Source: Hyphomicrobium denitrificans ATCC 51888 (GTDB lineage: Bacteria > Pseudomonadota > Alphaproteobacteria > Rhizobiales > Hyphomicrobiaceae). From it: DNA of 64,000 bases. Every line of letters starts with the position of its first letter. Position 1 is the stretch's first letter. Below are positions 1 through 64,000 of the stretch, in pieces. Location of the stretch: positions 2,046,001 to 2,110,000 of the forward strand of contig NC_014313.1 in assembly GCF_000143145.1 (NCBI RefSeq), in the 5' to 3' direction. Under the pieces are notes generated by a model. It searched no databases. It worked only from the letters and a program-made list of their open reading frames with translations, and had not been told where the DNA came from. The position numbers were made by a program, and so were the translations under genes.

Positions 1-79
1 GCGGCGCTGGCTGCGAAGGCTGCGTAAAAATTCATTCGCTCGTTTCTATTCCCTGCCCCGTGCCGCTTGAGACCATGAC

Positions 80-1036
80 ATGTTGAAACCGCATCTACTT
101 CTGACTGCCATCGTTCTTCTGCTCATCGCAGGGTTTGCCGTGCATATGACGCGGCAGCAGAACGTGTCCGTCGCGACGGGCAATCAGACCAGTTCAGCCG
201 ATCGCACGGAGACCGCCGACAATCGTTCCGAGGGCGGCGGCAACGGCTATAGCAGCGGCGACGGCTACAGGGATCGAGGCCGGAACAGCTACGGCAACGG
301 CGGCGACCGCGACGTGCCCGGACAGTTCGACTACTACGCACTCGTGCTTTCGTGGAGCCCGACGTACTGCGCGGAAAAAGGCCAGGACGACGACGCGCAA
401 TGCAACCGACGCGATGGGCGGCGCTATTCGTTCATCCTGCATGGGCTCTGGCCGCAATACAATTACGGCTATCCGTCCGAGTGCCGTCTGCCTCGGCGTC
501 CCTTCGTGCCGGATAACGTCATCTCGAGCATGCTCGACATCATGCCGAGCCGCGGGCTCGTCATTCACGAATACCGGGCGCATGGCACATGCTCGGGAAT
601 GGACCCGGCGCGCTACTTCGCGACGGCGCATCGCCTATTCGACGGCATCAACATTCCGCAGCGCTTCCGCAACCCGTTTGAGACTCAGGTTGCATCACCG
701 GACGATATTCGCCGCGACTTCGCTCAGGCCAATCCGAATTTCAAGCCGGACATGATCGCTGTCGTCTGCGGCGCAAAGGGGCTGAGAGAAGTCCGCCTTT
801 GCCTCTCGAAAGACGGTCAGCCGCGCTCATGCGGACAGAACGAAAATCCGAGAAAGCTTTGTGCGAGCGATCGCGTCTTCATTCCGCCGACGCGATCGAC
901 AGGCGGTCCGGATACGACCGCCAGACGCAGCGTGCCGGACAATACGTCCGCCGAGAGCGCACCTCAGAACACGCAACGGCAGGCGCCGTTGCCGGGGCCG
1001 CGCATGGATTACGATTACGGGCGGCAAGCCCGGTAA
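80..1036 (+). CDS. Ribonuclease T2 family protein
   Basis: Endoribonuclease of the RNase T2 family, which cleaves single-stranded RNA through a 2',3'-cyclic phosphate and is normally periplasmic or secreted. Residues 1-22 form a hydrophobic signal or anchor segment, followed by a Gly/Ser/Asn/Arg-rich linker (about 35-80). The catalytic part shows both conserved active-site blocks: HGLWPQ (His121) and HEYRAHGTCS (His163, Glu164, His168). The C-terminal tail of about 45 residues is low-complexity. At 318 residues it is longer than minimal bacterial T2 enzymes because of the linker and tail. It stands alone; the next gene is on the other strand. Family assignment is firm; the physiological role (RNA scavenging) is inferred. 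Confidence 0.9.
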   Translation: MLKPHLLLTAIVLLLIAGFAVHMTRQQNVSVATGNQTSSADRTETADNRSEGGGNGYSSGDGYRDRGRNSYGNGGDRDVPGQFDYYALVLSWSPTYCAEKGQDDDAQCNRRDGRRYSFILHGLWPQYNYGYPSECRLPRRPFVPDNVISSMLDIMPSRGLVIHEYRAHGTCSGMDPARYFATAHRLFDGINIPQRFRNPFETQVASPDDIRRDFAQANPNFKPDMIAVVCGAKGLREVRLCLSKDGQPRSCGQNENPRKLCASDRVFIPPTRSTGGPDTTARRSVPDNTSAESAPQNTQRQAPLPGPRMDYDYGRQAR

Positions 1037-1095
1037 GGCACGAATCGGATCTGTTGTGATCGGAGTTAGCGCGATCTAAGTCGCGATCCCGTCTC

Positions 1096-1929
1096 TCAGG
1101 CCGCCGAGCGCACACGTTCCGCACGCCACGCATGCGGTGCACGCGCGATCCAGCCCGTGCTGTGTCGACCGCCAAGCGCTTCGATCGTCATCGGGTTCAA
1201 GCCCCAACCGCCTGCGATGCCGAGCACATGCGACTCGGTCGGATGAAGCTGCAGCGCCCCGCCGATATCGCCTTGGCGATTGACGATGCCGCGAAGTTCC
1301 AGCGTCGACAGGCCTAACTCCCGTTCGCGGGCGGTCGGACGGCCTGCGTCCCACACAGGCCCTGCTTCGCCAAAGGCGGAAGCGCGCATCGGCTGGCCAT
1401 TCTCGAACCACGCCCAGGCGTAGAAGTCGATGATCGGGAAAGTTGCGAAATACTGCACGGAGCGAAATTCGCGGGCGACGCGCGTCAGAAGCGGCGCGGC
1501 CTTGTCGACGAACCCTCCCCGCTGCGGCAACGGCAAGGACACACCCGCGACGAACGTCCAACCCTCGACCGGAGGCGAAATGAAGACGAACGTATCGGAG
1601 AGCTTCAGGTCGTAGATTGCCCCGATTCCGGAATTCCAGTTCGCGACGCTCAAATCGTCGAGGCCGAGAACGGCCGCCAAGCGCCCGGCGTCATCCGTCT
1701 TGACGGCGAGCCATGACATCTCGCTTCCGAACGCCCGCGGGCGGTCGGGAGCGACGTCCATCCGCACACGGCGCGGCAAAAGCCGCGGTGCAAGCAGCGC
1801 GGTCGCGATAGCGATGGTCAGAGCGACCAGGATAAAGACTGCCGGAAGCACGAATATTGTCGCCCGCCGAAAGAGCCCGAACGACTTTTGTGTCGTGAGT
1901 TGCGGACCTACGCAAGCGCCTCGTCTCAT
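1096..1929 (-). CDS. Hypothetical protein with one N-terminal membrane segment
   Basis: I do not recognise the family. The 277-residue protein has a short basic start, one strong transmembrane segment (about residues 24-48) and then a soluble, probably periplasmic domain with WNSGIGAIYDLK, IDFYAWAWFENG and a C-terminal GGWGLNP stretch. Codon use matches its neighbours and the reading frame is clean, so a real gene is likely. It lies downstream of the porin gene on the same strand but is separated from it by a terminator hairpin, so it probably has its own promoter. No catalytic motif was seen. Confidence 0.7.
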   Translation of the reverse strand: MRRGACVGPQLTTQKSFGLFRRATIFVLPAVFILVALTIAIATALLAPRLLPRRVRMDVAPDRPRAFGSEMSWLAVKTDDAGRLAAVLGLDDLSVANWNSGIGAIYDLKLSDTFVFISPPVEGWTFVAGVSLPLPQRGGFVDKAAPLLTRVAREFRSVQYFATFPIIDFYAWAWFENGQPMRASAFGEAGPVWDAGRPTARERELGLSTLELRGIVNRQGDIGGALQLHPTESHVLGIAGGWGLNPMTIEALGGRHSTGWIARAPHAWRAERVRSAA

Positions 1930-1935
1930 GTATGC

Positions 1936-1969
1936 AACAAAAAACCGGGGCCCAACGAGGGCCCCGGTT
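1936..1969 (-). terminator. Rho-independent terminator of the porin gene
   Basis: A perfect 11-bp stem (1943-1953 with 1959-1969, arms AACCGGGGCCC/GGGCCCCGGTT) with a 5-base loop is followed on the minus strand by a T-rich run (complement of the A-tract at 1936-1942). It sits about 30 bases after the stop of the porin gene, so it should end that transcript. Confidence 0.85.
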
Positions 1970-2000
1970 CGACTCAGTCGGGAGATCTAGAAGAGAGAAG

Positions 2001-2741
2001 TTATGGCAGATTGACGCCAGCTGAGAACACGAAGCGCGAGTCGGCCAACGAGTCGTTGATCGAGGTATCCCAGTAGCGGAAGTCCATGAAATACTTGTCG
2101 ACTGCGAGCTTCACACCAACGTTCCAGTAGGTGTAATCGTCGACCTTGCCGAGGAAGTAGTTCGGTCCATCGCCATTCGTGTAGCCAAGCGTGCCGCTAA
2201 GCGTCGGATCGAAGATCGCGAACTTCGGAAGCGTGTAGCTGATGTTGCCTTCAACCGTTTCGGTTTCGCCAGCTGCGCCGCCCTGATCAGGCGTCCAATA
2301 GCCGGTGAGGCCGAGCGTCAGGTTGGTGACGGGCGTGATCGACGCGCCGACCTTGAATTCGACGTAGTCGGTTGCGCCCCAGCCAGCCTGCGAAGCCGGA
2401 TAGGTGTAGTAGAGGACGCCGATATCCCAGCTCACGGGACCGGTGACCGGACGGATACCGGCCGAGATGTCCATTTCGAACGGGGCCAGCGGCTCCGCGA
2501 TGTTCGAGCCCTGGAAGTTGACGTAGGCAATGCCGTACGTGAACTCGATGAAGGGCTGGAATGCGGGCAACTGATCGTTCGACGAAATACCGCGGAAGAT
2601 ATAGTCGCTCGTTCCCGTCAGCGTGATCGAATAGCCGAACTTCCGATCTTCACCGTCGCTTGCAAGTACAGCCGTCGACATCGCCAACGACGCGAGTGCT
2701 GCGACCCCAGCCACACCCAAGAAACTTTTAAATTTTGCCAT
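2001..2741 (-). CDS. TorF family putative outer-membrane porin
   Basis: Predicted outer-membrane beta-barrel of the TorF/Gcw_chp family (about 230-260 residues), 246 residues with the chosen ATG. The start at 2741 gives a classical signal peptide (MAKFKSFLGVAGVAALASLA..., cleavage near VLASDG); the frame is open further upstream, but that extension has no secretion signal. The mature part carries the family's opening signature (SITLTGTSDYIFRGISSND) and alternating aromatic beta-strand patterns (YYTYPAS, DYVEFKVG, YWTPDQGG), ending in FSAGVNLP, as expected for outer-membrane insertion. Family known; substrate unknown. Confidence 0.85.
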   Translation of the reverse strand: MAKFKSFLGVAGVAALASLAMSTAVLASDGEDRKFGYSITLTGTSDYIFRGISSNDQLPAFQPFIEFTYGIAYVNFQGSNIAEPLAPFEMDISAGIRPVTGPVSWDIGVLYYTYPASQAGWGATDYVEFKVGASITPVTNLTLGLTGYWTPDQGGAAGETETVEGNISYTLPKFAIFDPTLSGTLGYTNGDGPNYFLGKVDDYTYWNVGVKLAVDKYFMDFRYWDTSINDSLADSRFVFSAGVNLP

Positions 2742-3102
2742 AGACAACCCCCGTCCAATCAGCGGTTCGCAGTCGCCGCACTTGCGGACCCCTCGATTCA
2801 CACCGCGTTGTTGGTGAGAGAAACTTCTTCGGCCGGTTGACACAAGTGTTTAGGCCCAGGAAACACCGACTTCGGGGGGGCGCTGTCACATTGTGGCAAC
2901 GATGCCGCAATAGCTGGCCCCGATAAAGCAAATTTGCCTCCAAAATATGCACACTCCAGGCTGCCGCTTGCCTGCAACAGGGGCGGGATGCGGAGCAACT
3001 GGGCAGTGATTCGGCCACGCTTTCGCAGTCCTCGCCCCCTCTCTGGCCGCCGACACCCGGACCGACAGTGATTCCCGCGTTCGATTCTGCTAATCGGCAG
3101 CC
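2742..3102. other. Intergenic region between porin and SDR genes
   Basis: 361 bases between divergent genes. It should contain both promoters. No gene, RNA or convincing operator was seen; overlapping frames here have no family resemblance. Confidence 0.5.
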
Positions 3103-3843
3103 ATGAGCCAAACATCAGAAGCCAGCCGGACCGTCCTGATCACAGGCGCCGCCCGCCGCATCGGACGCGCCATAGCTCTCGATCTGGCCGAGGCCGGCTT
3201 CGCCGTCGCCATCCACTACCGGAATTCGGGGACAGAAGCTGAAGCCCTCGCGCAGCACATCCGCGACCGTGGCGGCCGCGCGCGCACCTTTCAGGCCGAC
3301 CTCGCCGACCGTCAGGCTCTGGACGCCCTGGTCGCAACGATCGGGCGAGAGCTTGGGCCTCTCACGACCCTTATCAATAATGCGTCCGAGTTCCTGCCCG
3401 ACAGCATCGGACACCTCGACGAGAAAACCTGGGACCTGCACCTCTGCATCAATCTCAAGGCTCCCGTCTTCCTCTCCGAAGCCATGGCCAGGCAGCTGCC
3501 GGAGGGCTGCGACGGCAACATCATCAACATCATCGACCAGCGCGTCTGGAATCTGACGCCGGAATTCTTCTCCTATACGATCTCGAAGGCCGGGCTTTGG
3601 ACGGCGACGCGAACACTTGCGCAGGCGCTTGCTCCGCGCATCCGCGTCAATGCCATTGGCCCCGGTCCCGTTCTTAAAAGTATCCATCAGACCGACGACG
3701 ACTTCGATAAGGAGAAGCAGTCGACTCTTTTAAAGCGTGGGCCGTCAGCGCAGGAAATCGCAACCGCCGTGCGTTTCATCCTCGCGACGCCCTCGCTCAC
3801 GGGTCAGATGATCGCTCTCGATGGCGGTCAACACCTCACCTGA
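3103..3843 (+). CDS. SDR oxidoreductase, pteridine/dihydromonapterin reductase-like
   Basis: Short-chain dehydrogenase/reductase of 246 residues. The cofactor site reads TGAARRIG near residue 14; the RRIG form is typical of the pteridine reductase / FolM branch, which reduces dihydropterins with NADPH. The NNAS motif (about 92-95), the catalytic YxxxK (YTISKAG, about 159-163) and a C-terminal DGGQ segment are all present, so the enzyme looks intact. It is transcribed away from the porin, and a 22-bp palindrome follows its stop codon. Family is certain; the pterin substrate is inferred from the RRIG signature only. Confidence 0.87.
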   Translation: MSQTSEASRTVLITGAARRIGRAIALDLAEAGFAVAIHYRNSGTEAEALAQHIRDRGGRARTFQADLADRQALDALVATIGRELGPLTTLINNASEFLPDSIGHLDEKTWDLHLCINLKAPVFLSEAMARQLPEGCDGNIINIIDQRVWNLTPEFFSYTISKAGLWTATRTLAQALAPRIRVNAIGPGPVLKSIHQTDDDFDKEKQSTLLKRGPSAQEIATAVRFILATPSLTGQMIALDGGQHLT

Positions 3844-3865
3844 TCCGCTCCAAAGTGAAACGCCA

Positions 3866-3887
3866 GCCGCGATTCATGAATCGCGGC
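3866..3887. repeat. 22-bp perfect palindrome
   Basis: GCCGCGATTCA and its exact reverse complement abut with no loop, 22 bases after the SDR stop. There is no T-tract, so it is an unusual terminator if it is one; an operator is the alternative. Confidence 0.5.
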
Positions 3888-4065
3888 GCACGCCGTTTCC
3901 GCCTCAATCTGACCCTGTCGCGCCCTAATTACCGCCCTATTGCTTGGCGATCCTCGCGGTGACTCACGGGGGGTCTCAACTCTTTTTTAACGTTAAGCGC
4001 TTACGAACCTTAATTGGTTTTGTATGGCGCTCTTCGAGGGGTGCCGCGTCGTTATGGGTGTATCC

Positions 4066-5418
4066 ATGATAAGCCGCGTTCGGACGCCATTGGCGTTCGT
4101 CTTCGCTGCAGCCATGCCTTTGGTTGTAGCGCCGCTGCCGGCCTCGGCGGCAGACCTTCCACAAGTCAAAATGACGAAGACAAACTCCGTTCCGGCGTGC
4201 GCCACGCCTGGACGCTTGATGGCGTTCCTCAACAGCCGCAACGGCAATGTGGACGGCCATTTCTCGACGATCGCCGCAGATTACATGCGCATCGGCGACG
4301 AATTGAAAATCCGCTGGGACATCGCCTTCTTCCAGATGTTGCTCGAAACGGGCAACCTGACGTTCAAAGGCGACGTCAAATCCAATCAGAACAATTTCGC
4401 CGGTCTCGGCGCCACCGGAAAGCACGTCCCGGGTGAAAGCTTTGCGGATGTCGCGACGGGCGTGAAGGCCCATCTTCAGCATCTCCTTCTTTATGCCGGC
4501 GAGCATCTCGACGATCCCGTCGCCGAGCGGACCCGCAAGGTGCAGGAATGGGGTGTGCTGACCGATTGGCAAAAGACGCTCAAAGGCCCGGTCAACTACG
4601 AGCAGGTCTCGAAACAGTGGGCGCCGACGTCGCGCCGCTATGCACGCGATATCTCAAATATCGCCGAGAGCTTCTATGGCAGTCCCTGCCGGGCAGCCGA
4701 TCCCAATCCTGAGTTGCTGGCTCTGGCTCGTCCGGGCAGCGCACCGGCTCAGACATCGACCGCTTCCGATCCGAAGGTTGCGATGGCGGACGCTGGCGCG
4801 TCCTCGTCCAAGCTGTCGGGAGCGGAACTCGCTCGCCGCGCCGTCGAAGAAGCACGCAAGTCCGGCTCATTTGTTCGCTCGGGCCTTGGCGCGGAAGAAC
4901 TCGTGCCGCAGACTGACGACGCACAGACTGTAGCTGTCGGCGAACCGGCTCAGCCGGAAAAGGCGCAGGCCGTCAAGATCATCAACGCTGCCGCACCACC
5001 GGCCGACGCCGTGGCTGCTGCATCGGCTGAAACGGAAACGCGTCGACCGGCAGACTCCGCGCCTGTCGAACCCACCAAGAAGACAACCAAGAAAATACAG
5101 ACGGCCGCTCTCGGCTCCGGCACCAAGTCGTCCGTGCTTCCGGGCATTACGTCGAAATCGACGCCGACGCTGTCGCCCTCCGCTCGGCCGACGTGCAAGG
5201 TCTGGACTGCGAGCTACGGCGGCGGTCACTCCGTGATCATCAGAGCGCGCGCCGACCGGCAGGACAACTACACGGTCCTCGATGTCAACGAAGGTTCGGA
5301 GAAGCGCGAAGCGGCGGCCTATATCGCGGCTTACGCCAAAGGCGGCGAGACGGTCGGTGAATTCACCAATCCCTCGCAGGCGCTCGATAAAGCCTTCGAA
5401 CTCTGCCCGGATGGCTGA
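4066..5418 (+). CDS. Secreted glucosaminidase-domain protein with C-terminal Cys-framed domain
   Basis: Predicted periplasmic peptidoglycan hydrolase (N-acetylglucosaminidase fold). The frame opens at 4024, but the ATG at 4066 starts a good signal peptide (MISRVRTPLAFVFAAA..., cleavage after ASAA), so I use it; 450 residues. The glucosaminidase domain spans roughly the first 200 residues of the mature protein and contains WDIAFFQMLLETG, whose Glu is the expected catalytic acid, and NNFAGLGATG. A long Ala/Glu/Thr-rich linker follows. The last 75 residues form a compact domain between two Cys residues, of uncertain type (SPOR-like is possible). A shorter paralogue starts 30 bases downstream. 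Confidence 0.82.
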   Translation: MISRVRTPLAFVFAAAMPLVVAPLPASAADLPQVKMTKTNSVPACATPGRLMAFLNSRNGNVDGHFSTIAADYMRIGDELKIRWDIAFFQMLLETGNLTFKGDVKSNQNNFAGLGATGKHVPGESFADVATGVKAHLQHLLLYAGEHLDDPVAERTRKVQEWGVLTDWQKTLKGPVNYEQVSKQWAPTSRRYARDISNIAESFYGSPCRAADPNPELLALARPGSAPAQTSTASDPKVAMADAGASSSKLSGAELARRAVEEARKSGSFVRSGLGAEELVPQTDDAQTVAVGEPAQPEKAQAVKIINAAAPPADAVAAASAETETRRPADSAPVEPTKKTTKKIQTAALGSGTKSSVLPGITSKSTPTLSPSARPTCKVWTASYGGGHSVIIRARADRQDNYTVLDVNEGSEKREAAAYIAAYAKGGETVGEFTNPSQALDKAFELCPDG

Positions 5419-5448
5419 GTGCGGCGCGTAGTAAAGGGCCGCTCTCGC

Positions 5449-6225
5449 ATGGCAATACCAAACTCATCGCTTCGCAAACGCGCCGTCGCGACGTTTGCTT
5501 CGGCGGCCGCGCTCGCGCTCTATGCGTCTGCGGCCGACGCAGCGCCGCCCATTCGTACCGGCGCGACGAACCAAGTTCCGGCGTGCGTAACGCCGGACCG
5601 GCTGATGGCCTTCCTGGCGCAACGCAATGCCAAGGTCGACGCGCGCTTCGCAAGCATCGCCCGGTTCTACAAGCTCTACGGCGAAGGCTGGCATGTGCGT
5701 TGGGACTTCGCCTTCTTCCAGATGGCGATCGAAACCAACTTCCTGAAGTTCCGGCGCGGCGATGGCCGTCGCGGCGACGTCAACGAGACGCAGAATAATT
5801 TTGCGGGCATCGGTGCGACGGGCAACGGCGTTCCGGGCGAACGCTTCGTCGACGTTGCAACCGGCGTGCACGCACAAATTCAGCACCTCGTCGCATATTC
5901 GGGTGAACGCCTGGTGCAGCCGATCGCGAAGCGGACGCGCGAAAATCAAAACGACATCATCGCGAAATCGAACCGTCTCGGCCGCGCAGTGACATTCGGT
6001 GATCTCGCACGACGGTGGGCCGCAGATCGCCATTACGCCAAGTCGATCGATTTCATCGCAGGTCAATATCAAGAGCAGTATTGCACCGGCGAGACGCATG
6101 CCGCGCAGGAGACGATGCCGCCCGCACCACGACCGGCGCGCGGCTGGCAGGATTTCGCACCGCAGCCGTCGGGGCTTGGCGGACCGCTTCCCGAATACGT
6201 CGTTGATCCCAAGAATAGCCGCTAA
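5449..6225 (+). CDS. Secreted glucosaminidase-domain protein (shorter paralogue)
   Basis: 258 residues from the ATG at 5449, which gives a signal peptide ending at ADAA; a GTG at 5419 directly after the previous stop is in frame but lacks that feature. The protein repeats the upstream gene's core almost motif for motif: VPACVTPDRLMAFL, WDFAFFQMAIETN with the candidate catalytic Glu, and NNFAGIGATGNGVPGE. It lacks the long linker and C-terminal domain of its neighbour and ends in a short Pro-rich tail. The 30-base spacing implies co-transcription. The pair looks like a tandem duplication followed by domain loss or gain. Confidence 0.82.
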   Translation: MAIPNSSLRKRAVATFASAAALALYASAADAAPPIRTGATNQVPACVTPDRLMAFLAQRNAKVDARFASIARFYKLYGEGWHVRWDFAFFQMAIETNFLKFRRGDGRRGDVNETQNNFAGIGATGNGVPGERFVDVATGVHAQIQHLVAYSGERLVQPIAKRTRENQNDIIAKSNRLGRAVTFGDLARRWAADRHYAKSIDFIAGQYQEQYCTGETHAAQETMPPAPRPARGWQDFAPQPSGLGGPLPEYVVDPKNSR

Positions 6226-6250
6226 ACAGCTCGGGCCATTTCCCTCGACA

Positions 6251-6389
6251 ACCGTCATCCTCGGCCAAGCGCAAGCGAAGGCCGGGGATCCAGCGCAAGA
6301 CTCGTCGCAGACGCGATATTGAGCCTTCGGCTCTTTTCGTGCTGGATCCCCGAACGGTCTCGCAAGCTCGCCCGCTCGAGGATGACGAA
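6251..6389. repeat. Palindromic intergenic repeat element
   Basis: An imperfect inverted repeat of about 139 bases. Outer arms are CGTCATCCTCGG (6253-6264) and CGAGGATGACG (6377-6387); inner arms CGGGGATCCAGC (6283-6294) and GCTGGATCCCCG (6341-6352) are exact complements; a small central hairpin GAGCC-TTCG-GGCTC-like core lies near 6320. The nested arms and the position between two convergent genes fit the dispersed palindromic elements common in alphaproteobacterial genomes. It may also terminate both transcripts. Confidence 0.75.
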
Positions 6390-6394
6390 AGCGA

Positions 6395-7366
6395 TCAATC
6401 GGTTGGCTTGAAGTAGTTGAGCGCCGCCGTCGACGCAGCGCCGCCGATCACGCACGGGATGCCGAATTGAACCTGACCCATTGCTCCGGCTGCGACACAG
6501 CCCAGCGCTAACACCGTCTGACCTGCCTGGCCCCACCAGTTGTAATTCCGGAGTTTCTCCGAGCCTTTCGCCTTCAGCTCGTCGATCGATGCGAGCGCAT
6601 CCTTGCGGATCTTCGAAAGCTCTAGCGTTTCCGACGCGTCGATGACTTCGATGAGCGGCTTCTTGATCGAGGGATCGCTGTCGCTCGATATTCGCTTCAG
6701 CATCATCAGAAGATCGTTGTCGCGCGAAGCGTTCTGCGCCAGCGTCCACTTGGCCATGGCGCCAATCGTCAGCGTGTCGACCTTATCCTTTTCGAGCGAA
6801 TAGGCCAGTGCCGACGCGATGCGGCGGATCGGAGCTTCCCATCCGGTCGCGAAATAGTAGCCCCAGTTCAGATCGATGACCGTCGCATCCTCCTTGATCG
6901 AGAGCGCCGTCAGCACGGGCTTGTCGCCGTAGAGAAACTTTTCGATCAGATCCTTGCGTGCCGGCATGCGTTCGATGAAAGTACGAAGCAGAGGCCGCCA
7001 GCCGGGAAGGCCGGAATAGGCAATGCCCTTGATGATCACCACCTGATCTTCAGGCGGCAGCGGAAACATCTTCGAGACGAGATCTTCGGCGCTCGCCGAA
7101 TTCGATCCGATGACGCCCGCGACGAACCCGATGTAAATGCCCGATTGATCGGAATCCTTCGTCAGCCCGTACGCCGACATCGCCTTGACGGCATCGGGCA
7201 CCCGTTGCGGCTCGGGTTTACGGCGGTAGCCGTTGATCCACCGAAGCAGGTCCTCGTTGCCCCGGAATGCGGCCTCCGGAGCCTTCTCCCGGACAGGTTT
7301 TGCGAGTAGAACTCCGGGTAGCGACAGGATCAGCGCGAAGCCCAGAATGGCGAAAACAGAGCGCAT
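6395..7366 (-). CDS. Hypothetical secreted or membrane-associated protein
   Basis: 323 residues from the ATG at 7366, which is preceded by a G-rich ribosome site; an in-frame GTG lies 12 bases upstream. Residues 1-22 are a signal peptide (MRSVFAILGFALILSLPGVLLA). The middle is helical with no motif I recognise; a hydrophobic Gly/Ala-rich segment near the C-terminus (VLALGCVAAGAMGQVQFG) looks like a membrane hairpin. It converges on the glucosaminidase genes with the palindromic repeat in between, and diverges from uvrC. Function unknown. Confidence 0.7.
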   Translation of the reverse strand: MRSVFAILGFALILSLPGVLLAKPVREKAPEAAFRGNEDLLRWINGYRRKPEPQRVPDAVKAMSAYGLTKDSDQSGIYIGFVAGVIGSNSASAEDLVSKMFPLPPEDQVVIIKGIAYSGLPGWRPLLRTFIERMPARKDLIEKFLYGDKPVLTALSIKEDATVIDLNWGYYFATGWEAPIRRIASALAYSLEKDKVDTLTIGAMAKWTLAQNASRDNDLLMMLKRISSDSDPSIKKPLIEVIDASETLELSKIRKDALASIDELKAKGSEKLRNYNWWGQAGQTVLALGCVAAGAMGQVQFGIPCVIGGAASTAALNYFKPTD

Positions 7367-7512
7367 GGTACCCCCCACAAAATCCTGCTCTCTTTTGATG
7401 TGCTGAGGGCGTCAGACCATCCCTCGGACATGGTGATTTTGTGGCGTGGACACCCGGTTTGCTTGACCTCTGCCGTTGATCGACCTTAGGTGCGCCGAAT
7501 TTCAGGTATGCG

Positions 7513-9525
7513 ATGACTGAAGACCAGATACCGGCGGGCCACGATGCCGGCTCCGAAGCTCCGGCCAAGACCGGCGCCGACGTCATAGCCGGCTACCTGA
7601 AGACTTTACCGCAGTCCCCCGGCGTCTATCGCATGCTCGATACGGCGGGCGAGGTCATCTACGTCGGCAAGGCGCGGCAGCTCAAATCGCGCGTCTCGAA
7701 CTATGCGCGCCTCAACGGCCATACGAACCGCATCGCGCGCATGATCCTCGCGACGGCATCGATGGAATTCGTAACGGTCTCGACCGAAGCCGAAGCGTTG
7801 CTCCTCGAAGCCAACCTCATCAAACGTTTCCGGCCGCGCTTCAACGTGCTGATGCGCGACGACAAATCATTCCCGTATATTCTCATCGCGCGCGATCATC
7901 CGGCGCCTGCGGTGATGAAGCATCGCGGCGCGCGCAACCGAAAGGGCGAATACTTCGGTCCGTTTGCTTCAGCGGGCGCGGTGGATCGCACCGTCAACAT
8001 GCTGCAGCGCGCGTTTCTTCTGCGCTCCTGTTCCGACAGCGTCTACGAGAGCCGCACGCGTCCCTGCCTGCTCTATCAGATCAAGCGCTGTTCGGCGCCG
8101 TGCACCGGCGAAATTCAGCTCGATGATTATCGGGAGCTCGTCGTCGAAGCCGAACGCTTCCTCAAAGGCGAGAGCCAGAGCGTGCGCGCGATGTATCAAC
8201 AGCTGATGCAGGAAGCAGCCGACGCGCTCGAATTCGAGACGGCTGCGAAGTACCGCAATCGCCTCTGGGCGCTAGCGCACGTCACGGCCGATCAGGCAAT
8301 CAACCCGGACGGTGTCGAGGAAGCCGACGTGTTCGCCGCCTATCAGGACGGCGGGCAAACGTGCATCCAGGTCTTCTTTTTCCGCACCGGGCAGAACTGG
8401 GGCAATCGCGCCTACTATCCGAAGGCCGATCGTTCGCTCGATGCGCCGGACGTGCTCGATAGTTTCATCGCGCAGTTCTACGACGACAAGCCGGTGCCGC
8501 GCCTGATCCTCATTTCGCACGACATTCCGAACCGCGCGCTGCTCGCCGAAGCGCTAGCGAGCAAAGCCCAGCGCAAGGTCGAAATTCGCGTTCCCGCACG
8601 CGGCACGAAATCGAGCCTCGTCGAACATGCACTGACCAATGCGCGCGAAGCGTTGGGACGGAAGCTCGCCGAAAGCTCGACGCAGGCGCGGCTGCTCGAA
8701 GGCGTGGCGGAACGCTTCGCTTTAGCCGCCCCGCCGCGGCGCATCGAAGTCTTCGACAACAGTCATATCGCGGGCACGAACGCCGTCGGCGCGATGATCG
8801 TCGCGGGACCGGAAGGCTTCGTCAAAGGCCAGTATCGCAAGTTCAACATCAAGTCGCCCGATGTGACGCCCGGCGACGATTACGCGATGATGCGTGAAGT
8901 GCTGACACGGCGGTTCAAGCGCATCGCCGATGCCGAGGTGCTTGAAGAAATCGAAACCGAAGTTGCCGAACTCGTCGCCGACACGGTGAGCGAAGCGATC
9001 CCCGCCGCTCTCGTCGAGCAAGCTGTTGTCGAAGAAACCACCGCCGACGACGACGTCGCCTTCCCCGATCGCCCGGATTTGGTGCTGATCGACGGCGGCC
9101 TCGGCCAGCTTTCGGTTGCACGTGAGGTTCTCGCAGGCTTCGGACTGCACGACATTCAATTGATCGGTGTCGCAAAAGGACCCGATCGCGACGCCGGGCG
9201 CGAGCATTTCCACATTCCCGGCCGCGAGCAGCCGATCATGCTCGAAACGCGCGATCCGGTTCTCTATTTCGTGCAGCGCCTGCGCGACGAAGCCCACCGC
9301 TTCGCCATCGGAACGCATCGCGCCAAGCGGGCAAAGGCGCTCGGTGTCAATCCCCTCGATGAGATCGACGGCATCGGTCCGACGCGCAAACGCGCGCTCC
9401 TCAAGCATTTCGGCTCGGCCAAAGCGGTTTCGCGCGCGGGTATCGAGGACTTGAAAGCGGTTGAGGGAATTTCTGCCGATATGGCCCGGAGAATCTACGA
9501 CTTTTTCCACGATCGATCCGTCTAG
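7513..9525 (+). CDS. uvrC: Excinuclease ABC subunit C
   Basis: The UvrC nuclease of nucleotide excision repair, which cuts on both sides of a lesion marked by UvrAB. The N-terminal GIY-YIG domain is evident ([18 protein letters not shown], about residues 37-55), then a Cys cluster (CSAPCTGEI), a UVR motif (about 215-245), the RNase H-like C-terminal nuclease ([29 protein letters not shown]) and two helix-hairpin-helix motifs at the end ([17 protein letters not shown]). 670 residues, with an acidic insertion (about 475-515, many Glu/Val/Ala) inside the nuclease half that is larger than in enterobacterial UvrC. Confidence 0.97.
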
Positions 9526-9646
9526 AGCCAGCGCGTGCGAGCAAAAGTCACTGGCCAGCCACACGGGTGTTGCCCTAATTTCGCGGCACTTGAGCGCCAA
9601 GCGCTTGCTCTCAAATCCAGATCGTCAGGGAGTTCGCATTTCGCTG

Positions 9647-12319
9647 ATGCTGAAACATGTGTTTGCGGCTGTCGTTGCGCTCGCGCTGGCGGCTCCTTCC
9701 GCTGAAGCAAAGCCGGGAACGCCGAACTGGACTTCGACGACGACACCGGCTGCGGGACAGGCGGCGGCACAGGCGCAGCCTGCGGCTCCCGCGCCGAACC
9801 AAGCCGCACCGGCAGCGCCCGCTCCAGCGCCGCAACCTGCAAAGGCGCAGCCGGCTCCCGTCGCGCAAACCGCGCCTGCACCACAGCCTGCCGCCGGACA
9901 GCCAGCGGCGGCGCCTCAGCCCGCTGCGCCCCAGCCCGCCGCTCCTGCAGCCGATGCTGCGCCTCCCGCTAGCCCGGATGCCGTGCCCGGCGAGCCTGCA
10001 GCCGCCGAAACCCCGCCGCCTCCTCCTCCGCCGCCAAAGCCGGCGCCCGTCCTCTCGCCCGAGGTCAACGATGCGATCACTGTCATGGTCGACTCGATGG
10101 ACACCGCCGAGAAACGTCTCTCAGGCATCAGCGCCGCAAACGACACGCTGTCCGAATTGCGAGACCAGATCGATAGCGTCATCGCGCAAGCAACCAAAAC
10201 CGCGGACTCGATCCGTCCGAGACAGGACGAGATCGACCGCCAACTGAGCAAGCTCGGGCCGCCACCGGCCAAGGATGCGCCACCCGAGTCTGCAACGGTC
10301 GCCGCCGAGCGCGTGCGCCTCGCGGTGCAATCGACAGAACTCGACGAAGCGACGAAGACGCTGCGCGTCACGTGGTGGCGCGCACGGCAGGCGATCGACA
10401 AGATCACAAATCTGCGACTGTCGTTCTTTGTCAAAAATCTCACCGAGCGCATCACCAGCCCGCTGTTTCCGCAGTTCTGGACCGACCTTGCGCGCGTCGC
10501 GCCGAACGTCGAATGGCGTCTCAAATATAACGTCAACGATTGGACCTCGTCGGTCGACAAGCAGAAGACCAACGTCGCGATGCTGATCGCTGCGGTCATC
10601 GGTCTCTATATTTTTCTCAAGGGCCTCGCGCTTGCGATCACGCGCTACAGACCCAACGAGAACGCGACCCCACCGACGTTTTTCGAACGCGCCGCGTCCG
10701 CGTCCTGGATCGCGCCCGTCCGCGCCATTCCGGGCGTCGCGGCGACGTTCCTGCTATTCGGCGGCCTCCATTATTTCGGACTGCTCTATGAGCCGACGGC
10801 CGCGCCCGTGGGCGGGGCGCTGCTCGATAGCGCGCTGATTTTCGTCGGCGTTTCGGCATTGATCTCGGCGGTATTCGCGCCAGGCCAGCCCGAGCGCCGG
10901 CTCGTTCTGCTGTCGAGCCGCAGCGCGCGACGCATCTCGCGACTGATCCGCTTCCTGGCGCTGATCTATTGCATCGACCTGTTCCTGTCGTCGTTCGCGC
11001 AGGTGTTCTACTTCCCGCTGGCGCTGAGCGTCGTGCAATCCTTGTTCACCAGCCTCGCATTCGCGTTCGTGCTGATCGGGCTTCTGCTGACGCCGTTCGA
11101 AGCGAGCGAAGCGGGCGGGCTAAAGGCCGTCGGACGGCATCGTCCGCTGTGGCTCAAGCTGCCCCTCTGGCTCGCGGCCTTCGCGATCATCGGATGCTGC
11201 CTCGTCGGCTACGTGGCTCTCGGACGCTTCCTGGCGCAACAGCTCGTCATGACGGGCGTCGTCGGGATGATCTCGACGCTGCTGTACCTCGCGATCCGCG
11301 CCTTCACGCGCGGCAACACCACGTCGCGCGGTCACATCAGCGTGCTTCTCGAAGAGCGGATGGGCTTCGATGAAACGCGCCGCAAACAGCTTGGCTGGCT
11401 GACGGAAAGCCTGCTGACGCTCGGCGTCATTCTGGCAACCATTCCGGTGCTGATGCTGCAGTGGGGCTTCTCGGGCGCCGATATCCGAGACTGGTCTGCA
11501 CGCCTGCTGTTCGGATTCGAGATCGGCCAGTTCCGGATCTCGCTCGTTCGCATTCTCATCGGAATCGCGATCTTCGTAGCGTTCGTGTTCGTGACGCGTC
11601 TCGTTCAGCGGCGCCTGCGCGACAATGTACTCGTCGCGCCTCGGATGGACCCGGGCATCGCGAACTCGATCGACACGGCCGTCGGCTATGCGGGGACAGG
11701 GCTCGGCGCTATTGCCGCCGTGTCCTACGCGGGCTTCGACATCACCAATCTCGCGATCGTCGCGGGCGCGTTGTCGGTCGGTATCGGCTTCGGTCTGCAA
11801 TCGATCGTCAACAACTTCGTATCCGGCCTGATCCTGCTCATCGAGCGCCCGATCAAGGTCGGCGACCTTGTCGTCGTCGGCGGCGAGCAAGGCGTCGTCA
11901 AGCGCATCTCCGTACGTTCGACCGAAATCGAAACGTCCGACCGCGCCAGCCTCATCGTGCCGAATTCCGAACTCGTCACCGGCCGCGTTCTGAACTGGAC
12001 GCACCGCAATGCGTTGGGCCGCGTCGTGATGAAATTCAGCTCCGGACCCGATACCGATCCGCGCCTTGTGCTCGCGGTTCTGTCGGAATGCGCCAACCGG
12101 CATCCGAACGTCATGCGGGAGCCAGCACCCGTCGCCGTCTTCGAAGGCTACTCGCCGACGACCACGGATTTCTCGCTGCGTGTCCTGCTGCCGGACATCA
12201 CGCACTCTCTCAGGGTCCAGTCGGATCTGCGGGTCGCCATTTACGAGGCCTTACGGCGCGCGCATATCGGCGGATCGGAGGGCTTTGCGGCGCATCCGGC
12301 TGTATCGGAGGCCTCATAA
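9647..12319 (+). CDS. MscS-family mechanosensitive channel with DUF3772-like N-terminus
   Basis: Large mechanosensitive ion channel of the inner membrane, 890 residues. The frame is open from inside uvrC, but the ATG at 9647 begins a signal peptide (MLKHVFAAVVALALAAPSAEA). Next come about 110 residues of Pro/Ala/Gln-rich linker, a periplasmic DUF3772-like helical domain (about 130-280), around ten transmembrane segments, and the MscS pore and beta domain near the C-terminus (GIGFGLQSIVNNFVSGLILL, then ERPIKVGDLV and RSTEIET). The architecture matches large MscK-like channels that relieve hypo-osmotic stress. Gating properties cannot be read from sequence. Confidence 0.92.
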   Translation: MLKHVFAAVVALALAAPSAEAKPGTPNWTSTTTPAAGQAAAQAQPAAPAPNQAAPAAPAPAPQPAKAQPAPVAQTAPAPQPAAGQPAAAPQPAAPQPAAPAADAAPPASPDAVPGEPAAAETPPPPPPPPKPAPVLSPEVNDAITVMVDSMDTAEKRLSGISAANDTLSELRDQIDSVIAQATKTADSIRPRQDEIDRQLSKLGPPPAKDAPPESATVAAERVRLAVQSTELDEATKTLRVTWWRARQAIDKITNLRLSFFVKNLTERITSPLFPQFWTDLARVAPNVEWRLKYNVNDWTSSVDKQKTNVAMLIAAVIGLYIFLKGLALAITRYRPNENATPPTFFERAASASWIAPVRAIPGVAATFLLFGGLHYFGLLYEPTAAPVGGALLDSALIFVGVSALISAVFAPGQPERRLVLLSSRSARRISRLIRFLALIYCIDLFLSSFAQVFYFPLALSVVQSLFTSLAFAFVLIGLLLTPFEASEAGGLKAVGRHRPLWLKLPLWLAAFAIIGCCLVGYVALGRFLAQQLVMTGVVGMISTLLYLAIRAFTRGNTTSRGHISVLLEERMGFDETRRKQLGWLTESLLTLGVILATIPVLMLQWGFSGADIRDWSARLLFGFEIGQFRISLVRILIGIAIFVAFVFVTRLVQRRLRDNVLVAPRMDPGIANSIDTAVGYAGTGLGAIAAVSYAGFDITNLAIVAGALSVGIGFGLQSIVNNFVSGLILLIERPIKVGDLVVVGGEQGVVKRISVRSTEIETSDRASLIVPNSELVTGRVLNWTHRNALGRVVMKFSSGPDTDPRLVLAVLSECANRHPNVMREPAPVAVFEGYSPTTTDFSLRVLLPDITHSLRVQSDLRVAIYEALRRAHIGGSEGFAAHPAVSEAS

Positions 12320-12386
12320 CTGCGACTTTGCTGCACTTTGAGAGTACCCCATTGACGCAGCCTTGCCCCTGCGGCTACCCCAAATC

Positions 12387-12974
12387 ATGGATCATATCGC
12401 GCAACGCTCGCTGCCGACGAGCCTGCCCAACATTCTGACCTACGGCCGCATCGCGGCGGTGCCGGTTCTCGCGGGCGTGCTGTTCTTCGGAATGACCGAC
12501 ACGGCGCGATGGGTGGCGTTCGCGATCTTCGTCGCCGCCTGCGTCACGGACTGGCTCGACGGCTACCTCGCGCGCATGTGGGAGCAGCAGTCCACGCTCG
12601 GGCGCATGCTCGATCCGATTGCCGACAAGCTGCTCGTCGGCGCGACCCTGCTGATGCTCGTCTATACCGATACGATCGGCGGCTGGTCGATCTGGGCGGC
12701 AATCATCATTCTGTCACGTGAAATCCTCGTCTCCGGCCTGCGCGAGTTTCTGGCCGAACTCAACGTCAAAATCCACGTGACGCAGCTCGCGAAATGGAAA
12801 ACGGCCGTTCAATTCGTTGCGCTCGCGATGCTGCTTGCCGGACCGGCTGCTGAAGGTCTCGTGCCGGGGACGACGACCGCAGGCGTCACCCTTCTCTGGG
12901 TCGCCGCACTGCTTACGTTGGTGACCGGCTACGATTATCTCAAAGCCGGCATTCGCCACGCGATAGGCGGGTAA
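12387..12974 (+). CDS. pgsA: CDP-diacylglycerol--glycerol-3-phosphate 3-phosphatidyltransferase
   Basis: Inner-membrane enzyme that makes phosphatidylglycerophosphate, the precursor of phosphatidylglycerol and cardiolipin. The CDP-alcohol phosphotransferase signature DG-x2-AR-x8-G-x3-D-x3-D is complete in DWLDGYLARMWEQQSTLG/RMLDPIADK. Several membrane segments and the typical start SLPNILTYGRI support the subfamily. I use the ATG at 12387; an upstream TTG at 12363 is less likely. 195 residues, within the usual range. The gap of 6 bases to moaD suggests co-transcription with moaD-moaE, although the pathways are unrelated. Confidence 0.95.
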   Translation: MDHIAQRSLPTSLPNILTYGRIAAVPVLAGVLFFGMTDTARWVAFAIFVAACVTDWLDGYLARMWEQQSTLGRMLDPIADKLLVGATLLMLVYTDTIGGWSIWAAIIILSREILVSGLREFLAELNVKIHVTQLAKWKTAVQFVALAMLLAGPAAEGLVPGTTTAGVTLLWVAALLTLVTGYDYLKAGIRHAIGG

Positions 12975-12980
12975 GTCACC

Positions 12981-13256
12981 ATGACTGCTGTGCACGATCA
13001 AACCGTTGTTTTGCGCTATTTCGCCTGGCTCAGGGAAAAGACGGGCCTCAACGAGGAGCGTCTCGCGCTGCCGCCCGAGATCGTCACCGTCGGCGATCTT
13101 CTGAATTGGCAGCCGACGCGCGGGCATCCGTTCGATCTTGCCTTCGCGAAACCCGAGGCCATCCGTGTCGCGCTCGATCATGCGCATGCGAAGCCCGGAG
13201 CGGCGATCGCCGGGGCACGTGAGATCGCCTTCTTTCCGCCCGTGACGGGAGGCTGA
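12981..13256 (+). CDS. moaD: Molybdopterin synthase sulfur-carrier subunit
   Basis: Small ubiquitin-like subunit of molybdopterin synthase; its C-terminal Gly-Gly is thiocarboxylated and donates sulfur to precursor Z. The 91-residue product ends in PPVTGG, and the beta-grasp pattern (VVLRYFAWLREKTGL ... AFFPPVTGG) is clear. The enzyme's large subunit, moaE, starts 6 bases downstream, as is usual. Confidence 0.94.
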   Translation: MTAVHDQTVVLRYFAWLREKTGLNEERLALPPEIVTVGDLLNWQPTRGHPFDLAFAKPEAIRVALDHAHAKPGAAIAGAREIAFFPPVTGG

Positions 13257-13261
13257 CGTTC

Positions 13262-13726
13262 GTGGCTGTTCGCGTCAGCACATCGGACTTCGATATTTCA
13301 GCCGAGATGGCGCGACTGACGAACGGCGATACCGGCGTTGGCGGCGTGGCGCTGTTCGTCGGCAAGGTTCGCGATCACAAGGATGGCGAAGCGCTCACCG
13401 AACTCGTTCTCGAACATTATCCCGGCATGACGGAGGCCGAGCTCGAGCGCATCGAGGCCGAGGCCCAGCGCCGCTTCGACCTCTCCGCGTCGCTGGTCGT
13501 GCATCGCGTCGGGTCGTTGAAGCCTGGCGACAACATCGTGCTCGTGATCGCGTGTGCGTCACACCGGCAGAACGCCTTCGCCGCCGCCGAATTCCTGATG
13601 GACTATCTGAAAACGCGCGCGCCCTTCTGGAAAAAGGAAGTCCTGGCGAGCGGTGAAAGCCATTGGGTCGACGCCCGCGAAAGCGACGACGAAGCGGCCG
13701 CAGCGTGGCAAACGGCGAAGCGCTAA
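13262..13726 (+). CDS. moaE: Molybdopterin synthase catalytic subunit
   Basis: Large subunit of molybdopterin synthase, which converts cyclic pyranopterin monophosphate to molybdopterin using MoaD thiocarboxylate. GTG start at 13262, 154 residues. Family motifs are present: GGVALFVGKVRDH at the N-terminus, VHRVGSLKPGD in the middle, and CASHRQNAFAAAEFLMDYLK followed by APFWKKE with the conserved lysines. It follows moaD closely. Molybdenum cofactor would serve enzymes such as nitrate reductase or formate dehydrogenase, none of which is in this window. Confidence 0.95.
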   Translation: MAVRVSTSDFDISAEMARLTNGDTGVGGVALFVGKVRDHKDGEALTELVLEHYPGMTEAELERIEAEAQRRFDLSASLVVHRVGSLKPGDNIVLVIACASHRQNAFAAAEFLMDYLKTRAPFWKKEVLASGESHWVDARESDDEAAAAWQTAKR

Positions 13727-13896
13727 CGCCACGAATTCGCTCGACTCAAAGCCTCTCGTCACGCTTAACGAGGGCTTAACCGTGCCATCCGATAACCTTA
13801 ACGTCGTACCGCGCCGACCGCCAAAACGCCACGTTCCGTAGGCACACATTCGATGTGTGGCGCTTGGGGGAATGGCAGCGCCACGGGGGACCAAGA

Positions 13897-15204
13897 ATGC
13901 AAAGACCGGCACACCGAGCGAAGCGCTGCGCGATGGCAGCGGCCTTGCTCTGTGCCGTCACCGGCGCGGCATCCGCCGCAGGCTCTGCCGCCGACGCGCC
14001 GAAAACGGGCAAGTCCCAGATCGCGATCGCCAATCCCTCTCCCGACGCCGATTCCCGTTCGAAGGTTCTTCGCACGCGATTTGTCGTCGGGCTCGAACGC
14101 AAGGTCGACTATCGCGTTTTCGCGATCGCCAATCCGAACCGCGTCGTCATCGAACTTCCCGACGTCACCATGCAGCTCCCCGCGATCGACGAGAACAAGC
14201 CCGTCGGCCTGGTGAGAGCGGTGCGTGCCGGACTGGCCGCTCCTGGAACGACGCGCATCGTCATTGGCGTGACGCAGCCGGTCGTCGTCGAAAGCTCGGC
14301 GATCGAGCAGGACGACAAGGGGCTGTCGCGCCTTGCCATCGTCATTCGTCCGGCCGGCTCTCCGATGGGCGGTCCGGGCATGAAAGGTTTCGCCGAGCCG
14401 TCCGCCCTCGGCGCTGCGGGTTTGCAGTTGCAGCCGCCGCTTCCCCGTCCGGCCGTGAAGCCGACCGAACGCGCCGCGAAGGCATTCAAGCCGATCATCG
14501 TGCTCGATCCCGGCCACGGCGGATACGACTCCGGCGCGGTGAAGTTCGGGACGGTCGAGAAGAACGTCGTGCTGGCGTTCAGCCTCGTGCTGCGCGATCT
14601 GCTCGAAAAAACCGGCCGCTATAAAGTTCTGATGACGCGCAACGACGACACGTTCATTCCGCTCGACGACCGAACGAAATATGCCGAGCGCAACAGGGCG
14701 AACATCTTCATCGCCATTCACGCCGACTATTCCGACCAGGGCTCGCGCGCACGCGGTGCCACGATCTACACGCTGCGCGATGGCGTCGCGAAAAATCTCG
14801 AACGCTCAGCCAAAGGCAACGCCGCCGAAAACGTTCTCTCGGCGGAGGAAATCGATACGGTCAGAAAGGTCAGCGACGACGTCAGCGCGGTCAGGGGCAT
14901 CCTGGCGGATCTCGCGGAGCGCGACGTTGAAATGACACACGAACGCACCGGCATGTTCGCGAAAACGGTGATCGAGAACATGGGCGAGAGCACGCCGATG
15001 CGAAACGAGCCTGATCAGCAGGCCGCTTTCCGCGTGCTCAAGACGGCGCAATTCCCGTCTGTCCTGATCGAGCTCGCCTACGTCACCAACAAGCAGGATG
15101 CGAGCAATCTGCAATCGGATGGTTGGCGCGGAAAGGTCGCGCAGTCGATCGTCTCGGCGATCGACAATTATTTCTCGCACGAGATCGCGCGCCTGCCTTT
15201 TTAG
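13897..15204 (+). CDS. amiC: N-acetylmuramoyl-L-alanine amidase, AmiC type
   Basis: Periplasmic zinc amidase that cleaves the bond between MurNAc and L-Ala in peptidoglycan during cell separation. The ATG at 13897 has a GGGGGAcc ribosome site and yields a signal peptide ending near AASAAG; longer frames upstream lack both. Order: signal peptide, AMIN domain (about 25-135; VDYRVFAIANPNRVVIELP), linker, Amidase_3 domain (about 205-430). Zinc and catalytic residues are visible in LDPGHGGYDSGAV, AIHADYSDQ and VLIELAYVTN. About 435 residues, normal length. It is followed by two hairpin repeats and a strong terminator. Confidence 0.94.
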   Translation: MQRPAHRAKRCAMAAALLCAVTGAASAAGSAADAPKTGKSQIAIANPSPDADSRSKVLRTRFVVGLERKVDYRVFAIANPNRVVIELPDVTMQLPAIDENKPVGLVRAVRAGLAAPGTTRIVIGVTQPVVVESSAIEQDDKGLSRLAIVIRPAGSPMGGPGMKGFAEPSALGAAGLQLQPPLPRPAVKPTERAAKAFKPIIVLDPGHGGYDSGAVKFGTVEKNVVLAFSLVLRDLLEKTGRYKVLMTRNDDTFIPLDDRTKYAERNRANIFIAIHADYSDQGSRARGATIYTLRDGVAKNLERSAKGNAAENVLSAEEIDTVRKVSDDVSAVRGILADLAERDVEMTHERTGMFAKTVIENMGESTPMRNEPDQQAAFRVLKTAQFPSVLIELAYVTNKQDASNLQSDGWRGKVAQSIVSAIDNYFSHEIARLPF

Positions 15205-15206
15205 TT

Positions 15207-15297
15207 GGCGCTTCCGACTCGCGTTCCGCGAGCCGGCCGGAAGCGCCGATTGTCGTTGGCACTTCCGACTCCGCTGCGCGGAGCCGGCCGGAAGCGC
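15207..15297. repeat. Two tandem hairpin-forming repeats
   Basis: Two copies of a unit of about 40 bases, 51 bases apart. Each begins GGC(G/A)CTTCCGACTC and ends GAGCCGGCCGGAAGCGC, so each folds on itself: CTTCCG pairs with CGGAAG on the outside, and CTCGCG/CGCGAG (copy 1) or CTCCGC/GCGGAG (copy 2) on the inside. The inner stems differ by compensating changes, so the structure is kept while the sequence varies. They resemble REP-type extragenic repeats. Confidence 0.75.
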
Positions 15298-15322
15298 GAA
15301 GACCCAGCGACCCAACGCCGAC

Positions 15323-15353
15323 AAAAAAGGCTGGCGCGGCGGCCAGCCTTTTC
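15323..15353 (+). terminator. Bidirectional-type rho-independent terminator
   Basis: Arms AAAAGGCTGGC (15325-15335) and GCCAGCCTTTT (15342-15352) form an 11-bp stem with a 6-base loop, with an A-tract before and a T-tract after. It ends the amidase transcript and could also work in reverse. Confidence 0.9.
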
Positions 15354-15890
15354 TGTTTCGATGTGGCCGGGGTTCGTCGCACACTACCCGGCATTGCCCA
15401 GTCACCTCCTACTTGGAGGATATTTCAGGTGTTGTCGCCAGAGCAGAAACAACCAGCGCGGTTTCCTCGACAGTTCACGCGGAGCATTTTTCGCATGTGG
15501 TCTTAGAAAGTCGGCTGGCCGGCGATAGCGCTTCTGCATGAGGCACTCCATCTTCCAGATGTCCGCGGCCCCGCCGCAAGGGCGAGGTGGTCTTCGTGGT
15601 CGGGCGAAACGCACGCATACGCTCAGCACACGGGCTCGCTGAGCGGCGCGCTAACGTCGGATAGTCGACATCGAAGTAGCGGGAAGGGGTGGACAAGGTC
15701 GTGAAGGCGACGAACCTGAGCCTGAGCGACGCTCCCTCGGGCAGCCCTGTCCATTGCTGCCACGCGCCGTTCATAGCCATCTGCCGGCCCTTGAGGATCC
15801 GGTTCAGAGAAGAAAAGGGCATTGACCCCCGTATCTCGCTCTGACGCTCGCACGTGTTGTAAGGCTAAGCCTCACAACGCTTCACAGTTC
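15354..15890. other. Intergenic region without a convincing gene
   Basis: About 540 bases. Open frames on the minus strand (for example 15475-15822) are Arg/Ser/Pro-rich, have no motif and lack a good ribosome site. It could be a decayed gene, since short plausible peptide stretches switch frame here, but nothing identifiable remains. No RNA gene was seen. Confidence 0.4.
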
Positions 15891-16820
15891 TCAGGGTACG
15901 CGATTCGTATGACGATCCGTGAGATCAGCAACATACACATCCGGGACAATCAGCCGAATGCGCGGGCCGTCCGCGCTCACCTCAGCCGGCGACGTGCCCG
16001 CCTCGTCGCCGTCGACCTCAAGCGCCACCGTGGTTTGACGTCCGATTAGCGCACGCCGCACCGGCAGCACATGCACGCCTGACGGACACGATGCCGGATC
16101 GCCGAGGCGACCCAAGGCGAGCGAAATCGCGCTTCCCGCAATCGCAAGACGCGAGCGCGCCTCGATGACGACCGCGATCAAGCGATCGTGTCCGACGCCC
16201 GTTTCGCGGGTCAGCACGAAGGACCCGCCATAGCGGCTCGCGAACGTCAGGATCAGCCAGCTTGCCGCGAAGCGCCGCCCGTCCAGCTCGACGTCGAAAT
16301 GCTCGACGCCTTCCGCAAGCGTCTTGATGACCGGATAGCCGTAAGCTGCGCGGCCCAGCACGCGCTTGGTGCGATAGTTCAACCGCGCGACGATGCGGGC
16401 GTCGAATCCGGCGCCGACCATCAGGAAGAACGGCGCGCCGTTGACCGTGCCGCCGCCGACGTCAATCTCCGCTCCTTCAAGCAGGACGCGCGCAACGTCC
16501 GCGGCGCGACGCGGAAGCCTGATCTCGTGCGCCAGGACATTGCCCGTGCCGAGCGGCACGAACCCGATCGGCAGTTCAGTATTGGCCGCACCCGTCGCAA
16601 CGGCGCGGAACGTGCCGTCGCCGCCCGCAGCAATGACGGCATCGCAATTGCCTTGCCGCGCGACGTCCGCCGCCCGTTCACTGGCTTCGGCTGCACTGCG
16701 CGCCGGAAGCTGAAAGACATTTGCTCCGGCTCCCCGCATGACGCCGAGCACACCGTCGAGCAGGCGCGGGATCGCGACGCCAGCTTTGGAATTGAAGACG
16801 AGAGCAAACCGTCTGCGCAT
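15891..16820 (-). CDS. Diacylglycerol kinase family lipid kinase
   Basis: Lipid kinase of the DAGK_cat/YegS family, which phosphorylates diacylglycerol or related lipids with ATP. From the ATG at 16820 the product is 309 residues and begins with the family's first strand, MRRRFALVFNSKAG. GGDGTFRAV (about residue 60) is the nucleotide-binding signature, and LGTGNVLAHEIRLP is the second conserved block. In-frame starts upstream (16868 and 16922) would add a hydrophobic stretch before the first strand and are less likely. It lies downstream of rpoH on the same strand, separated by a hairpin. Confidence 0.88.
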   Translation of the reverse strand: MRRRFALVFNSKAGVAIPRLLDGVLGVMRGAGANVFQLPARSAAEASERAADVARQGNCDAVIAAGGDGTFRAVATGAANTELPIGFVPLGTGNVLAHEIRLPRRAADVARVLLEGAEIDVGGGTVNGAPFFLMVGAGFDARIVARLNYRTKRVLGRAAYGYPVIKTLAEGVEHFDVELDGRRFAASWLILTFASRYGGSFVLTRETGVGHDRLIAVVIEARSRLAIAGSAISLALGRLGDPASCPSGVHVLPVRRALIGRQTTVALEVDGDEAGTSPAEVSADGPRIRLIVPDVYVADLTDRHTNRVP

Positions 16821-16898
16821 GAAAAAAGCAATGAATATGATGATGGCGGCACCGGTTGGCGCCGCCATGCTTCGAAAGCAGATTTGTCGGTAAGGGGC

Positions 16899-16934
16899 AG
16901 ACCTGGCCGCGTCAAGAAACAAACGGCCAGGTCT
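16899..16934 (-). terminator. Hairpin after rpoH
   Basis: An exact 11-bp inverted repeat (AGACCTGGCCG at 16899-16909, CGGCCAGGTCT at 16924-16934, loop 14) lies just after the rpoH stop. No clear T-tract follows, so it may be a weak terminator or a transcript-stabilising hairpin. Confidence 0.5.
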
Positions 16935-16943
16935 ATGAACGCG

Positions 16944-17834
16944 TTACGCCGCCGGCGCTTCCGCCCGCCGCGCCGTCGAGGTCACCGCCTTCTGAACCTT
17001 CTCGAAGGCGCGCACCTCGATCTGGCGAATGCGCTCGCGGCTGACGCCGAACTCGGCCGACAGTTCTTCAAGCGTCGCCGGCTCTTCCGCCAGACGCCGC
17101 TGTTCAAAAACGCGGCGTTCACGGTCATTCAGCACCGACAAGGCCGAAGAGAGGTACGACTTGCGCCGCCGCAGTTCCTCGTCCTCGACGAGCCGGTCTT
17201 CCTGCGTCGGCGTATCGTCGACGAGCCAGTCCTGCCATTCACCGGACTCCGATTCGGCGCGGATCGGCGCGTTGAGCGAAGCATCACCGCCGAGACGGCG
17301 ATTCATGCTCACCACATCCTCTTCCGGAACGCCGAGCTTGGTCGCGATCGCCTTGACGTGCTCTGGTCGCAGATCACCGTCGTCCAGTGCCTGCAGCTGG
17401 CTCTTGGCGCGCCGAAGATTGAAGAAGAGCTTCTTCTGCGCCGCCGTGGTGCCCATCTTCACAAGGCTCCACGAGCGCAAAATGTACTCTTGAATGGATG
17501 CGCGTATCCACCACATCGCATATGTGGCGAGGCGGAAGCCCTTTTCCGGGTCGAACCGTTTCACCGCCTGCATCAAGCCGACGTTGCCTTCGGAGATCAC
17601 TTCTCCGATCGGCAAGCCATAGCCGCGATAGCCCATCGCGATGCGCGCGACGAGGCGAAGATGCGACGTGACCAATTTTTCGGCCGCGTCGGAATCTTCA
17701 TGCTGCTGCCAACGCTTGGCGAGCATGTATTCTTCGTTGGGTGCGAGCATCGGAAACTTGCGGATCTCCTCGAGATACCGCGAGAGGCCGAGCGACCCGC
17801 CAGCCAGCGTCGGAAGACCTTTTGTTGCAGCCAT
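16944..17834 (-). CDS. rpoH: RNA polymerase heat-shock sigma factor RpoH
   Basis: Sigma-32 type factor directing RNA polymerase to heat-shock promoters. 296 residues from the ATG at 17834. Sigma region 2 is clear (LVTSHLRLVARIAMGYRGYG; GLMQAVKRFDPEKGFRLATYAMWWIRASIQEY), followed by the RpoH box (KKLFFNLRRAKSQL), which separates RpoH from housekeeping and stress sigmas, and region 4 with a helix-turn-helix (ATLEELSAEFGVSRERIRQIEVRAFEKV). Many alphaproteobacteria have more than one RpoH; which paralogue this is cannot be told here. Confidence 0.95.
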   Translation of the reverse strand: MAATKGLPTLAGGSLGLSRYLEEIRKFPMLAPNEEYMLAKRWQQHEDSDAAEKLVTSHLRLVARIAMGYRGYGLPIGEVISEGNVGLMQAVKRFDPEKGFRLATYAMWWIRASIQEYILRSWSLVKMGTTAAQKKLFFNLRRAKSQLQALDDGDLRPEHVKAIATKLGVPEEDVVSMNRRLGGDASLNAPIRAESESGEWQDWLVDDTPTQEDRLVEDEELRRRKSYLSSALSVLNDRERRVFEQRRLAEEPATLEELSAEFGVSRERIRQIEVRAFEKVQKAVTSTARRAEAPAA

Positions 17835-18022
17835 AAGCCCTCTACGGACCTTCACCCGCTTCAAGCGGTACGGTCCGTCGCTCCCTTCATGTCGTGGGAG
17901 TCTATCTTCGCGCCCCCAACGCCGCACGTTACATAGTCGTTAAATCTCGCAATTCATCGGTGGTTCCTGTCACGACGTTTTGAGCGTCGCGCGAGCGGAT
18001 TAACCGCTGATTGCGATACTCA

Positions 18023-19057
18023 CTACAAACGTTTCTTCTTGGGCTTTTCCGTCGCTGCGAACGCAATTGCGAGATCGCTGAGATCGGCGGGCAATTCACT
18101 GGAAAATTTGAGCTTTTTCAGGCTGGTCGGATGCTCGAACTCCAGTGTTTCGGCATGCAGAGCCTGGCGCGACAGCTCTGAAGCCGCCGCACGCGCCGCT
18201 TCCTTCAAAGATGCGAGCCGCGTCCGGAAACCACTGCCGTAGACCGCATCCCCCAAAACGGGATGTCCGATATGCGCGAGATGCACACGGATCTGATGCG
18301 TACGTCCGGTTTCGAGCACCAGCCGGACGAGCGAGACGTCGCCCGTCGAGCGTTCTCCCGGAAAGACTTGGAGGACTTCATAATGAGTCGTCGCGGAACG
18401 TCCCGCCTCGCCGCGCACGACCGCGATTTTCGTGCGGTTGGCCTGGCTGCGGCCGAGACGTGCGCTGATCGTTCCTTTCGGAAGCGGCAGCCGCCCCCAG
18501 ACGAACGCGAGATAGCTCCGGAACAGCCGGCCGTCGCGGCCGTGGCTCTTGAACTGGTCCGCAAGCCCTTGATGCGCGGCATCCGTCTTCGCCACGACGA
18601 GCAGTCCGGACGTGTCTTTATCGAGCCGGTGGACGATGCCGGGCCGCTTGACGCCTCCGATCCCGGAGAGGCTGTCACCGCAATGCGCGATCAGCGCATT
18701 GACCAGCGTCCCTGAGGCATGGCCGGCCGCCGGGTGCACGACAAGCCCTGTGGGTTTGTCGATGACGATGAGGTCCGCATCTTCATAGACGATCGACAGC
18801 GGCAGGGTCTCTCCAGCGACATCCGGTTCGCTCGCAGGCGGCAGTTCGACCCTATAGGTGATGCCCGGTTTGACCGGCGTGCGCGCCTCTCGTATCGTTC
18901 CGCCGTCGCTGACGTAGCCGTCGCGAATCAGCGCTTGGATGCGGGCTCGGCTCAGATCTTCGATCTTTTGCGCCAGCCAGCGATCGAGGCGCTGACCGGC
19001 GTCCTCTGCGGCGGCAGTCAGCTCGATCGCGTCATGGGATTTCGTAGTATCTGGCAC
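18023..19057 (-). CDS. rluD: RluA-family pseudouridine synthase (RluD type)
   Basis: Converts uridine to pseudouridine in 23S rRNA. An N-terminal S4 RNA-binding domain (GQRLDRWLAQKIEDLSRARIQALI) precedes the catalytic domain with HRLDKDTSGLLVV, containing the essential Asp, and the conserved GRTHQIRVHLAHIGHPVLGD. The frame is open to 19138, but that would run into the divergent gene at 19094, so I place the start at the GTG at 19057 (344 residues). RluD, RluC and RluA are close relatives; RluD is favoured by length and S4 domain. Confidence 0.9.
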   Translation of the reverse strand: MPDTTKSHDAIELTAAAEDAGQRLDRWLAQKIEDLSRARIQALIRDGYVSDGGTIREARTPVKPGITYRVELPPASEPDVAGETLPLSIVYEDADLIVIDKPTGLVVHPAAGHASGTLVNALIAHCGDSLSGIGGVKRPGIVHRLDKDTSGLLVVAKTDAAHQGLADQFKSHGRDGRLFRSYLAFVWGRLPLPKGTISARLGRSQANRTKIAVVRGEAGRSATTHYEVLQVFPGERSTGDVSLVRLVLETGRTHQIRVHLAHIGHPVLGDAVYGSGFRTRLASLKEAARAAASELSRQALHAETLEFEHPTSLKKLKFSSELPADLSDLAIAFAATEKPKKKRL

Positions 19058-19093
19058 GATCAGGAACGGTGAAAAGAAAGAAGCACGATCAGA

Positions 19094-19468
19094 ATGAGCA
19101 ACGGTGAGCCGACCTCGTCGGAAGTGATGCGCGAACACAAGCTGCAGCGCAACCTCAAGATCGTCGTCCTTGGTTTAGGGGCGTTGATCCTCATGGGCCT
19201 CGGCGCCGTCATCGTGAAAGTGATCGGGCTGTCGACATCGGCACCGGCAGGGCAAGGAATTCCGAGCATCAGCGCCGCCTGGCGGACCACCGGCGAGGTG
19301 ACGCTCGAAGTTCCGAAGGGCTCTAAAGTTGTATCGATCTCGCTTTCCGGCAATCGGCTCGCTATCCATCATGACGGCCCTGAAGGGACCGACATCACGA
19401 TCATCGACCTCAATACAGGCCGCCGGGTCGTCGATGTAAAGCCGGTTGAGGCGCTGCCGAAAAACTAG
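19094..19468 (+). CDS. Small conserved membrane protein, function unknown
   Basis: 124 residues with one transmembrane helix (about 23-45, LKIVVLGLGALILMGLGAVIVKVIGL) and a periplasmic C-terminal domain of beta character (GSKVVSISLSGNRLAIHH; DITIIDLNTGRRV) that resembles a fragment of a beta-propeller blade. I associate this arrangement, divergent from an rluD homologue, with a conserved alphaproteobacterial family of unknown function (DUF6476-like), but cannot confirm the number. The short gap to rluD means the two promoters overlap. Confidence 0.75.
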   Translation: MSNGEPTSSEVMREHKLQRNLKIVVLGLGALILMGLGAVIVKVIGLSTSAPAGQGIPSISAAWRTTGEVTLEVPKGSKVVSISLSGNRLAIHHDGPEGTDITIIDLNTGRRVVDVKPVEALPKN

Positions 19469-19627
19469 CCCGTCGGCCGCACGCACTGATTAATTCCGGC
19501 TTGGCCGCCAACGGCACTGATGCTGGCACTGATGCTGTCCGGTACCGGTTTCGGCTTGCGCGTCTTCGACGCTGTTTTCGGGGTTGATCGAACGGCACCG
19601 ACCGACTACACGTCTGGGCTTGCGCCG

Positions 19628-19703
19628 GCCCCGTTCGTCTAGTGGCCCAGGACACCCGCCTCTCACGTGGGCAACAGGGGTTCGAGTCCCCTACGGGGCG
19701 CCA
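19628..19703 (+). tRNA. tRNA-Glu (anticodon CTC)
   Basis: A full cloverleaf can be drawn by hand: acceptor GCCCCGT with ACGGGGC, D stem GTCT/GGAC, anticodon stem CCCGC/GTGGG with loop CTCTCAC (anticodon CTC, reading GAG), T arm AGGGG-TTCGAGT-CCCCT, discriminator G and encoded CCA. The 3' half lies immediately upstream of an integrase remnant, making this a likely island insertion site. Confidence 0.96.
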
Positions 19704-19781
19704 ATTTAAGCTAAGCCATTGGTTTTATAGAAGCCCATTGAAAACAATGGCTTTCTTACTCGATTGCTCCAAGATCTTACC

Positions 19782-20067
19782 GTGAGTTCCGAAGTCGCAT
19801 TCGACAGAATTGCGACACCGGAGACATCGCCCTCTCATTCAGATGCGCGAGCACCCACCCTTCATTCCGCAGAGAACGCGTCAATACTCGTCGAAAGATA
19901 CATTGAGACGACCGCTCGTGAGCGTGAGTAGGCCCACCAAAGCCGAGATACGCAAACGCGCCGAGCTACGTGAATTTCTAGAGGTTTGTGGCGACCAGCC
20001 GATTAGTGCTTATCGACAGGAAGACGTGTCAAACGACGACTTGCGTCTCATCCCTAAGACTATCTGA
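19782..20067 (+). pseudogene. Tyrosine recombinase (integrase) N-terminal remnant
   Basis: Two overlapping frames together read like the start of a phage-type integrase. From the GTG at 19782 the first frame ends ...ASILVERYIETTARE at a TAG at 19929; the next frame continues RPTKAEIRKRAELREFLEVCGD/QPISAYRQEDV, the pattern of a core-binding (SAM-like) domain. It then stops after about 30 more residues, so the catalytic domain is gone. One frameshift plus truncation makes it dead. Its position 80 bases after the tRNA-Glu 3' end is the usual one for an integrase of a tRNA-targeting island. Identification rests on motif pattern only. Confidence 0.6.
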
Positions 20068-20152
20068 AGCGAAGTGTAGGAGCGCACGAACCGAGATCCA
20101 GCAGTAAACTAGATCTCGGCTAAGAAGGCAGTTGGGTGATGACAAGCCTATC

Positions 20153-20557
20153 TCAATAACAGACCCAAACGTAGAATCCGTCAGGTGTGAGCCGCCAACA
20201 TGAGCCAACACCGTATGCCCACCATCTGCCACGCCAGTAGCGCCGAACGTGACCATAGTAGATCCCGCCGTAGTAGCGACGGCCAACTACCCAGTTCCTT
20301 CTGACATTCCTACGGACGACGTTCCTTCGCACATTCCGATGAACGACATTCCTGCGGACGTTCCGCCGAACAGCTGAATTGCGATAGACTCCGCCACGAT
20401 TGAACGACCCACGGTGCACGCGGGCGAAGCCGCCGCCACCGAATCCGCCGCCGCGAAAGCCTCCACCCCGCCTGGCGTCTGCATGGGAGAGAAGGGCAGT
20501 AAAGCCTATCAAAATGGAGAAAAGAAATACCAAGCTCAGCTTTAGACTAGGCTTCAT
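20153..20557 (-). CDS. Secreted Gly/Arg-rich repeat protein
   Basis: 134 residues from the ATG at 20557, with a signal peptide (MKPSLKLSLVFLFSILIGFTALLSHADA). The mature part starts with a Gly/Phe-rich run (RGGGFRGGGFGGGGFARV), then several copies of a 4-residue RRNV unit, then an aromatic tail (GRRYYGGIYYGHVRRYW, WWAYGVGSCW). Proteins with this Gly-rich start and Tyr/Trp/Cys tail are common as small secreted proteins in Hyphomicrobiales, with no known function. The strong positive charge suggests binding to polyanions; that is inference only. Confidence 0.72.
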   Translation of the reverse strand: MKPSLKLSLVFLFSILIGFTALLSHADARRGGGFRGGGFGGGGFARVHRGSFNRGGVYRNSAVRRNVRRNVVHRNVRRNVVRRNVRRNWVVGRRYYGGIYYGHVRRYWRGRWWAYGVGSCWRLTPDGFYVWVCY

Positions 20558-20960
20558 GACGCACAACTCCTGAACTCATCAACAATGACTTGCTGCCAAG
20601 AAGTGCAATTAAACGTTGGCCGAATGATTGGCCGAGGGTGAGTAAACCAAAATAGAGTATGCCTTTTTCGACCGGCAGTCATCGTCTTAATGACCCTTGC
20701 AATGGAAACGCGTGCCCAGGTGATTTTGAAAACTACAATCCTACTTGGGCGAACACGGCCGGAAAAATCGGCGACGGTTACCCGCTAATATACAAATTAT
20801 ATTCCGAGCTCTCGCCATAATGCGCTACATTACTCTTGATCGTGATTTAATTTACCAACACGAGCAAGTGCTTTGACGCGACGACGTATTCGTTTGACTG
20901 GCTGATGCTGGCGGCAAAGAGTGCCAGCGTCGGGTATTTGGTTTCCAGCGTGAGGCTGAA
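20558..20960. other. A/T-rich intergenic region
   Basis: About 400 bases between divergent genes at the left part of the putative island. It contains A/T-rich promoter-like stretches. No gene, RNA or clear operator was seen. Confidence 0.4.
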
Positions 20961-21746
20961 ATGAAATCAATCAGCTCATTTTCGAAAGCGTATTTGATCC
21001 CGCTTATTCCTCTTCTGTTTTTGTATGCACTTTGCGCGGGCACATGCTTCGCGGCAAATGGGCTGCCCCAGGCGGGGGATAAGACGGCGGCAGACGATAC
21101 GCGTGACGTGTTCGCTCGTTTGGAAGATTATCTAAAAAATAACTCGATCCAGTTCACCACATCGTATGACGCACAAAATATTTCACTTGGTTCCTCTCGG
21201 GGCACAGCTCACTTCTATGTCGAACGCCCGAACTTATTGCGCATTGAACTTTCCGGTGACGGTTTCTCCTATTTGATGACGTCCGACGGAAAAGTCTTCA
21301 CCATCTACGATGAGAAAAAGAAGAAGTACGCGCAGCGGCCTGCAACTGAACGACCGATTGAAGCCGTGAACTTATTTACCGGACTAGCCGCATTCCAAGC
21401 GCGGGTCCTCCAATTTCTCGGGGTGATTGGTGACGTTGCACGCGGTGACAGCGATCTGAAAGTCACAAAGACGGGCGTCGATCGCATTGGTGGATTGTCT
21501 TGCGTCCGATACGACATGCAATACACGTCCCAAGCCGATTCGGATAAATGGACAGCCTGGCTTCGGGAAGATGGTGTGCCGCTTCCGTGCAAGACCCTCA
21601 TCCGGAGTTCCGATGAAGGTAGCCAGCAAACCAATGGCTACAATTGGGAAGAAGCAGTTCCGAAATCCGAAAAGTACACTTTTACCCCACCGAGCGGGAG
21701 TACGGAGGTCGAAATCAACGAGCTAGCTCTGCGACCACTCCAATAA
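20961..21746 (+). CDS. DUF2092-family periplasmic protein
   Basis: Secreted 261-residue protein with a signal peptide ending around CFAANG. The body follows the DUF2092 pattern, a LolA/LolB-like lipoprotein-carrier fold: LEDYLKNNSIQFTTSYDAQN, then HFYVERPNLLRIELSGDG, FTIYDEKKKKYAQRPA and later RYDMQYTSQADSDKWTAWLRED. Many DUF2092 genes sit in stress or envelope clusters, but no substrate is established. The gene is preceded by about 400 A/T-rich bases and followed by convergent ppk2. Confidence 0.8.
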   Translation: MKSISSFSKAYLIPLIPLLFLYALCAGTCFAANGLPQAGDKTAADDTRDVFARLEDYLKNNSIQFTTSYDAQNISLGSSRGTAHFYVERPNLLRIELSGDGFSYLMTSDGKVFTIYDEKKKKYAQRPATERPIEAVNLFTGLAAFQARVLQFLGVIGDVARGDSDLKVTKTGVDRIGGLSCVRYDMQYTSQADSDKWTAWLREDGVPLPCKTLIRSSDEGSQQTNGYNWEEAVPKSEKYTFTPPSGSTEVEINELALRPLQ

Positions 21747-21773
21747 AATGTCGTCTCCCGGGTGCGTCGGTCC

Positions 21774-22601
21774 TTAGTGCGGTTCGGGAATAAATTTGAA
21801 TGAGTGTGTTTCGCGTTCAGAAATGGATGCAACATGCCGCTTCGGAAGTTTGACCTTCTCGCGCTTTATCTCCGTATAAGGAATGCGACTAAGAAGATGC
21901 TCTATTATATTTAACCGTGCCTTTCTTTTATCATCGGACCGCGCGACGTACCAAGGTGCCCAAGGGGTGTCTGTCGCTGCAAACATTTCATCCCGGGCTC
22001 GTGAATACTCATCCCAACGGGTGTAGGATTTCAGATCCATCTTTGAGAGCTTCCAGATTTTTCGACCATCATCAATGCGCGCCTCAAGCCGGCGCGTTTG
22101 TTCATCGGGACTGACTTCCAACCAGTACTTAATCAGGATAACTCCAGAGTCGATGATCGCCTTCTCGACATCGGGCACGATCTTCAAAAATCTCTCGGCC
22201 TGCTTCTCCGAGCAGAATTCCATTACGCGCTCAACACCTGCGCGATTGTACCAACTGCGATCGAAAATTACGATTTCTCCGCCCGCTGGCAGGTGTGGAA
22301 GATAGCGCTGAATGTACATTTGAGATTGTTCCCGCTCGGTTGGAGCTGGAAGCGCAACCACCCTGAAAATTCGCGGACTTACTCGTGCTGTGATAGCTTT
22401 GATGGTTCCACCTTTACCGGCGCCATCGCGTCCTTCGAATATGATGCAAATTTTCTTTCCTGCGTGCCGCACCCATTCCTGGAGCTTGACGAGTTCCACG
22501 TGAAGACGCTTGAGCTCGCGCTCATAGTCCTTGCGTTTAAGCTTTTTTTCGGAAGGAGATTCTTCATCAAGCTGCGCGTCAACGCTTTTACCTTTTTCCA
22601 T
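21774..22601 (-). CDS. ppk2: Polyphosphate kinase 2 family protein
   Basis: Transfers phosphate between polyphosphate and nucleotides. From the ATG at 22601 the product is 275 residues; a longer frame starts at a TTG at 22658. The P-loop GRDGAGKGGTIKAI, the Walker B-like block IFDRSWYNRAGVE and the later WKLSKMDLKSYTRWDEY with lid arginines are complete, so the enzyme should be active. Length and motifs fit the single-domain PPK2 class; preference for ADP versus GDP cannot be read here. Known PPK2 proteins serve energy reserve and stress survival, in line with the neighbouring UspA and low-oxygen genes. Confidence 0.92.
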   Translation of the reverse strand: MEKGKSVDAQLDEESPSEKKLKRKDYERELKRLHVELVKLQEWVRHAGKKICIIFEGRDGAGKGGTIKAITARVSPRIFRVVALPAPTEREQSQMYIQRYLPHLPAGGEIVIFDRSWYNRAGVERVMEFCSEKQAERFLKIVPDVEKAIIDSGVILIKYWLEVSPDEQTRRLEARIDDGRKIWKLSKMDLKSYTRWDEYSRARDEMFAATDTPWAPWYVARSDDKRKARLNIIEHLLSRIPYTEIKREKVKLPKRHVASISERETHSFKFIPEPH

Positions 22602-22750
22602 TGTCGATCCCAGTCTGGCTGAGTTCTTTAAAATCGCGAATTTAAAGTACCGAATCAATTTCGGCTATATGAGCCGCAAAGAATGTATCCGACGCTTAAC
22701 GTATATGATTTTCTATATCGCATTGAGGCGAGTACCGACAGCCGATTATT

Positions 22751-23812
22751 TCAGGCTCGCGGAGTAAGAAAGAAGGCGAGACCGAGGATCAGGTAAACAG
22801 CGAGAAGTTGAACGCCCTTTAGCCAGTTCGACCGCCCATCGCTTGCGATCTGGCCTGTAATGAGGACTGCGACGAACACCGCGAGGATCAATCCCTTTCC
22901 GAAAAGAAGGTCCATGGGCTCGGGCCCAATAATTAAACTTGCCAGGACGAGTAAAGGGGCAACGAACAACGCCACCTGAATGCTCGATCCGATCGCGATC
23001 GATAAGCTGAGATCCATTCGGTTCTTTATCGCCGCCGTGATGGCGGAGGCATGTTCGGCGGCGTTACCAAGAATCGCGATTACAAATACGCCGATGAAAA
23101 TATCGCTGAGGTCGAGTGCCTGAGCCGTCGGTTCAATTGTGCCGACGAGAATTTCACTTAACCACGCAATCGCCGACGTGCATATCGCGAGCACGGCGAT
23201 GGACCATGAGAGTGACCAAGGTTGCGAGCTTGTTTCATCGTCTGGCAGGTTGACGCCGCAAAAAAATGATGGGTGCGTCCAGAGCGAAAATAGAAGAAAC
23301 ATGCAGTAGACGACCAAAAGCACCAACGAAATCGAGATGCTGAGGGATTTCTCGCCGCCTGCGTATAGCTCTCCCACGAGGCCATGGTAGGCGGCGGGAA
23401 TGATGAGCGCGATCGCTGCCAGAGTCAGCATTGTTGCCTGCGCTCGAGCGCCTGCCAAGTTAAAGTGCTGTTCCGGATATCGCATTCCCCCGGCTAGCAT
23501 GGCAGCGCCAAGGACCAGAAGGATATTTCCAACGATCGAGCCCACAATCGTGGCTTTCACAACGTCATAGAGGCCGGCACGAAGAGCTGCGAGTGCAATG
23601 ATAAGTTCTGCGGCATTGCCGAAAGTTGCGTTGAGAAGGCCTCCTATGCCTTCGCCCGACCGGTCTGCCAATTGCTCGGTTGCCCGCCCGAGCCACGCAG
23701 CTAACGGTAAAATGCCGATGGCCGCTGTTATGAAAACAAGTTCATACCGTCCTGGCGCGAAATGATGGAGGACGATCGCGATCGGCACAAAGGCTAGGAA
23801 CCAGTTCAACAT
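22751..23812 (-). CDS. CAX-family calcium/proton exchanger
   Basis: Inner-membrane Ca2+(cation)/H+ antiporter of 353 residues with about eleven hydrophobic segments. Both alpha-repeat signatures are present: [16 protein letters not shown] (about 60-75) and [17 protein letters not shown] (about 245-262), with the conserved Glu in each. It starts 15 bases after the SulP gene stop, so the two form an operon. Cation specificity (Ca2+, Mn2+ or Na+) is not decided by sequence. Confidence 0.92.
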
Positions 23813-23827
23813 CGCATGTTCTATCGC

Positions 23828-25624
23828 TCAGGATGCGGACGGGTGTTTGTCTTCCCAATCAACCCAATCTACGGGATGCAACGTGAGATATGCCCTCACA
23901 GCTGCTCCAATTGTTGGATAGAAGGATTGCTCTCCGAACTGCGTGAACAATCCAAAACGCTTCAACTTGTCTTTGACGGGGTCTTTCAATTCGGCAAACG
24001 AAAGTTTGATACCGGCTTCTCTTAGAGTTTTTTCAAGTTCAGAGAGAACATCGGCCGCTGTGACGTCCACGCTTGTCACGGGCTCAGCCGTTACAACAAC
24101 CCAATGCACGGGTGTCGGCGAATTCTCGACAGCGCCAATGACGCGTGCCTGAAACAGTTCTGCGTTGGCGAAAAAAAGTGGGGCATCCCAACGGAAGAGA
24201 ACAAGTCCCGGGATGAGACGAGCCTGCGGGTAGCGGCTGACATCGTGATAGCCGCTTATCCCGTTAGCCCGGCCAAGGATAGCGGAGTGGGGCCTCCATC
24301 CGTCCCAAAGAAATTCTATAACGGCGATGATCACTGCGAATGCGATCCCGGGTATTGCGCCGAACGTGGCAACGCCGGCGAAGCACAACATCGAAAGCCA
24401 GAATTCCCATCGCTGCATTTTATAGATGCGGATCAGATCCTGGATCTCGACCAGTCCAATAGCCGAGGCAATAACAACGGCAGCGAGAGCGCTCGTAGGC
24501 AGATTTTGCAGGAGATTGGGAGCAGCGATAATGAGAAGTGCAACCGCCAGCGCACCAACAACGCCGGTCAATTGAGTTTTAGCTCCGGCCGCTTCGGCGA
24601 CGGGAGTACGCGACGAACTGCTGCTGATTGGGAAGCCTTGAAAAAAACCGGCGGCAAGATTGGCTACGCCAAGGCCGACCAGCTCCTGGTTAGGGTCGAC
24701 ATATGTTCGCGTGCGCGCGGCGTAGGCGCGAGAAAGAACGCTCGTATCGGCAAATGAGATGAGCGCGACGGCCAGGCCACCTGATAGAACTGTCGTAACA
24801 TCTGCGAGATTGATCCAGGGAACATCGAATGAGGGTAAGCCTTGCGGGAGTGACCCGAGAACCGACACGCCTGCACTCTTGCTCAACCCAAAAATTCCGA
24901 CGATCGCGGTTGCTCCTGCGACAGCAATTAGCAGGCCGGGCACCTTACTTCGCTTCAGCGCGAAGATCGTGAGCAGCGCTCCGGCACCTATCAAGAACGC
25001 AGTCCAATTCACTCGCCCGCCGATTATGCCTTTCATGATCGACCCCAGATCACGGAGAGGACCGTGACTTTCAAAGGAAAAACCGAGAAGTTTTGGTACT
25101 TGGCTCAGTAAAACCGTTAGGGCGATACCGTTCATGTAGCCGTAGCGTATGGGCTTGGAGAGGAGTTCGGTTACAAAGCCCAGTTTGATCAATCCTGCTC
25201 CGATGCAGACGACGCCTGAGACGATTGCCATTGCGCTGGCGAGTGCGATCGCGCGAAGTGGATCTCCGCCCGACAAAGGAAGAACAACCGCAAGAATAAC
25301 AGCGGCGAGTGATGAATCCGGGCCTAGAACGAGAATTCGGCTCGGGCCAAAAAGAGCGTACGCCAATAGCGGGATGATCGTTGCGTAGAGCCCATATATG
25401 CCTGGCACGCCGGATGCGACCGCATAGGCAATCCCGACAGGAACGAGCATCGTAGCAAGAACGAACCCAGCGACGATGTCGTGTTTGAGCCAAACCGGTC
25501 GATATTGGCGCAATATCCGTAGACCCGGCAGCCAGCGGCTAAAGCCCGACCGGTCACCTGTTGATTGCGGTGGCAGGAGTTGGCTTTGCTTAGATGTAGG
25601 CGAAGCGGCGGGGTTAGTGGCCAT
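23828..25624 (-). CDS. SulP-family inorganic anion transporter with STAS domain
   Basis: 598-residue SLC26/SulP permease. The transmembrane core has the usual opening (VAGFVLATMLVPVGIAYAVASGVPGIYGLYATIIP) and about 12-14 membrane segments; the C-terminal cytosolic STAS domain (about 460-580) is recognised by WVVVTAEPVTSVDVTAADVL. Substrates in the family include sulfate, bicarbonate and dicarboxylates; no carbonic anhydrase or sulfate gene is adjacent to settle this. It heads a two-gene operon with the CAX exchanger. Confidence 0.93.
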   Translation of the reverse strand: MATNPAASPTSKQSQLLPPQSTGDRSGFSRWLPGLRILRQYRPVWLKHDIVAGFVLATMLVPVGIAYAVASGVPGIYGLYATIIPLLAYALFGPSRILVLGPDSSLAAVILAVVLPLSGGDPLRAIALASAMAIVSGVVCIGAGLIKLGFVTELLSKPIRYGYMNGIALTVLLSQVPKLLGFSFESHGPLRDLGSIMKGIIGGRVNWTAFLIGAGALLTIFALKRSKVPGLLIAVAGATAIVGIFGLSKSAGVSVLGSLPQGLPSFDVPWINLADVTTVLSGGLAVALISFADTSVLSRAYAARTRTYVDPNQELVGLGVANLAAGFFQGFPISSSSSRTPVAEAAGAKTQLTGVVGALAVALLIIAAPNLLQNLPTSALAAVVIASAIGLVEIQDLIRIYKMQRWEFWLSMLCFAGVATFGAIPGIAFAVIIAVIEFLWDGWRPHSAILGRANGISGYHDVSRYPQARLIPGLVLFRWDAPLFFANAELFQARVIGAVENSPTPVHWVVVTAEPVTSVDVTAADVLSELEKTLREAGIKLSFAELKDPVKDKLKRFGLFTQFGEQSFYPTIGAAVRAYLTLHPVDWVDWEDKHPSAS

Positions 25625-26081
25625 GCGATTAAACCATCAGCAGACCCGGATATCCGAGCGACCTCGGTCCAGGGGCCCACTCTCACAATGATCCGACGTG
25701 CCATCGACGGCAATAGATTTATAAATTGAGATGAGCATCCACCGGATCACGCCATAGGTATCCCGTCGATCATCAAGCAGACGACGACAGCATTAATGAA
25801 TTGGATCACGTCGCGTGGACGCTGGATCAAAATTCAATTTTAAAGTCGGATGTCTTGGCGCAGCAATGCAACGCAACGTCTGCGGAATCTCAATCGTCGG
25901 AATGACTTCGGGTGGCGACGAACTTTGTTCACCAAAGGGCCGAACCCTAGAATGAGACGTATTACTGTGTTCGCGCCTAAAACCTTGGATCGAACCCGTC
26001 ACGATTCCTCTCTTGATTTTAAGCAATCTCGGCATATGCTGACGCATATTGATATGCATGCTGATTTTTTGAGTAGCGCAT
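25625..26081. other. Divergent promoter region between SulP and DUF3141 operons
   Basis: 457 A/T-rich bases without a gene. The right end carries the FixK/FNR-type box described separately, followed by short overlapping repeats of the type GCATAT/ATATGC (26031-26061). Nothing else identifiable. Confidence 0.5.
26013..26026 (+). promoter_or_regulatory. FixK/FNR-type box upstream of DUF3141 operon
   Basis: TTGATTTTAAGCAA fits the FixK consensus TTG(A/C)-N6-(T/G)CAA exactly and the FNR consensus with one mismatch. Its centre is 62 bases before the ATG at 26082; a class II start site about 41 bases downstream would fall near 26061, leaving a short leader. Confidence 0.6.
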
Positions 26082-28331
26082 ATGGCCGAGCCCGCAATTC
26101 CAGCGGCGTGCGAGACTAGCGTCCAATGGCCCTTTGGGCTGTTGCAGGACGCGTGGAACTATTCGATCGACGCTTGGCAGCGGAGCATTCTCTTTCTCGA
26201 CGTCTTGGAGCAAAGGAGTGCTAAGTATTACGAACATGCCGCGAAAGTTGCGCCGCATGTTCTGAAATTTAGTTGCGAGCTCGTGCTCGACGGACGTGAG
26301 CTTAAAAAGCCAGTAAATTACGTCCTTGCCCGTATCATTCCACCTGACGGCAAGAAGCCGGATAAGTTCAAGCGTCCCTTCGTGATTGTCGACCCGAGAG
26401 CCGGACATGGGCCGGGCATTGGAGGCTTCAAGCCGCAAAGCGAGATCGGCGTAGCGATGAAGGCGGGGCACCCTTGTTACTTCATCGGCTTCCTTCCCGA
26501 TCCCGTTAGCAGTCAAACCATCGAGGACATCGCTGAGGCGGAAGCGAAATTTCTCGAGCACGTGATCAGTTTACATCCCGAGGCCGATGGTAAGCCGGCC
26601 GTGATAGGAAACTGCCAAGCGGGCTGGGCAGTAATGATGCTTGCTGCGGCGCGACCAGAGCTTTTTGGTCCGATTATTGTGGCAGGATCTCCTTTATCGT
26701 ATTGGGCTGGAGCGCCAAAACAAAACCCGATGCGATATACCGCTGGCGTGCTCGGCGGCACTTGGACGACGGCTTTGCTCGGGGATGTTGGAAACGGCAA
26801 GTTCGATGGTGCGTGGTTGGTTTCTAATTTCGAGAATCTCAATCCCGCGAATACCCTTTGGTCCAAGCACTACAATCTCTATTCCAAAATCGACACCGAA
26901 GCCCCGAGATATCTGGAATTTGAACAATGGTGGGGCGGTCATGTGCTTCTCAACGCCGGTGAGATGCAGTTCATCGCCGACGAATTGTTCGTTGGAAACA
27001 AGCTGTCATCGGCGTCCGTCAGGTCTTCGAACGGCAACCTCATCGATCTTCGCAGTATCAGTTCGCCGATCGTGATCTTCTGTTCGAAGGCAGACAACAT
27101 CACGCCGCCGCCGCAAGCGTTGAACTGGATAATTGATCTTTACGATAGCGTTGAAGACATTCGAGCCCACGGGCAGACGATCGTCTATGCTGTGCACGAA
27201 TCTATCGGGCATCTTGGAATTTTTGTATCGGGGTCTATTGCCAAAAAAGAGCATGATCAGTTTGCGAACAACATCGATTTAATCGATACGTTGCCGCCGG
27301 GCCTCTACGAAGCCGTTATGACGCCGAAGGATCCCGACGATCCCACGGCAGATCTCATTTTGGGCGACTATCTTATTCGTTTTGAAGCGCGCAGCTTGGA
27401 TGATATTCGCGAGCTCGGCAGCAATAGTGAGGACGATGACCGCGAGTTTGCGACCGTCGCCCGGCTCTCCGAAATAAATCTTGGTCTCTATCGGACATTT
27501 GTTCAGCCCTGGATTCAAACCTGGACGAATGAGAGTTCAGCCGAATTGATGCGCCGGCTTCATCCTTTGCGCATGCAGTACGAATTCTTCTCAGGCGCCA
27601 ACCCATTCATCCGATCGCTGGCGTCCGATGCCGTTCGGCTTCGGGAAATGCGCCGACCCGTTTCAAAAGACAACATCTTTTGGCAGATGCAAGAGTGGTT
27701 CGGCGACTGGATGGTCCTGGCACTCGACGCCTACAGGGATGCTCGAGACGATACGTCGCAAGCATGGTTTCATGCGATTTACGGTTCGCCATTTCTTCAG
27801 GCAGCAGTCGGTCTCAGGGCATCCGATGAAATTCCACGTCTCAGAGTAGGAGATGATCCCGCGCATCACGCTCTCGTTGAGAAAAAAATAGCCGAACTGA
27901 AGCAAAGGCTCGCCGATGGTGGTCCTCGGGAAGCAGTTATTCGTGCGCTGCTATATGTACGAATGCCCGATGGAGCCGTGGATGAACGCGGCTTCAATCT
28001 TCTCCGAAGAATGCGAGATGAAACCGGCAAAGGTTTGAATCTTGCCGCATTCAAACAGATCCTGCGCGAACAATTCTTGATGTTGCTTCTTGATGAACGT
28101 CGCGCGGTTGCCGCCATCCCAGAGATGCTCGCCACCGATCCAGACTTGGCAACCCGAATGAAGGGCAAGCTCGATCGCATGATCGAATTGGTCGGAGTTC
28201 ACAGCAAGCTGGCGCGTGAACGCTTGGCGGAAGTGGAAGCATTATTTGAAAGTGAAGACATCACGACGATGCCTGCAAAGCAGGCAGCCATTTCGACATC
28301 GCGCAACAGCAGAGCCGAAAAGCGGCATTAA
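26082..28331 (+). CDS. DUF3141 protein, PHA-synthase-like alpha/beta hydrolase
   Basis: 749-residue cytosolic protein of the DUF3141 group. The first 400 residues form an alpha/beta hydrolase that resembles PHA synthase: nucleophile elbow GNCQAG with Cys178, acid in FCSKADNITPP (Asp338) and base in HESIGHLGIF (His377), lining up with Cys/Asp/His of PhaC. The remaining about 350 residues are helical and have no counterpart in PhaC. Substrate and activity are not established. It is the first gene of an operon with a small conserved protein, a phosphotransacylase, an acetate-kinase-family protein and FabI, behind a FixK-type box. A wholly non-catalytic role cannot be excluded. Confidence 0.85.
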   Translation: MAEPAIPAACETSVQWPFGLLQDAWNYSIDAWQRSILFLDVLEQRSAKYYEHAAKVAPHVLKFSCELVLDGRELKKPVNYVLARIIPPDGKKPDKFKRPFVIVDPRAGHGPGIGGFKPQSEIGVAMKAGHPCYFIGFLPDPVSSQTIEDIAEAEAKFLEHVISLHPEADGKPAVIGNCQAGWAVMMLAAARPELFGPIIVAGSPLSYWAGAPKQNPMRYTAGVLGGTWTTALLGDVGNGKFDGAWLVSNFENLNPANTLWSKHYNLYSKIDTEAPRYLEFEQWWGGHVLLNAGEMQFIADELFVGNKLSSASVRSSNGNLIDLRSISSPIVIFCSKADNITPPPQALNWIIDLYDSVEDIRAHGQTIVYAVHESIGHLGIFVSGSIAKKEHDQFANNIDLIDTLPPGLYEAVMTPKDPDDPTADLILGDYLIRFEARSLDDIRELGSNSEDDDREFATVARLSEINLGLYRTFVQPWIQTWTNESSAELMRRLHPLRMQYEFFSGANPFIRSLASDAVRLREMRRPVSKDNIFWQMQEWFGDWMVLALDAYRDARDDTSQAWFHAIYGSPFLQAAVGLRASDEIPRLRVGDDPAHHALVEKKIAELKQRLADGGPREAVIRALLYVRMPDGAVDERGFNLLRRMRDETGKGLNLAAFKQILREQFLMLLLDERRAVAAIPEMLATDPDLATRMKGKLDRMIELVGVHSKLARERLAEVEALFESEDITTMPAKQAAISTSRNSRAEKRH

Positions 28332-28372
28332 TGGGAGCAAGGTTCGTCGGCCCCAGACAAACGGAGGTAGCA

Positions 28373-28801
28373 ATGCCCGGACTCCTTCGCCCCGAAGACC
28401 TAAAGATGATTAGCTCTGACGCGGAGATGGCAGAGGTTGATCGCGATCGGCAGTTAGCGAACAAAAAGAAGCAACAAGACCGAGCGCTACGCGAGGCTTT
28501 CATGTCGCGCAAAGTCGCACCCGAAGCCGTCGAGCGGATAAACAACGCAGTTCGGATCGCCGCTCAAAACGGCCATCATCATTTAGAGGTCATCACCTTC
28601 CCGTCTAGCTACTGCAGCGACGGTGGAAGGCGGATCAATATTGCCGACGCGGAATGGCCAACGACGCTGACAGGTTTCGCCAAGGATGCTTACGATTTCT
28701 ACGACAAGGAATTGCGGCCGCTCGGCTACAAACTTCGCGCGGAAATCATCAGTTTTCCCGGCGGTATGCCCGGCGATATTTCTTTATCAATCGCGTGGTG
28801 A
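28373..28801 (+). CDS. Small conserved hypothetical protein
   Basis: 142 residues from the ATG at 28373, which has a good ribosome site (ACGGAGG, 6 bases upstream); an upstream in-frame start at 28331 overlaps the previous stop and is less likely. The N-terminal third is highly charged (MAEVDRDRQLANKKKQQDRA, helical), the rest is a compact domain with HHHLEVITFPSSYCSDGG and SFPGGMPGDISLSIAW. Family unknown to me. Wedged between the DUF3141 gene and the phosphotransacylase with short gaps, so co-transcribed. Confidence 0.72.
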   Translation: MPGLLRPEDLKMISSDAEMAEVDRDRQLANKKKQQDRALREAFMSRKVAPEAVERINNAVRIAAQNGHHHLEVITFPSSYCSDGGRRINIADAEWPTTLTGFAKDAYDFYDKELRPLGYKLRAEIISFPGGMPGDISLSIAW

Positions 28802-28822
28802 AACTTCCGAAGGAGAGGCGCC

Positions 28823-29782
28823 ATGGCAGAGGCAATCGTCTCCAAAATTCATCGGCATGAAAAATACGAACGACTGGTTGCAGCGGCGCAGCGTCTAAGT
28901 CCGCTTCCGACCGCCGTAGCACAGCCTTGCGACGAGTCATCACTTCGTGGCGCCATCGAAGCGCGGGATGCGGGACTGATAACCCCGATACTCGTGGGAC
29001 CAAAAGCAAAGATCATCGATATTGCGAGAACAATTGGTCTCAATCTCGATGGTCTCGAGATCATCGACGTGCCGCACAGCCACGCCGCCGCCGCAAAGGC
29101 CGTTGATGTCGTGCGTAGCGGCAAAGCCGAACTGCTCATGAAAGGCAGTCTTCATTCCGATGAGCTCCTTGGTGCCGTGACGAGTCGAGAAACGGGTCTT
29201 CGCACCGAAAGACGAATTAGCCACGTGTTTGTCATGGACGTGCCCACACATTCACAGACGCTGTTTGTGACGGATGCTGCAGTTAACATAGCGCCGGATC
29301 TGATGGCGAAACGTGATATCATCCAAAACGCAATTGACCTCTACACGGCCTTAGGTCTCGGCAAGCCCAAAGTTGCTATTCTATCGGCCGTCGAAACGGT
29401 TACCACCGCCATTCCGTCGACTATTGAAGCAGCCGCGCTTTGCAAGATGGCTGATCGTGGTCAGATCACCGGCGGAGAACTGGATGGACCACTTGCGTTC
29501 GACAATGCCATCAGTTTAACGGCGGCGCGCGTCAAGGGCATCAAGTCGCCTGTGGCGGGACATGCGCAAATCCTTGTCGTACCGGATTTGGAAGCGGGCA
29601 ATATGCTCGCCAAAAATCTTACGTTTATTTCTAATGCTGACGCTGCTGGAATCGTTCTTGGAGCAAGAGTGCCAATCATTCTGACGTCGCGAGCGGACAA
29701 TGTTCGGACACGCCTGGCTTCCTGCGCCGTCGCCAAATTGCTTGCTTACAGCAGACGGGCTAACGCTCCGATCAGAGCATGA
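28823..29782 (+). CDS. Phosphate acetyl/butyryltransferase family protein
   Basis: Phosphotransacylase (PTA_PTB) of 319 residues, exchanging CoA and phosphate on an acyl group. Recognised by AAQRLSPLPTAVAQPCDESSL at the start, PHSHAAAAKAVDVVRSG, LLMKGSLHSDELLGAV, RRISHVFVMDVP, and DGPLAFDNAIS with PDLEAGNMLAKNL near the end. Short (not the 700-residue Pta), with this pattern shared with the C-terminal half of the fusion protein at 55215-56621, which makes the two paralogues. Sequence favours the Ptb-like branch, but acetyl versus butyryl preference is open. Ribosome site AGGAGAGG precedes the ATG; three bases separate its stop from the kinase start. Confidence 0.88.
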   Translation: MAEAIVSKIHRHEKYERLVAAAQRLSPLPTAVAQPCDESSLRGAIEARDAGLITPILVGPKAKIIDIARTIGLNLDGLEIIDVPHSHAAAAKAVDVVRSGKAELLMKGSLHSDELLGAVTSRETGLRTERRISHVFVMDVPTHSQTLFVTDAAVNIAPDLMAKRDIIQNAIDLYTALGLGKPKVAILSAVETVTTAIPSTIEAAALCKMADRGQITGGELDGPLAFDNAISLTAARVKGIKSPVAGHAQILVVPDLEAGNMLAKNLTFISNADAAGIVLGARVPIILTSRADNVRTRLASCAVAKLLAYSRRANAPIRA

Positions 29783-29785
29783 CCA

Positions 29786-30994
29786 ATGTCCGATACCATA
29801 CTGGTCATCAACGCGGGCAGCTCGAGTATTAAATTTCAGCTGTTTGCAATTGCGCCCGAAAAACAACTCGATCGGCGGCTTAGAGGTCAGATCGAGGGTA
29901 TTGGGACAAGGCCACGATTAGTTGCAAGCGATGCTACCGGTCAACGTGTCATTGATAAGGTGTGGGGGACCGACGAAGTCGGCGAATTGCATCACGCACT
30001 TGATAGACTGGTCGTGTTCCTACGTGAGTATGTTGGAAGGCTGCCCGTTGCGGTCGGGCATAGGGTCGTCCACGGAGGACCGGAATTTATTGAACCAACG
30101 TTGCTCAACTCCCGCGTCCTAGATCACCTACAGCGATTTGTGCCCCTTGCACCTCTTCACCAACCGAACAACCTCGCACCAATAAGAATCGTTCTGGAGC
30201 GACAGCCGCACCTCTTGCAGGTCGCGTGTTTCGACACTGCTTTTCATAGACATCATTCGGAAATTGCGGACCGCTACGCGATTCCTGATCGATTTTATCG
30301 TGAGGGCGTGCGCCGATATGGATTTCACGGGTTGTCGTACGAGTATATTGCATCGAGGATTCCGCAAGTCGCTCCTGAAATTGGCGATCATCGGGTCGTC
30401 GTCGCTCACCTGGGAAGCGGCGCATCGATGTGTGCGCAACAAGGAGGAAAGAGCATTGAAAGCAGCATGGGATTTACGGCTCTGGACGGTTTGCCGATGG
30501 GTACGCGTCCAGGTCAGATCGACGCTGGCGTCGTGCTCTATCTTATGAATGAAAAGGGCATGAGCGTTAAAGACGTCGAGCATTTCCTTTATAACGATTG
30601 CGGTCTCAAGGGCCTATCAGGCATTAGCAATGACGTCAGAGATTTGCTCTCGAGCGTCGACCCAAGGGCCAAGCTGGCACTCGACTACTTTGCCTATCGC
30701 ATCGCGCTTTTCGGGGGGATGCTCGCGACGGCATTGGGCGGAATCGATGGCTTGGTCTTTACCGCCGGAATTGGAGAAAACGCGCCGGCAATTCGCCGAG
30801 CGGTGGTCGCTCGCATGTCGTGCTTTGGGATAGAACTGTCGGAAACAGCGAACGGAAAAAACCAACTCCGCATCTCCAGCGATGCCTCCCGTGTTGGGTG
30901 TTACGTGGTGCCGACCGACGAAGAGCTGATGATTGCAAGGCACACATTGCAAATGTTGCAAATGCAAAAAATGCCCAAGGAGAAGCGGGCATGA
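29786..30994 (+). CDS. ackA: Acetate/propionate family kinase
   Basis: ASKHA-fold kinase converting acyl phosphate plus ADP to acid plus ATP. 402 residues, typical for acetate kinase. Key blocks: INAGSSSIKF at the N-terminus, GHRVVHGG (substrate-site Arg), ACFDTAFHR, RRYGFHGLSYEY, VVAHLGSGASMCA, MGFTALDGLPMGTRPGQIDAG, and FTAGIGENAP. All expected catalytic residues are there. It makes ATP from the acyl phosphate of the preceding phosphotransacylase. The last four bases overlap the fabI start (ATGA), indicating translational coupling. Acetate is the default substrate; propionate or butyrate is possible. Confidence 0.92.
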   Translation: MSDTILVINAGSSSIKFQLFAIAPEKQLDRRLRGQIEGIGTRPRLVASDATGQRVIDKVWGTDEVGELHHALDRLVVFLREYVGRLPVAVGHRVVHGGPEFIEPTLLNSRVLDHLQRFVPLAPLHQPNNLAPIRIVLERQPHLLQVACFDTAFHRHHSEIADRYAIPDRFYREGVRRYGFHGLSYEYIASRIPQVAPEIGDHRVVVAHLGSGASMCAQQGGKSIESSMGFTALDGLPMGTRPGQIDAGVVLYLMNEKGMSVKDVEHFLYNDCGLKGLSGISNDVRDLLSSVDPRAKLALDYFAYRIALFGGMLATALGGIDGLVFTAGIGENAPAIRRAVVARMSCFGIELSETANGKNQLRISSDASRVGCYVVPTDEELMIARHTLQMLQMQKMPKEKRA

Positions 30995-31773
30995 TTGATG
31001 TTTCTTCGCTAAACTTGCTCAAAAGCAAAAAGGCGCTCGTTACCGGCATCGCAAACGATCAGTCCATAGCGTGGGGATGTGCTAAGGCATTTCACGCATT
31101 CGGCGCAGACGTTGCGGTTACGTATCTTAATGAAAAAGCTAAACCGCACGTCGAACCCCTGGCTAAAGAGGTCGGCGCGCAAATCCTCATGCCTCTCGAC
31201 CTCCAGCATGAAGGGCAACTTGAGGACGTATTCGAAAAAATTGAGAAGAGGTGGGGAAGGCTCGATCTATGCCTTCACTCCCTCGCGTTTGCTCCGAAGG
31301 ATGACCTGCAGGGTCGCGTCGTCGATTGCTCCAGAGATGGATTTCTTCGTGCAATGGAGATTTCGTGCTGGTCGTTTATCAGGATGGCCAAGCTTGCCGA
31401 GCCACTCATGAAATCAGGTGGCGCCTTGTTCACGATGACTTACTACGGCTCGCAAATGGTCGTGGAGCACTACAACATCATGGGCCCAGTGAAAGCCGCT
31501 CTTGAATCGACGACAAGATACTTGGCCGCCGAATTAGGACCAAAAGGCATCCGGGTGCACGCAATATCTCCCGGTCCTCTGAAAACGCGCGCCGCATCTG
31601 GAATTACGGCATTTGATAAGCTTCTTCAAAAGGCACAATCAAAAGCGCCAAGCCGGAGCCTAGTCTCGATCGACGATGTCGGCGTTGCGGTAGCCTTTCT
31701 CGGCATGGACGGGGCGAAACTGATAACCGGCGAAACGCTCTATATTGATGGCGGCTACCACATCATCGATTAG
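30991..31773 (+). CDS. fabI: Enoyl-ACP reductase FabI-type SDR
   Basis: NADH-dependent enoyl reductase fold of 260 residues; ATG at 30991 overlaps the kinase stop. FabI signatures: GIANDQSIAWG cofactor loop, LHSLAFAP, and the catalytic Tyr-x6-Lys in HYNIMGPVKAALE, followed by RVHAISPGPLKTRAASGI. It is one of two FabI-type genes in the window, each at the end of a phosphotransacylase/kinase operon. That setting suggests reduction of crotonyl-CoA or another short enoyl thioester instead of, or in addition to, fatty acid synthesis; this is inference. Confidence 0.9.
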   Translation: MIDVSSLNLLKSKKALVTGIANDQSIAWGCAKAFHAFGADVAVTYLNEKAKPHVEPLAKEVGAQILMPLDLQHEGQLEDVFEKIEKRWGRLDLCLHSLAFAPKDDLQGRVVDCSRDGFLRAMEISCWSFIRMAKLAEPLMKSGGALFTMTYYGSQMVVEHYNIMGPVKAALESTTRYLAAELGPKGIRVHAISPGPLKTRAASGITAFDKLLQKAQSKAPSRSLVSIDDVGVAVAFLGMDGAKLITGETLYIDGGYHIID

Positions 31774-31954
31774 ACGCGCCCAGACGGCGCCATTAAATTC
31801 CTTTCGTTGCAGGGACTGGCTTTTCAGATTTATGGTAATCACTAAATGTGCGATAATATAATTATCTATAGCAATCTATTTTGTGAAACGATAGCGTTGA
31901 TCACGGCTGAGGGACTGGCGAGCAAACTAAGCTTACTCCAAATGGAGCAAAAGA

Positions 31955-32374
31955 ATGACCCATAAAGTGCTTTGTGCAGTAGACGATACCGGCCATTCCG
32001 AGAGCGCAATAACGCAAGCGGCTGAACTGGCAAAAGCTACTGGAGCCGACCTCACTCTACTCGCCGTCAATTTGCCTGCCGGAGGCGACGGGCGAGGTGG
32101 AATTATTGTGTATACCTGGGAAGATTCCGACGAGAAACGCGTTCTCGACAATGCTTCTGCTGTCGCGAGTAAAGCGGGTATTTCCAATCCCAAGACGGTA
32201 AGCGTGAGAAGCCGCGATGCGGCGCGCTCCATCGTCGTTTATGCCGAGGACAATGGAATTGACCATATCGTCGTCGGTACGGGCGGCAAAGGCAACATAG
32301 CGCGGCTCGTGCTTGGCTCGGTCTCAAGCAGTGTAGTTGCCCGTGCGCATTGCCCCGTGACGGTTGCAAGATAG
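31955..32374 (+). CDS. Universal stress protein, UspA family
   Basis: Single Usp domain, 139 residues. Begins with the first beta strand KVLCAVDDTGHSE and ends with IDHIVVGTGGKGNIARLVLGSVSSSVVARAHCPVTV, close to the nucleotide-binding G-rich loop of ATP-binding Usps. It follows the FabI gene on the same strand after about 180 A/T-rich bases and probably has its own promoter. Usp genes frequently accompany low-oxygen regulons, consistent with the operon upstream. Confidence 0.9.
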   Translation: MTHKVLCAVDDTGHSESAITQAAELAKATGADLTLLAVNLPAGGDGRGGIIVYTWEDSDEKRVLDNASAVASKAGISNPKTVSVRSRDAARSIVVYAEDNGIDHIVVGTGGKGNIARLVLGSVSSSVVARAHCPVTVAR

Positions 32375-32502
32375 CAGGAAGTGCCGACGTGCTTGTTCTT
32401 ATTGCGCTGCGCAGAAAATTCTGTGCAAGCCAATTGGAATATCCGCGACCACATCGTTTCGTATATTGCGATTAATTTCATGTGGCTGGTATCGCCGCAA
32501 GC

Positions 32503-35500
32503 TCATGCAGCCTGTTTAATCTCCGGCTTCGTCGCAGGGCGGGCTGAAGGCCTAAATTTCTCGCGTATGGCTTGGAAGGTGACGTAAAGGGACGGGATTG
32601 CGAATATGCCGATGATGGATGCGGCTATCATTCCGCCGAAGACGGGTGTCCCGACATTGCGACGTGCGAGTTCGGAAGCGCCGACTGCGACGACAAGAGG
32701 AAGCAGTCCCAGGATGAAGGCAAAGGAAGTCATCATCACCGGACGGAAGCGTAAACGGCTCCCCTCCGTGGCGGCTTCATCGAGCGCAACCCCACGCTCG
32801 CGTTGCTCTTTTGCGAATTCGACAATCAATATGCCGTTCTTCGCCGCAAGACCGATAAGAACGACCATCCCGATTTGTCCATAGAGATCGAGGGTCAACC
32901 CCCCGATGGCGATGGCTGCGAAAGCTCCGCACACGCCGACGCTGACGGAAAGAAGAACCGGCACCGGAATCGTCCAACTTTCATAGAGAGCTACCAAGAA
33001 TAAGTAGGCGAACAGCAGCGCAAACCCGAGGATGAGCGCGGTTTTTCCCTCTGCTCGCTTCTCTTGGAACGCTGTGTCTGTCCATTCACCGGCATAACCA
33101 TCCGGCAGGGTGCGGGCGGCGACTGCCTCCATCGCGTTCAGCGCTTGTCCAGAGGACACGCCTGCTGCCGGGGATCCTTGAATCGTGACCGCGCGAAGAT
33201 TGTTATAGCGAATGATCGATGGCGGACCGACGACGACTCGAACCTCGACGAGGCTCCGCATCGGGATCATCTGGCCTTTTTCATTGCGCACGTTGATCCG
33301 GTAGAGATCGTCGATACTAGAACGATCCGAGGCATCCGCTTGAACCTGTACCTGCCAGGTGCGGCCGTACAGATTCATGTTGTTGACGAAATACCCGCCA
33401 AGGGACGCTTGCAAAGCTTGAAAAACATCGTTGAGCCGTACTCCCAAAATCTGCGCTTTATCGCGATCGATATCGAGATACAGCGAAGGGTTTGTTGCCG
33501 AGAAAGTACTGAACACGCGGTCCAGTTTTGGGTCCTGGTTAGCGGCAACGAGTAGCCCGCGCAAAACTTGGGCCAATGCTTTCGGATCCCCTCCCCGCAG
33601 GTCCTGAAGGACATACGCAAACCCGCCTCCAGATCCGAGGCCGATGATCGGCGGCGGTGCCAACGGCACGACCGTACCTCCAGGAATCTCTCTGAGCTTG
33701 GGGCCGAGACGTTGAATCAGCGAACGCACACCCAGAGCGCGATCCTTGCGTTGCTCAAATGGCTTTAACGTCACGACCATGAACGCAGCATTTGACTGCG
33801 AATAGTTATCAATAAAATTGAGGCCCACGACCGAGGTCACGTCCTGAACGGCGGCTTCGCCTTTGAGAATCTCCTCGGTCTGGCGGACGACATCAATTGT
33901 GCGGCCCACCGATGCGCCACCGGGGAGCTGTGCGAGCACAAACAATGCGCCTTGGTCGTCCTCGGGGAGAAATCCTGTTGGAGTCACCTTGGCCAGCCCA
34001 TAGGTGCCTGCGAGCGCGACGCCCACTAACGCCAGGCCAAACAGAGAAATTCGCAACAAGCGAGCGACGGCTGCGCCATAGGCGTCCCGCACATTGTCGA
34101 TCGCCCGCATGATTGCGCCGATCGGGCCTCGTCGCGGCCCATGATGCGGTGTGAGGAGAATGCCGCACAACGCTGGGGACAGCGTTAGAGCATTGATCGC
34201 CGACAAAAGCATCGCAACGGCAATGGTCACTGCGAACTGACGAAACAGTTCTCCGGAAATGCCCGGAATAAAGGCGACAGGCACAAAGACGGAGAGCAGA
34301 ACCAACGTTATGGCAATGATCGGAGCCGTGATTTCGGCCATGGCTCGTTTCGTGGCCTCGGGCGGCGATAGCTCCGGATGTTCTTCCATCACGCGTTCGA
34401 CATTCTCGACCACGACGATGGCGTCGTCGACCACAATGCCAATCGCGAGGACAATTGCGAGTAGCGAGACTGTGTTTGCCGAATATCCTATCGCCAGCAG
34501 AACAATAAATGCGCCGATCAAGCTAACCGGAACCGCGAGAGTCGGTATCAGTGTTGCGCGAACGCTGCCCAGAAAGAGATAAACGACGAGCACCACAAGA
34601 ATGAACGCTTCAATCAGAGTCTTGCGCACTTCATGGATGGTGTCCGTCACGAATTGCGTCGGGTCGTAGGTAACCTTCCAAGCCATGTCATCAGGAAACC
34701 GCTTCTCGGCGGTTTCAAGCTTGGTGCGCACCGCTTTCAAGGTGGTGATCGCGTTGGCCCCTGGCGATTGGTAGATCGCTATAACGGCGGCGGGCCCCCC
34801 GTTGAATAGAGTATCGCGATCCAGATTTGCGGCTCCCAGTTCAAGCCGGGCAACGTCGCCCAGCCGCAGCACCGAGCCGTCAGGGTTGGTCCGCAGTACG
34901 ATCTTCTCAAAATCAGCAACGCTATTGAGGCGGCCTTTCGTTTGGATATTGAGTTGAAGTTGCTGCTCGTTTGATATCGGCCGCGCGCCTATCCTGCCGA
35001 CGGCAGCTTGAACGTTCTGAGCCTGGATCGCATTGATGACGTCACCGGTCGTCAGTCCCAATCCGGTCAATCTGTCGGTTTTGACCCAAGCCCGCATCGC
35101 GTAGTCTTGCGGTCCCCAAAGGACGGCGTCACCAACGCCCGGTGTGCTCTTTATTTGGTCGAGCAGGTTGATCGTGACGTAGTTGGACAGAAAGAGCGGA
35201 TCATGGGTGTGCTTGGGCGAGTAAAGCGCCACAACGCCAAGAAGGGCTGAGGATTTCTTCTTAACGGACACGCCTTGGCGCTGAACCTCGGGTGGCAAGC
35301 TCGATAGCGCGACTTGGACCCGATTGTTGACATTCACGGTATTTATATCGGGATTGGTTCCGAGTTCGAATGAGCAGATCAGCGTATAGCTGCCGTCGTC
35401 CCCGCTCACGCTCTTCATGTAGATCATCTTATCAACGCCGACGACCTGCGCTTCGATGGGTTGCGCGATCGAAGTGTCGACAACGGATGAATTGGCTCCC

Positions 35501-35652
35501 GGGTACGTCGTCGTGACCTGCACTTGCGGCGGAACGATATCCGGATATTGAGCAAAGGGGATTGCGTATAGCGCTAGGACGCCCGCTATCGTCGTGACGA
35601 TCGCGATGACAATGGCAAGTCTTGGGCGGTCGACGAAGATAGAGGATAACAT
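32503..35652 (-). CDS. RND multidrug efflux permease (HAE1 family)
   Basis: 1049-residue inner-membrane pump of the AcrB/MexF type. Starts [19 protein letters not shown], has the two large periplasmic loops and 12 membrane helices, and keeps the proton-relay Asp pair in TM4 ([14 protein letters not shown]). Loops carry porter-domain motifs such as [12 protein letters not shown]. It ends in a short basic tail. Five bases separate it from the adaptor gene upstream, so they form an operon. No TolC-like outer-membrane gene and no TetR regulator are adjacent, so an outer-membrane partner must come from elsewhere. Substrate unknown. Confidence 0.95.
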
Positions 35653-35656
35653 CCCT

Positions 35657-36769
35657 TCAACTCCGATCCTGGAGTTGAAGGGCAGGCGTTGCGATCACGG
35701 CTGCGCCTGGGCGCACGCTCTGCAGACCGTCGACAATAACCTGCTCCCCTCCGCTCAAGCCCTCCTCGACGATGATGCTCGTGCCTCCGCTTTCGCCGCC
35801 GGTCTTTACCCTCCGGATAGCGGCTTTTCCGTCATCGACGACGAAGACGTATGTCCCTTGCTGATCGGCGATGAGTGCCGACTGCGGGATGACGACTTTT
35901 TCGACAGGCTTGCCCGCTTCAATCGATACATGGACGAGTTGCCCGTCGATGAGTACGCCTTTCGGATTCGGAAAGGCGGCACGAACGAGCACGGTATCGG
36001 TCGTGCGATTGACCGTAACATCGACGAAATTGATGGTGCCTTCCTGGTCGTACTTGCTGAGATCGGCGAATTGCAAATTGGCTTTCAACTGAGTGACGTC
36101 GAGTTGTTTGCCTGTCTGCTGCAAACGCAGGAATTCCCGCTGGCTAACAGGGAACGTAACGTACATGGGATCTTGGCTGACGATGACCGTCAAAGGCCCG
36201 CTCTCGGGGCTTACGACGTTTCCCTTGGTGACGTTCGTTCGACCGATTTTTCCCGTCACCGGGGCAACAATATCGGTGTAGCCGAGGTTGATCTTAGCCG
36301 TGTCCAGGTTGGCCTGATCGATAAGGATCGTGCCCTTGGCCTGTTCATCAGTGGCGCGCGCCTGATCGCGCGCGACGGCTGAGCCAACGTTCCTCTCATA
36401 CAATTCTTCAGCACGTTGCAGTTGGACTTCGCTCAATACCTTTGCGGCCTTGCTCCGGTCGAGTGCGCCCGCCGCTTCTCCAACTGCGGCCTGAAACAAC
36501 CCCTTCTCGATTTTGTAGAGGGACGCGCCAGCCTGCACCAAGTCGCCTTCTTTGAATTCGACCTCTTCCAGGTAACCAGTGACACGCGCCCTGATCTCAA
36601 CACGATCGATAGCTTCGACACGGCCAACGAAATCCAGTGATTTTGCAATTGGCTTGCGCGCAGCGGTTACGACGCCGACTGATATTTGTGATGGGGCTTC
36701 ATTCGGCTGCGCAAGGGCCGGAAATGACATCAAATAAAGTGCAACGACCGCGCCTAATGTGTTGCGCAT
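35657..36769 (-). CDS. RND efflux periplasmic adaptor subunit
   Basis: Membrane-fusion protein of 370 residues linking the RND pump to an outer-membrane channel. Start ATG at 36769 has an AGGAGAG ribosome site and opens a signal peptide ([20 protein letters not shown]). Lipoyl/barrel-sandwich strands appear at [20 protein letters not shown] and its mirror [20 protein letters not shown], separated by a helical hairpin rich in Ala/Glu. No N-terminal lipobox Cys was seen, so it may be secreted free rather than lipid-anchored. Confidence 0.93.
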
Positions 36770-37404
36770 GCCGCTCTCCTTCCTAGTACCCCACAATCTG
36801 TGTTGTGTTGGCTACGATCCGAGAACGTGCGTCGAAGTGATATATCTCGTAGGAGAGCCGATACCGAAGTTGGTTCGTGCCCTAGTCAGTAATTCAAAAG
36901 TTCGCTCGCGGCGATGTCATTAAATCCTCTTAGGGTTGAAGATTTAATCCGAACACTTGCCTAAGGACGACACGCCAAAGCCATCGAGAGATATATTATC
37001 GAAAATCATCGTGAGAGCCAAGAGCGTTTAATATGGAAGTTGATGCTAATAATGACTCGGAGGATCGAAGCTGCTCAGCATGACAACACACAAACTGTGG
37101 ACGCTTCCTTGGTGACGACTTAGTATGAGGGTCAACGATCAGCTGATATATTCGCCCCAATTCATCATTGATTGGCTCCCTTCAATGGAGCGTAGCGTGC
37201 TATTGGTTCGATATAGGGGGCACCCTTTTACAAAAGGCGTATCCCTCAATTGGGACATCGCCATCGCGGATGCCCAGGATAAATTTACCGCACTGGATCT
37301 AAGCTAAAGTGGTGGAAGTTATTCGCGCAAATTCATGGACCCGATGGCTAAGAAGACAGATAGCCCAAGCGCATAGAGATCGTAGTTGAACCGGAATTTA
37401 ACGA
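36770..37404. other. A/T-rich intergenic region between efflux and permease operons
   Basis: 635 bases separating divergent genes. It should carry the promoters of the adaptor and AI-2E-family genes. A 60-codon frame at 37125-37307 has no ribosome site or recognisable motif. No RNA gene or repeat was seen. Confidence 0.45.
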
Positions 37405-38469
37405 ATGCCGGAGATCGATACGCAGAAGGATCAGACCGTCGCGATCGATCTTGCTATTCGTATCAGCTTGCTTACGTTGCTAGCTTATTTGTCGTTTGCA
37501 ATCGTTGCTCCGGTTCTGACGATCTTAGTGTGGAGCGCCATTCTGACAGTGGCGCTTTACCCCATCTACCGCTGGCTCGCACATTGGCTCAATAGCCCGA
37601 AGTTTGCCGCCGCATTCGTTACGTTACTTTGCATGCTTGTCGTCTTAGCACCTGTGACGTGGCTTGGCTTCGGTCTGCTCAATGGAGTGGAAGTCATTGT
37701 CCAAAAACTTGACAGCGGATTATCCATTCCTGCCCCTCCAGAATCGATCAAAGATTGGCCAATCGCTGGAGATCAAATCTATCGGCTTTGGACGCGCGCC
37801 ATTACGGACATCAGCTCGCAACTCGCTGAATTAGCACCCGCGTTGAAACCTGTGGCTGGCTGGCTCCTCCAGGTTGCGTCGAACGTTTTGATTGGGCTGC
37901 TCAAGTTCCTGCTCTCGATTATCGTAGCAGGTTTTCTCTTTTGCCCAGGCCCCAAGCTTGTCAAAGTACTTGCTCGGATAATGGAACGCGTTCTGAACCC
38001 GCGAGGTACAGAAATGGTGGAACTGGCCGGCGCAACTATCCGCAATATTTCTCGTGGCGTTCTTGGGGTTGCATTGCTGCAATCGTTTCTTGGAGGGATC
38101 GGTTTTCTTGTGGCCGGCGTACCCGGCGCGGGCATTTTCGCTTTCGCTTCGCTGGTACTTGGAATTCTCCAAATTGGTCCAGGCGTTCTCTTTCTGCCGA
38201 TCCTTGTTTGGAGTTGGATGACTCAGGAAGCGCTGCACGCCCTTTTGTTTACCGCCTACATGGTACCAATTGGGCTATTGGATAACGTTTTGCGCCCGAT
38301 CTTAATGACACGTGGTCTCACTACTCCCATGTTGGTCATCGTCATCGGCGTCATTGGCGGGACGATCGCCTATGGAATTATTGGCCTCTTTGTTGGTCCC
38401 ATAATTCTTTCTGTTGCCTGGGAACTAGGCCAAGCCTGGATGAACGGAACCAAGTCCGCGACCGCTTAA
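37405..38469 (+). CDS. AI-2E family transporter / putative permease
   Basis: 354-residue integral membrane protein of the YdiK/TqsA (AI-2E_transport) family. Eight hydrophobic segments are visible, with the family's RMxGVALLQSFLGGIGF-like block (GVLGVALLQSFLGGIGFLV), GILQIGPGVLFLPILVW, and the C-terminal GLTTPMLVIVIGVIGGTIAYGIIGLFVGPIIL. The family name comes from a proposed autoinducer-2 exporter, but members also act as ion/proton antiporters, so no substrate is claimed. It is the last clear gene of the A/T-richer region. Confidence 0.9.
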   Translation: MPEIDTQKDQTVAIDLAIRISLLTLLAYLSFAIVAPVLTILVWSAILTVALYPIYRWLAHWLNSPKFAAAFVTLLCMLVVLAPVTWLGFGLLNGVEVIVQKLDSGLSIPAPPESIKDWPIAGDQIYRLWTRAITDISSQLAELAPALKPVAGWLLQVASNVLIGLLKFLLSIIVAGFLFCPGPKLVKVLARIMERVLNPRGTEMVELAGATIRNISRGVLGVALLQSFLGGIGFLVAGVPGAGIFAFASLVLGILQIGPGVLFLPILVWSWMTQEALHALLFTAYMVPIGLLDNVLRPILMTRGLTTPMLVIVIGVIGGTIAYGIIGLFVGPIILSVAWELGQAWMNGTKSATA

Positions 38470-38942
38470 ATACTAAGGCTGTCGGCGGATGATATGCGGC
38501 TGTCCCGTCCATTCGACTCGACATTGGACCGAGTGCTGCGAGATCAAGCATGTACGACTGCCGGGTGACGCAGAGAGGCTGCTGCGGCCTCGTAGACCTC
38601 GGCCCCGCTCACAAACGGTTTCCATACATAACAATTCCATGTCGGACCCTTGACATTTTTGTGACAATAGGGCGCCCTACCTAGGCTACTTGGCCTATTC
38701 TGCTTTCGACCATTTGGCTTGATTGACGAAGCAAATTCAGACGGGAGGACCGTGCTGATGCGGAGTTCAAGGCGCCGGGCGGCGGCATCGTTCCGTCATG
38801 CGAGAATAAAATTCCGAGCGCCGAACCGACGGCGCCGCGCGGCGGCCGAGAGCACCGTTTTCGATCTCGCATTGATGAGCCCCTCGAATGGCCGGGCGAT
38901 CCGCACTCATTCTTCCACCTTGCGACGCGGGTTTTCGACAGC
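38470..38942. other. Probable right boundary of the island; no confident gene
   Basis: 473 bases where composition returns to GC-rich. From about 38716 the frame of the next gene is open upstream of its ATG for some 75 codons without any usable start codon, while a 75-codon frame at 38719-38946 is Arg/Ser-rich and probably not real. No copy of the tRNA-Glu 3' end was found here. Confidence 0.45.
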
Positions 38943-40340
38943 ATGACGACGCTGCGCGTGTCGCAAAAGCTGGAAATTTCTGACGCCGATTGGCGGTTGA
39001 TCGGCGAGACTGCGAGCGCACTTCCGGCGGATAAAGCTCACAAGTGGCAAAACCACATCGGCGCCGCACCGCTTGAAAATGCACGGTCAGATCTTTCCTC
39101 GATCATCGACCGAATTCGGAATGGACCCTGGTGCTTCGTGCAGCTTCGCGGAGCCCCGCTCAGCGCAGAGGATATCGGTCGCGGAGACGTTGACCTCCTC
39201 GTCAGCCGTTCGTCCGTAGACGCACTATTGAGTGCGGTGTTTGAGTGGACGCTCGCGGGCGAATGTCATGCGGTCATACGATCGCGCTCTACCGATAAGG
39301 TAGGCCTCGAGATTTTCGACATCGACGGACGCGACAGCCTCTGTTTCGATTTCTGGATCGAGCTTTGGCAGCTTGCCGGCGGCGCGAACTATCTCAGGTT
39401 CGAAGATGTCGCTCATCTGGCCGGGGCGTCAAACGGGATCGTGAGATTACCGCCTGAGATCGAAGCGGCGATCTACCTTGAGCATCTGATCAGCAAGAAG
39501 CGGAAGCTCGACAACGATCACGTGCGCGGACGACTCTCGAACTACGAAAGCACGTGCGCTTCGGCTGGCTCTTCCGAATTGGCTGCTGCACTCGCTCGGA
39601 TCCAGCACTCGGGCAAGATCGACGAACAGGCGCTGGCGGTCAGCCGCAAGCTGCTTGCGGACAATAAGCTCTGGCCTGCCGCGAGACCATCGAGACGATT
39701 CCGCCACAAGGTCGTGACGGAGATGCGCGCGGCGTGGCTCGACGCTCCCCGCAAAACGCGCAGCATGTCGATCATGGGCTGCGACGGCTCCGGCAAAACC
39801 AGCGTCATCAAAAAACTCCGCGAGGCCGAGCCGAATAGATTCAATAGCTACGTCGGCAAGCGGCTCTATCGAAATTCCATTCTCTACAAGATTGCTGTCG
39901 CGCTGATCCGACCGCTGCTGTTTCAGGGCCGGGAAAAGTTTGACGACACGCTGGCGCCCTTCAACTATGTGCGCGCTGCCGCGGCCCTTCCGTTTCTGAA
40001 CCTATTTCCGGGACGCAAGCTGACGCTCGTCGACCGCGCGCTGATCGATTTCGTCATCGTCGACCGAAAATCCGACCATCCGAGGCTCCACCGGGCTTCC
40101 CGGCTGTCGCGCGTCTTCGGACATCGCATCCCGGTCATGCATCTCCTGGTTCCCAATGCGCGTCTCTCGCAGCGCAAGCGAGAAATGACCGAAGCCGGAC
40201 ATGCGCGATACGACCGTCTTGTCTTCGACTGCTTATCGCGCCGTACGCCGACAACGTACGTTCTATTTCACAACGGCGGCGACATCGAAACGTCGGTCGC
40301 TGCTGCCCGAAACATCATTCTTCAGTCGTCGAGGACATGA
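38943..40340 (+). CDS. Nucleotidyltransferase-like / thymidylate-kinase-like fusion protein
   Basis: 465-residue protein with two recognisable parts. The N-terminal half has a nucleotidyltransferase-like motif (GRGDVDLLVS, about 80-90). The C-terminal half is a P-loop kinase: Walker A in MGCDGSGKTSVIKKL (about 277-290), an Asp-Arg motif in LVDRALIDFVIVDRKSDHP, and an Arg-rich lid (SQRKREMTEAGHARYDR), close to thymidylate kinases. Proteins of this fused kind occur near polysaccharide genes; none is adjacent here. The next gene overlaps by four bases (ATGA). Substrate unknown. Confidence 0.72.
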   Translation: MTTLRVSQKLEISDADWRLIGETASALPADKAHKWQNHIGAAPLENARSDLSSIIDRIRNGPWCFVQLRGAPLSAEDIGRGDVDLLVSRSSVDALLSAVFEWTLAGECHAVIRSRSTDKVGLEIFDIDGRDSLCFDFWIELWQLAGGANYLRFEDVAHLAGASNGIVRLPPEIEAAIYLEHLISKKRKLDNDHVRGRLSNYESTCASAGSSELAAALARIQHSGKIDEQALAVSRKLLADNKLWPAARPSRRFRHKVVTEMRAAWLDAPRKTRSMSIMGCDGSGKTSVIKKLREAEPNRFNSYVGKRLYRNSILYKIAVALIRPLLFQGREKFDDTLAPFNYVRAAAALPFLNLFPGRKLTLVDRALIDFVIVDRKSDHPRLHRASRLSRVFGHRIPVMHLLVPNARLSQRKREMTEAGHARYDRLVFDCLSRRTPTTYVLFHNGGDIETSVAAARNIILQSSRT

Positions 40341-41083
40341 TGGCCATTCACGACATCAAGCAGATCATGATCGCGCTGCGTGCCCTCCACCGGGACAGGG
40401 AAAATCACGCCGTGTTTGGCACGGCAGCGCCGAGAACGGCCGAACTCATTTGGGTCGATCCGAAAAAGATCAACTTCTACATGGGGCAACTACCTGAAGG
40501 ATTGAATAATCGTCGGACGAGCGGGCGCATTGTCGATTTCGAGCGCCGTGGCTTGAGCTTCTCGCCGCTGGAAGACGTGATCCCGGTGAAGTCCAGTCTG
40601 ATGCATTGGCGCGATGGCTTGCCTTGGGAGGAAACGCCCGACTTCATCAATCGCATGACGCGCGTGAAGTTCTTTCGTGCCGGCATCAGCCATAATACCA
40701 AATCAGCGGTGGCGCGGCGCTATCGCAAGCTGGATGAACTCTATCGCCGCATTGAAAGAGAACGAGCGTTCAAGACCCAGAAGCAATTGAAGCCCTGGAA
40801 TTTTCGAGAGTACGGCGGTGTTCAAATCGGCATCGACGCAGCCGGCCGATTTGCCGTCATGCGCGGCTCCGGACTGCATCGCACCATGATCGCGAAGCTT
40901 CTCGACCTCCCCTATATTCCCGCGATGGTCGGGCTCATCGACGTCAACGCCATCTCGTATCTGGAATCGTTGCGCACCCCGCCGGAGCATCGCGCGGAGT
41001 TTGCTTCGGGCACATCAGAAATGCTCCGCGAATACCGGCCCTCCGAGAGCCTCGCGGTTGACGCCTCAGCAATGTCGCTTTGA
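40337..41083 (+). CDS. Hypothetical protein with ParB/sulfiredoxin-like segment
   Basis: 248 residues; start overlaps the kinase stop, so translation is coupled (an alternative ATG follows one codon later). Family not recognised. A segment near the C-terminus, GSGLHRTMIAKLLDLPYIPAMV, resembles the G-x-HR-x-A...L-x-x-IP-hydrophobic pattern of ParB/Srx-like domains; the N-terminal part has WVDPKKINFYMG and FERRGLSFSPLEDVIPV. The pairing with a nucleotidyltransferase-kinase suggests a joint role in a nucleotide or phosphosugar modification. Confidence 0.68.
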   Translation: MMAIHDIKQIMIALRALHRDRENHAVFGTAAPRTAELIWVDPKKINFYMGQLPEGLNNRRTSGRIVDFERRGLSFSPLEDVIPVKSSLMHWRDGLPWEETPDFINRMTRVKFFRAGISHNTKSAVARRYRKLDELYRRIERERAFKTQKQLKPWNFREYGGVQIGIDAAGRFAVMRGSGLHRTMIAKLLDLPYIPAMVGLIDVNAISYLESLRTPPEHRAEFASGTSEMLREYRPSESLAVDASAMSL

Positions 41084-41151
41084 TCGCTGCTGCCAGGCAA
41101 CGCGCGCTGATATATTCGTTCAGGTTGTATTGAACGCTGATGCGGCGTCGA

Positions 41152-42201
41152 TCACCTGAATATCGAGGTGAACTTGTTCACCAGCGCCCGCTCAGACGTG
41201 ACATCGGCCTTGCGATAGATGCGCAAGCGGCAATTCTTGATCGTGCCTTTGCTTATTTCGAGCTTTTGCGCGATCTCGCCCGTGCTTTGCCCCATCATGA
41301 TGAGCGCCAGTATTTCACGCTCTCGCCGTGTGAAGTCGCTGAGCGTGGCGGCAACCTGATCGACATGCTCGTGCTGGGTTTTCGCCGAGGCGTTCGGCTC
41401 CAGCGCGTAGATGCGTCCGCCCGGCGCGAGAGGAAAGTGGCGATCGAGCGCCTCGGATCGCAGAATGAAATTCCGCAGTTCGAACTTCTGCGCCGCCTTG
41501 CTTGCTCCTGCGTGCACGATCTCGTCGATCGCCGGGTCTTGTGCTGCGGCCTGAATCCAGGAGTCGCTCGCATAGACCTGCTCGTGAAAGCGGTCCTGAA
41601 TGAGCATCGGACGTTTTATGAAGGCGTCCATACCAGACCGGTTGCTGTATTTGAGCTCGTTGAACAGCGAGCTTAGATGCGCATGGTGATAGCCGTCGAG
41701 CGCCGGAAAGATCAGCTCCGCCCTCGCGACGTCGGCAGCCGAGAACGTGCCCTTCTCGCGCACCAGGAATAACGCCAGGCAACAATGTCCGACCGTGGTG
41801 AAGAACATTGCGAGTTCGTCGGAAATGTTGGCGGCGGCGCCAAACATCTTCTCGTATATGATGAACTCGACATTCTCTGATTTGAGACGCGACAGCGTCA
41901 GAACGCCGGGTGCGCCGCGGGTTTTCCAATGGCTCGAATACGGATCGATCGTCGAGCATTCGCGCGTGTAGAGCTGCACGATCTCGTCGGGCACGTTGTG
42001 CGTATAAAGGACGTCGGGCGGCGCGAAGCGCGAGTAGCGCATGATCCAGCTGGAATCGTGCTGCATCGCAGAGCCGAATAGTTCAAGAAGCTCGCGGTGA
42101 AACGTGTCCTGACCGATCGACATCGCGACCCGGCCGGTGCGGTGAAACCATTCCTCGTCGGTCAGGCGTGTGACCGGTGTTGTCTTGGATTTGCCGCTCA
42201 T
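41152..42201 (-). CDS. LuxR-family transcriptional regulator
   Basis: 349-residue regulator with a C-terminal LuxR helix-turn-helix (FTRREREILALIMMGQSTGEIAQ, then KLEISKGTIKNCRLRIYRK, about 288-336) and a long N-terminal part without a receiver Asp pattern or a clear autoinducer-binding Trp/Tyr/Asp set. It is therefore likely to bind another ligand. It is divergent from the EamA transporter operon across 190 bases that contain a 12-bp palindrome, so it probably controls that operon. Confidence 0.87.
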   Translation of the reverse strand: MSGKSKTTPVTRLTDEEWFHRTGRVAMSIGQDTFHRELLELFGSAMQHDSSWIMRYSRFAPPDVLYTHNVPDEIVQLYTRECSTIDPYSSHWKTRGAPGVLTLSRLKSENVEFIIYEKMFGAAANISDELAMFFTTVGHCCLALFLVREKGTFSAADVARAELIFPALDGYHHAHLSSLFNELKYSNRSGMDAFIKRPMLIQDRFHEQVYASDSWIQAAAQDPAIDEIVHAGASKAAQKFELRNFILRSEALDRHFPLAPGGRIYALEPNASAKTQHEHVDQVAATLSDFTRREREILALIMMGQSTGEIAQKLEISKGTIKNCRLRIYRKADVTSERALVNKFTSIFR

Positions 42202-42270
42202 GGTGCGAGGTCGACCGTCCGTCTCGGAGCATCAAAAGCCTGCCCCGCAAAGGTGACGCGCGGCGAATGA

Positions 42271-42282
42271 TGCCAATTGGCA
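42271..42282. promoter_or_regulatory. Palindromic candidate operator
   Basis: TGCCAATTGGCA, a perfect 12-bp palindrome midway between the divergent LuxR-type and EamA genes. Position and symmetry suit a dimeric regulator site. No other copy was found by eye nearby. Confidence 0.45.
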
Positions 42283-42391
42283 CTATTGTCTGATCCTCGC
42301 CAGTAAAAACTAATCCGACCGATACGTTTGAAAGCCGGCGGCGTCGATTTTCGGCTGAACTTTGTGTGCTGCGCAGCGAAGGGACTTTCTG

Positions 42392-43474
42392 ATGGCCACA
42401 GCCGAGACCGTTGACGGGCTCCGGACAGAAGCACTCAAGGCGCACTACGCGCGCTTGCAGCGTTGGGGGTTCGCCTGGGCGTTGTGGACAGCAGTGCTCT
42501 GGGGCGCCTGGTACGTGCCGGGGACTGCGCTCTGGTATGAGAAACCCTACGTCGATATCGCGGCCGACGACATGGGACTTCGCCTCGCTGCAACGGCGGT
42601 CATGACGTGGATTCACGCGATCATGATTTTCGGCTTTCTGCTGCTTTGGAACGGGGCGCTCGGGAAGATCCCGGATTACGGCCGCACGATCGTTCGCTTT
42701 CGCCGGATCTCGAAGTGGTACGCGCTCGCATCTCTCTGCGGAGGGCCGCTCGCGATATTCGGTTCCTACATGGCGATGGGCTTTGTCGGTCCGGTATTTG
42801 CGGCTGTGACCTCCCTCTTCTATCCTGTCATCGGCGCCGTCGTCGCGCGGCTGTGGTTCAAGGAAAAGATCACCGGGCGCGCTGCCCTCGGCATGGCGAT
42901 CATCATCATGGGCGGCATCGCGATTTACGGGCCGGGCCTGTTCGGCGAACTCGACATTTCAAGCAACCATGCGTGGCTCGGCTATGTCGGCGGCATCATG
43001 TCGGCTATTGGCTGGGGACTGGAAGGCGCGGTTGCGGCTCGCGCGATCGACGTGTCCGACCCCGATGCCGGTATTCAATGCCGCTTCACGTTCGAGATCT
43101 TCTTCTGGGGACTTTTGATCCTGCCATTTCTGGCGCTGTTCACAGAGTATCCGATCGGAACCTTGATCGTCGATACGATGACGCACGGCAAAGCGGTGCT
43201 GTGGATCCTGCTTGCTGCCGCTTGTCACGCATATTGCTACACCTCGTTCTATAAAAGCTTCACTCTCATCGGCGTCGGGCGCGGCGAAGCGATCGGCAAT
43301 CTCTATGCGATCTTCGCGCTCATCTTCATCGCCGCCTTCACGCTGCAGCTGCCGGAATGGTATTTCCTCATCGGCCTCGTACTGACAGTGCTCGGCAGTT
43401 TCGTCATGTTCAGCGAGCCCGCTGAATCCGTTGCTCAGCTTCGCGATATAGGCACAGGGGTGAGTACACCATGA
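42392..43474 (+). CDS. EamA/DMT-type transporter
   Basis: 360-residue inner-membrane protein of the drug/metabolite transporter superfamily with about ten membrane helices. ATG at 42392 has a GAAGGGA ribosome site. Two EamA-like halves: SYMAMGFVGPVFAAVTSLFYPVIGAVVARLWFKEKITG in the first and ACHAYCYTSFYKSFTLIGVGRGEAIGNLYAIFALIF in the second. It leads a three-gene operon with overlapping start/stop codons and faces a LuxR-type regulator. Substrate unknown. Confidence 0.85.
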   Translation: MATAETVDGLRTEALKAHYARLQRWGFAWALWTAVLWGAWYVPGTALWYEKPYVDIAADDMGLRLAATAVMTWIHAIMIFGFLLLWNGALGKIPDYGRTIVRFRRISKWYALASLCGGPLAIFGSYMAMGFVGPVFAAVTSLFYPVIGAVVARLWFKEKITGRAALGMAIIIMGGIAIYGPGLFGELDISSNHAWLGYVGGIMSAIGWGLEGAVAARAIDVSDPDAGIQCRFTFEIFFWGLLILPFLALFTEYPIGTLIVDTMTHGKAVLWILLAAACHAYCYTSFYKSFTLIGVGRGEAIGNLYAIFALIFIAAFTLQLPEWYFLIGLVLTVLGSFVMFSEPAESVAQLRDIGTGVSTP

Positions 43475-43767
43475 AGCTGCATCAGAAGGGCTTCCTGCTG
43501 GTCGAGCTTAGCCGCTCCGCCAGCCTTTGGGACGAAGAACTGATCGCGAGGGCGCTTCGCGAATATGGTCTTTCGGGGGAATACTGGGAGAATAGCGTGC
43601 GCATTGCTCTCGACGAACTGGCTGCCGGCGGCCTGGTGGCACGGCTGCAATCGGATTTGAAAACCATTCGCGGCAAGCCGATGCTGACATTCCATTACGC
43701 CCTCACCGATTTCGGCAAGACGCGGATGAGAGACACGGGATTGCTGACGGAGGCTCGCACGTCATGA
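43471..43767 (+). CDS. Small winged-helix-like protein
   Basis: 98 residues, start overlapping the transporter stop (ATGA). The pattern of helices and a beta hairpin (SLWDEELIARALREYGLSG; VRIALDELAAGGLVARLQS; MLTFHYALTDFGKTRM) resembles a PadR/MarR-like winged helix, so it may bind DNA or protein. No ligand site. Coupled with the transporter on one side and a micro-ORF on the other. Confidence 0.7.
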   Translation: MKLHQKGFLLVELSRSASLWDEELIARALREYGLSGEYWENSVRIALDELAAGGLVARLQSDLKTIRGKPMLTFHYALTDFGKTRMRDTGLLTEARTS

Positions 43768-43880
43768 GCGCATTCTGGGGATACGCGGGCGCCGATTGGC
43801 TGGCCCTGATCATCATCGGAGCCGCAGCCGCCGGCTGCCTCGCTTGCGCGCTGCTGTTCGTCAAGCGCTACAGCGCATAA
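43764..43880 (+). CDS. 38-residue single-pass membrane peptide
   Basis: ATG at 43764 overlaps the preceding stop (ATGA) and the frame ends with TAA at 43880. The product begins MSAFWGYAGADW, has one hydrophobic stretch (LALIIIGAAAAGCLACALLF) and ends VKRYSA, so one membrane helix with a positive C-terminal side. The overlap and the good hydrophobic profile argue for a real gene, perhaps a small subunit of the EamA transporter. No homologue recognised. Confidence 0.65.
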   Translation: MSAFWGYAGADWLALIIIGAAAAGCLACALLFVKRYSA

Positions 43881-44003
43881 GCGCCATTAACTGCGCGGCG
43901 TTTACGGCTCACCAAACCCGGATGCGAGCGTTCACCAAAAGCATTGCGGGGAACCAATAGGGGCGTCAGGCGATTTGTATGCACCTGTGTAATGGAGGCA
44001 TAC

Positions 44004-44378
44004 ATGACCCGTCTTTTCCTGAAGAGCCTTGCAGCGTCTGCGGTTCTTGCTGCAAGCGCAATCAGTGCGCCCGTGTTTGCAGCTGACAACATGCAAACGG
44101 CGGATGAATTCCGCACCAGCAAGCTTGTCGGCACGAAAGTTTACAACAGCACCAACGAGAATATCGGCAGCGTCGAAGATATCGTTCTCAAAGCCGATGG
44201 CTCGATGGACGAGGTCGTGCTGAGCGTCGGCGGCTTCCTCGGTCTGGGCGAAAAATACGTCTCGGTCCCGTTCAGCAATCTCAAGATCACGCGCGACGGG
44301 ACGAGCCTGAAGATCGTCACCGACGGCACCAAGGATTCGCTGAAAGCATTGCCGGACTATCAGTTCTTCAAATCATAA
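44004..44378 (+). CDS. PRC-barrel domain secreted protein
   Basis: 124 residues from the ATG at 44004, with a TGGAGG ribosome site and a signal peptide (MTRLFLKSLAASAVLAASAISAPVFA). The mature part is a single PRC-barrel: KLVGTKVYNSTNENIGSVEDIVL, DEVVLSVGGFLGLGEKYVSVPF. Secreted PRC-barrel proteins are frequent in Hyphomicrobiales with no fixed role. It converges on the cbb3 operon end across a terminator hairpin. Confidence 0.88.
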   Translation: MTRLFLKSLAASAVLAASAISAPVFAADNMQTADEFRTSKLVGTKVYNSTNENIGSVEDIVLKADGSMDEVVLSVGGFLGLGEKYVSVPFSNLKITRDGTSLKIVTDGTKDSLKALPDYQFFKS

Positions 44379-44415
44379 GCGGCGCTGCGAACGACTCCCG
44401 TCGGGAAGCAATGAG

Positions 44416-44444
44416 GCGAGCGTGATCGAATTGATCGCGCTCGC
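44416..44444. terminator. Shared hairpin between convergent genes
   Basis: GCGAGCGTGATC (44416-44427) pairs with GATCGCGCTCGC (44433-44444) over 12 bp with one G-T pair and a GAATT loop. It lies between the convergent PRC-barrel gene and the end of the cbb3 operon, so it may terminate both. The T-rich stretch on the plus side is weak. Confidence 0.6.
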
Positions 44445-44473
44445 TCTGTTTCCGATGATTGGAGAGCTTCAAG

Positions 44474-45166
44474 CTATTGAACGAGACACAGCAGATTGGC
44501 GAAATGCTGCGGAAAGTAGATGACCGCTACGCCGGCAGCTGCGAGCGCTAATCCTGCAAATGGTTTCCATCGCGTCCCGTCGGCACGCTGGCTGAGCCAC
44601 GACAATCCAAGCGCCGACGCGATCACGGCAGGAACGGTTCCGATGCCGAAGCCCAGCATGAACGTCGCGCCTTGGACGCTCGTCTGGGTGAGCGAGGCGA
44701 GGAACGCCGCGCCGTAGACCATCGGACAGGCGTTCAGTCCCCAGACCACACCCATCGTCACCGGCGCAATGTAACGGGTCTGTCCGGCGGGCCGCAGAAG
44801 CGTGTTCGCGCGCGACGCGATGGCCTGCATGCCACTATCAATCAGTGCGAGCCGTGGCATCACTCCGGCGAGGACCATGCCCATCCAAAGCAGCGACACT
44901 GCCGTTGCCCATTGCAGAACGGCCGGATTGCTGAAAGGCGAGTTGGCAAGCACTGAGCCGCCGAGCAGGCCCGCGACGCCGCCGATCGCGGAATAGGTCG
45001 CGATGCGCCCGACTTGCATCAATGCGAGATTGAGGTTCCTATCGCCGGGCGACTTCGCTCCGAGCAGCATATTGGCGCCGCAGGCGATCCCGCCGCACAT
45101 CGTGCTGCAATGGAATGCACTGGCGAGCCCCGCAGCTGCACCGCGAATGAAGTCCTGCTCAAGCAT
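44474..45166 (-). CDS. SafE/TauE-like membrane protein of the cbb3 operon
   Basis: 230 residues from the ATG at 45166, which is nested in the last codons of ccoS (8-base overlap). Starts MLEQDFIRGAAAGLASAFHC and contains the heavy-metal/sulfite-exporter block HCSTMCGGIACGANMLL and the mirror GLNACPMVYGAAFLASL, typical of the small 'urease accessory/SafE' proteins that follow ccoS in many alphaproteobacteria. The Cys/His-rich first motif suggests copper handling for the oxidase. About six membrane helices. Confidence 0.82.
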   Translation of the reverse strand: MLEQDFIRGAAAGLASAFHCSTMCGGIACGANMLLGAKSPGDRNLNLALMQVGRIATYSAIGGVAGLLGGSVLANSPFSNPAVLQWATAVSLLWMGMVLAGVMPRLALIDSGMQAIASRANTLLRPAGQTRYIAPVTMGVVWGLNACPMVYGAAFLASLTQTSVQGATFMLGFGIGTVPAVIASALGLSWLSQRADGTRWKPFAGLALAAAGVAVIYFPQHFANLLCLVQ

Positions 45167-45344
45167 CGCCTGCCGGTCCTCGATGCGGCGGCGCATCGGC
45201 GACATCGTTATCGTCGCTGATAGCGCGCCAGCCGGCACCTTCGAGATCGTCGAACTGGCCGCTGCGGAGCGCCCAAAGGAAGCCTGCCAGGCCCATCATA
45301 CCGAGCGTCAACGCAGCAGGAATGAGCCAAGCGAGCGCAGTCAT
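45159..45344 (-). CDS. ccoS: cbb3 oxidase maturation protein CcoS
   Basis: 61-residue single-pass membrane protein needed for cofactor insertion into the cbb3 oxidase. The chosen ATG overlaps the ccoI stop by four bases (ATGA). The conserved FLWALRSGQFDDLEGAGWRAI follows the membrane helix, which is the CcoS signature. The downstream SafE-like gene starts inside its last codons. Confidence 0.92.
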   Translation of the reverse strand: MTALAWLIPAALTLGMMGLAGFLWALRSGQFDDLEGAGWRAISDDNDVADAPPHRGPAGDA

Positions 45345-47536
45345 TGCGATGTTCCGATCATTGGCAGATGCAGTTTCATCGAACGTAGCCGAAGCGCGTT
45401 GGCGGTCACCATAATGGATGAGCCGGACATGGCCAATGCCGCAATCAACGGCGTCACGTAACCCAACATCGCGAGCGGCACGAAAACGGAATTGTAAACG
45501 ATCGCGATCGCAAAGTTCTGAAGCGCCAGACTGCGCGCGGCTTTGGCGATCGCCAGCGTCTCGATGACCGGCTGCAGCAGTTCGCCTTGAAAGACGGCGT
45601 CGGCGGCATTCTGGGCGATGTCGATGGCCGACGCGGGCGACAGCGAGGCATGTCCAGCGGCAAGTGCGGGCGCATCGTTGAGGCCGTCGCCGACCATCAG
45701 CGTCTTGTAGCCCTGCGCCTTCAACGCTTCGATCGTCTGCAGCTTCTGATCGGGGCGAACTTCGGCGGCCCAACCCTCGATGCCGCAAGCGACGGCTGTC
45801 TGCTCGACGGCATCGCGCCGGTCGCCCGACAGCACGCTGACCATGTATCCGGAGCGCTGCAGTTCAGAAACGCAGGCGTTCGCGTCCTTCCGCGGTTCAT
45901 CGACGAAATCGAAGCCGACGGGCGGTTTGCCTGCGGCGCCGTACCAGATCGATGCCTGGCCAGCGCCGGCGCCAACCCAAGCGGCGGAGCCCACTTTTTC
46001 TTCGACACCGGCCGAGGTCGTGATGAGACCGGAACCGGCGACTTCCTGCACGTCGTCGACGGCTGGCGCGCGAATGCCCTGTTCGCGGGCCGCTTTCACG
46101 AGCGCCTGCGCGTAAGGATGCCTGCTTGCTCCGGCAATCGAGCCTGCACGTGCGAGCGCGACCGTATCGATGCTGCCGCTGGTCCAGAGGCGTAGCTCTC
46201 CGGTCGTCAGCGTGCCGGTCTTGTCGAAGATGACGCAATCGATTTCGGCGAGACGCTCGAGCCCATCGGGTGCCTTGACGATGACGCCCTTGCTGAACAA
46301 CCTGCTCATCGCGGCGACCTGCACGGCGGGCACGGCCAGCGCCAACGCGCAGGGGCATGTGATGATCAGCACCGCGATCGCATAGGTCAGCGCCTGCTCC
46401 CACGGCGCGCCGATCAGCATCCAGACGACAAAGGTCGTCAAGCCGAGAACGTGCACGGCGGGTGCATAGAGGCGCGAGGCGCGATCCGCGAGACGCACGT
46501 AGCGGCCGCGGCTTTGCTCGGCGGCGAGCATCATGCGCCCGATTTCGCTCAGCAGCGTGTTTTCTTCGGCAGCCGTAATGCGCACGCGCAAGGCGCCGCC
46601 GCAGTTGACGGTTCCGGCATAGACGGAATCGCCAGCGCTAACGGCGCGCGGCCGTGTTTCGCCGCTGATCAGGCTCTCGTCGATTTCGCTCTGGCCGGAA
46701 ATGATTTCGCCGTCGCCCGCAACGCGCTCGCCCGCCGCGACTGCGATGATCATGCCGGGCTTGAGTTTCGCCGCGGAAATGACCTTGGTCGTCTGATCGC
46801 TTTCGACGATCGTGGCGTCTTTTGCCCTGAGGCCCAGCAGGTTTTCGGCCGCGCCCCGCGCCTTCGTGCGCATGCGCTCGTCAAGGGCCCTGCCGATCAG
46901 CAGGAAAAACAGAAGCGTAACGGCGGCGTCGAAGTAGATCTGATCCGAATTCCGCATCGTCTGGAAGAGGCTCATGCCCGTCGCCAGCAGGACGCCGAGA
47001 GAGATCGGCACGTCCATGTTGAGACGCCGCGCCTTCAGCGCCGCAATCGCCGATCTGAAGAACGGCTGGCCCGCATAGCCGACGGCCGGTAGTGCGATGA
47101 GCGCCGACAGCCAGTGAAACAACTCGCGGACGGAGCTGTCCATGTCGCTCGCCTGGCCTGACCAGACCGAAACGGACAGCAGCATGATATTGGCGGCTGC
47201 AAATCCGGCAACGCCGACGCGCGGGACGAGTTCGCTGACGCGCGCCTTCTGTTCGGTTTCGGCATCGTCCGCGAGAAGTGCCGACGGATAACCGGCGCGC
47301 TCGAGCGCCGTCGTCAGGTCGACCGTGGAACTCAGTTCGGGATCGACGACCACCGACACGCGTTTGGTCGTCAGGTTGGCCCGTGCCGCTTCGACGCCCC
47401 GCAGTGTGCGCAGCGCATTTTCAACCGAGCGGAGGCAATTCCCGCAAACAATGGTCGGCACCGAGAGGACGACCGTCTGACGTGACGTTGCCTTTGGTTC
47501 GTGCGTTACGACCGGGGCATCTAGGGCTGCTTCCAT
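45341..47536 (-). CDS. ccoI: Copper-translocating P-type ATPase CcoI/FixI
   Basis: 731-residue P1B-type ATPase that supplies copper for cbb3 oxidase assembly. N-terminal metal-binding domain with CxxC (Cys31/Cys34 in VCGNCLRSVENAL), eight membrane helices with the CPC motif (TCPCALALAVP), phosphorylation site DKTGTLTTGEL, and hinge GDGLNDAPAL. All catalytic motifs intact. It overlaps ccoH by 16 bases upstream and ccoS by 4 downstream. Confidence 0.95.
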   Translation of the reverse strand: MEAALDAPVVTHEPKATSRQTVVLSVPTIVCGNCLRSVENALRTLRGVEAARANLTTKRVSVVVDPELSSTVDLTTALERAGYPSALLADDAETEQKARVSELVPRVGVAGFAAANIMLLSVSVWSGQASDMDSSVRELFHWLSALIALPAVGYAGQPFFRSAIAALKARRLNMDVPISLGVLLATGMSLFQTMRNSDQIYFDAAVTLLFFLLIGRALDERMRTKARGAAENLLGLRAKDATIVESDQTTKVISAAKLKPGMIIAVAAGERVAGDGEIISGQSEIDESLISGETRPRAVSAGDSVYAGTVNCGGALRVRITAAEENTLLSEIGRMMLAAEQSRGRYVRLADRASRLYAPAVHVLGLTTFVVWMLIGAPWEQALTYAIAVLIITCPCALALAVPAVQVAAMSRLFSKGVIVKAPDGLERLAEIDCVIFDKTGTLTTGELRLWTSGSIDTVALARAGSIAGASRHPYAQALVKAAREQGIRAPAVDDVQEVAGSGLITTSAGVEEKVGSAAWVGAGAGQASIWYGAAGKPPVGFDFVDEPRKDANACVSELQRSGYMVSVLSGDRRDAVEQTAVACGIEGWAAEVRPDQKLQTIEALKAQGYKTLMVGDGLNDAPALAAGHASLSPASAIDIAQNAADAVFQGELLQPVIETLAIAKAARSLALQNFAIAIVYNSVFVPLAMLGYVTPLIAALAMSGSSIMVTANALRLRSMKLHLPMIGTSQ

Positions 47537-48012
47537 ATCCGGGCCCTCGATCTGTAAACGATCTTGCCGTTATCCGATGCGTTGACCGACAGCGTCCACG
47601 CGCCCTCCGACAATCCGGCGATTTCGGCGCCGTAGGTGCCGTTGCCCAAGGGCTCGAACGCGAAGCTACGGTCGAAAATGTCGGTCGCCGCGCGGCCGAT
47701 GTCAGCCTGCAGGTTGAGGCCGTCGACCGGCGTCTTGTTTTCATCGGTGACGGTAATCGAAAGGCGCCCCGTGGCGGAATCGAACGACCGGCTTTCGTGC
47801 CACCCGCGCTTATCCTGCAGGGCTTCTTCTTCGAGCGTATGGTTGTAGGCCAAGCCCTTGCGATAAGCGTCGGCCGTGTCGCCGCTGAATGTCGAAACCG
47901 CCTTCGTGATCATGATGACATCGACGGCAGTGACGATCAGAAAGAAGCCGACGAGGGCGGCAAGCACGTGCCAGCCGCGAATCGTACCTTTCTCTGACAC
48001 CGCAGCGCTCAT
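47521..48012 (-). CDS. ccoH: cbb3 oxidase accessory protein CcoH/FixH
   Basis: 163-residue protein with a membrane helix near the N-terminus (WHVLAALVGFFLIVTAVDVIMIT) and a periplasmic FixH domain containing AYRKGLAYNHTLEE, the family signature. Needed for assembly or stability of the cbb3 complex. Its start overlaps the ccoG stop by 4 bases; its end overlaps ccoI by 16. Confidence 0.93.
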   Translation of the reverse strand: MSAAVSEKGTIRGWHVLAALVGFFLIVTAVDVIMITKAVSTFSGDTADAYRKGLAYNHTLEEEALQDKRGWHESRSFDSATGRLSITVTDENKTPVDGLNLQADIGRAATDIFDRSFAFEPLGNGTYGAEIAGLSEGAWTLSVNASDNGKIVYRSRARIWKQP

Positions 48013-49493
48013 GACGGGCTCCTAAAGGTTGTCGTGCGTGACGTCGAGTGTCCGTTCGAAACTTCGTCGAGTTCGATCTTCACGGGTTCCGCATCGGACT
48101 TCAGGTCTTTCTTCTTGTCGCCGGGGAGCAACAGGAAAACCTTCACCGCCCGCACTTCCGACGGCCCCACTTCTATAGTCGGATCGATGCCGTCGAACTC
48201 GACGAATTTGGGCTGCAGTCCAGGCACGCCGCTGAAGCGCAGCTTGAATTGACGCGTATGCTCGATCTTGTTCGCAATCTTCACCGTGTAGCCGTTGCGC
48301 ACGCCGCCGTCGCTCAAAACGACAAACAGCGGATTGCGATCCTGGATGACGCTCAGCTCGAAATCGGCGCGATTGAGAAGCGACCAGCCCATCAGAGACG
48401 CGACGAGCGTGATCATAATCGTATAAAGGATGGTGCGTGGGCGAATGATGCGCCAGCCCTCGCGCGGTGCGGTCGTGGCGTTGGAGAGGTTGCCGATCGT
48501 CGTGTAGGCGATCAAGTCACGCGGCCGTTCCACGCGATCCATGATCTCGTTGCAGGCGTCGATGCACAGCGCGCACTGGATGCATTCGAGCTGCGATCCA
48601 TCGCGGATGTCGATGCCCATCGGGCAAACGGCGACGCATGCGCGGCAATCTATGCAATCGCCGCGATCGTCCCAAGTCGTGCCCTTCTTATGGGCAGCGC
48701 GCGGCTCTCCGCGAAGATCGCGATACGAGATCAGGAGCGAGTCGTGATCGACCATCGCGCCCTGGATGCGCGGCCACGGGCACATATAGATGCAGACCTG
48801 CTCGCGCGCGAGGCCGCCAAGCAGATAGGTCGTGAGCGCGAAGAGCCCGAGAAACACGTAGGCGACGACGGGCGCCGTTCCGTGCAGCAGTTCGACGCCC
48901 AGCGTCGGCGCATCGCGGAAATAGAAAACGAGCGCGCCGCCCGTCGCGAGCGAGATCAGCACCCACGACAGATGTGTGACCGTTTTCTTCCAGATCTTTT
49001 CGAACGTCCAGCCCTGACCATCAAGACGCAACTGCGCGTTGCGATCGCCCTGCCAGAAGCGTTCGACTGCGATCATGAGATCGGTCCAGACGGTCTGCGG
49101 ACAGGCGTATCCGCACCACATGCGACCGGCGATCGATGTCACGAGGAACAGACTGAGCGCACCGAGGACGAGCAGCCCGGTGACGTAGTAGAATTCCTGC
49201 GCCCAGATTTCGATCGGCCCGAACAAGAGACGCTGATTGGCAAAGTCGAACAGAATGGCCTGATCCGGCAATCCCTCGCCACGGTTCCAGCGCAGCCACG
49301 GCACGATGTAGTAGATGCCGAGCGTGATCGCCATCACCACCCATTTGACATTTCGGAACGTCCCGCGCGCAAGCTTGGGGTAGATCTTTTTGCGTGAGAC
49401 GTAATCCGAATGCGCCGGCGTGGTAGGGGACGGCGCAGAGTGAGCGCTATCCCCTCCGATCAGAAATTTGTTCGGTTTGCTCGTCGTCGTCAT
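48009..49493 (-). CDS. ccoG: Cytochrome oxidase accessory protein CcoG/FixG (ferredoxin-like)
   Basis: 494-residue membrane iron-sulfur protein of the cbb3 operon, proposed to reduce copper during assembly. Several membrane helices, the sequence RMWCGYACPQTVWTDL, and two adjacent [4Fe-4S] motifs: CIDCRACVAVCPMG and CIQCALCIDACNE. The C-terminal Ig-like FixG domain occupies the last 120 residues. Overlaps ccoP and ccoH by four bases each. Confidence 0.95.
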   Translation of the reverse strand: MTTTSKPNKFLIGGDSAHSAPSPTTPAHSDYVSRKKIYPKLARGTFRNVKWVVMAITLGIYYIVPWLRWNRGEGLPDQAILFDFANQRLLFGPIEIWAQEFYYVTGLLVLGALSLFLVTSIAGRMWCGYACPQTVWTDLMIAVERFWQGDRNAQLRLDGQGWTFEKIWKKTVTHLSWVLISLATGGALVFYFRDAPTLGVELLHGTAPVVAYVFLGLFALTTYLLGGLAREQVCIYMCPWPRIQGAMVDHDSLLISYRDLRGEPRAAHKKGTTWDDRGDCIDCRACVAVCPMGIDIRDGSQLECIQCALCIDACNEIMDRVERPRDLIAYTTIGNLSNATTAPREGWRIIRPRTILYTIMITLVASLMGWSLLNRADFELSVIQDRNPLFVVLSDGGVRNGYTVKIANKIEHTRQFKLRFSGVPGLQPKFVEFDGIDPTIEVGPSEVRAVKVFLLLPGDKKKDLKSDAEPVKIELDEVSNGHSTSRTTTFRSPS

Positions 49494-50410
49494 TGGGCTT
49501 TTTCTGGCACCGTTGCGGCCGGAGCGCTCGCCGCTTCGGCTTGCCCTCCACCGAGAGAATACACGAAAAGCGTCAGCATTTTAACTGCGACTGGATCGAG
49601 ACGCTCCAACCATGCCGGCATGATGCCGCCGCGTCCCGTGCGAACGCTCTGCATGACGGCTTCCTGCGAGCTGCCGTAGAGCCAGATGGCATCCGTCAAG
49701 TTGGGGGCGCCCATGTCCTGATTGCCCTTGCCCTGCTCACCGTGGCAGGCGGCGCAGTTGTCGGCATAGATTTGCGAGCCTCGCTTGGCCGCCTCGGCAT
49801 CGACGTCGAGATGCGCGAACGAGCGAACGAAGTTTGCGACGTCGCTGATCTGCGCATTATCGAGGATCTTGTCGGTTCCGAAATGCGGCATCGCCGTATC
49901 GTGCGCCTTCGGGTTTCCGTTTCTGATGCCGTAGGAGATGGTCTCGTGAATCTGATCGAGATTTCCGCCCCATAGCCAATCGTCATCATTCAGGTTGGGA
50001 TATCCGATGCCGCCCTGAGCACCACGACCGTGGCAACCGGCGCAGTTTTCACCGAAAAGCGCTGCGCCGCCGGCGATCGAGAACTGAAAGAGTTCTTCAT
50101 TCTTGCGGATGTCGGCAAGCGGAAGCTCCGCGATCTGCGTGCGATATTTCGCCTGCCCCGCCTTCCATTCGTCGATCTCATTCTGCACTTGCGTGCGCTG
50201 GCTGAACCCCAGCACGCCCATCGTGTAGCTGTTGACCAGCGGCCAGGCCGGATACACGATCCAATAGCCGATGGACCAGAGTATGCAGGCGTAGAACGTG
50301 TAGAGCCACCACTTCGGTAGCGGCTTGTTCAGTTCGCAGATGTCGCCGTCCCAGACGTGGCCGGTCGTTTCGACACCCGTCACTTCATCGATTTTTTTGT
50401 GATGGCTCAT
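49490..50410 (-). CDS. ccoP: cbb3 oxidase subunit III, diheme cytochrome c
   Basis: 306-residue diheme subunit that feeds electrons to CcoN. Two heme c sites are visible: CAGCH (Cys123-His127) and CAACH (Cys219-His223), with Met ligands likely in TAMPHFG and in GGIMPAW. N-terminal membrane helix around residues 33-55 (WWLYTFYACILWSIGYWIVY). Start overlaps the ccoQ stop (ATGA). Confidence 0.96.
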   Translation of the reverse strand: MSHHKKIDEVTGVETTGHVWDGDICELNKPLPKWWLYTFYACILWSIGYWIVYPAWPLVNSYTMGVLGFSQRTQVQNEIDEWKAGQAKYRTQIAELPLADIRKNEELFQFSIAGGAALFGENCAGCHGRGAQGGIGYPNLNDDDWLWGGNLDQIHETISYGIRNGNPKAHDTAMPHFGTDKILDNAQISDVANFVRSFAHLDVDAEAAKRGSQIYADNCAACHGEQGKGNQDMGAPNLTDAIWLYGSSQEAVMQSVRTGRGGIMPAWLERLDPVAVKMLTLFVYSLGGGQAEAASAPAATVPEKAQ

Positions 50411-50583
50411 TGCTTATCCCAATCGGCAGGTGGCGCATCGTCACGAAGAGGCATAGCGGACGCCTCGACGAATTTAGCTTTGTTGCTTCTGCGAAAAGCG
50501 TAGATGTACGCGGCGATCATGATGCCCATGAACAATGCGAGCGACGCGATCTGCGTAACGACTTGTATGTCTTCGTAAGGCAC
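50407..50583 (-). CDS. ccoQ: cbb3 oxidase subunit IV
   Basis: 58-residue membrane peptide, GTG start at 50583 with a GGGGAG ribosome site. Reads MPYEDIQVVTQIASLALF then a helix (MGIMIAAYIYAF) and a polar tail ending in DWDKQ. Size, single helix and place between ccoO and ccoP identify it as CcoQ, which stabilises the complex. Confidence 0.92.
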   Translation of the reverse strand: MPYEDIQVVTQIASLALFMGIMIAAYIYAFRRSNKAKFVEASAMPLRDDAPPADWDKQ

Positions 50584-50596
50584 GGCCTAATCTCCC

Positions 50597-51334
50597 CTAT
50601 CGCAGGTTGGGACCGCTGGCGTCGAACTTGGTGAAGTCGACGAGCGTGCCGAGCATCTGCAGGTAGGCGATGACGGCATCGAGTTCCGTCGGAGGGACGT
50701 TCTCTCCCGCCGCCTGGCCATCGAACTTACGCACCTGCGCCTTCGGATAGCGCGCCAGCAGAGCCTTGGCCTCCTTCGTGTCCGGCGAGATTTGCGCAAC
50801 GACGTCCTTGTCGGCGTTGGCGATCATCTCTTCGGTGTAAGGCACGCCTATCGTCTGCAGGGTTTTCATGCGCCGCGAAATATTCGACGTATCGAGCAGC
50901 GTCTGATCGAGGAACGGGTAGCCCGGCATGATGGACGCCGGCACCACCGAGCGCGGATCGCGCATGTGCTCGACGTGCCAGGCATCCGAATACTTGCCGC
51001 CGACGCGAGCAAGATCCGGACCCGTGCGCTTCGACCCCCACTGGAACGGATGATCGTACATACTTTCCGCGGCCAGCGAGTAATGACCATAGCGTTCGAC
51101 CTCGTCGCGGAGCGAACGGATCATCTGGCTATGGCAATTGTAGCAGCCCTCGCGCACGTAGATGTCACGTCCGGCAAGCTCGAGAGGCGAGTACGGGCGC
51201 ATGCCCTGCACTTTCTCGATTGTCGATTTGACGTAGAACAGCGGTGCGATTTCGACGATGCCGCCGATCGACACGACAATCAGCGCGCCGATCAGAAGAA
51301 TAATCGAGTTTCGCTCGAAGATAGCGTGGTTCAC
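50597..51334 (-). CDS. ccoO: cbb3 oxidase subunit II, monoheme cytochrome c
   Basis: 245-residue membrane-anchored cytochrome c with one heme site CYNCH (Cys64-His68) and the family block [13 protein letters not shown], then [21 protein letters not shown] and MPGYPFL (Met ligand). The N-terminal helix ([19 protein letters not shown]) anchors it. It starts 12 bases after the ccoN stop. Confidence 0.96.
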
Positions 51335-51346
51335 GATTATCGCTCC

Positions 51347-53011
51347 TTATTCGGCTGGCATTGCGATGGCGCCGGGGCGCAGTTCCGGTGCTGCGGCGAC
51401 CGCGGGCTGATCCCGTACGTCGACCGACACGTCGCTGCGAATGGTGCGCCAGATGTTGTAGGCCATGATCAACCCGCCGAGCAGGAACAGGACGCCGCCT
51501 GTCGCACGGATGACGTAAGGCCAATGCAGCGCCTCGACTGTTTCAATGAACGAATACTTGAGGAAGCCGAGGCGGTCGTATGCACGCCACATCAGCCCCT
51601 GCGTGATGCCCGCCACCCACATCGACGAGATGTAGAGAACGATGCCGATCATCGCGAGCCAGAAGTGCCACTCGACAAGCTTCTGCGAGTAGAGACCCTT
51701 GCGCTTCCAAAGCCACGGAACGAGGCAGTAGACGGCACCGAACGAGATCATGCCGACCCATCCCAGCGCGCCCGAGTGCACGTGCCCGATCGTCCAGTCG
51801 GTGTAGTGCGAGAGCGAGTTGACCTCTTTGATGGACATCAGCGGTCCTTCGAACGTCGACATGCCGTAGAAGGCGACACTGACGACGAGCAGCCGGATGA
51901 CCGGGTCGGTTCTGAGCTTATCCCATGCACCCGAGAGCGTCATGAGACCGTTGATCATGCCACCCCATGACGGCATCCACAGCATGATCGAGAACGTCAT
52001 GCCGAGCGTCTGCGTCCATTCCGGCAGAGCGGTGTAGTGGAGATGGTGCGGACCGGCCCAGATGTAGAGGAAGATCAGCGACCAGAAGTGCACGATCGAC
52101 AGGCGGTACGAGTACACGGGGCGCTCGGCGCGCTTCGGAATGAAGTAGTACATGATGCCGAGGAAGCCGGCCGTCAGGAAGAAGCCGACGGCGTTATGCC
52201 CGTACCACCATTGCGTCATCGCACCTTGGACGCCGGGGAACAGCGGGTAGCTCAGCGTTCCGAGAAACGATACCGGCAGCGCGAGGTTGTTGACCACATG
52301 CAGCATCGCGACAGTGACGATGAAGCCGAGGAAGAACCAGTTCGCGACGTAGATGTGCGGTTCCTGGCGGCCTCTGAGCGTGCCGAGGAACACAAGAAGA
52401 TAGGTGACCCACACGAGCGTCAGCAGGATATCCGCATACCACTCGGGCTCTGCGTATTCCTTGCTTTGCGTTACGCCCATCAAATAGCCGGTCGCGGCGA
52501 TGACGATAAAGAGCTGGTATCCCCAAACGACGAACCACGGCGCCCATTTGCCCGGCATTCGCGCCTGGCTCGTGCGCTGGACCACGTAAAGCGATGTCGC
52601 GATGAGCGCGTTGCCGCCGAATGCAAAAACGACGGCTGAGGTGTGGACCGGGCGCAGGCGGCCGAAGTTGGTCCACGGCAGGTCAAGATTGAGAGCCGGG
52701 AACGCGAGCTGCCAAGCGAGAATGTCGCCGACAAGAAAGCCGGCGACGCCCCAGAACACGCACGCGATTGTCGCGACGCGAATTGGGCCATCGAAATAGC
52801 CGGAACGCTTCTCTTCTCTGAGATTGGTCGGATGGGTTGCGACATATAAACCAGCCGCGACGCCAGCAACCAATAAAAGCAGTCCCTGAAATCGGAGTAT
52901 TTCCTCCTCTCCAGCGACCGCGAAGATCAGACCAATTACGCCCATTATGACTGCGCTAATCAGCGCCAGCGAGTCGCTTAATCCTGAGCGCTCGTCCAAT
53001 ACATCTTGCAA
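51347..53011 (-). CDS. ccoN: cbb3 oxidase catalytic subunit I
   Basis: Heme-copper oxidase subunit with 12 or more membrane helices, reducing O2 at high affinity. The frame is open to a TTG at 53068, but that codon is 3 bases from the FixK box and would precede any plausible start site. The TTG at 53011 has a strong GGGAGG ribosome site (53017-53022) with 5 bases spacing and gives 554 residues, close to known CcoN, so I use it. Typical segments: [18 protein letters not shown] ([16 protein letters not shown]), [26 protein letters not shown], and [18 protein letters not shown], carrying the heme and CuB histidines. First gene of the operon. Confidence 0.95.
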
Positions 53012-53070
53012 AGCTGCCTCCCGATCCCACCAGGGAAGCCGCACACTCGGATGATGAACAGTTAGCAACC

Positions 53071-53084
53071 TTGATTTAAGTCAA
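53071..53084 (-). promoter_or_regulatory. FixK/FNR-type box for the cbb3 operon
   Basis: TTGATTTAAGTCAA (reverse TTGACTTAAATCAA) is one mismatch from the FNR consensus TTGAT-N4-ATCAA and an exact fit to the FixK form TTG(A/C)-N6-(T/G)CAA. A class II start about 41 bases away would be near 53036, upstream of the TTG at 53011. Confidence 0.75.
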
Positions 53085-53257
53085 GTGCGTCACTGGGGCT
53101 CGCGCGGTGATTGTCTTCGACTTTCGCCCAATCCGAAATGTTGTAAGGGACCTGCGACTCGCAACTTTTATGACAGGTTATCGCAGCCATACCTGCGTCA
53201 GAATGGGCCCCGAGTGCAACGACGACGGAAGACCGGCGCAGGCAATTTCAGATCAGG

Positions 53258-54031
53258 TTACGCGACGACGTGGAAGCCGTGGTCGGCATAGGACGTCGAG
53301 CCCGTCATGGCGCTTCCGGCGTCGCTTGCGAGAAATGCCGAGATGCGCCCGATCTGTTCGATCGTCACCAGCTGATGATCCGGCGTGCGCTCGCGCGTCT
53401 TTTCCAAAAGCTCGTCGAAGCGATCTATCCCTGAGGCCGCGCGCGTCGCGATCGGCCCGGATGACAGCGCGTGCACATGGATGCGGCGCGGCGCGAGATC
53501 GGAAGCGAGAGTCCGCACCGTCGCTTCCAGCGCGGCCTTGACTGGCCCCATGAGATTATAGTGCTCGACCACGCGGCTGGCGCCGAAGAAACTCACCGTT
53601 TGCAGGCTGCCGCCATCGACCATCAACGGCAACGCCAGCTTCGCCATGCGGATGAATGAGTGGCATGAGACATCCATTGCCATCGCGAAGCCTTCGGCCG
53701 AGCACAGCACAAGACTGTTGTGCAAGTCCTCGCGTGGCGCGAAGGCGATGGAATGCACGATGCCGTCGAGACGACCCCACGTCGCGCGAATGGTATCGAA
53801 AACGCTTTCCAACTCGCCTTGAATGCGGACATCGCACGGGACGATGATCGACGCGTTCAGTTCCTCCGCCAACGGCCTCACATGTGGTTCGGCCTTGGCG
53901 TTCAGGTACGTCACCGCGAGGTCGGCACCGGCGGCCTTCAGTGCCTCGGCACAGCCATAGGCGATGCTGCTCTTGTTGGCGATGCCGACGACAAGAACGC
54001 GCTTGCCGGTGAGATCGACGATCGGTTTCAT
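53258..54031 (-). CDS. fabI: Enoyl-ACP reductase FabI-type SDR (second copy)
   Basis: 257 residues from the ATG at 54031, one base overlapping the kinase stop. Cofactor loop GIANKSSIAYG, VHSIAFAP, catalytic Tyr-x6-Lys in HYNLMGPVKAALE and SSGPIATRAASGIDRF are all present. It is the paralogue of the island gene at 30991-31773, and both share the GP before the catalytic Lys. It closes the phaC operon. Its natural substrate may be crotonyl-CoA, to feed the phosphotransacylase, or enoyl-ACP. Confidence 0.9.
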   Translation of the reverse strand: MKPIVDLTGKRVLVVGIANKSSIAYGCAEALKAAGADLAVTYLNAKAEPHVRPLAEELNASIIVPCDVRIQGELESVFDTIRATWGRLDGIVHSIAFAPREDLHNSLVLCSAEGFAMAMDVSCHSFIRMAKLALPLMVDGGSLQTVSFFGASRVVEHYNLMGPVKAALEATVRTLASDLAPRRIHVHALSSGPIATRAASGIDRFDELLEKTRERTPDHQLVTIEQIGRISAFLASDAGSAMTGSTSYADHGFHVVA

Positions 54032-55218
54032 CAGGCCTCTCTGCTGGACATCAGAAGCGCGCAGGCTTCGGTGGCGATCACCTGCTCTTCGTCCGTCGGA
54101 ATGACGAAAACGCCGACTTTGCTGTCTTGCGCGTCGATGCGTGTTGCGCTCGCGGAATTTGCATTGTCGTCCAGCGTGACGCCGAGCCACGCGAGGCGCG
54201 CACATACGGCAGCGCGTATCGAAGGCTGATGTTCACCGATGCCCGCCGTGAAGACAACGGCATCGAGGCCGCCCAACGTCGTCGCGAGCGCGGCGATCTC
54301 CTGCGCGATCCGATGTGTGAACAATGCGATCGCTTCTCGTGCCGCCGGTTGATCGCTGCCGAGTAAATCGCGGCTGTCGGCGCTTATTCCCGAGACGCCG
54401 AGCAATCCCGATCGGTGATAGAGAATGTCTTCGACGCTCGCGAGCGATTGTCCTTGTTGCTTCAGAAGATGGATGACGACGCCCGGGTCGAGCGCGCCGC
54501 AGCGCGTCGCCATTGGGATTCCGTCGAGCGTCGAAAAGCCCATGCTCGTATCGCGGCTTTCGCCGTTTTCGAGCGCGCAGAGACTCGCGCCGCTGCCAAG
54601 GTGCGCGGCGACGACACGTCCGGCTGCGAGATCGGGCGCAAGCTCGCGCAGCCGCGATGCCGCGAATTTGTAGGACAGCCCGTGAAATCCGTATCGCTTG
54701 ATCCCGGCATCGAACATTTCACGAGGCAGGGCGAAGCGGCGAACGATGTCGGATTGCGTCCTATGGAACGCCGTGTCGAACGACGCCGATTGCGGCAGGT
54801 CGGGGCGGAGATGACGGATGGCGCGGATCAGCCGGAGACTCTGCGGTTGATGCAGCGGCGCCAGATCGACGAAGCGCGCAATCGTCGCCAGCGTGTCATC
54901 GGTGATCAGAGTTGCACCGGAGAAAGCGTCCCCGCCGTGCACGACGCGATGACCGGCCGCAGCTATTCCCTGAAGTGCGAAGTGATCGCTCAGCCAGTCG
55001 AGCGTTTCATCGATGAGTTCGTGCAGATCCTCGGTGACTTCGGCGCGTAACGGGATGTCGGCAACGGTCGGACCTTCGACGACGTGCAACAGCAGCGGCG
55101 TGCGTCTGAGATCGATGACGCCCCGGCCCAATCGCACAGGCCCGTCTTCCGCCATACGGTAAAGACCGAGCTTGATGGTCGATGAGCCCGGATTGAAGGT
55201 AATCAGAATTTCGCTCAT
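54031..55218 (-). CDS. Acetate/propionate/butyrate family kinase
   Basis: 395-residue ASKHA kinase, ATG at 55218 overlapping the fusion-gene stop (ATGA). The usual acetate kinase blocks are complete: GHRVVHGG, ASFDTAFHRTQ, KRYGFHGLSY, VVAAHLGSGASLCAL, MGFSTLDGIPMATRCGALDPG, FTAGIGEHQP. The N-terminal site reads FNPGSSTIKLGLY, with NPGS as in butyrate kinases rather than N(A/C)GS; the island paralogue has NAGS. That may mark a different acyl preference. A longer frame to 56244 is only an overlap with the upstream gene. Confidence 0.88.
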   Translation of the reverse strand: MSEILITFNPGSSTIKLGLYRMAEDGPVRLGRGVIDLRRTPLLLHVVEGPTVADIPLRAEVTEDLHELIDETLDWLSDHFALQGIAAAGHRVVHGGDAFSGATLITDDTLATIARFVDLAPLHQPQSLRLIRAIRHLRPDLPQSASFDTAFHRTQSDIVRRFALPREMFDAGIKRYGFHGLSYKFAASRLRELAPDLAAGRVVAAHLGSGASLCALENGESRDTSMGFSTLDGIPMATRCGALDPGVVIHLLKQQGQSLASVEDILYHRSGLLGVSGISADSRDLLGSDQPAAREAIALFTHRIAQEIAALATTLGGLDAVVFTAGIGEHQPSIRAAVCARLAWLGVTLDDNANSASATRIDAQDSKVGVFVIPTDEEQVIATEACALLMSSREA

Positions 55219-56621
55219 GCGGTCGCGCTGGTCCGGTGTTCTGCGACGAGCTTGGCCAACGCGGCCGACACCAGCCGCACGCGCAGCGTATCGGATCGGC
55301 TGGTCAGAATGATCGGAACGCGCGCACCAAGCACGAGGCCGGCGGCGTCGGCGCCAGCGAGATAAATGAGCTGCTTGGCGAGCATGTTCCCCGCTTCCAG
55401 GTTCGGAACGACGAGAATGTCGGCGCGCCCCGCAACGGGCGACACGATCTCCTTGATGCGCGCAGAGTCGAGGTTGATGGCATTGTCGAACGCCAGCGGG
55501 CCGTCGACTTTCGCGCCGGTGATCTGACCGCGCGCCGCCATCACCGTCAGGGCGGCGGCTTCGAGCGTTGCGGGCATCGCGGGGTTGACCGTTTCGACGG
55601 CGGCGAGAACGGCAACCAATGGCTCGGCGACGCCGAGCACGTGCATCAGGTCGATGGCGTTCTGGCAGATGTCGCGCTTCTGATCGAGCGTCGGCATGAT
55701 GTTGATCGCCGCGTCCGTGACGATCAAGGGCTTGGGATACGACGGCACGTCGAGCACGTAGACGTGGCTGATGCGCCGCTCTGTGCGCAGGCCCGACTGC
55801 ACCGCGACGACGGCGCCGAGCAATTCGTCGGTATGAAGGCTGCCTTTCATCAACGCATGAACGGCACCCGACGACGCAAGCTCGACGGCCTTGGCGGCGG
55901 CGGCGTGGCTGTGCTCGGTCGCCTCGATGCGCAAGCCTTCGATCGAAACGCCGGCTTTCTCGGCAGCGGCAGCGATCTTGTGCGGCGGACCGACGAGCAC
56001 CGGTTCGATGAGGCCTTCGAGTTTGGCTTCGATCGTCGCGGAGATCGCTTCCGGGCTGCACGGATGCACGACGGCGGTCGGCAACGCAGGCAGCGATTTC
56101 GCCTGCTCGAGGACCTGATCGAAGCGGCCGTGACGACGGAGCGCGACTTCCGGCACCGGAATGCGCGGCAGGCTCAGTTTTTCGGTTGGTGCGATGACCG
56201 TCGCCTGGCCCGACAACACTTCCTTGCCGTGCTGGTTGACGCACAATGTATCGAGAACGACGCGCTTATCCGGCCCCTTCTCACGCACGGTAACGGTTGC
56301 CGTGACGGTATCGCCCGGCGCGACCGGACGACGGAAGCGCAGGTCCTGGCCGAGGTAGATCGTTCCAGGTCCCGGTAATTGCGTACCGAGTAGCGTGGAC
56401 AGCAGCGCTGCGGTCCACATGCCGTGAATGACGACGTGACCGAACATATCGGTCGCCGCATAAGCCGCGTCGAGATGGGCGGGATTGACGTCGCCCGATG
56501 TCGCGGCAAACAGCTTGATGTCGTCTTCGCTCACAAACCGCGTGAGAGAGGCGCTCTCGCCGATTTCCAATTCGTCGAACGTGCGATTGGTCAGGCGGAT
56601 CTGGGGGATCACAGCTGTCAT
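55215..56621 (-). CDS. MaoC-type enoyl-CoA hydratase fused to phosphate acyltransferase
   Basis: 468-residue bifunctional protein. Residues about 10-150 are a MaoC hot-dog domain with the R-specific hydratase motif SGDVNPAHLD (Asp44, His49), which interconverts enoyl-CoA and (R)-3-hydroxyacyl-CoA. Residues about 165-468 are a Pta/Ptb domain matching the stand-alone gene at 28823-29782 block by block (HSHAAAAKAVELASSG, LMKGSLHTDELLGAV, RRISHVYVLDVP, DGPLAFDNAINL). Both active sites look intact. Fusing a hydratase to a phosphotransacylase beside phaC links PHA precursors to acyl phosphate. Overlaps neighbours by four bases on each side. Confidence 0.9.
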   Translation of the reverse strand: MTAVIPQIRLTNRTFDELEIGESASLTRFVSEDDIKLFAATSGDVNPAHLDAAYAATDMFGHVVIHGMWTAALLSTLLGTQLPGPGTIYLGQDLRFRRPVAPGDTVTATVTVREKGPDKRVVLDTLCVNQHGKEVLSGQATVIAPTEKLSLPRIPVPEVALRRHGRFDQVLEQAKSLPALPTAVVHPCSPEAISATIEAKLEGLIEPVLVGPPHKIAAAAEKAGVSIEGLRIEATEHSHAAAAKAVELASSGAVHALMKGSLHTDELLGAVVAVQSGLRTERRISHVYVLDVPSYPKPLIVTDAAINIMPTLDQKRDICQNAIDLMHVLGVAEPLVAVLAAVETVNPAMPATLEAAALTVMAARGQITGAKVDGPLAFDNAINLDSARIKEIVSPVAGRADILVVPNLEAGNMLAKQLIYLAGADAAGLVLGARVPIILTSRSDTLRVRLVSAALAKLVAEHRTSATA

Positions 56622-58390
56622 CGTTGCAGCACATAGGTTCCGGGCGCGGCAGCAAGCGGCGAGATGCCCTTCGCCTCGCAGCCCATTGCGGGCGGTGAAA
56701 CTCTTTCAGGTGAAGCGTGCGCCGCGAGCCAGTCGGTCCAGACGGGCCACCACGATCCGTCCTTCACCTTGGCCGCGGAAAACCATTCGTCGGCGCTGAG
56801 GCAGATGTCGTTTCGCGCTTTCGTCAGAAGACGGAAATGGCGGTTCGCATGTCCGGGTTCATTGACGATGCCGGCGTTATGTCCGCCGTTCGTCAGTACG
56901 AAGGTGACGCCGGTATCCGCGAGATAGTGGATTTTATAAACCGACTTCCAGGGCGCGATATGATCGCGCTCCGTTCCGACCGCAAACACCGGAACGCGGA
57001 TATTCTGCAGCGCGATCGGATTGCCATCGACGACGTAGCGTCCGCTCGCGAGATCGTTGCGCAAGAACAGTTTGCGCAGATAATCCGAATGCATCTGGAA
57101 GGGCATTCGCGTTGCATCGGCGTTCCAGGCCATCAAGTCGATCATCTGGCTGCGCTCACCCATGAGATAGTCATGGATCATGTGCGACCAGATCAGGTCG
57201 TTGGATTTCAAAAGCTGGAACGCACCGGCCATTTGCGAGGAGTCGAGCGTGCCGCTTTGCCCCATCAGCGCTTCGAGAAGAGCCACCTGGCTGTCGTCGA
57301 TAAACAGTTGCAGATCGCCCGGTTCGGTGAAGTCGGTCTGAGCTGCGAGCAAGGTGACGCTTGCTAGACGATCGTCGCCCGTTTCGCCCATCGCAGCCGC
57401 GGCGATCGACAGGAGCGTTCCACCGAGACAGTAGCCGGCGGCGTGCACCGGCCGATCCGGCACGACGGCGGAAATCGTATCGAGCGCCGCCATCACGCCG
57501 AGCCGGCGATAATCCTCGAGTGAAAGATCGCGATCCTCAGCGGAGACGTTGCGCCAGGAGATGCAGAAAACCGTGAAGCCCTGGTCGACGAGAAATTTGA
57601 TCAACGAATTGTGCGGCGACAGATCGAGCACATAATACTTCATGATCCATGCGGGAACGATCAGGATCGGCTCCGCGTGCACGGTTTCTCCGGCCGGAGC
57701 GTATTGGATCAGCTCGATCAGGTGATTGCGAAAGATGACTTTGCCCGGCGTTGCCGCGACCGTCTCGCCGACCTTGAACGCTTCAGCGCCTGTCGGAAGT
57801 TTTCCGCCCGCAATCCGTTCTGCGTCTTCGAGCCAAATTTGCGCGCCTCTGACGAGATTGGCACCGCCTTCGCGAAGCGTCTGCTGCCCGACGGCCGGAT
57901 TTGCGAACGGAGAATTGGAGGGCGACCACATGTCGAGCCACTGGCGCACGGCGAATGACACCACGGCTTCATGATGCGGAGACACGCCCGGCACGCCGCG
58001 CGTCGCCGAGGCCCACCAATCCTCAACGGCGCTAAAGGTGTCGGCCCAGAACTGAAACGGAAACTGATTCCAGGCGTCGCCGGAAAAGCGAGGATCGCGC
58101 CGCGCAGGTGTTTTGCTATGACCCGCTCCGTCTTCGACCTCGACGCCGCTGATGCCACGCGCCGCGCGCTGCATCGTGTCCGCAAGAAGCTGCCCATAGG
58201 CTTCGGCGAGCGCGATCCGCTTTCCGGGCGCCACGGCCAGATGCATGCTCCAATCCAGAACAGCCAGCGTTAGGCCGATCGGCGATAGACCGGATGTCAT
58301 ATGCCCAAGGCCAGCAAGCGCCGCCTGATCGATCAACTGCTCGGGTGTTTGGGCTTTCGGGATCTCGGTCGTCTGATTTGTATCTCGCAA
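56618..58390 (-). CDS. phaC: Class I poly(R)-hydroxyalkanoate synthase
   Basis: 590-residue synthase that polymerises (R)-3-hydroxyacyl-CoA into PHA granules. Starts at a TTG with GGAGAG ribosome site; no better start was seen. PhaC domain (about 100-200) and alpha/beta hydrolase core with nucleophile GYCLGG (Cys321), acid in GTERDHIAP (Asp476) and base in NGGHNAGIVNEPG (His504), all spaced as in known class I enzymes. Alternatively annotated as an alpha/beta hydrolase of PhaC type. First gene of the operon phaC-maoC/pta-kinase-fabI; no phaR or phasin gene adjacent. Confidence 0.92.
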   Translation of the reverse strand: MRDTNQTTEIPKAQTPEQLIDQAALAGLGHMTSGLSPIGLTLAVLDWSMHLAVAPGKRIALAEAYGQLLADTMQRAARGISGVEVEDGAGHSKTPARRDPRFSGDAWNQFPFQFWADTFSAVEDWWASATRGVPGVSPHHEAVVSFAVRQWLDMWSPSNSPFANPAVGQQTLREGGANLVRGAQIWLEDAERIAGGKLPTGAEAFKVGETVAATPGKVIFRNHLIELIQYAPAGETVHAEPILIVPAWIMKYYVLDLSPHNSLIKFLVDQGFTVFCISWRNVSAEDRDLSLEDYRRLGVMAALDTISAVVPDRPVHAAGYCLGGTLLSIAAAAMGETGDDRLASVTLLAAQTDFTEPGDLQLFIDDSQVALLEALMGQSGTLDSSQMAGAFQLLKSNDLIWSHMIHDYLMGERSQMIDLMAWNADATRMPFQMHSDYLRKLFLRNDLASGRYVVDGNPIALQNIRVPVFAVGTERDHIAPWKSVYKIHYLADTGVTFVLTNGGHNAGIVNEPGHANRHFRLLTKARNDICLSADEWFSAAKVKDGSWWPVWTDWLAAHASPERVSPPAMGCEAKGISPLAAAPGTYVLQR

Positions 58391-58754
58391 GAGCGTCTCT
58401 CCGCGCGCATCACATTGGCCACGCTTGGTTCGTTTGCCGCTCCCTGCATCAGCTTATTTAATTTTTTCAGTATATAGTCTTGGATATATGAGAGAATTTT
58501 GACAACGACCAACGGCGCAATTGCGCGCAGCCGAATTTGCACGCCTTACGGCCTTCAGCCGGCGTGCATGATTTAAGACTTATTAAGCGCCAGCTTTTCG
58601 CCGAATAGGGTTGCTTCGCCAATCGGCCGCGCGCCTAAGAGGCCGCGGCCGATTGCGATTTACAAAGCAGCGCGCTTCAAGCGCCGCCATTTTGCGACGG
58701 CAAAATTTGCCGTTGGGAAGGAGAGCTTTGGCGGACCTCGCCACAACGACGTCG
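58391..58754. other. Intergenic region with an 11-bp inverted repeat
   Basis: 364 bases. It contains the phaC promoter (A/T-rich 58450-58500) and, closer to metE, an exact inverted repeat AATCGGCCGCG (58621-58631) / CGCGGCCGATT (58644-58654), probably the metE terminator though without a T-tract. A weak FNR-like site (TTGACAACGACCAA at 58499-58512) has one bad half. No gene seen. Confidence 0.5.
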
Positions 58755-61115
58755 CTAGGTATTCTCCCGCATCTTTCTCGCTGCCTCGACCATGTTCTTC
58801 AACGCAGGAAGAACTTCATCCCATTTGCGCGTTTTCAAGCCGCAATCCGGATTGATCCAGATTTGCTCCGGCGCGAGCCGCTCGCGTGCCTTCGCGATGA
58901 GATTTGTCATCTCGCCGACGCATGGGCATCTCGGCGAATGAATATCGTAGACGCCCGGTCCGATCTCGTTCGGATACTTGAACTCTGAAAAGCCATCGAG
59001 CAATTCCATCTGCGAGCGCGACGTCTCGATTGAAATGACGTCGGCGTCGAGCGCAGCAATCGCCTCCATGATGTCGTTGAACTCACCGTAACACATGTGC
59101 GTGTGGATCTGCGTCAGATCGGATGCTCCGGCTGCCGTGAGTCGAAAGCACTCGACGGCCCATTTGAGGTAAGCTTCCCTGTCCTTCAACCTTATAGGCA
59201 AGCCTTCGCGCAACGCCGGCTCGTCGATTTGAATGATGCCAATGCCAGCTTTTTCCAGATCGACGACCTCGTCGCGGATGGCGAACGCAATCTGCCGGCA
59301 CGTGACGGAACGCGGCTGGTCGTCGCGAACGAAAGACCATTGCAGGATCGTCACGGGGCCAGTCAGCATGCCTTTGATGGGCTTTGTCGTAAGCGACTGG
59401 GCGTAAGCCGACCAGCGCACCGTCATCGGCTTCGGTCGCGAGACATCGCCGAAAATGATCGGCGGCTTTACGTACCGGCTTCCATACGATTGAACCCAGC
59501 CGTTTTGCGTGAAGACGAATCCGGAAAGCTGCTCGCCGAAGTATTCCACCATATCGTTGCGCTCGAACTCGCCATGAACGAGCACATCGATGCCGAGGTT
59601 TTCCTGAACGCTGATAGCGTTCTCGGTCTCCTTCATAAGAAACGCGTCATATGTGGCATCATCGATGTCACGGCGGCGATGCGCGGCGCGCGCTTTGCGG
59701 ACTTCTTCCGTTTGCGGAAACGATCCAATCGTCGTCGTTGGGAATTTCGGCAAGGCGAAACGCTTGCGCTGCTTCGCCTGACGCTGCTCGAAGGATCCGG
59801 CGCGATTGGCATCGCCAGAACTAGAGCCCGCAAGGCGCGCTGCGACATTGACATCATGAACACGCGCCGACGACGCACGCGATTTCACGGCCGCCGCACT
59901 TGCCGCGAATGCTTCTTCTGCCGCTTGCTTCCCGTTATTGGCCGCATGCGTCAACGCCGCGAGTTCAGCCAGCTTTTGCTTTGAGAACGCCAGCCAGGAT
60001 TTGAGTTCGTCGTCGAGCTTCGTTTCGCTGTCAAGATCGACCGGCGCGTGCAAGAGCGAGCACGACGGCGCGATCTGGAGACTGTCAGGTCCCCGCGCAG
60101 CAATCGCCTTTTCGACGAGGCTGAAGGCGGCGTCGAGATCGGCGCGCCAGATGTTGCGTCCATCGATGACGCCGAGCGACAGGGTGCGCGACTTCGGCCA
60201 AACCGACAGAACGGACGCAAGCTGCTCCGGCGCGCGAACGAGATCGATGTGCAGTCCGTCGATCGGCAGCGCGGCAACAAGCGATAGATTGTCGTCGAGT
60301 CGCTCGAAGTAAGTGGCAACGAGGATTTTCAGACCGCACTTCGACAAGGCCGCGTAGGCCTTACGAAAGGCGTCGCGCTGCGCGTCATTCAAATCGGTGC
60401 CGAGGATCGGTTCGTCGATTTGCACCCAATCCGCGCCCTCGGAAGCAAGCGTCGTCAGAACTTCGGTGTAAACGGGGAGCACACGCTCGATAAGCGCTAG
60501 CGGATCGAGATCCGCGCTTTTCGCCTTTCCGAGCGACAGAAAAGTGATCGGCCCCACCAGCACTGGCCGCGTATGGATGCCGAGCGCCTTGGCTTCCTTG
60601 AACTCGTCAATCGCCTTGCGCGACGCGAGCCGGAATTCCTGATCCTCGTAAAACTCCGGGACGATGTAGTGGTAATTGGTATCGAACCACTTCGTCATTT
60701 CCATCGCGGGCGCAGCAGCAGATCCGCGCGCCATCGCGAAGTAGGTGTCGAGATCGACGCTGCCCTGCACCTCCGCGGTTTCGGCAACATCGGCCATCAT
60801 CGCATAGGCATTGGAGGTCCGCGCCGATGGCGAGAACTTCACGGAGTTTCCAGCGCCGTCATTACGATAGCGCGGCGGCACCGCGCCAAGCATCGCTGTC
60901 GTATCGAGAACCTGATCGTAGAACGAAAAATCGTTCGAAGGGATGATTTCAATCCCGAGATCACGCTGAAGCCGCCAATGGCGCACGCGAAGGTCGGCGC
61001 CGAGTTTACGCAGCGCGAGGTAATCGAGCTCCCCTTTCCAATAGCTTTCCGTCGCCTTTTTGAGTTCGCGCTTCAAGCCGATGCGTGGGAAGCCAAGGTT
61101 TGCAGACTGAACCAT
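58755..61115 (-). CDS. metE: Cobalamin-independent methionine synthase
   Basis: Transfers the methyl group from 5-methyltetrahydropteroyl-triglutamate to homocysteine without B12. 786 residues from the ATG at 61115 (MVQSANLGFPRIGLKRELKKA), the usual N-terminus; an in-frame start 36 bases upstream is less likely. Zinc ligands appear in HTHMCYGEF (His, Cys) and in NPDCGLKTR (Cys); substrate-site segments FGDVSRPKPMTVRW and TGPVTILQWSFVRDD are conserved. A low-complexity Ala/Ser/Arg stretch near residue 400-450 joins the two halves. No cobalamin riboswitch precedes it; it sits 32 bases after the thioesterase gene. Confidence 0.96.
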   Translation of the reverse strand: MVQSANLGFPRIGLKRELKKATESYWKGELDYLALRKLGADLRVRHWRLQRDLGIEIIPSNDFSFYDQVLDTTAMLGAVPPRYRNDGAGNSVKFSPSARTSNAYAMMADVAETAEVQGSVDLDTYFAMARGSAAAPAMEMTKWFDTNYHYIVPEFYEDQEFRLASRKAIDEFKEAKALGIHTRPVLVGPITFLSLGKAKSADLDPLALIERVLPVYTEVLTTLASEGADWVQIDEPILGTDLNDAQRDAFRKAYAALSKCGLKILVATYFERLDDNLSLVAALPIDGLHIDLVRAPEQLASVLSVWPKSRTLSLGVIDGRNIWRADLDAAFSLVEKAIAARGPDSLQIAPSCSLLHAPVDLDSETKLDDELKSWLAFSKQKLAELAALTHAANNGKQAAEEAFAASAAAVKSRASSARVHDVNVAARLAGSSSGDANRAGSFEQRQAKQRKRFALPKFPTTTIGSFPQTEEVRKARAAHRRRDIDDATYDAFLMKETENAISVQENLGIDVLVHGEFERNDMVEYFGEQLSGFVFTQNGWVQSYGSRYVKPPIIFGDVSRPKPMTVRWSAYAQSLTTKPIKGMLTGPVTILQWSFVRDDQPRSVTCRQIAFAIRDEVVDLEKAGIGIIQIDEPALREGLPIRLKDREAYLKWAVECFRLTAAGASDLTQIHTHMCYGEFNDIMEAIAALDADVISIETSRSQMELLDGFSEFKYPNEIGPGVYDIHSPRCPCVGEMTNLIAKARERLAPEQIWINPDCGLKTRKWDEVLPALKNMVEAARKMRENT

Positions 61116-61147
61116 GCGCGTCTTGCCTTTCGAATGACTGGATAAGT

Positions 61148-61534
61148 TCAAGCGGCGGTTTGTGCCGCGATCGGTTGCGGCCGGCCGTGTTCATCGACGG
61201 CGACCATTTCGAAGCTGCCGCGCATTGCCAGCTTGCGATCGGCTTTGCCGAGTGTTTCGGCGACGACCTCGACCTTGACGGTCATCGACGAACGCCCGAC
61301 CCGTTCGACGCGCGCGATGAGTTCGACGAGCTGGCCGACGAGAACTGGCAAGTGAAAATCGACGCGGTCGGATCGCGCCATGACGACGCTCGCGCCTGCG
61401 CGCCGGGCGGCGGCAATCGCCGCAGCCTTGCTCATCAAGTTCAAAGCCGTTCCGCCGAACAGCGTGCCGTAATGATTGGCCTGTTCAGGAAATACGATTT
61501 CGGCAAAGCGCGTCTCAGCAGGATCGGGCGACAT
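61148..61534 (-). CDS. Acyl-CoA thioesterase (hot-dog, YciA/BFIT-like)
   Basis: 128-residue single hot-dog thioesterase, hydrolysing acyl-CoA to free acid. Conserved NHYGTLFGGTALNLMSKAAAIAA with the catalytic-helix Asn/Gly pattern of acyl-CoA thioesterase 4HBT proteins, and SDRVDFHLPVLVGQLVELIARV. Follows the small ORF by 3 bases and precedes metE by 32, so all four genes after aceA's start may be one transcript. Confidence 0.88.
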   Translation of the reverse strand: MSPDPAETRFAEIVFPEQANHYGTLFGGTALNLMSKAAAIAAARRAGASVVMARSDRVDFHLPVLVGQLVELIARVERVGRSSMTVKVEVVAETLGKADRKLAMRGSFEMVAVDEHGRPQPIAAQTAA

Positions 61535-61537
61535 CGG

Positions 61538-61783
61538 TCATTCCTTTGCAGGCGTGTCGGGCACGCGCACGATCGGAACCATCTGATCGCCCCATTGTCC
61601 GCGACCGTTGTGCACGCGATGGGCGCGCATCAGCTCAATCGACGCGCCAGCTTCGACGGCCTGATGAATTTGCAGATTGAGCCGGTGCAGTGTGTCCGCG
61701 ACCTTGCGGATGGCTGCGTCGACATCGTGATTTTTGGGTCCGTTGAACGGCTCGGCCATGTTGATGATGTCCGCTGATCTCAA
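61538..61783 (-). CDS. Small hypothetical protein
   Basis: 81 residues, TTG start at 61783 with a GGGAG ribosome site; an ATG at 61759 is the alternative. Charged with a hydrophobic helix centre (IRKVADTLHRLNLQIHQAVEAG) and no family I recognise. Short gaps on both sides put it in the aceA operon. Confidence 0.65.
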   Translation of the reverse strand: MRSADIINMAEPFNGPKNHDVDAAIRKVADTLHRLNLQIHQAVEAGASIELMRAHRVHNGRGQWGDQMVPIVRVPDTPAKE

Positions 61784-61806
61784 GGCAATAGCTCCCGCAT
61801 GGCGGC

Positions 61807-63111
61807 TTATTCGGCCGCCGGTCTCACTGCATCGTCATGGAATTGCGCTGTCTCGGTCGATGCCGACATGGCTGTCGTCGATGAGGTTCCGCCGGTAATC
61901 GCAAGAGAAACGGCGTCGAAATATCCGGTTCCGACTTCGCGCTGGTGCCGCGTCGCGGTATAGCCGCGCGCTTCGCTCGCGAATTCGGCCTGCTGAAGTT
62001 CCGAGTACGCAGCCATGCCGCGATCGCGATACCCTTGCGCAAGCTCGAACATGCTGTGGTTCAGCTGATGGAAGCCAGCGAGCGTTACGAACTGGAATTT
62101 GTAACCCATCGCGCCAAGCTCGCTCTGGAACTTCGCGATCGTCGCGGGATCGAGCTTCTTCTGCCAGTTGAATGACGGCGAGCAATTGTAGGCGAGTTTT
62201 TTGCCGGGATACTTGGCGTGAATGGCCTCGGCAAATTTACGCGCATGCTCGATATTGGGTGTCGATGTTTCCCACCACAGCAAGTCGGCGTACGGCGCAT
62301 AGGCGAGGCCGCGCGCGATGCAGGCGTCGACTCCGTTGCGTAACGTGTAGAAGCCTTCGGCCGTACGTTCACCTTTGACGATGAATTCGCGATCGCGCTC
62401 ATCGATATCGGACGTGATGAGCTTCGCCGACTCGGCGTCGGTGCGCGCGACGATGAGCGTTGCAACACCCATGACGTCGGCGGCAAGTCGCGCAGCCACG
62501 AGATTGCGAATATGCGCTGCTGTCGGAATTAGAACCTTGCCGCCGAGGTGGCCGCACTTCTTCTCCGAAGCAAGCTGATCCTCGAAGTGAACGGCGGCAA
62601 CACCCGCTTCGATGTAAGCCTTCATGATCTCGAAGCTGTTCAGCGGCCCACCGAACCCGGCTTCCGCATCCGCGACGATCGGAGCAAACCACGTCGCGAC
62701 GCTCGACTTGCCTTCCATGTGCTCGATCTGATCGGCACGTTGCAGGGTACGATTGATGCGGCGCGCAAGCTCCGGACCGGCGTTCGCCGGATAGAGGCTC
62801 TGGTCGGGGTACATCGCGCTCGCCGTGTTGGCGTCAGCGGCGACCTGCCAGCCGGAGAGATAGATGGCTTTCAATCCGGCGCGGACCATCTGCATCGCCT
62901 GATTGCCGGTGACGGCGCCGAGCGCGTGCACATAAGGTTCGGCATTGAGAAGTTGCCAAAGACGCTTCGAGGCGATGTCGGCGAGCGTGTATCGGATCGG
63001 CACCGAACCGCGCAGCTTCATGACGTCGGCAACGGAATAGGGTCGCTCGATCCCATCGAACCGGTCGGAAGCCGCATCGATTCCCAGCTGCACTATTTCC
63101 GAAGTCTTCAT
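61807..63111 (-). CDS. aceA: Isocitrate lyase
   Basis: Splits isocitrate into succinate and glyoxylate, first step of the glyoxylate shunt, needed for growth on acetate and C2 units and for glyoxylate handling. 434 residues from the ATG at 63111; a longer open frame to 63507 runs through the divergent regulator and is not real. The active-site motif [13 protein letters not shown] is present, as are [12 protein letters not shown] and YNCSPSFNW. No malate synthase in the window. A regulator of the ScfR/RamB type is divergent. Confidence 0.96.
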
Positions 63112-63140
63112 GCCGTCCTCGCTTGCCAAATGACTTGATA

Positions 63141-63230
63141 TTCGCAATATCCGCATTCCGAAGTCGCGCGAAACGCCTGAAATTGCGGAGTTTTGCGAGG
63201 CTAGGGTTGCGAATTTGCGAATTTTGCGAA
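63141..63230. promoter_or_regulatory. Array of TTGCGAA-type sites between aceA and its regulator
   Basis: Three direct copies of TTGCGAA (63207-63213, 63215-63221, 63224-63230), degenerate copies at 63183 and 63193, and one inverted copy TTCGCAA at 63141-63147, all in a 130-base divergent promoter region. Spacing of 8-9 bases suits side-by-side binding of a dimeric repressor or activator such as the adjacent XRE/ScfR protein. Confidence 0.7.
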
Positions 63231-63243
63231 TATCGAGGTCTGC

Positions 63244-64000
63244 ATGAGAAAAGCGTTCATGGGCGTTCGCCTGAAGCGGCTCCGCGAGGAGCGCGGGCTG
63301 ACGCAAGTCGCCCTGGCGCGGGCGCTCGAACTGTCCCCGAGCTATCTCAATCAGATCGAAAAAAATCAGCGACCGCTGACGGTTCCGATCCTGCTCAAGA
63401 TCAACTCCGTGTTCGGCGTCGATGTGCAGCTTTTTTCCGAAGACGAGGAAGCGCGTCTCATCGCGGATTTGAAGGACGTGCTCGCCGACCCCGGCCTCGG
63501 CGAGCACGTCGCACTCACGGAGATTCGCGAAATTGCCGCCAACATGCCGGCGGTTGGACGCGCCATCGTTGCGCTGCAGGCGCGGTCACGCCAGGCGTCC
63601 GAGCGCGCCGACGCGATGGCATCACGCTTCGGGCTGAGCGCGGAAGAGATCGAACCCGCGACGCTGATGCCCTACGAAAAGGTGCGCGATTATTTTTACG
63701 CGCATCACAACTACATCGCGGAGCTCGACGAAGCCGCCGAAGCGCTGTTCGACAAAGCCCAGCTCGTGATCGGTGACGTCGCGACCGGACTGCGAGAGTA
63801 TCTGCGTTCGGAGCATGGCGTCGATATCGTTATTGTTCCCGCAACCGATACGCTCTCGCCGCAACGGCGATTCAATCGCGCGCGGCGCACGCTTGAACTT
63901 TCCGCGAACCTCAACCCTGGCCAGCAGGCCTTCGAGATGGCGACGCAGCTTGCCTTTCTCGACATCGGCGACACGCTGGACCGGCTGGCGAAAGATGCCG
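63244..64000 (+). CDS. XRE-family regulator of short-chain acyl-CoA metabolism (ScfR/RamB type), partial
   Basis: Runs off the window; 252 complete codons visible. N-terminal XRE helix-turn-helix ([34 protein letters not shown]), then a long helical region with [24 protein letters not shown], typical of the ScfR/RamB family that controls glyoxylate-cycle and methylcitrate genes in actinobacteria and alphaproteobacteria. The C-terminal part (zinc-peptidase-like and DUF2083) lies outside. Start chosen as ATG at 63244; a second ATG at 63259 is possible. Divergent from aceA with an array of repeated sites between, so it most likely controls aceA. Confidence 0.88.

Follow-up and report, generated by a model that had tools for sequence, protein, structure and literature searches.

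A phaC operon with a MaoC-phosphotransacylase fusion and an acidic FabI-type reductase as a possible dissimilatory branch off PHA

Two related operons and their surroundings

In the window, meaning the whole stretch of 64,000 nucleotides analysed here, four genes run head to tail on the minus strand with overlapping starts and stops: phaC, encoding a PHA synthase-like protein (56618..58390; 590 amino acids counted from a TTG, the true start being uncertain), a fusion of MaoC (an R-specific, PhaJ-like hydratase) to a phosphotransacylase (PTA; 55215..56621; 468 amino acids), a kinase of the acetate/propionate (AckA) family (54031..55218; 395 amino acids), and a FabI-type enoyl reductase (53258..54031; 257 amino acids). 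The first two junctions are 4-base overlaps (ATGA at 56618-56621 and at 55215-55218), and the kinase and FabI genes overlap by one base (TGATG at 54029-54033). The earlier note had described this layout, which was borne out, as was the R-specific motif SGDxNPxHxD that it had read in the hydratase: residues 42-51 are SGDVNPAHLD, and an alignment of 11 sequences shows no variation in its S, G, D, N, P, H, or D. All domains named in the four genes agree with Pfam and NCBIfam profiles. PhaB and a second PhaC are encoded in the same genome.

PhaC carries PHBC_N (PF12551), PhaC_N (PF07167), and alpha/beta hydrolase (PF00561) domains. It scored 512.7 bits against the class I PHA synthase profile TIGR01838, under the curated cut-off of 622.65, and its catalytic triad (Cys321, Asp476, and His504) is kept in all 62 aligned PhaCs of the same type, our own included. 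The MaoC-PTA fusion passed NF006045 (742.5 bits, cut-off 282) over residues 10-466, with 7vg9, a phosphate butyryltransferase, and 5cpg, an R-specific enoyl-CoA hydratase, as structural matches in the PDB. Its PTA half passed PRK11890 “phosphate acetyltransferase” and fell below the cut-offs for phosphate butyryltransferase (Ptb; TIGR02706, 280.9 bits, cut-off 410.5) and classical Pta (TIGR00651, 60.1 bits, cut-off 311.2); these scores place it closer to Ptb than to classical Pta (281 vs 60 bits). The kinase passed NF005462 (676.9 bits, cut-off 486) and the acetate/propionate kinase profile TIGR00016 (319.3 bits, cut-off 293.4), and was far under the cut-off for butyrate kinase (Buk; TIGR02707, 32 bits, cut-off 289.1). 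We take Val93 and Pro232 (M. thermophila numbering) to line the acetate pocket of acetate kinase. The acetate-type Val93, which the solved propionate kinase 4xh4 also carries, is kept in 76 of 76 cassette kinases; Pro232, present in the five solved chains aligned, is replaced by Ala, Thr, or Ser in 75 of the 76.

A second operon of pta-ackA-fabI type occupies positions 26082-31773 on the plus strand. In the place of phaC it has a DUF3141 gene (26082..28331; 749 amino acids; PF11339, 914.7 bits), followed by a gene for a 156-amino-acid protein with no Pfam match that is conserved in loci L222 and L223 (28331..28801), an unfused phosphotransacylase that shares 60% identity with the fusion's PTA half (28823..29782), a protein of the acetate kinase family with 46% identity to the first kinase (29786..30994), and a FabI-type reductase of the same subfamily, with Asp at position 204 and 56% identity to the first (30991..31773). 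According to the relevant passage of PMC8231600, which cites Summers 1999, S. meliloti has an orf-pta-ackA-fabI operon; our four-gene operon shares this order, and the second operon is laid out like it, plus one small gene. The S. meliloti operon as cited there differs from our cassette in that its first gene is not phaC and its PTA is unfused.

Past the FabI gene by 189 bases, on the same strand, the next gene is ccoN (listed as 51347-53068), and an exact FNR/FixK-type palindrome, TTGATTTAAGTCAA, lies between the two operons, before ccoN (53071..53084). The true ccoN start is probably inside the listed reading frame, because the box almost touches the listed TTG. Since ccoN has its own exact FNR-type box, its position does not imply co-transcription with the cassette. 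The adjacency to the cbb3 operon pointed out in the earlier note is real; its functional meaning did not hold up, for CcoN is near only one of 80 cassette loci (L101), where it is on the other strand, and the cbb3 neighbourhood was rejected as functional evidence. In the closest relative, L215, the 20 kb examined around the cassette have no CcoN either.

A FabI subfamily with an acidic patch

The cassette FabI scored 412.8 bits against NF005717 (cut-off 337). It has the catalytic Tyr-x6-Lys pair, and like the enoyl-ACP reductases of its family it carries Tyr156, Met159, and Lys163, which are kept in all 40 cassette FabIs; it differs from those enzymes in belonging to a separate clade, with Asp at 204 and an acidic 201-205 stretch. 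From the structure paper on 2FHS, we take Arg204 of E. coli FabI, within the patch 201/204/205, to be a contact for acyl-carrier protein (ACP). Our FabI has D, D, and E at these three positions, so that the patch is acidic. The Arg204 equivalent is Arg in 52 of 52 housekeeping-type alphaproteobacterial FabIs (the two of our own genome, the 30 top-scoring matches to the FabI of E. coli, and 20 hand-picked second-tier ones) and Asp in 40 of 40 FabIs from the window and the 80 loci, as well as in all 120 listed FabI homologues. Two fragments shorter than 200 amino acids were left out of the residue table (L107 with Asp, L106 with Ser); once they are restored, Asp is found in 41 of 42, the Ser of L106 being the exception. 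In 29 loci with FabI at the level of the class, position 204 was Asp in 23, Glu in five, and Lys in one, and this lone Lys belongs to L254, which falls inside the housekeeping clade in the tree. The mean charge of residues 201-205 is -1.7 in cassette FabIs, 0 to +0.2 in housekeeping FabIs, and +2 in E. coli.

The whole acidic subfamily falls on a single branch (support 100/99) in a tree from which nine in ten of the 120 homologues had been dropped beforehand. Further marks of the subfamily are Pro-Val at 161-162, before the catalytic Lys, and Phe at 146 in 24 of 40. None of the five solved FabIs aligned is acidic at position 204; those with neither Arg nor an acid there (H, H, G, and G) are annotated as ACP enzymes, so Arg204 is not essential. 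In addition, passages of PMC7966745 describe a newer ACP docking model of FabI that uses K43 and R193 instead of Arg204. Among cassette FabIs, 35 of 40 have K43, which is absent from all 52 housekeeping FabIs, while position 193 is Lys or Arg in 18 of 40 cassette vs 52 of 52 housekeeping FabIs. Judged from its residues, the subfamily seems remodelled to dispense with the usual carrier protein, and the acidic patch at the presumed ACP contact makes it less likely that the enzyme acts only on acyl-ACP.

Distribution of the cassette and boxes upstream of it

All four cassette genes occur together in 34 of the 80 loci, which reach no further than 10 kb from the match and in some cases are cut short by contig ends. 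Of 199 genomes from the order, 41, our own included, have the full-length MaoC-PTA fusion; the operon is thus not a chance arrangement. Genes in the loci were called with a simple codon model, FabI matches under 120 bits and PhaC or DUF3141 matches under 80 bits were dropped before counting, and related loci (e.g., L072, L074, L078, and L094) are non-independent. In 25 of the 80 loci, some of them at contig ends, MaoC-PTA and AckA have neither PhaC nor FabI within range, which indicates that the fusion can have a role independent of both. An HlyD/ABC exporter-like set, named by eye, lies beside 21-25 of the 80 loci and was left out of consideration as unrelated.

Elsewhere, FabI of this kind is fused to MaoC (P0221, L206, and L207); the fusions of G060 and G054 are single open reading frames. 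Within the fetched stretches, L208 has PhaC, FabI, and MaoC in a row with no PTA or AckA, and L207 and L216-L218 have MaoC-FabI with PhaC on the opposite strand, again with no PTA or AckA. Among 143 genomes of the class, a Ptb-like PTA was present in 18 of 29 with the subfamily FabI vs 12 of 114 without it (p = 3e-8, a value that takes no account of phylogeny), the latter becoming 8 of 114 once four weak PTA matches are removed. The gap between FabI scores of 282 and 247 bits is no clean border: both residue and tree place L253 (247 bits) in the subfamily, and of the lower matches L254 alone was fetched. The count was redone with the genome of L253 added. Of the 18 genomes with both, 10 have FabI and PTA on separate contigs or at a long distance from each other. 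The idea that the subfamily is exclusive to the cassette was rejected, as 19 of 28 class-level subfamily loci have no partner within 1.5 kb (a weak MaoC match in L237 aside). Around the 18 of these 19 that were fetched more widely, no cassette gene was found within about 8 kb (that same MaoC match, of 44 bits and in the wider locus L281, aside), and no neighbour was common to at least three of these loci except an ABC-type protein, in three.

A candidate regulatory block (58488..58512, minus strand) precedes the listed phaC start by about 100-125 bases; in it, a PHO-box-like site, TTGTCAAAATTCTCTCAT, overlaps an FNR-like site, TTGGTCGTTGTCAA, in the right half of the latter. The FNR-like site has one mismatch to TTGA-N6-TCAA, and its left half is not conserved in L215; the PHO-like site is off at three of 14 positions in our copy and at two of 14 in L215, where the block is conserved. 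Upstream sets were drawn from matches starting near the query N-terminus, with stretches of at least 200 bases. FNR-type boxes precede cassette genes in 25 of 97 upstreams vs 36 of 536 control upstreams, which may include co-regulated neighbours (odds ratio 4.8). For 12 of the 97, six of which have a box, no PTA partner was found shortly downstream on the same strand; the strict set of the other 85 gave 19 (odds ratio 4.0, p = 3e-5). A low-oxygen role, as suggested by the earlier note, therefore gains support for the gene family, and not for our own copy specifically, which has no exact box. PHO boxes were rejected as a general feature, being unenriched at up to three mismatches (4/97 vs 15/536), and no exact FNR box was found before the six DUF3141 genes tested outside the window.

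In passages of PMC9104804, phaC2 of B. diazoefficiens has the FixK2 box TTGATGCAGCTCAA, and in those of PMC10888616 PhaC2, a FixK2 target that may or may not be a cassette PhaC, is reported as dispensable for PHB polymerisation. The passages of the low-oxygen literature that we sampled treat AckA-Pta in general, with no mention of the cassette found in them.

Possible direction and role of the pathway

The gene arrangement is already published; what is new here is the FabI evidence and the direction. Clusters of the form phaC - phaJ-pta fusion - ackA - fabI are described as groups D1/D2 in Burkholderia sensu lato (PMC8231600), and the same gene set in Paraburkholderia xenovorans LB400 (PMC12568896) and Cobetia/Halomonas (PMC8686332). 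LB400 (L059) has the identical gene order, with 61-70% identities to our cassette. Our copy differs from Burkholderia-type clusters in lying in a Hyphomicrobium-like genome, in preceding a cbb3 operon that carries an FNR-type box of its own, and in having no phaB or bktB among its four genes. No proposal of a butyrate reading was found in the titles, abstracts, and sampled passages of a mostly non-subscription literature.

Tentatively, and with the balance tipping slightly against rather than for it, we read the operon as a dissimilatory branch off PHA that yields a short-chain acid and ATP. For its substrates, direction, redox balance, and physiology, we infer the following. (R)-3-hydroxyacyl-CoA would be drawn from PHA by CoA-dependent reversal of PhaC or by a depolymerase, or diverted before polymerisation; the MaoC half would dehydrate it to trans-2-enoyl-CoA, the FabI-type reductase, having given up ACP docking, would reduce this with NAD(P)H, the PTA half would move the acyl group to phosphate, and the kinase would use the acyl phosphate to make ATP and release a short-chain acid, of which butyrate is the likeliest. 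The other half of the 3-hydroxybutyrate could be oxidised to acetyl-CoA and released as acetate, an acetyl part that the second pta-ackA-fabI operon could serve. Such a split (two 3-hydroxybutyrate to butyrate and two acetate) would be redox-neutral and ATP-yielding, and would suit cells short of an electron acceptor. The order hydratase, FabI, phosphotransacylase, already read as a pathway in the earlier note, is favoured by the two kinds of fusion, by the PhaC/MaoC/FabI neighbourhoods, and by the acidic FabI patch. The enoyl reductase reaction is strongly downhill, so FabI fits the consumption rather than the formation of 3-hydroxyacyl-CoA. The co-occurrence of this FabI with the Ptb-like PTA, the enriched FNR-type boxes, and the PhaB and second PhaC of the genome also count in favour of the branch. 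The sequence of acyl-CoA, acyl phosphate, and acid plus ATP resembles the clostridial ptb-buk pathway, to which the Ptb-nearer PTA half also points; unlike that pathway, ours would use an AckA-family kinase instead of Buk, a FabI-type reductase instead of Bcd-Etf or Ter, and an R-specific hydratase fused to the transacylase. The fit of the kinase to AckA and not Buk, its Val93, and the failed Ptb cut-offs all count against the branch, as do the docking model with K43 and R193 in place of Arg204, the stand-alone subfamily FabIs, and the loci that have MaoC-PTA and AckA with neither PhaC nor FabI.

The wider form of this reading is doubtful: a widespread proteobacterial “PHA fermentation” operon turning stored PHB redox-neutrally into butyrate and acetate with a gain of ATP, in which a FabI lineage left fatty-acid synthesis, lost ACP docking, and became an NADH-dependent enoyl-CoA reductase, with PHA granules as an internal electron acceptor at low oxygen. 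PHB is usually viewed as a store of carbon and electrons on which respiration draws. If PHB could give butyrate and ATP with no external acceptor, this would explain the meeting of PHB mobilisation with low-oxygen regulons and a large FabI subfamily travelling with phosphotransacylases, and it would warn against naming the subfamily proteins enoyl-ACP reductases.

The operon might instead be a phosphate-stress cassette, in which acetate overflow through Pta-AckA would regenerate CoA and phosphate when phosphate is limiting, and FabI would serve membrane remodelling as an accessory enoyl-ACP reductase. We consider this unlikely, even with an AckA-like kinase, the second pta-ackA-fabI operon in the window, a PHO-like site conserved in L215 where the left half of the FNR-like site is not, and the S. 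meliloti operon, which is co-transcribed and PhoB-induced (Summers 1999, as cited in a passage of PMC8231600): PHO-like sites show no enrichment, the genome already encodes two housekeeping-clade FabIs, the acidic patch speaks against ACP use, and the hydratase is left unexplained.

The published passages on Burkholderia sensu lato groups D1/D2 (PMC8231600), Cobetia (PMC8686332), and P. xenovorans (PMC12568896) take the assimilatory direction, in which acetate, propionate, or another acid is activated to acyl-CoA by the kinase and PTA and then led through enoyl-CoA into PHA by the hydratase and PhaC, FabI being incidental. AckA-Pta is reversible, and phaB is present in some such clusters (a passage of PMC8231600); a conserved NAD(P)H-dependent enoyl reductase would, however, drain enoyl-CoA, MaoC-FabI fusions and PhaC/MaoC/FabI neighbourhoods with neither kinase nor PTA would have no place, and acyl-CoA dehydrogenase is not among the gene families that recur in at least five of the 80 loci, as judged by eye. 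We regard this direction as quite unlikely for our operon. Very unlikely, to our mind, is the same dissimilatory chemistry acting on C6-C10 3-hydroxyacyl-CoA from fatty-acid or mcl-PHA intermediates to give medium-chain acids. FabI enzymes accept long chains and the kinase pocket is altered at the Pro position, whereas AckA-family kinases work on short acids. The fused PhaJ domains are described in parts of PMC12568896 as nearer to P. aeruginosa PhaJ2 (C6-C10) than to C4-C6 enzymes, yet the same enzymes are also said there to cluster with C4-C8 users.

The cassette and its conservation

We found that phaC (56618-58390), a gene for a MaoC-phosphotransacylase (PTA) fusion (55215-56621), an AckA-family kinase gene (54031-55218) and a FabI-type gene (53258-54031) follow one another on the minus strand, with overlaps of 4, 4 and 1 bases between successive genes. 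All four proteins matched curated NCBI models and three passed the family cut-off, the exception being PhaC, which fell below that of TIGR01838. The head-to-tail cassette described in the earlier note is thus borne out by coordinates, overlaps and model matches. The fusion is 99% identical to database protein P0004. The genome, a single contig of 3,638,969 bases, has two PTA-AckA-FabI sets in total. Besides these, it encodes two FabIs that group with the housekeeping clade, a second PhaC, an acetoacetyl-CoA reductase matched at 377 bits and, at 623 bits, a crotonyl-CoA carboxylase/reductase.

Within the order, 41 genomes out of 199, this one counted in, encode the full-length MaoC-PTA fusion. 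Among the best 80 of at least 587 stretches encoding a relative, 34 held all four genes together on the same strand, ordered PhaC-MaoCPTA-AckA-FabI (25), PhaC-FabI-MaoCPTA-AckA (7) or with FabI first (2), and 25 held MaoC-PTA and AckA only, some at contig ends. DUF3141 replaced PhaC in one locus of these 80 (L047), and CcoN lay nearby in one (L101). Beside the cassette, an HlyD-like protein, a double ABC ATPase/permease and an ABC-2-like permease, named by eye, recur in 21-25 of the same 80 loci (L047-L126). Within the genus, the closest relative (L215) has the whole cassette, at 83-92% identity by gene, and five stretches (L219-L221, L224, L225) have PhaC alone. Three more (L216-L218) carry PhaC plus a MaoC-FabI pair a few kb away on the opposite strand, with no PTA or AckA within the fetched stretches. 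In L218, Pfam also placed CBS-BON, alcohol-dehydrogenase-family, biotin/lipoyl-domain and CoA-ligase/acetyltransferase-domain proteins in this neighbourhood; L216 and L217 share these genes by similarity.

A FabI subfamily acidic at position 204

With E. coli FabI (L155) as query, FabI matches occurred in 61 genomes of the order among the matches listed, where a clear gap separated them (about 200 bits and up) from other reductases (78 and below). Tyr156, Met159 and Lys163 were retained, and position 204 was Asp, in 40/40 FabIs from the window and the best 80 of at least 587 loci. Two fragments, L107 (Asp) and L106 (Ser), were left out of this count; with them, Asp stands at 41/42. All 120 listed homologues (P0123-P0242) likewise have Asp, and all 52 alphaproteobacterial housekeeping FabIs (two of this genome, 30 best matches to E. 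coli FabI and 20 hand-picked) have Arg. Positions 161-162 read Pro-Val in 40/40 cassette-set FabIs versus Val-Ala in 30/30 of the best-match group and most of the hand-picked 20. At class level, 28 of 29 fetched loci had Asp or Glu at 204; L254 (243 bits) has Lys and groups with the housekeeping FabIs, and L253 (247 bits) has Asp and groups with the subfamily. In the tree of 134 rows, 80 subfamily rows fall on a single branch (length 0.49, support 100/99; bootstrap not fully settled).

Lys201, Arg204 and Lys205 reportedly contact ACP in FabI (2FHS structure). Across five aligned solved FabIs, position 204 is H, H, G, G and R, acidic in none. A docking model, in the portion cited here, names K43 and R193 as contacts, not 201/204/205 (PMC7966745). 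K43 is found in 35/40 cassette-set and 0/52 housekeeping FabIs, and position 193 is basic in 18/40 versus 52/52, so that under this model the signal of docking loss is mixed. That the subfamily has lost ACP docking is thus fairly inferred and is not a result.

Storage or dissimilation

The fusions join steps of the proposed pathway. MaoC-PTA puts the hydratase (step 1) and phosphotransacylase (step 3) in one chain, and single-ORF MaoC-FabI fusions do so for hydratase and enoyl reductase (steps 1 and 2), as in P0221 (452 aa) and at L206:9922-11202 and L207:8979-10289. Since its MaoC half and linker look like the MaoC-PTA protein, P0221 may be the product of a deletion within a cassette; even then, the L206 and L207 fusions stand, as do L208 and L216-L218, where the genes are neighbours without being fused. 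A cassette gene lay within 1.5 kb in 0/30 housekeeping FabI loci and in 9/28 subfamily loci at class level. Ptb-like PTA was encoded in 18/29 genomes with a subfamily FabI versus 12/114 without (143 class genomes; p = 3e-8, kinship ignored; 18/28 versus 12/115 before adding the genome of L253), and in 10 of the 18 the two genes are far apart or on separate contigs. Around the subfamily FabIs of L271-L288, no PhaC, PTA or AckA lies within about 8 kb.

The PTA half scored 268-294 bits against three Ptb models and 60 against Pta, below the Ptb cut-offs and above that of PRK11890. In the AckA-family kinase, Val93 is kept in 76/76, and the pocket Pro found in all five aligned solved kinases is replaced by A, T or S in 75/76. 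These features are compatible with a C4 substrate, without proving it.

The gene arrangement is already known. Fused phaJ-pta with phaC, ackA and fabI has been described, read as acetate storage and connected with the PhoB-induced S. meliloti operon (PMC8231600), and the same gene set has received an assimilatory reading in Cobetia/Halomonas (PMC8686332) and LB400 (PMC12568896); reduction to butyrate is not proposed in the sections of these papers cited here. On the FabI evidence, the dissimilatory interpretation is more plausible than the printed assimilatory one. The earlier note's interpretation, in which 3-hydroxybutyryl-CoA is reduced to butyrate with ATP formation when oxygen is short, is supported in part: dissimilation through acyl-CoA is a serious though tentative possibility, and we place less confidence in butyrate in particular as the product and in oxygen control of the H. 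denitrificans copy.

Upstream sites and a second operon

Ahead of phaC of the cassette type, DUF3141 or a MaoC-PTA gene in first position, exact TTGA-N6-TCAA occurred in 25/97 upstreams, versus 36/536 other upstreams in the best 80 of at least 587 loci (odds ratio 4.8, p = 2e-7); random 320-base windows gave 60/4000. The strict set, limited to upstreams whose gene is closely followed by a PTA partner or is itself a leading MaoC-PTA, had the box in 19/85 (odds ratio 4.0, p = 3e-5), namely 13/49 led by PhaC and 6/31 by MaoC-PTA, and its DUF3141-led upstreams had no exact box. In B. diazoefficiens, phaC2 (bll6073) has a box, is a FixK2 target and is among genes changed under microoxia, and polymerisation does not need it, according to the passages cited (PMC9104804, PMC6515984, PMC10888616). 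Oxygen control of the cassette family is likely.

The H. denitrificans cassette has an FNR-like site, TTGGTCGTTGTCAA, at -122 with one mismatch; that of L215, CTGATAACTGTCAA, also has one mismatch, and its left half is unlike the H. denitrificans copy. A PHO-like block, TTGTCAAAATTCTCTCAT, corresponds to CTGTCAAATTTCTCTCAT in L215 and is kept amid a divergent region. For the H. denitrificans copy, phosphate control would be at least as likely as oxygen control.

About 22 kb from the cassette, the same window has a second operon on the plus strand (26082-31773), encoding DUF3141, a 156 aa protein, PTA, AckA and FabI. Its PTA is unfused, its FabI belongs to the cassette FabI subfamily, and the layout is kept in two relatives (L222 and L223). 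An FNR box with one mismatch, TTGATTTTAAGCAA, lies at 26013-26026, 55 bases upstream of the operon start. Two neighbouring ORFs of 465 and 248 aa with overlapping ends (38943-41083) had no Pfam match. Downstream of the operon is a Usp gene (31955-32374), and adjoining the operon, at 21774-25624, are genes for a PPK2 polyphosphate kinase, a Na/Ca-exchanger-family protein and, by eye only, a SulP-type transporter lookalike, a stress-flavoured neighbourhood.
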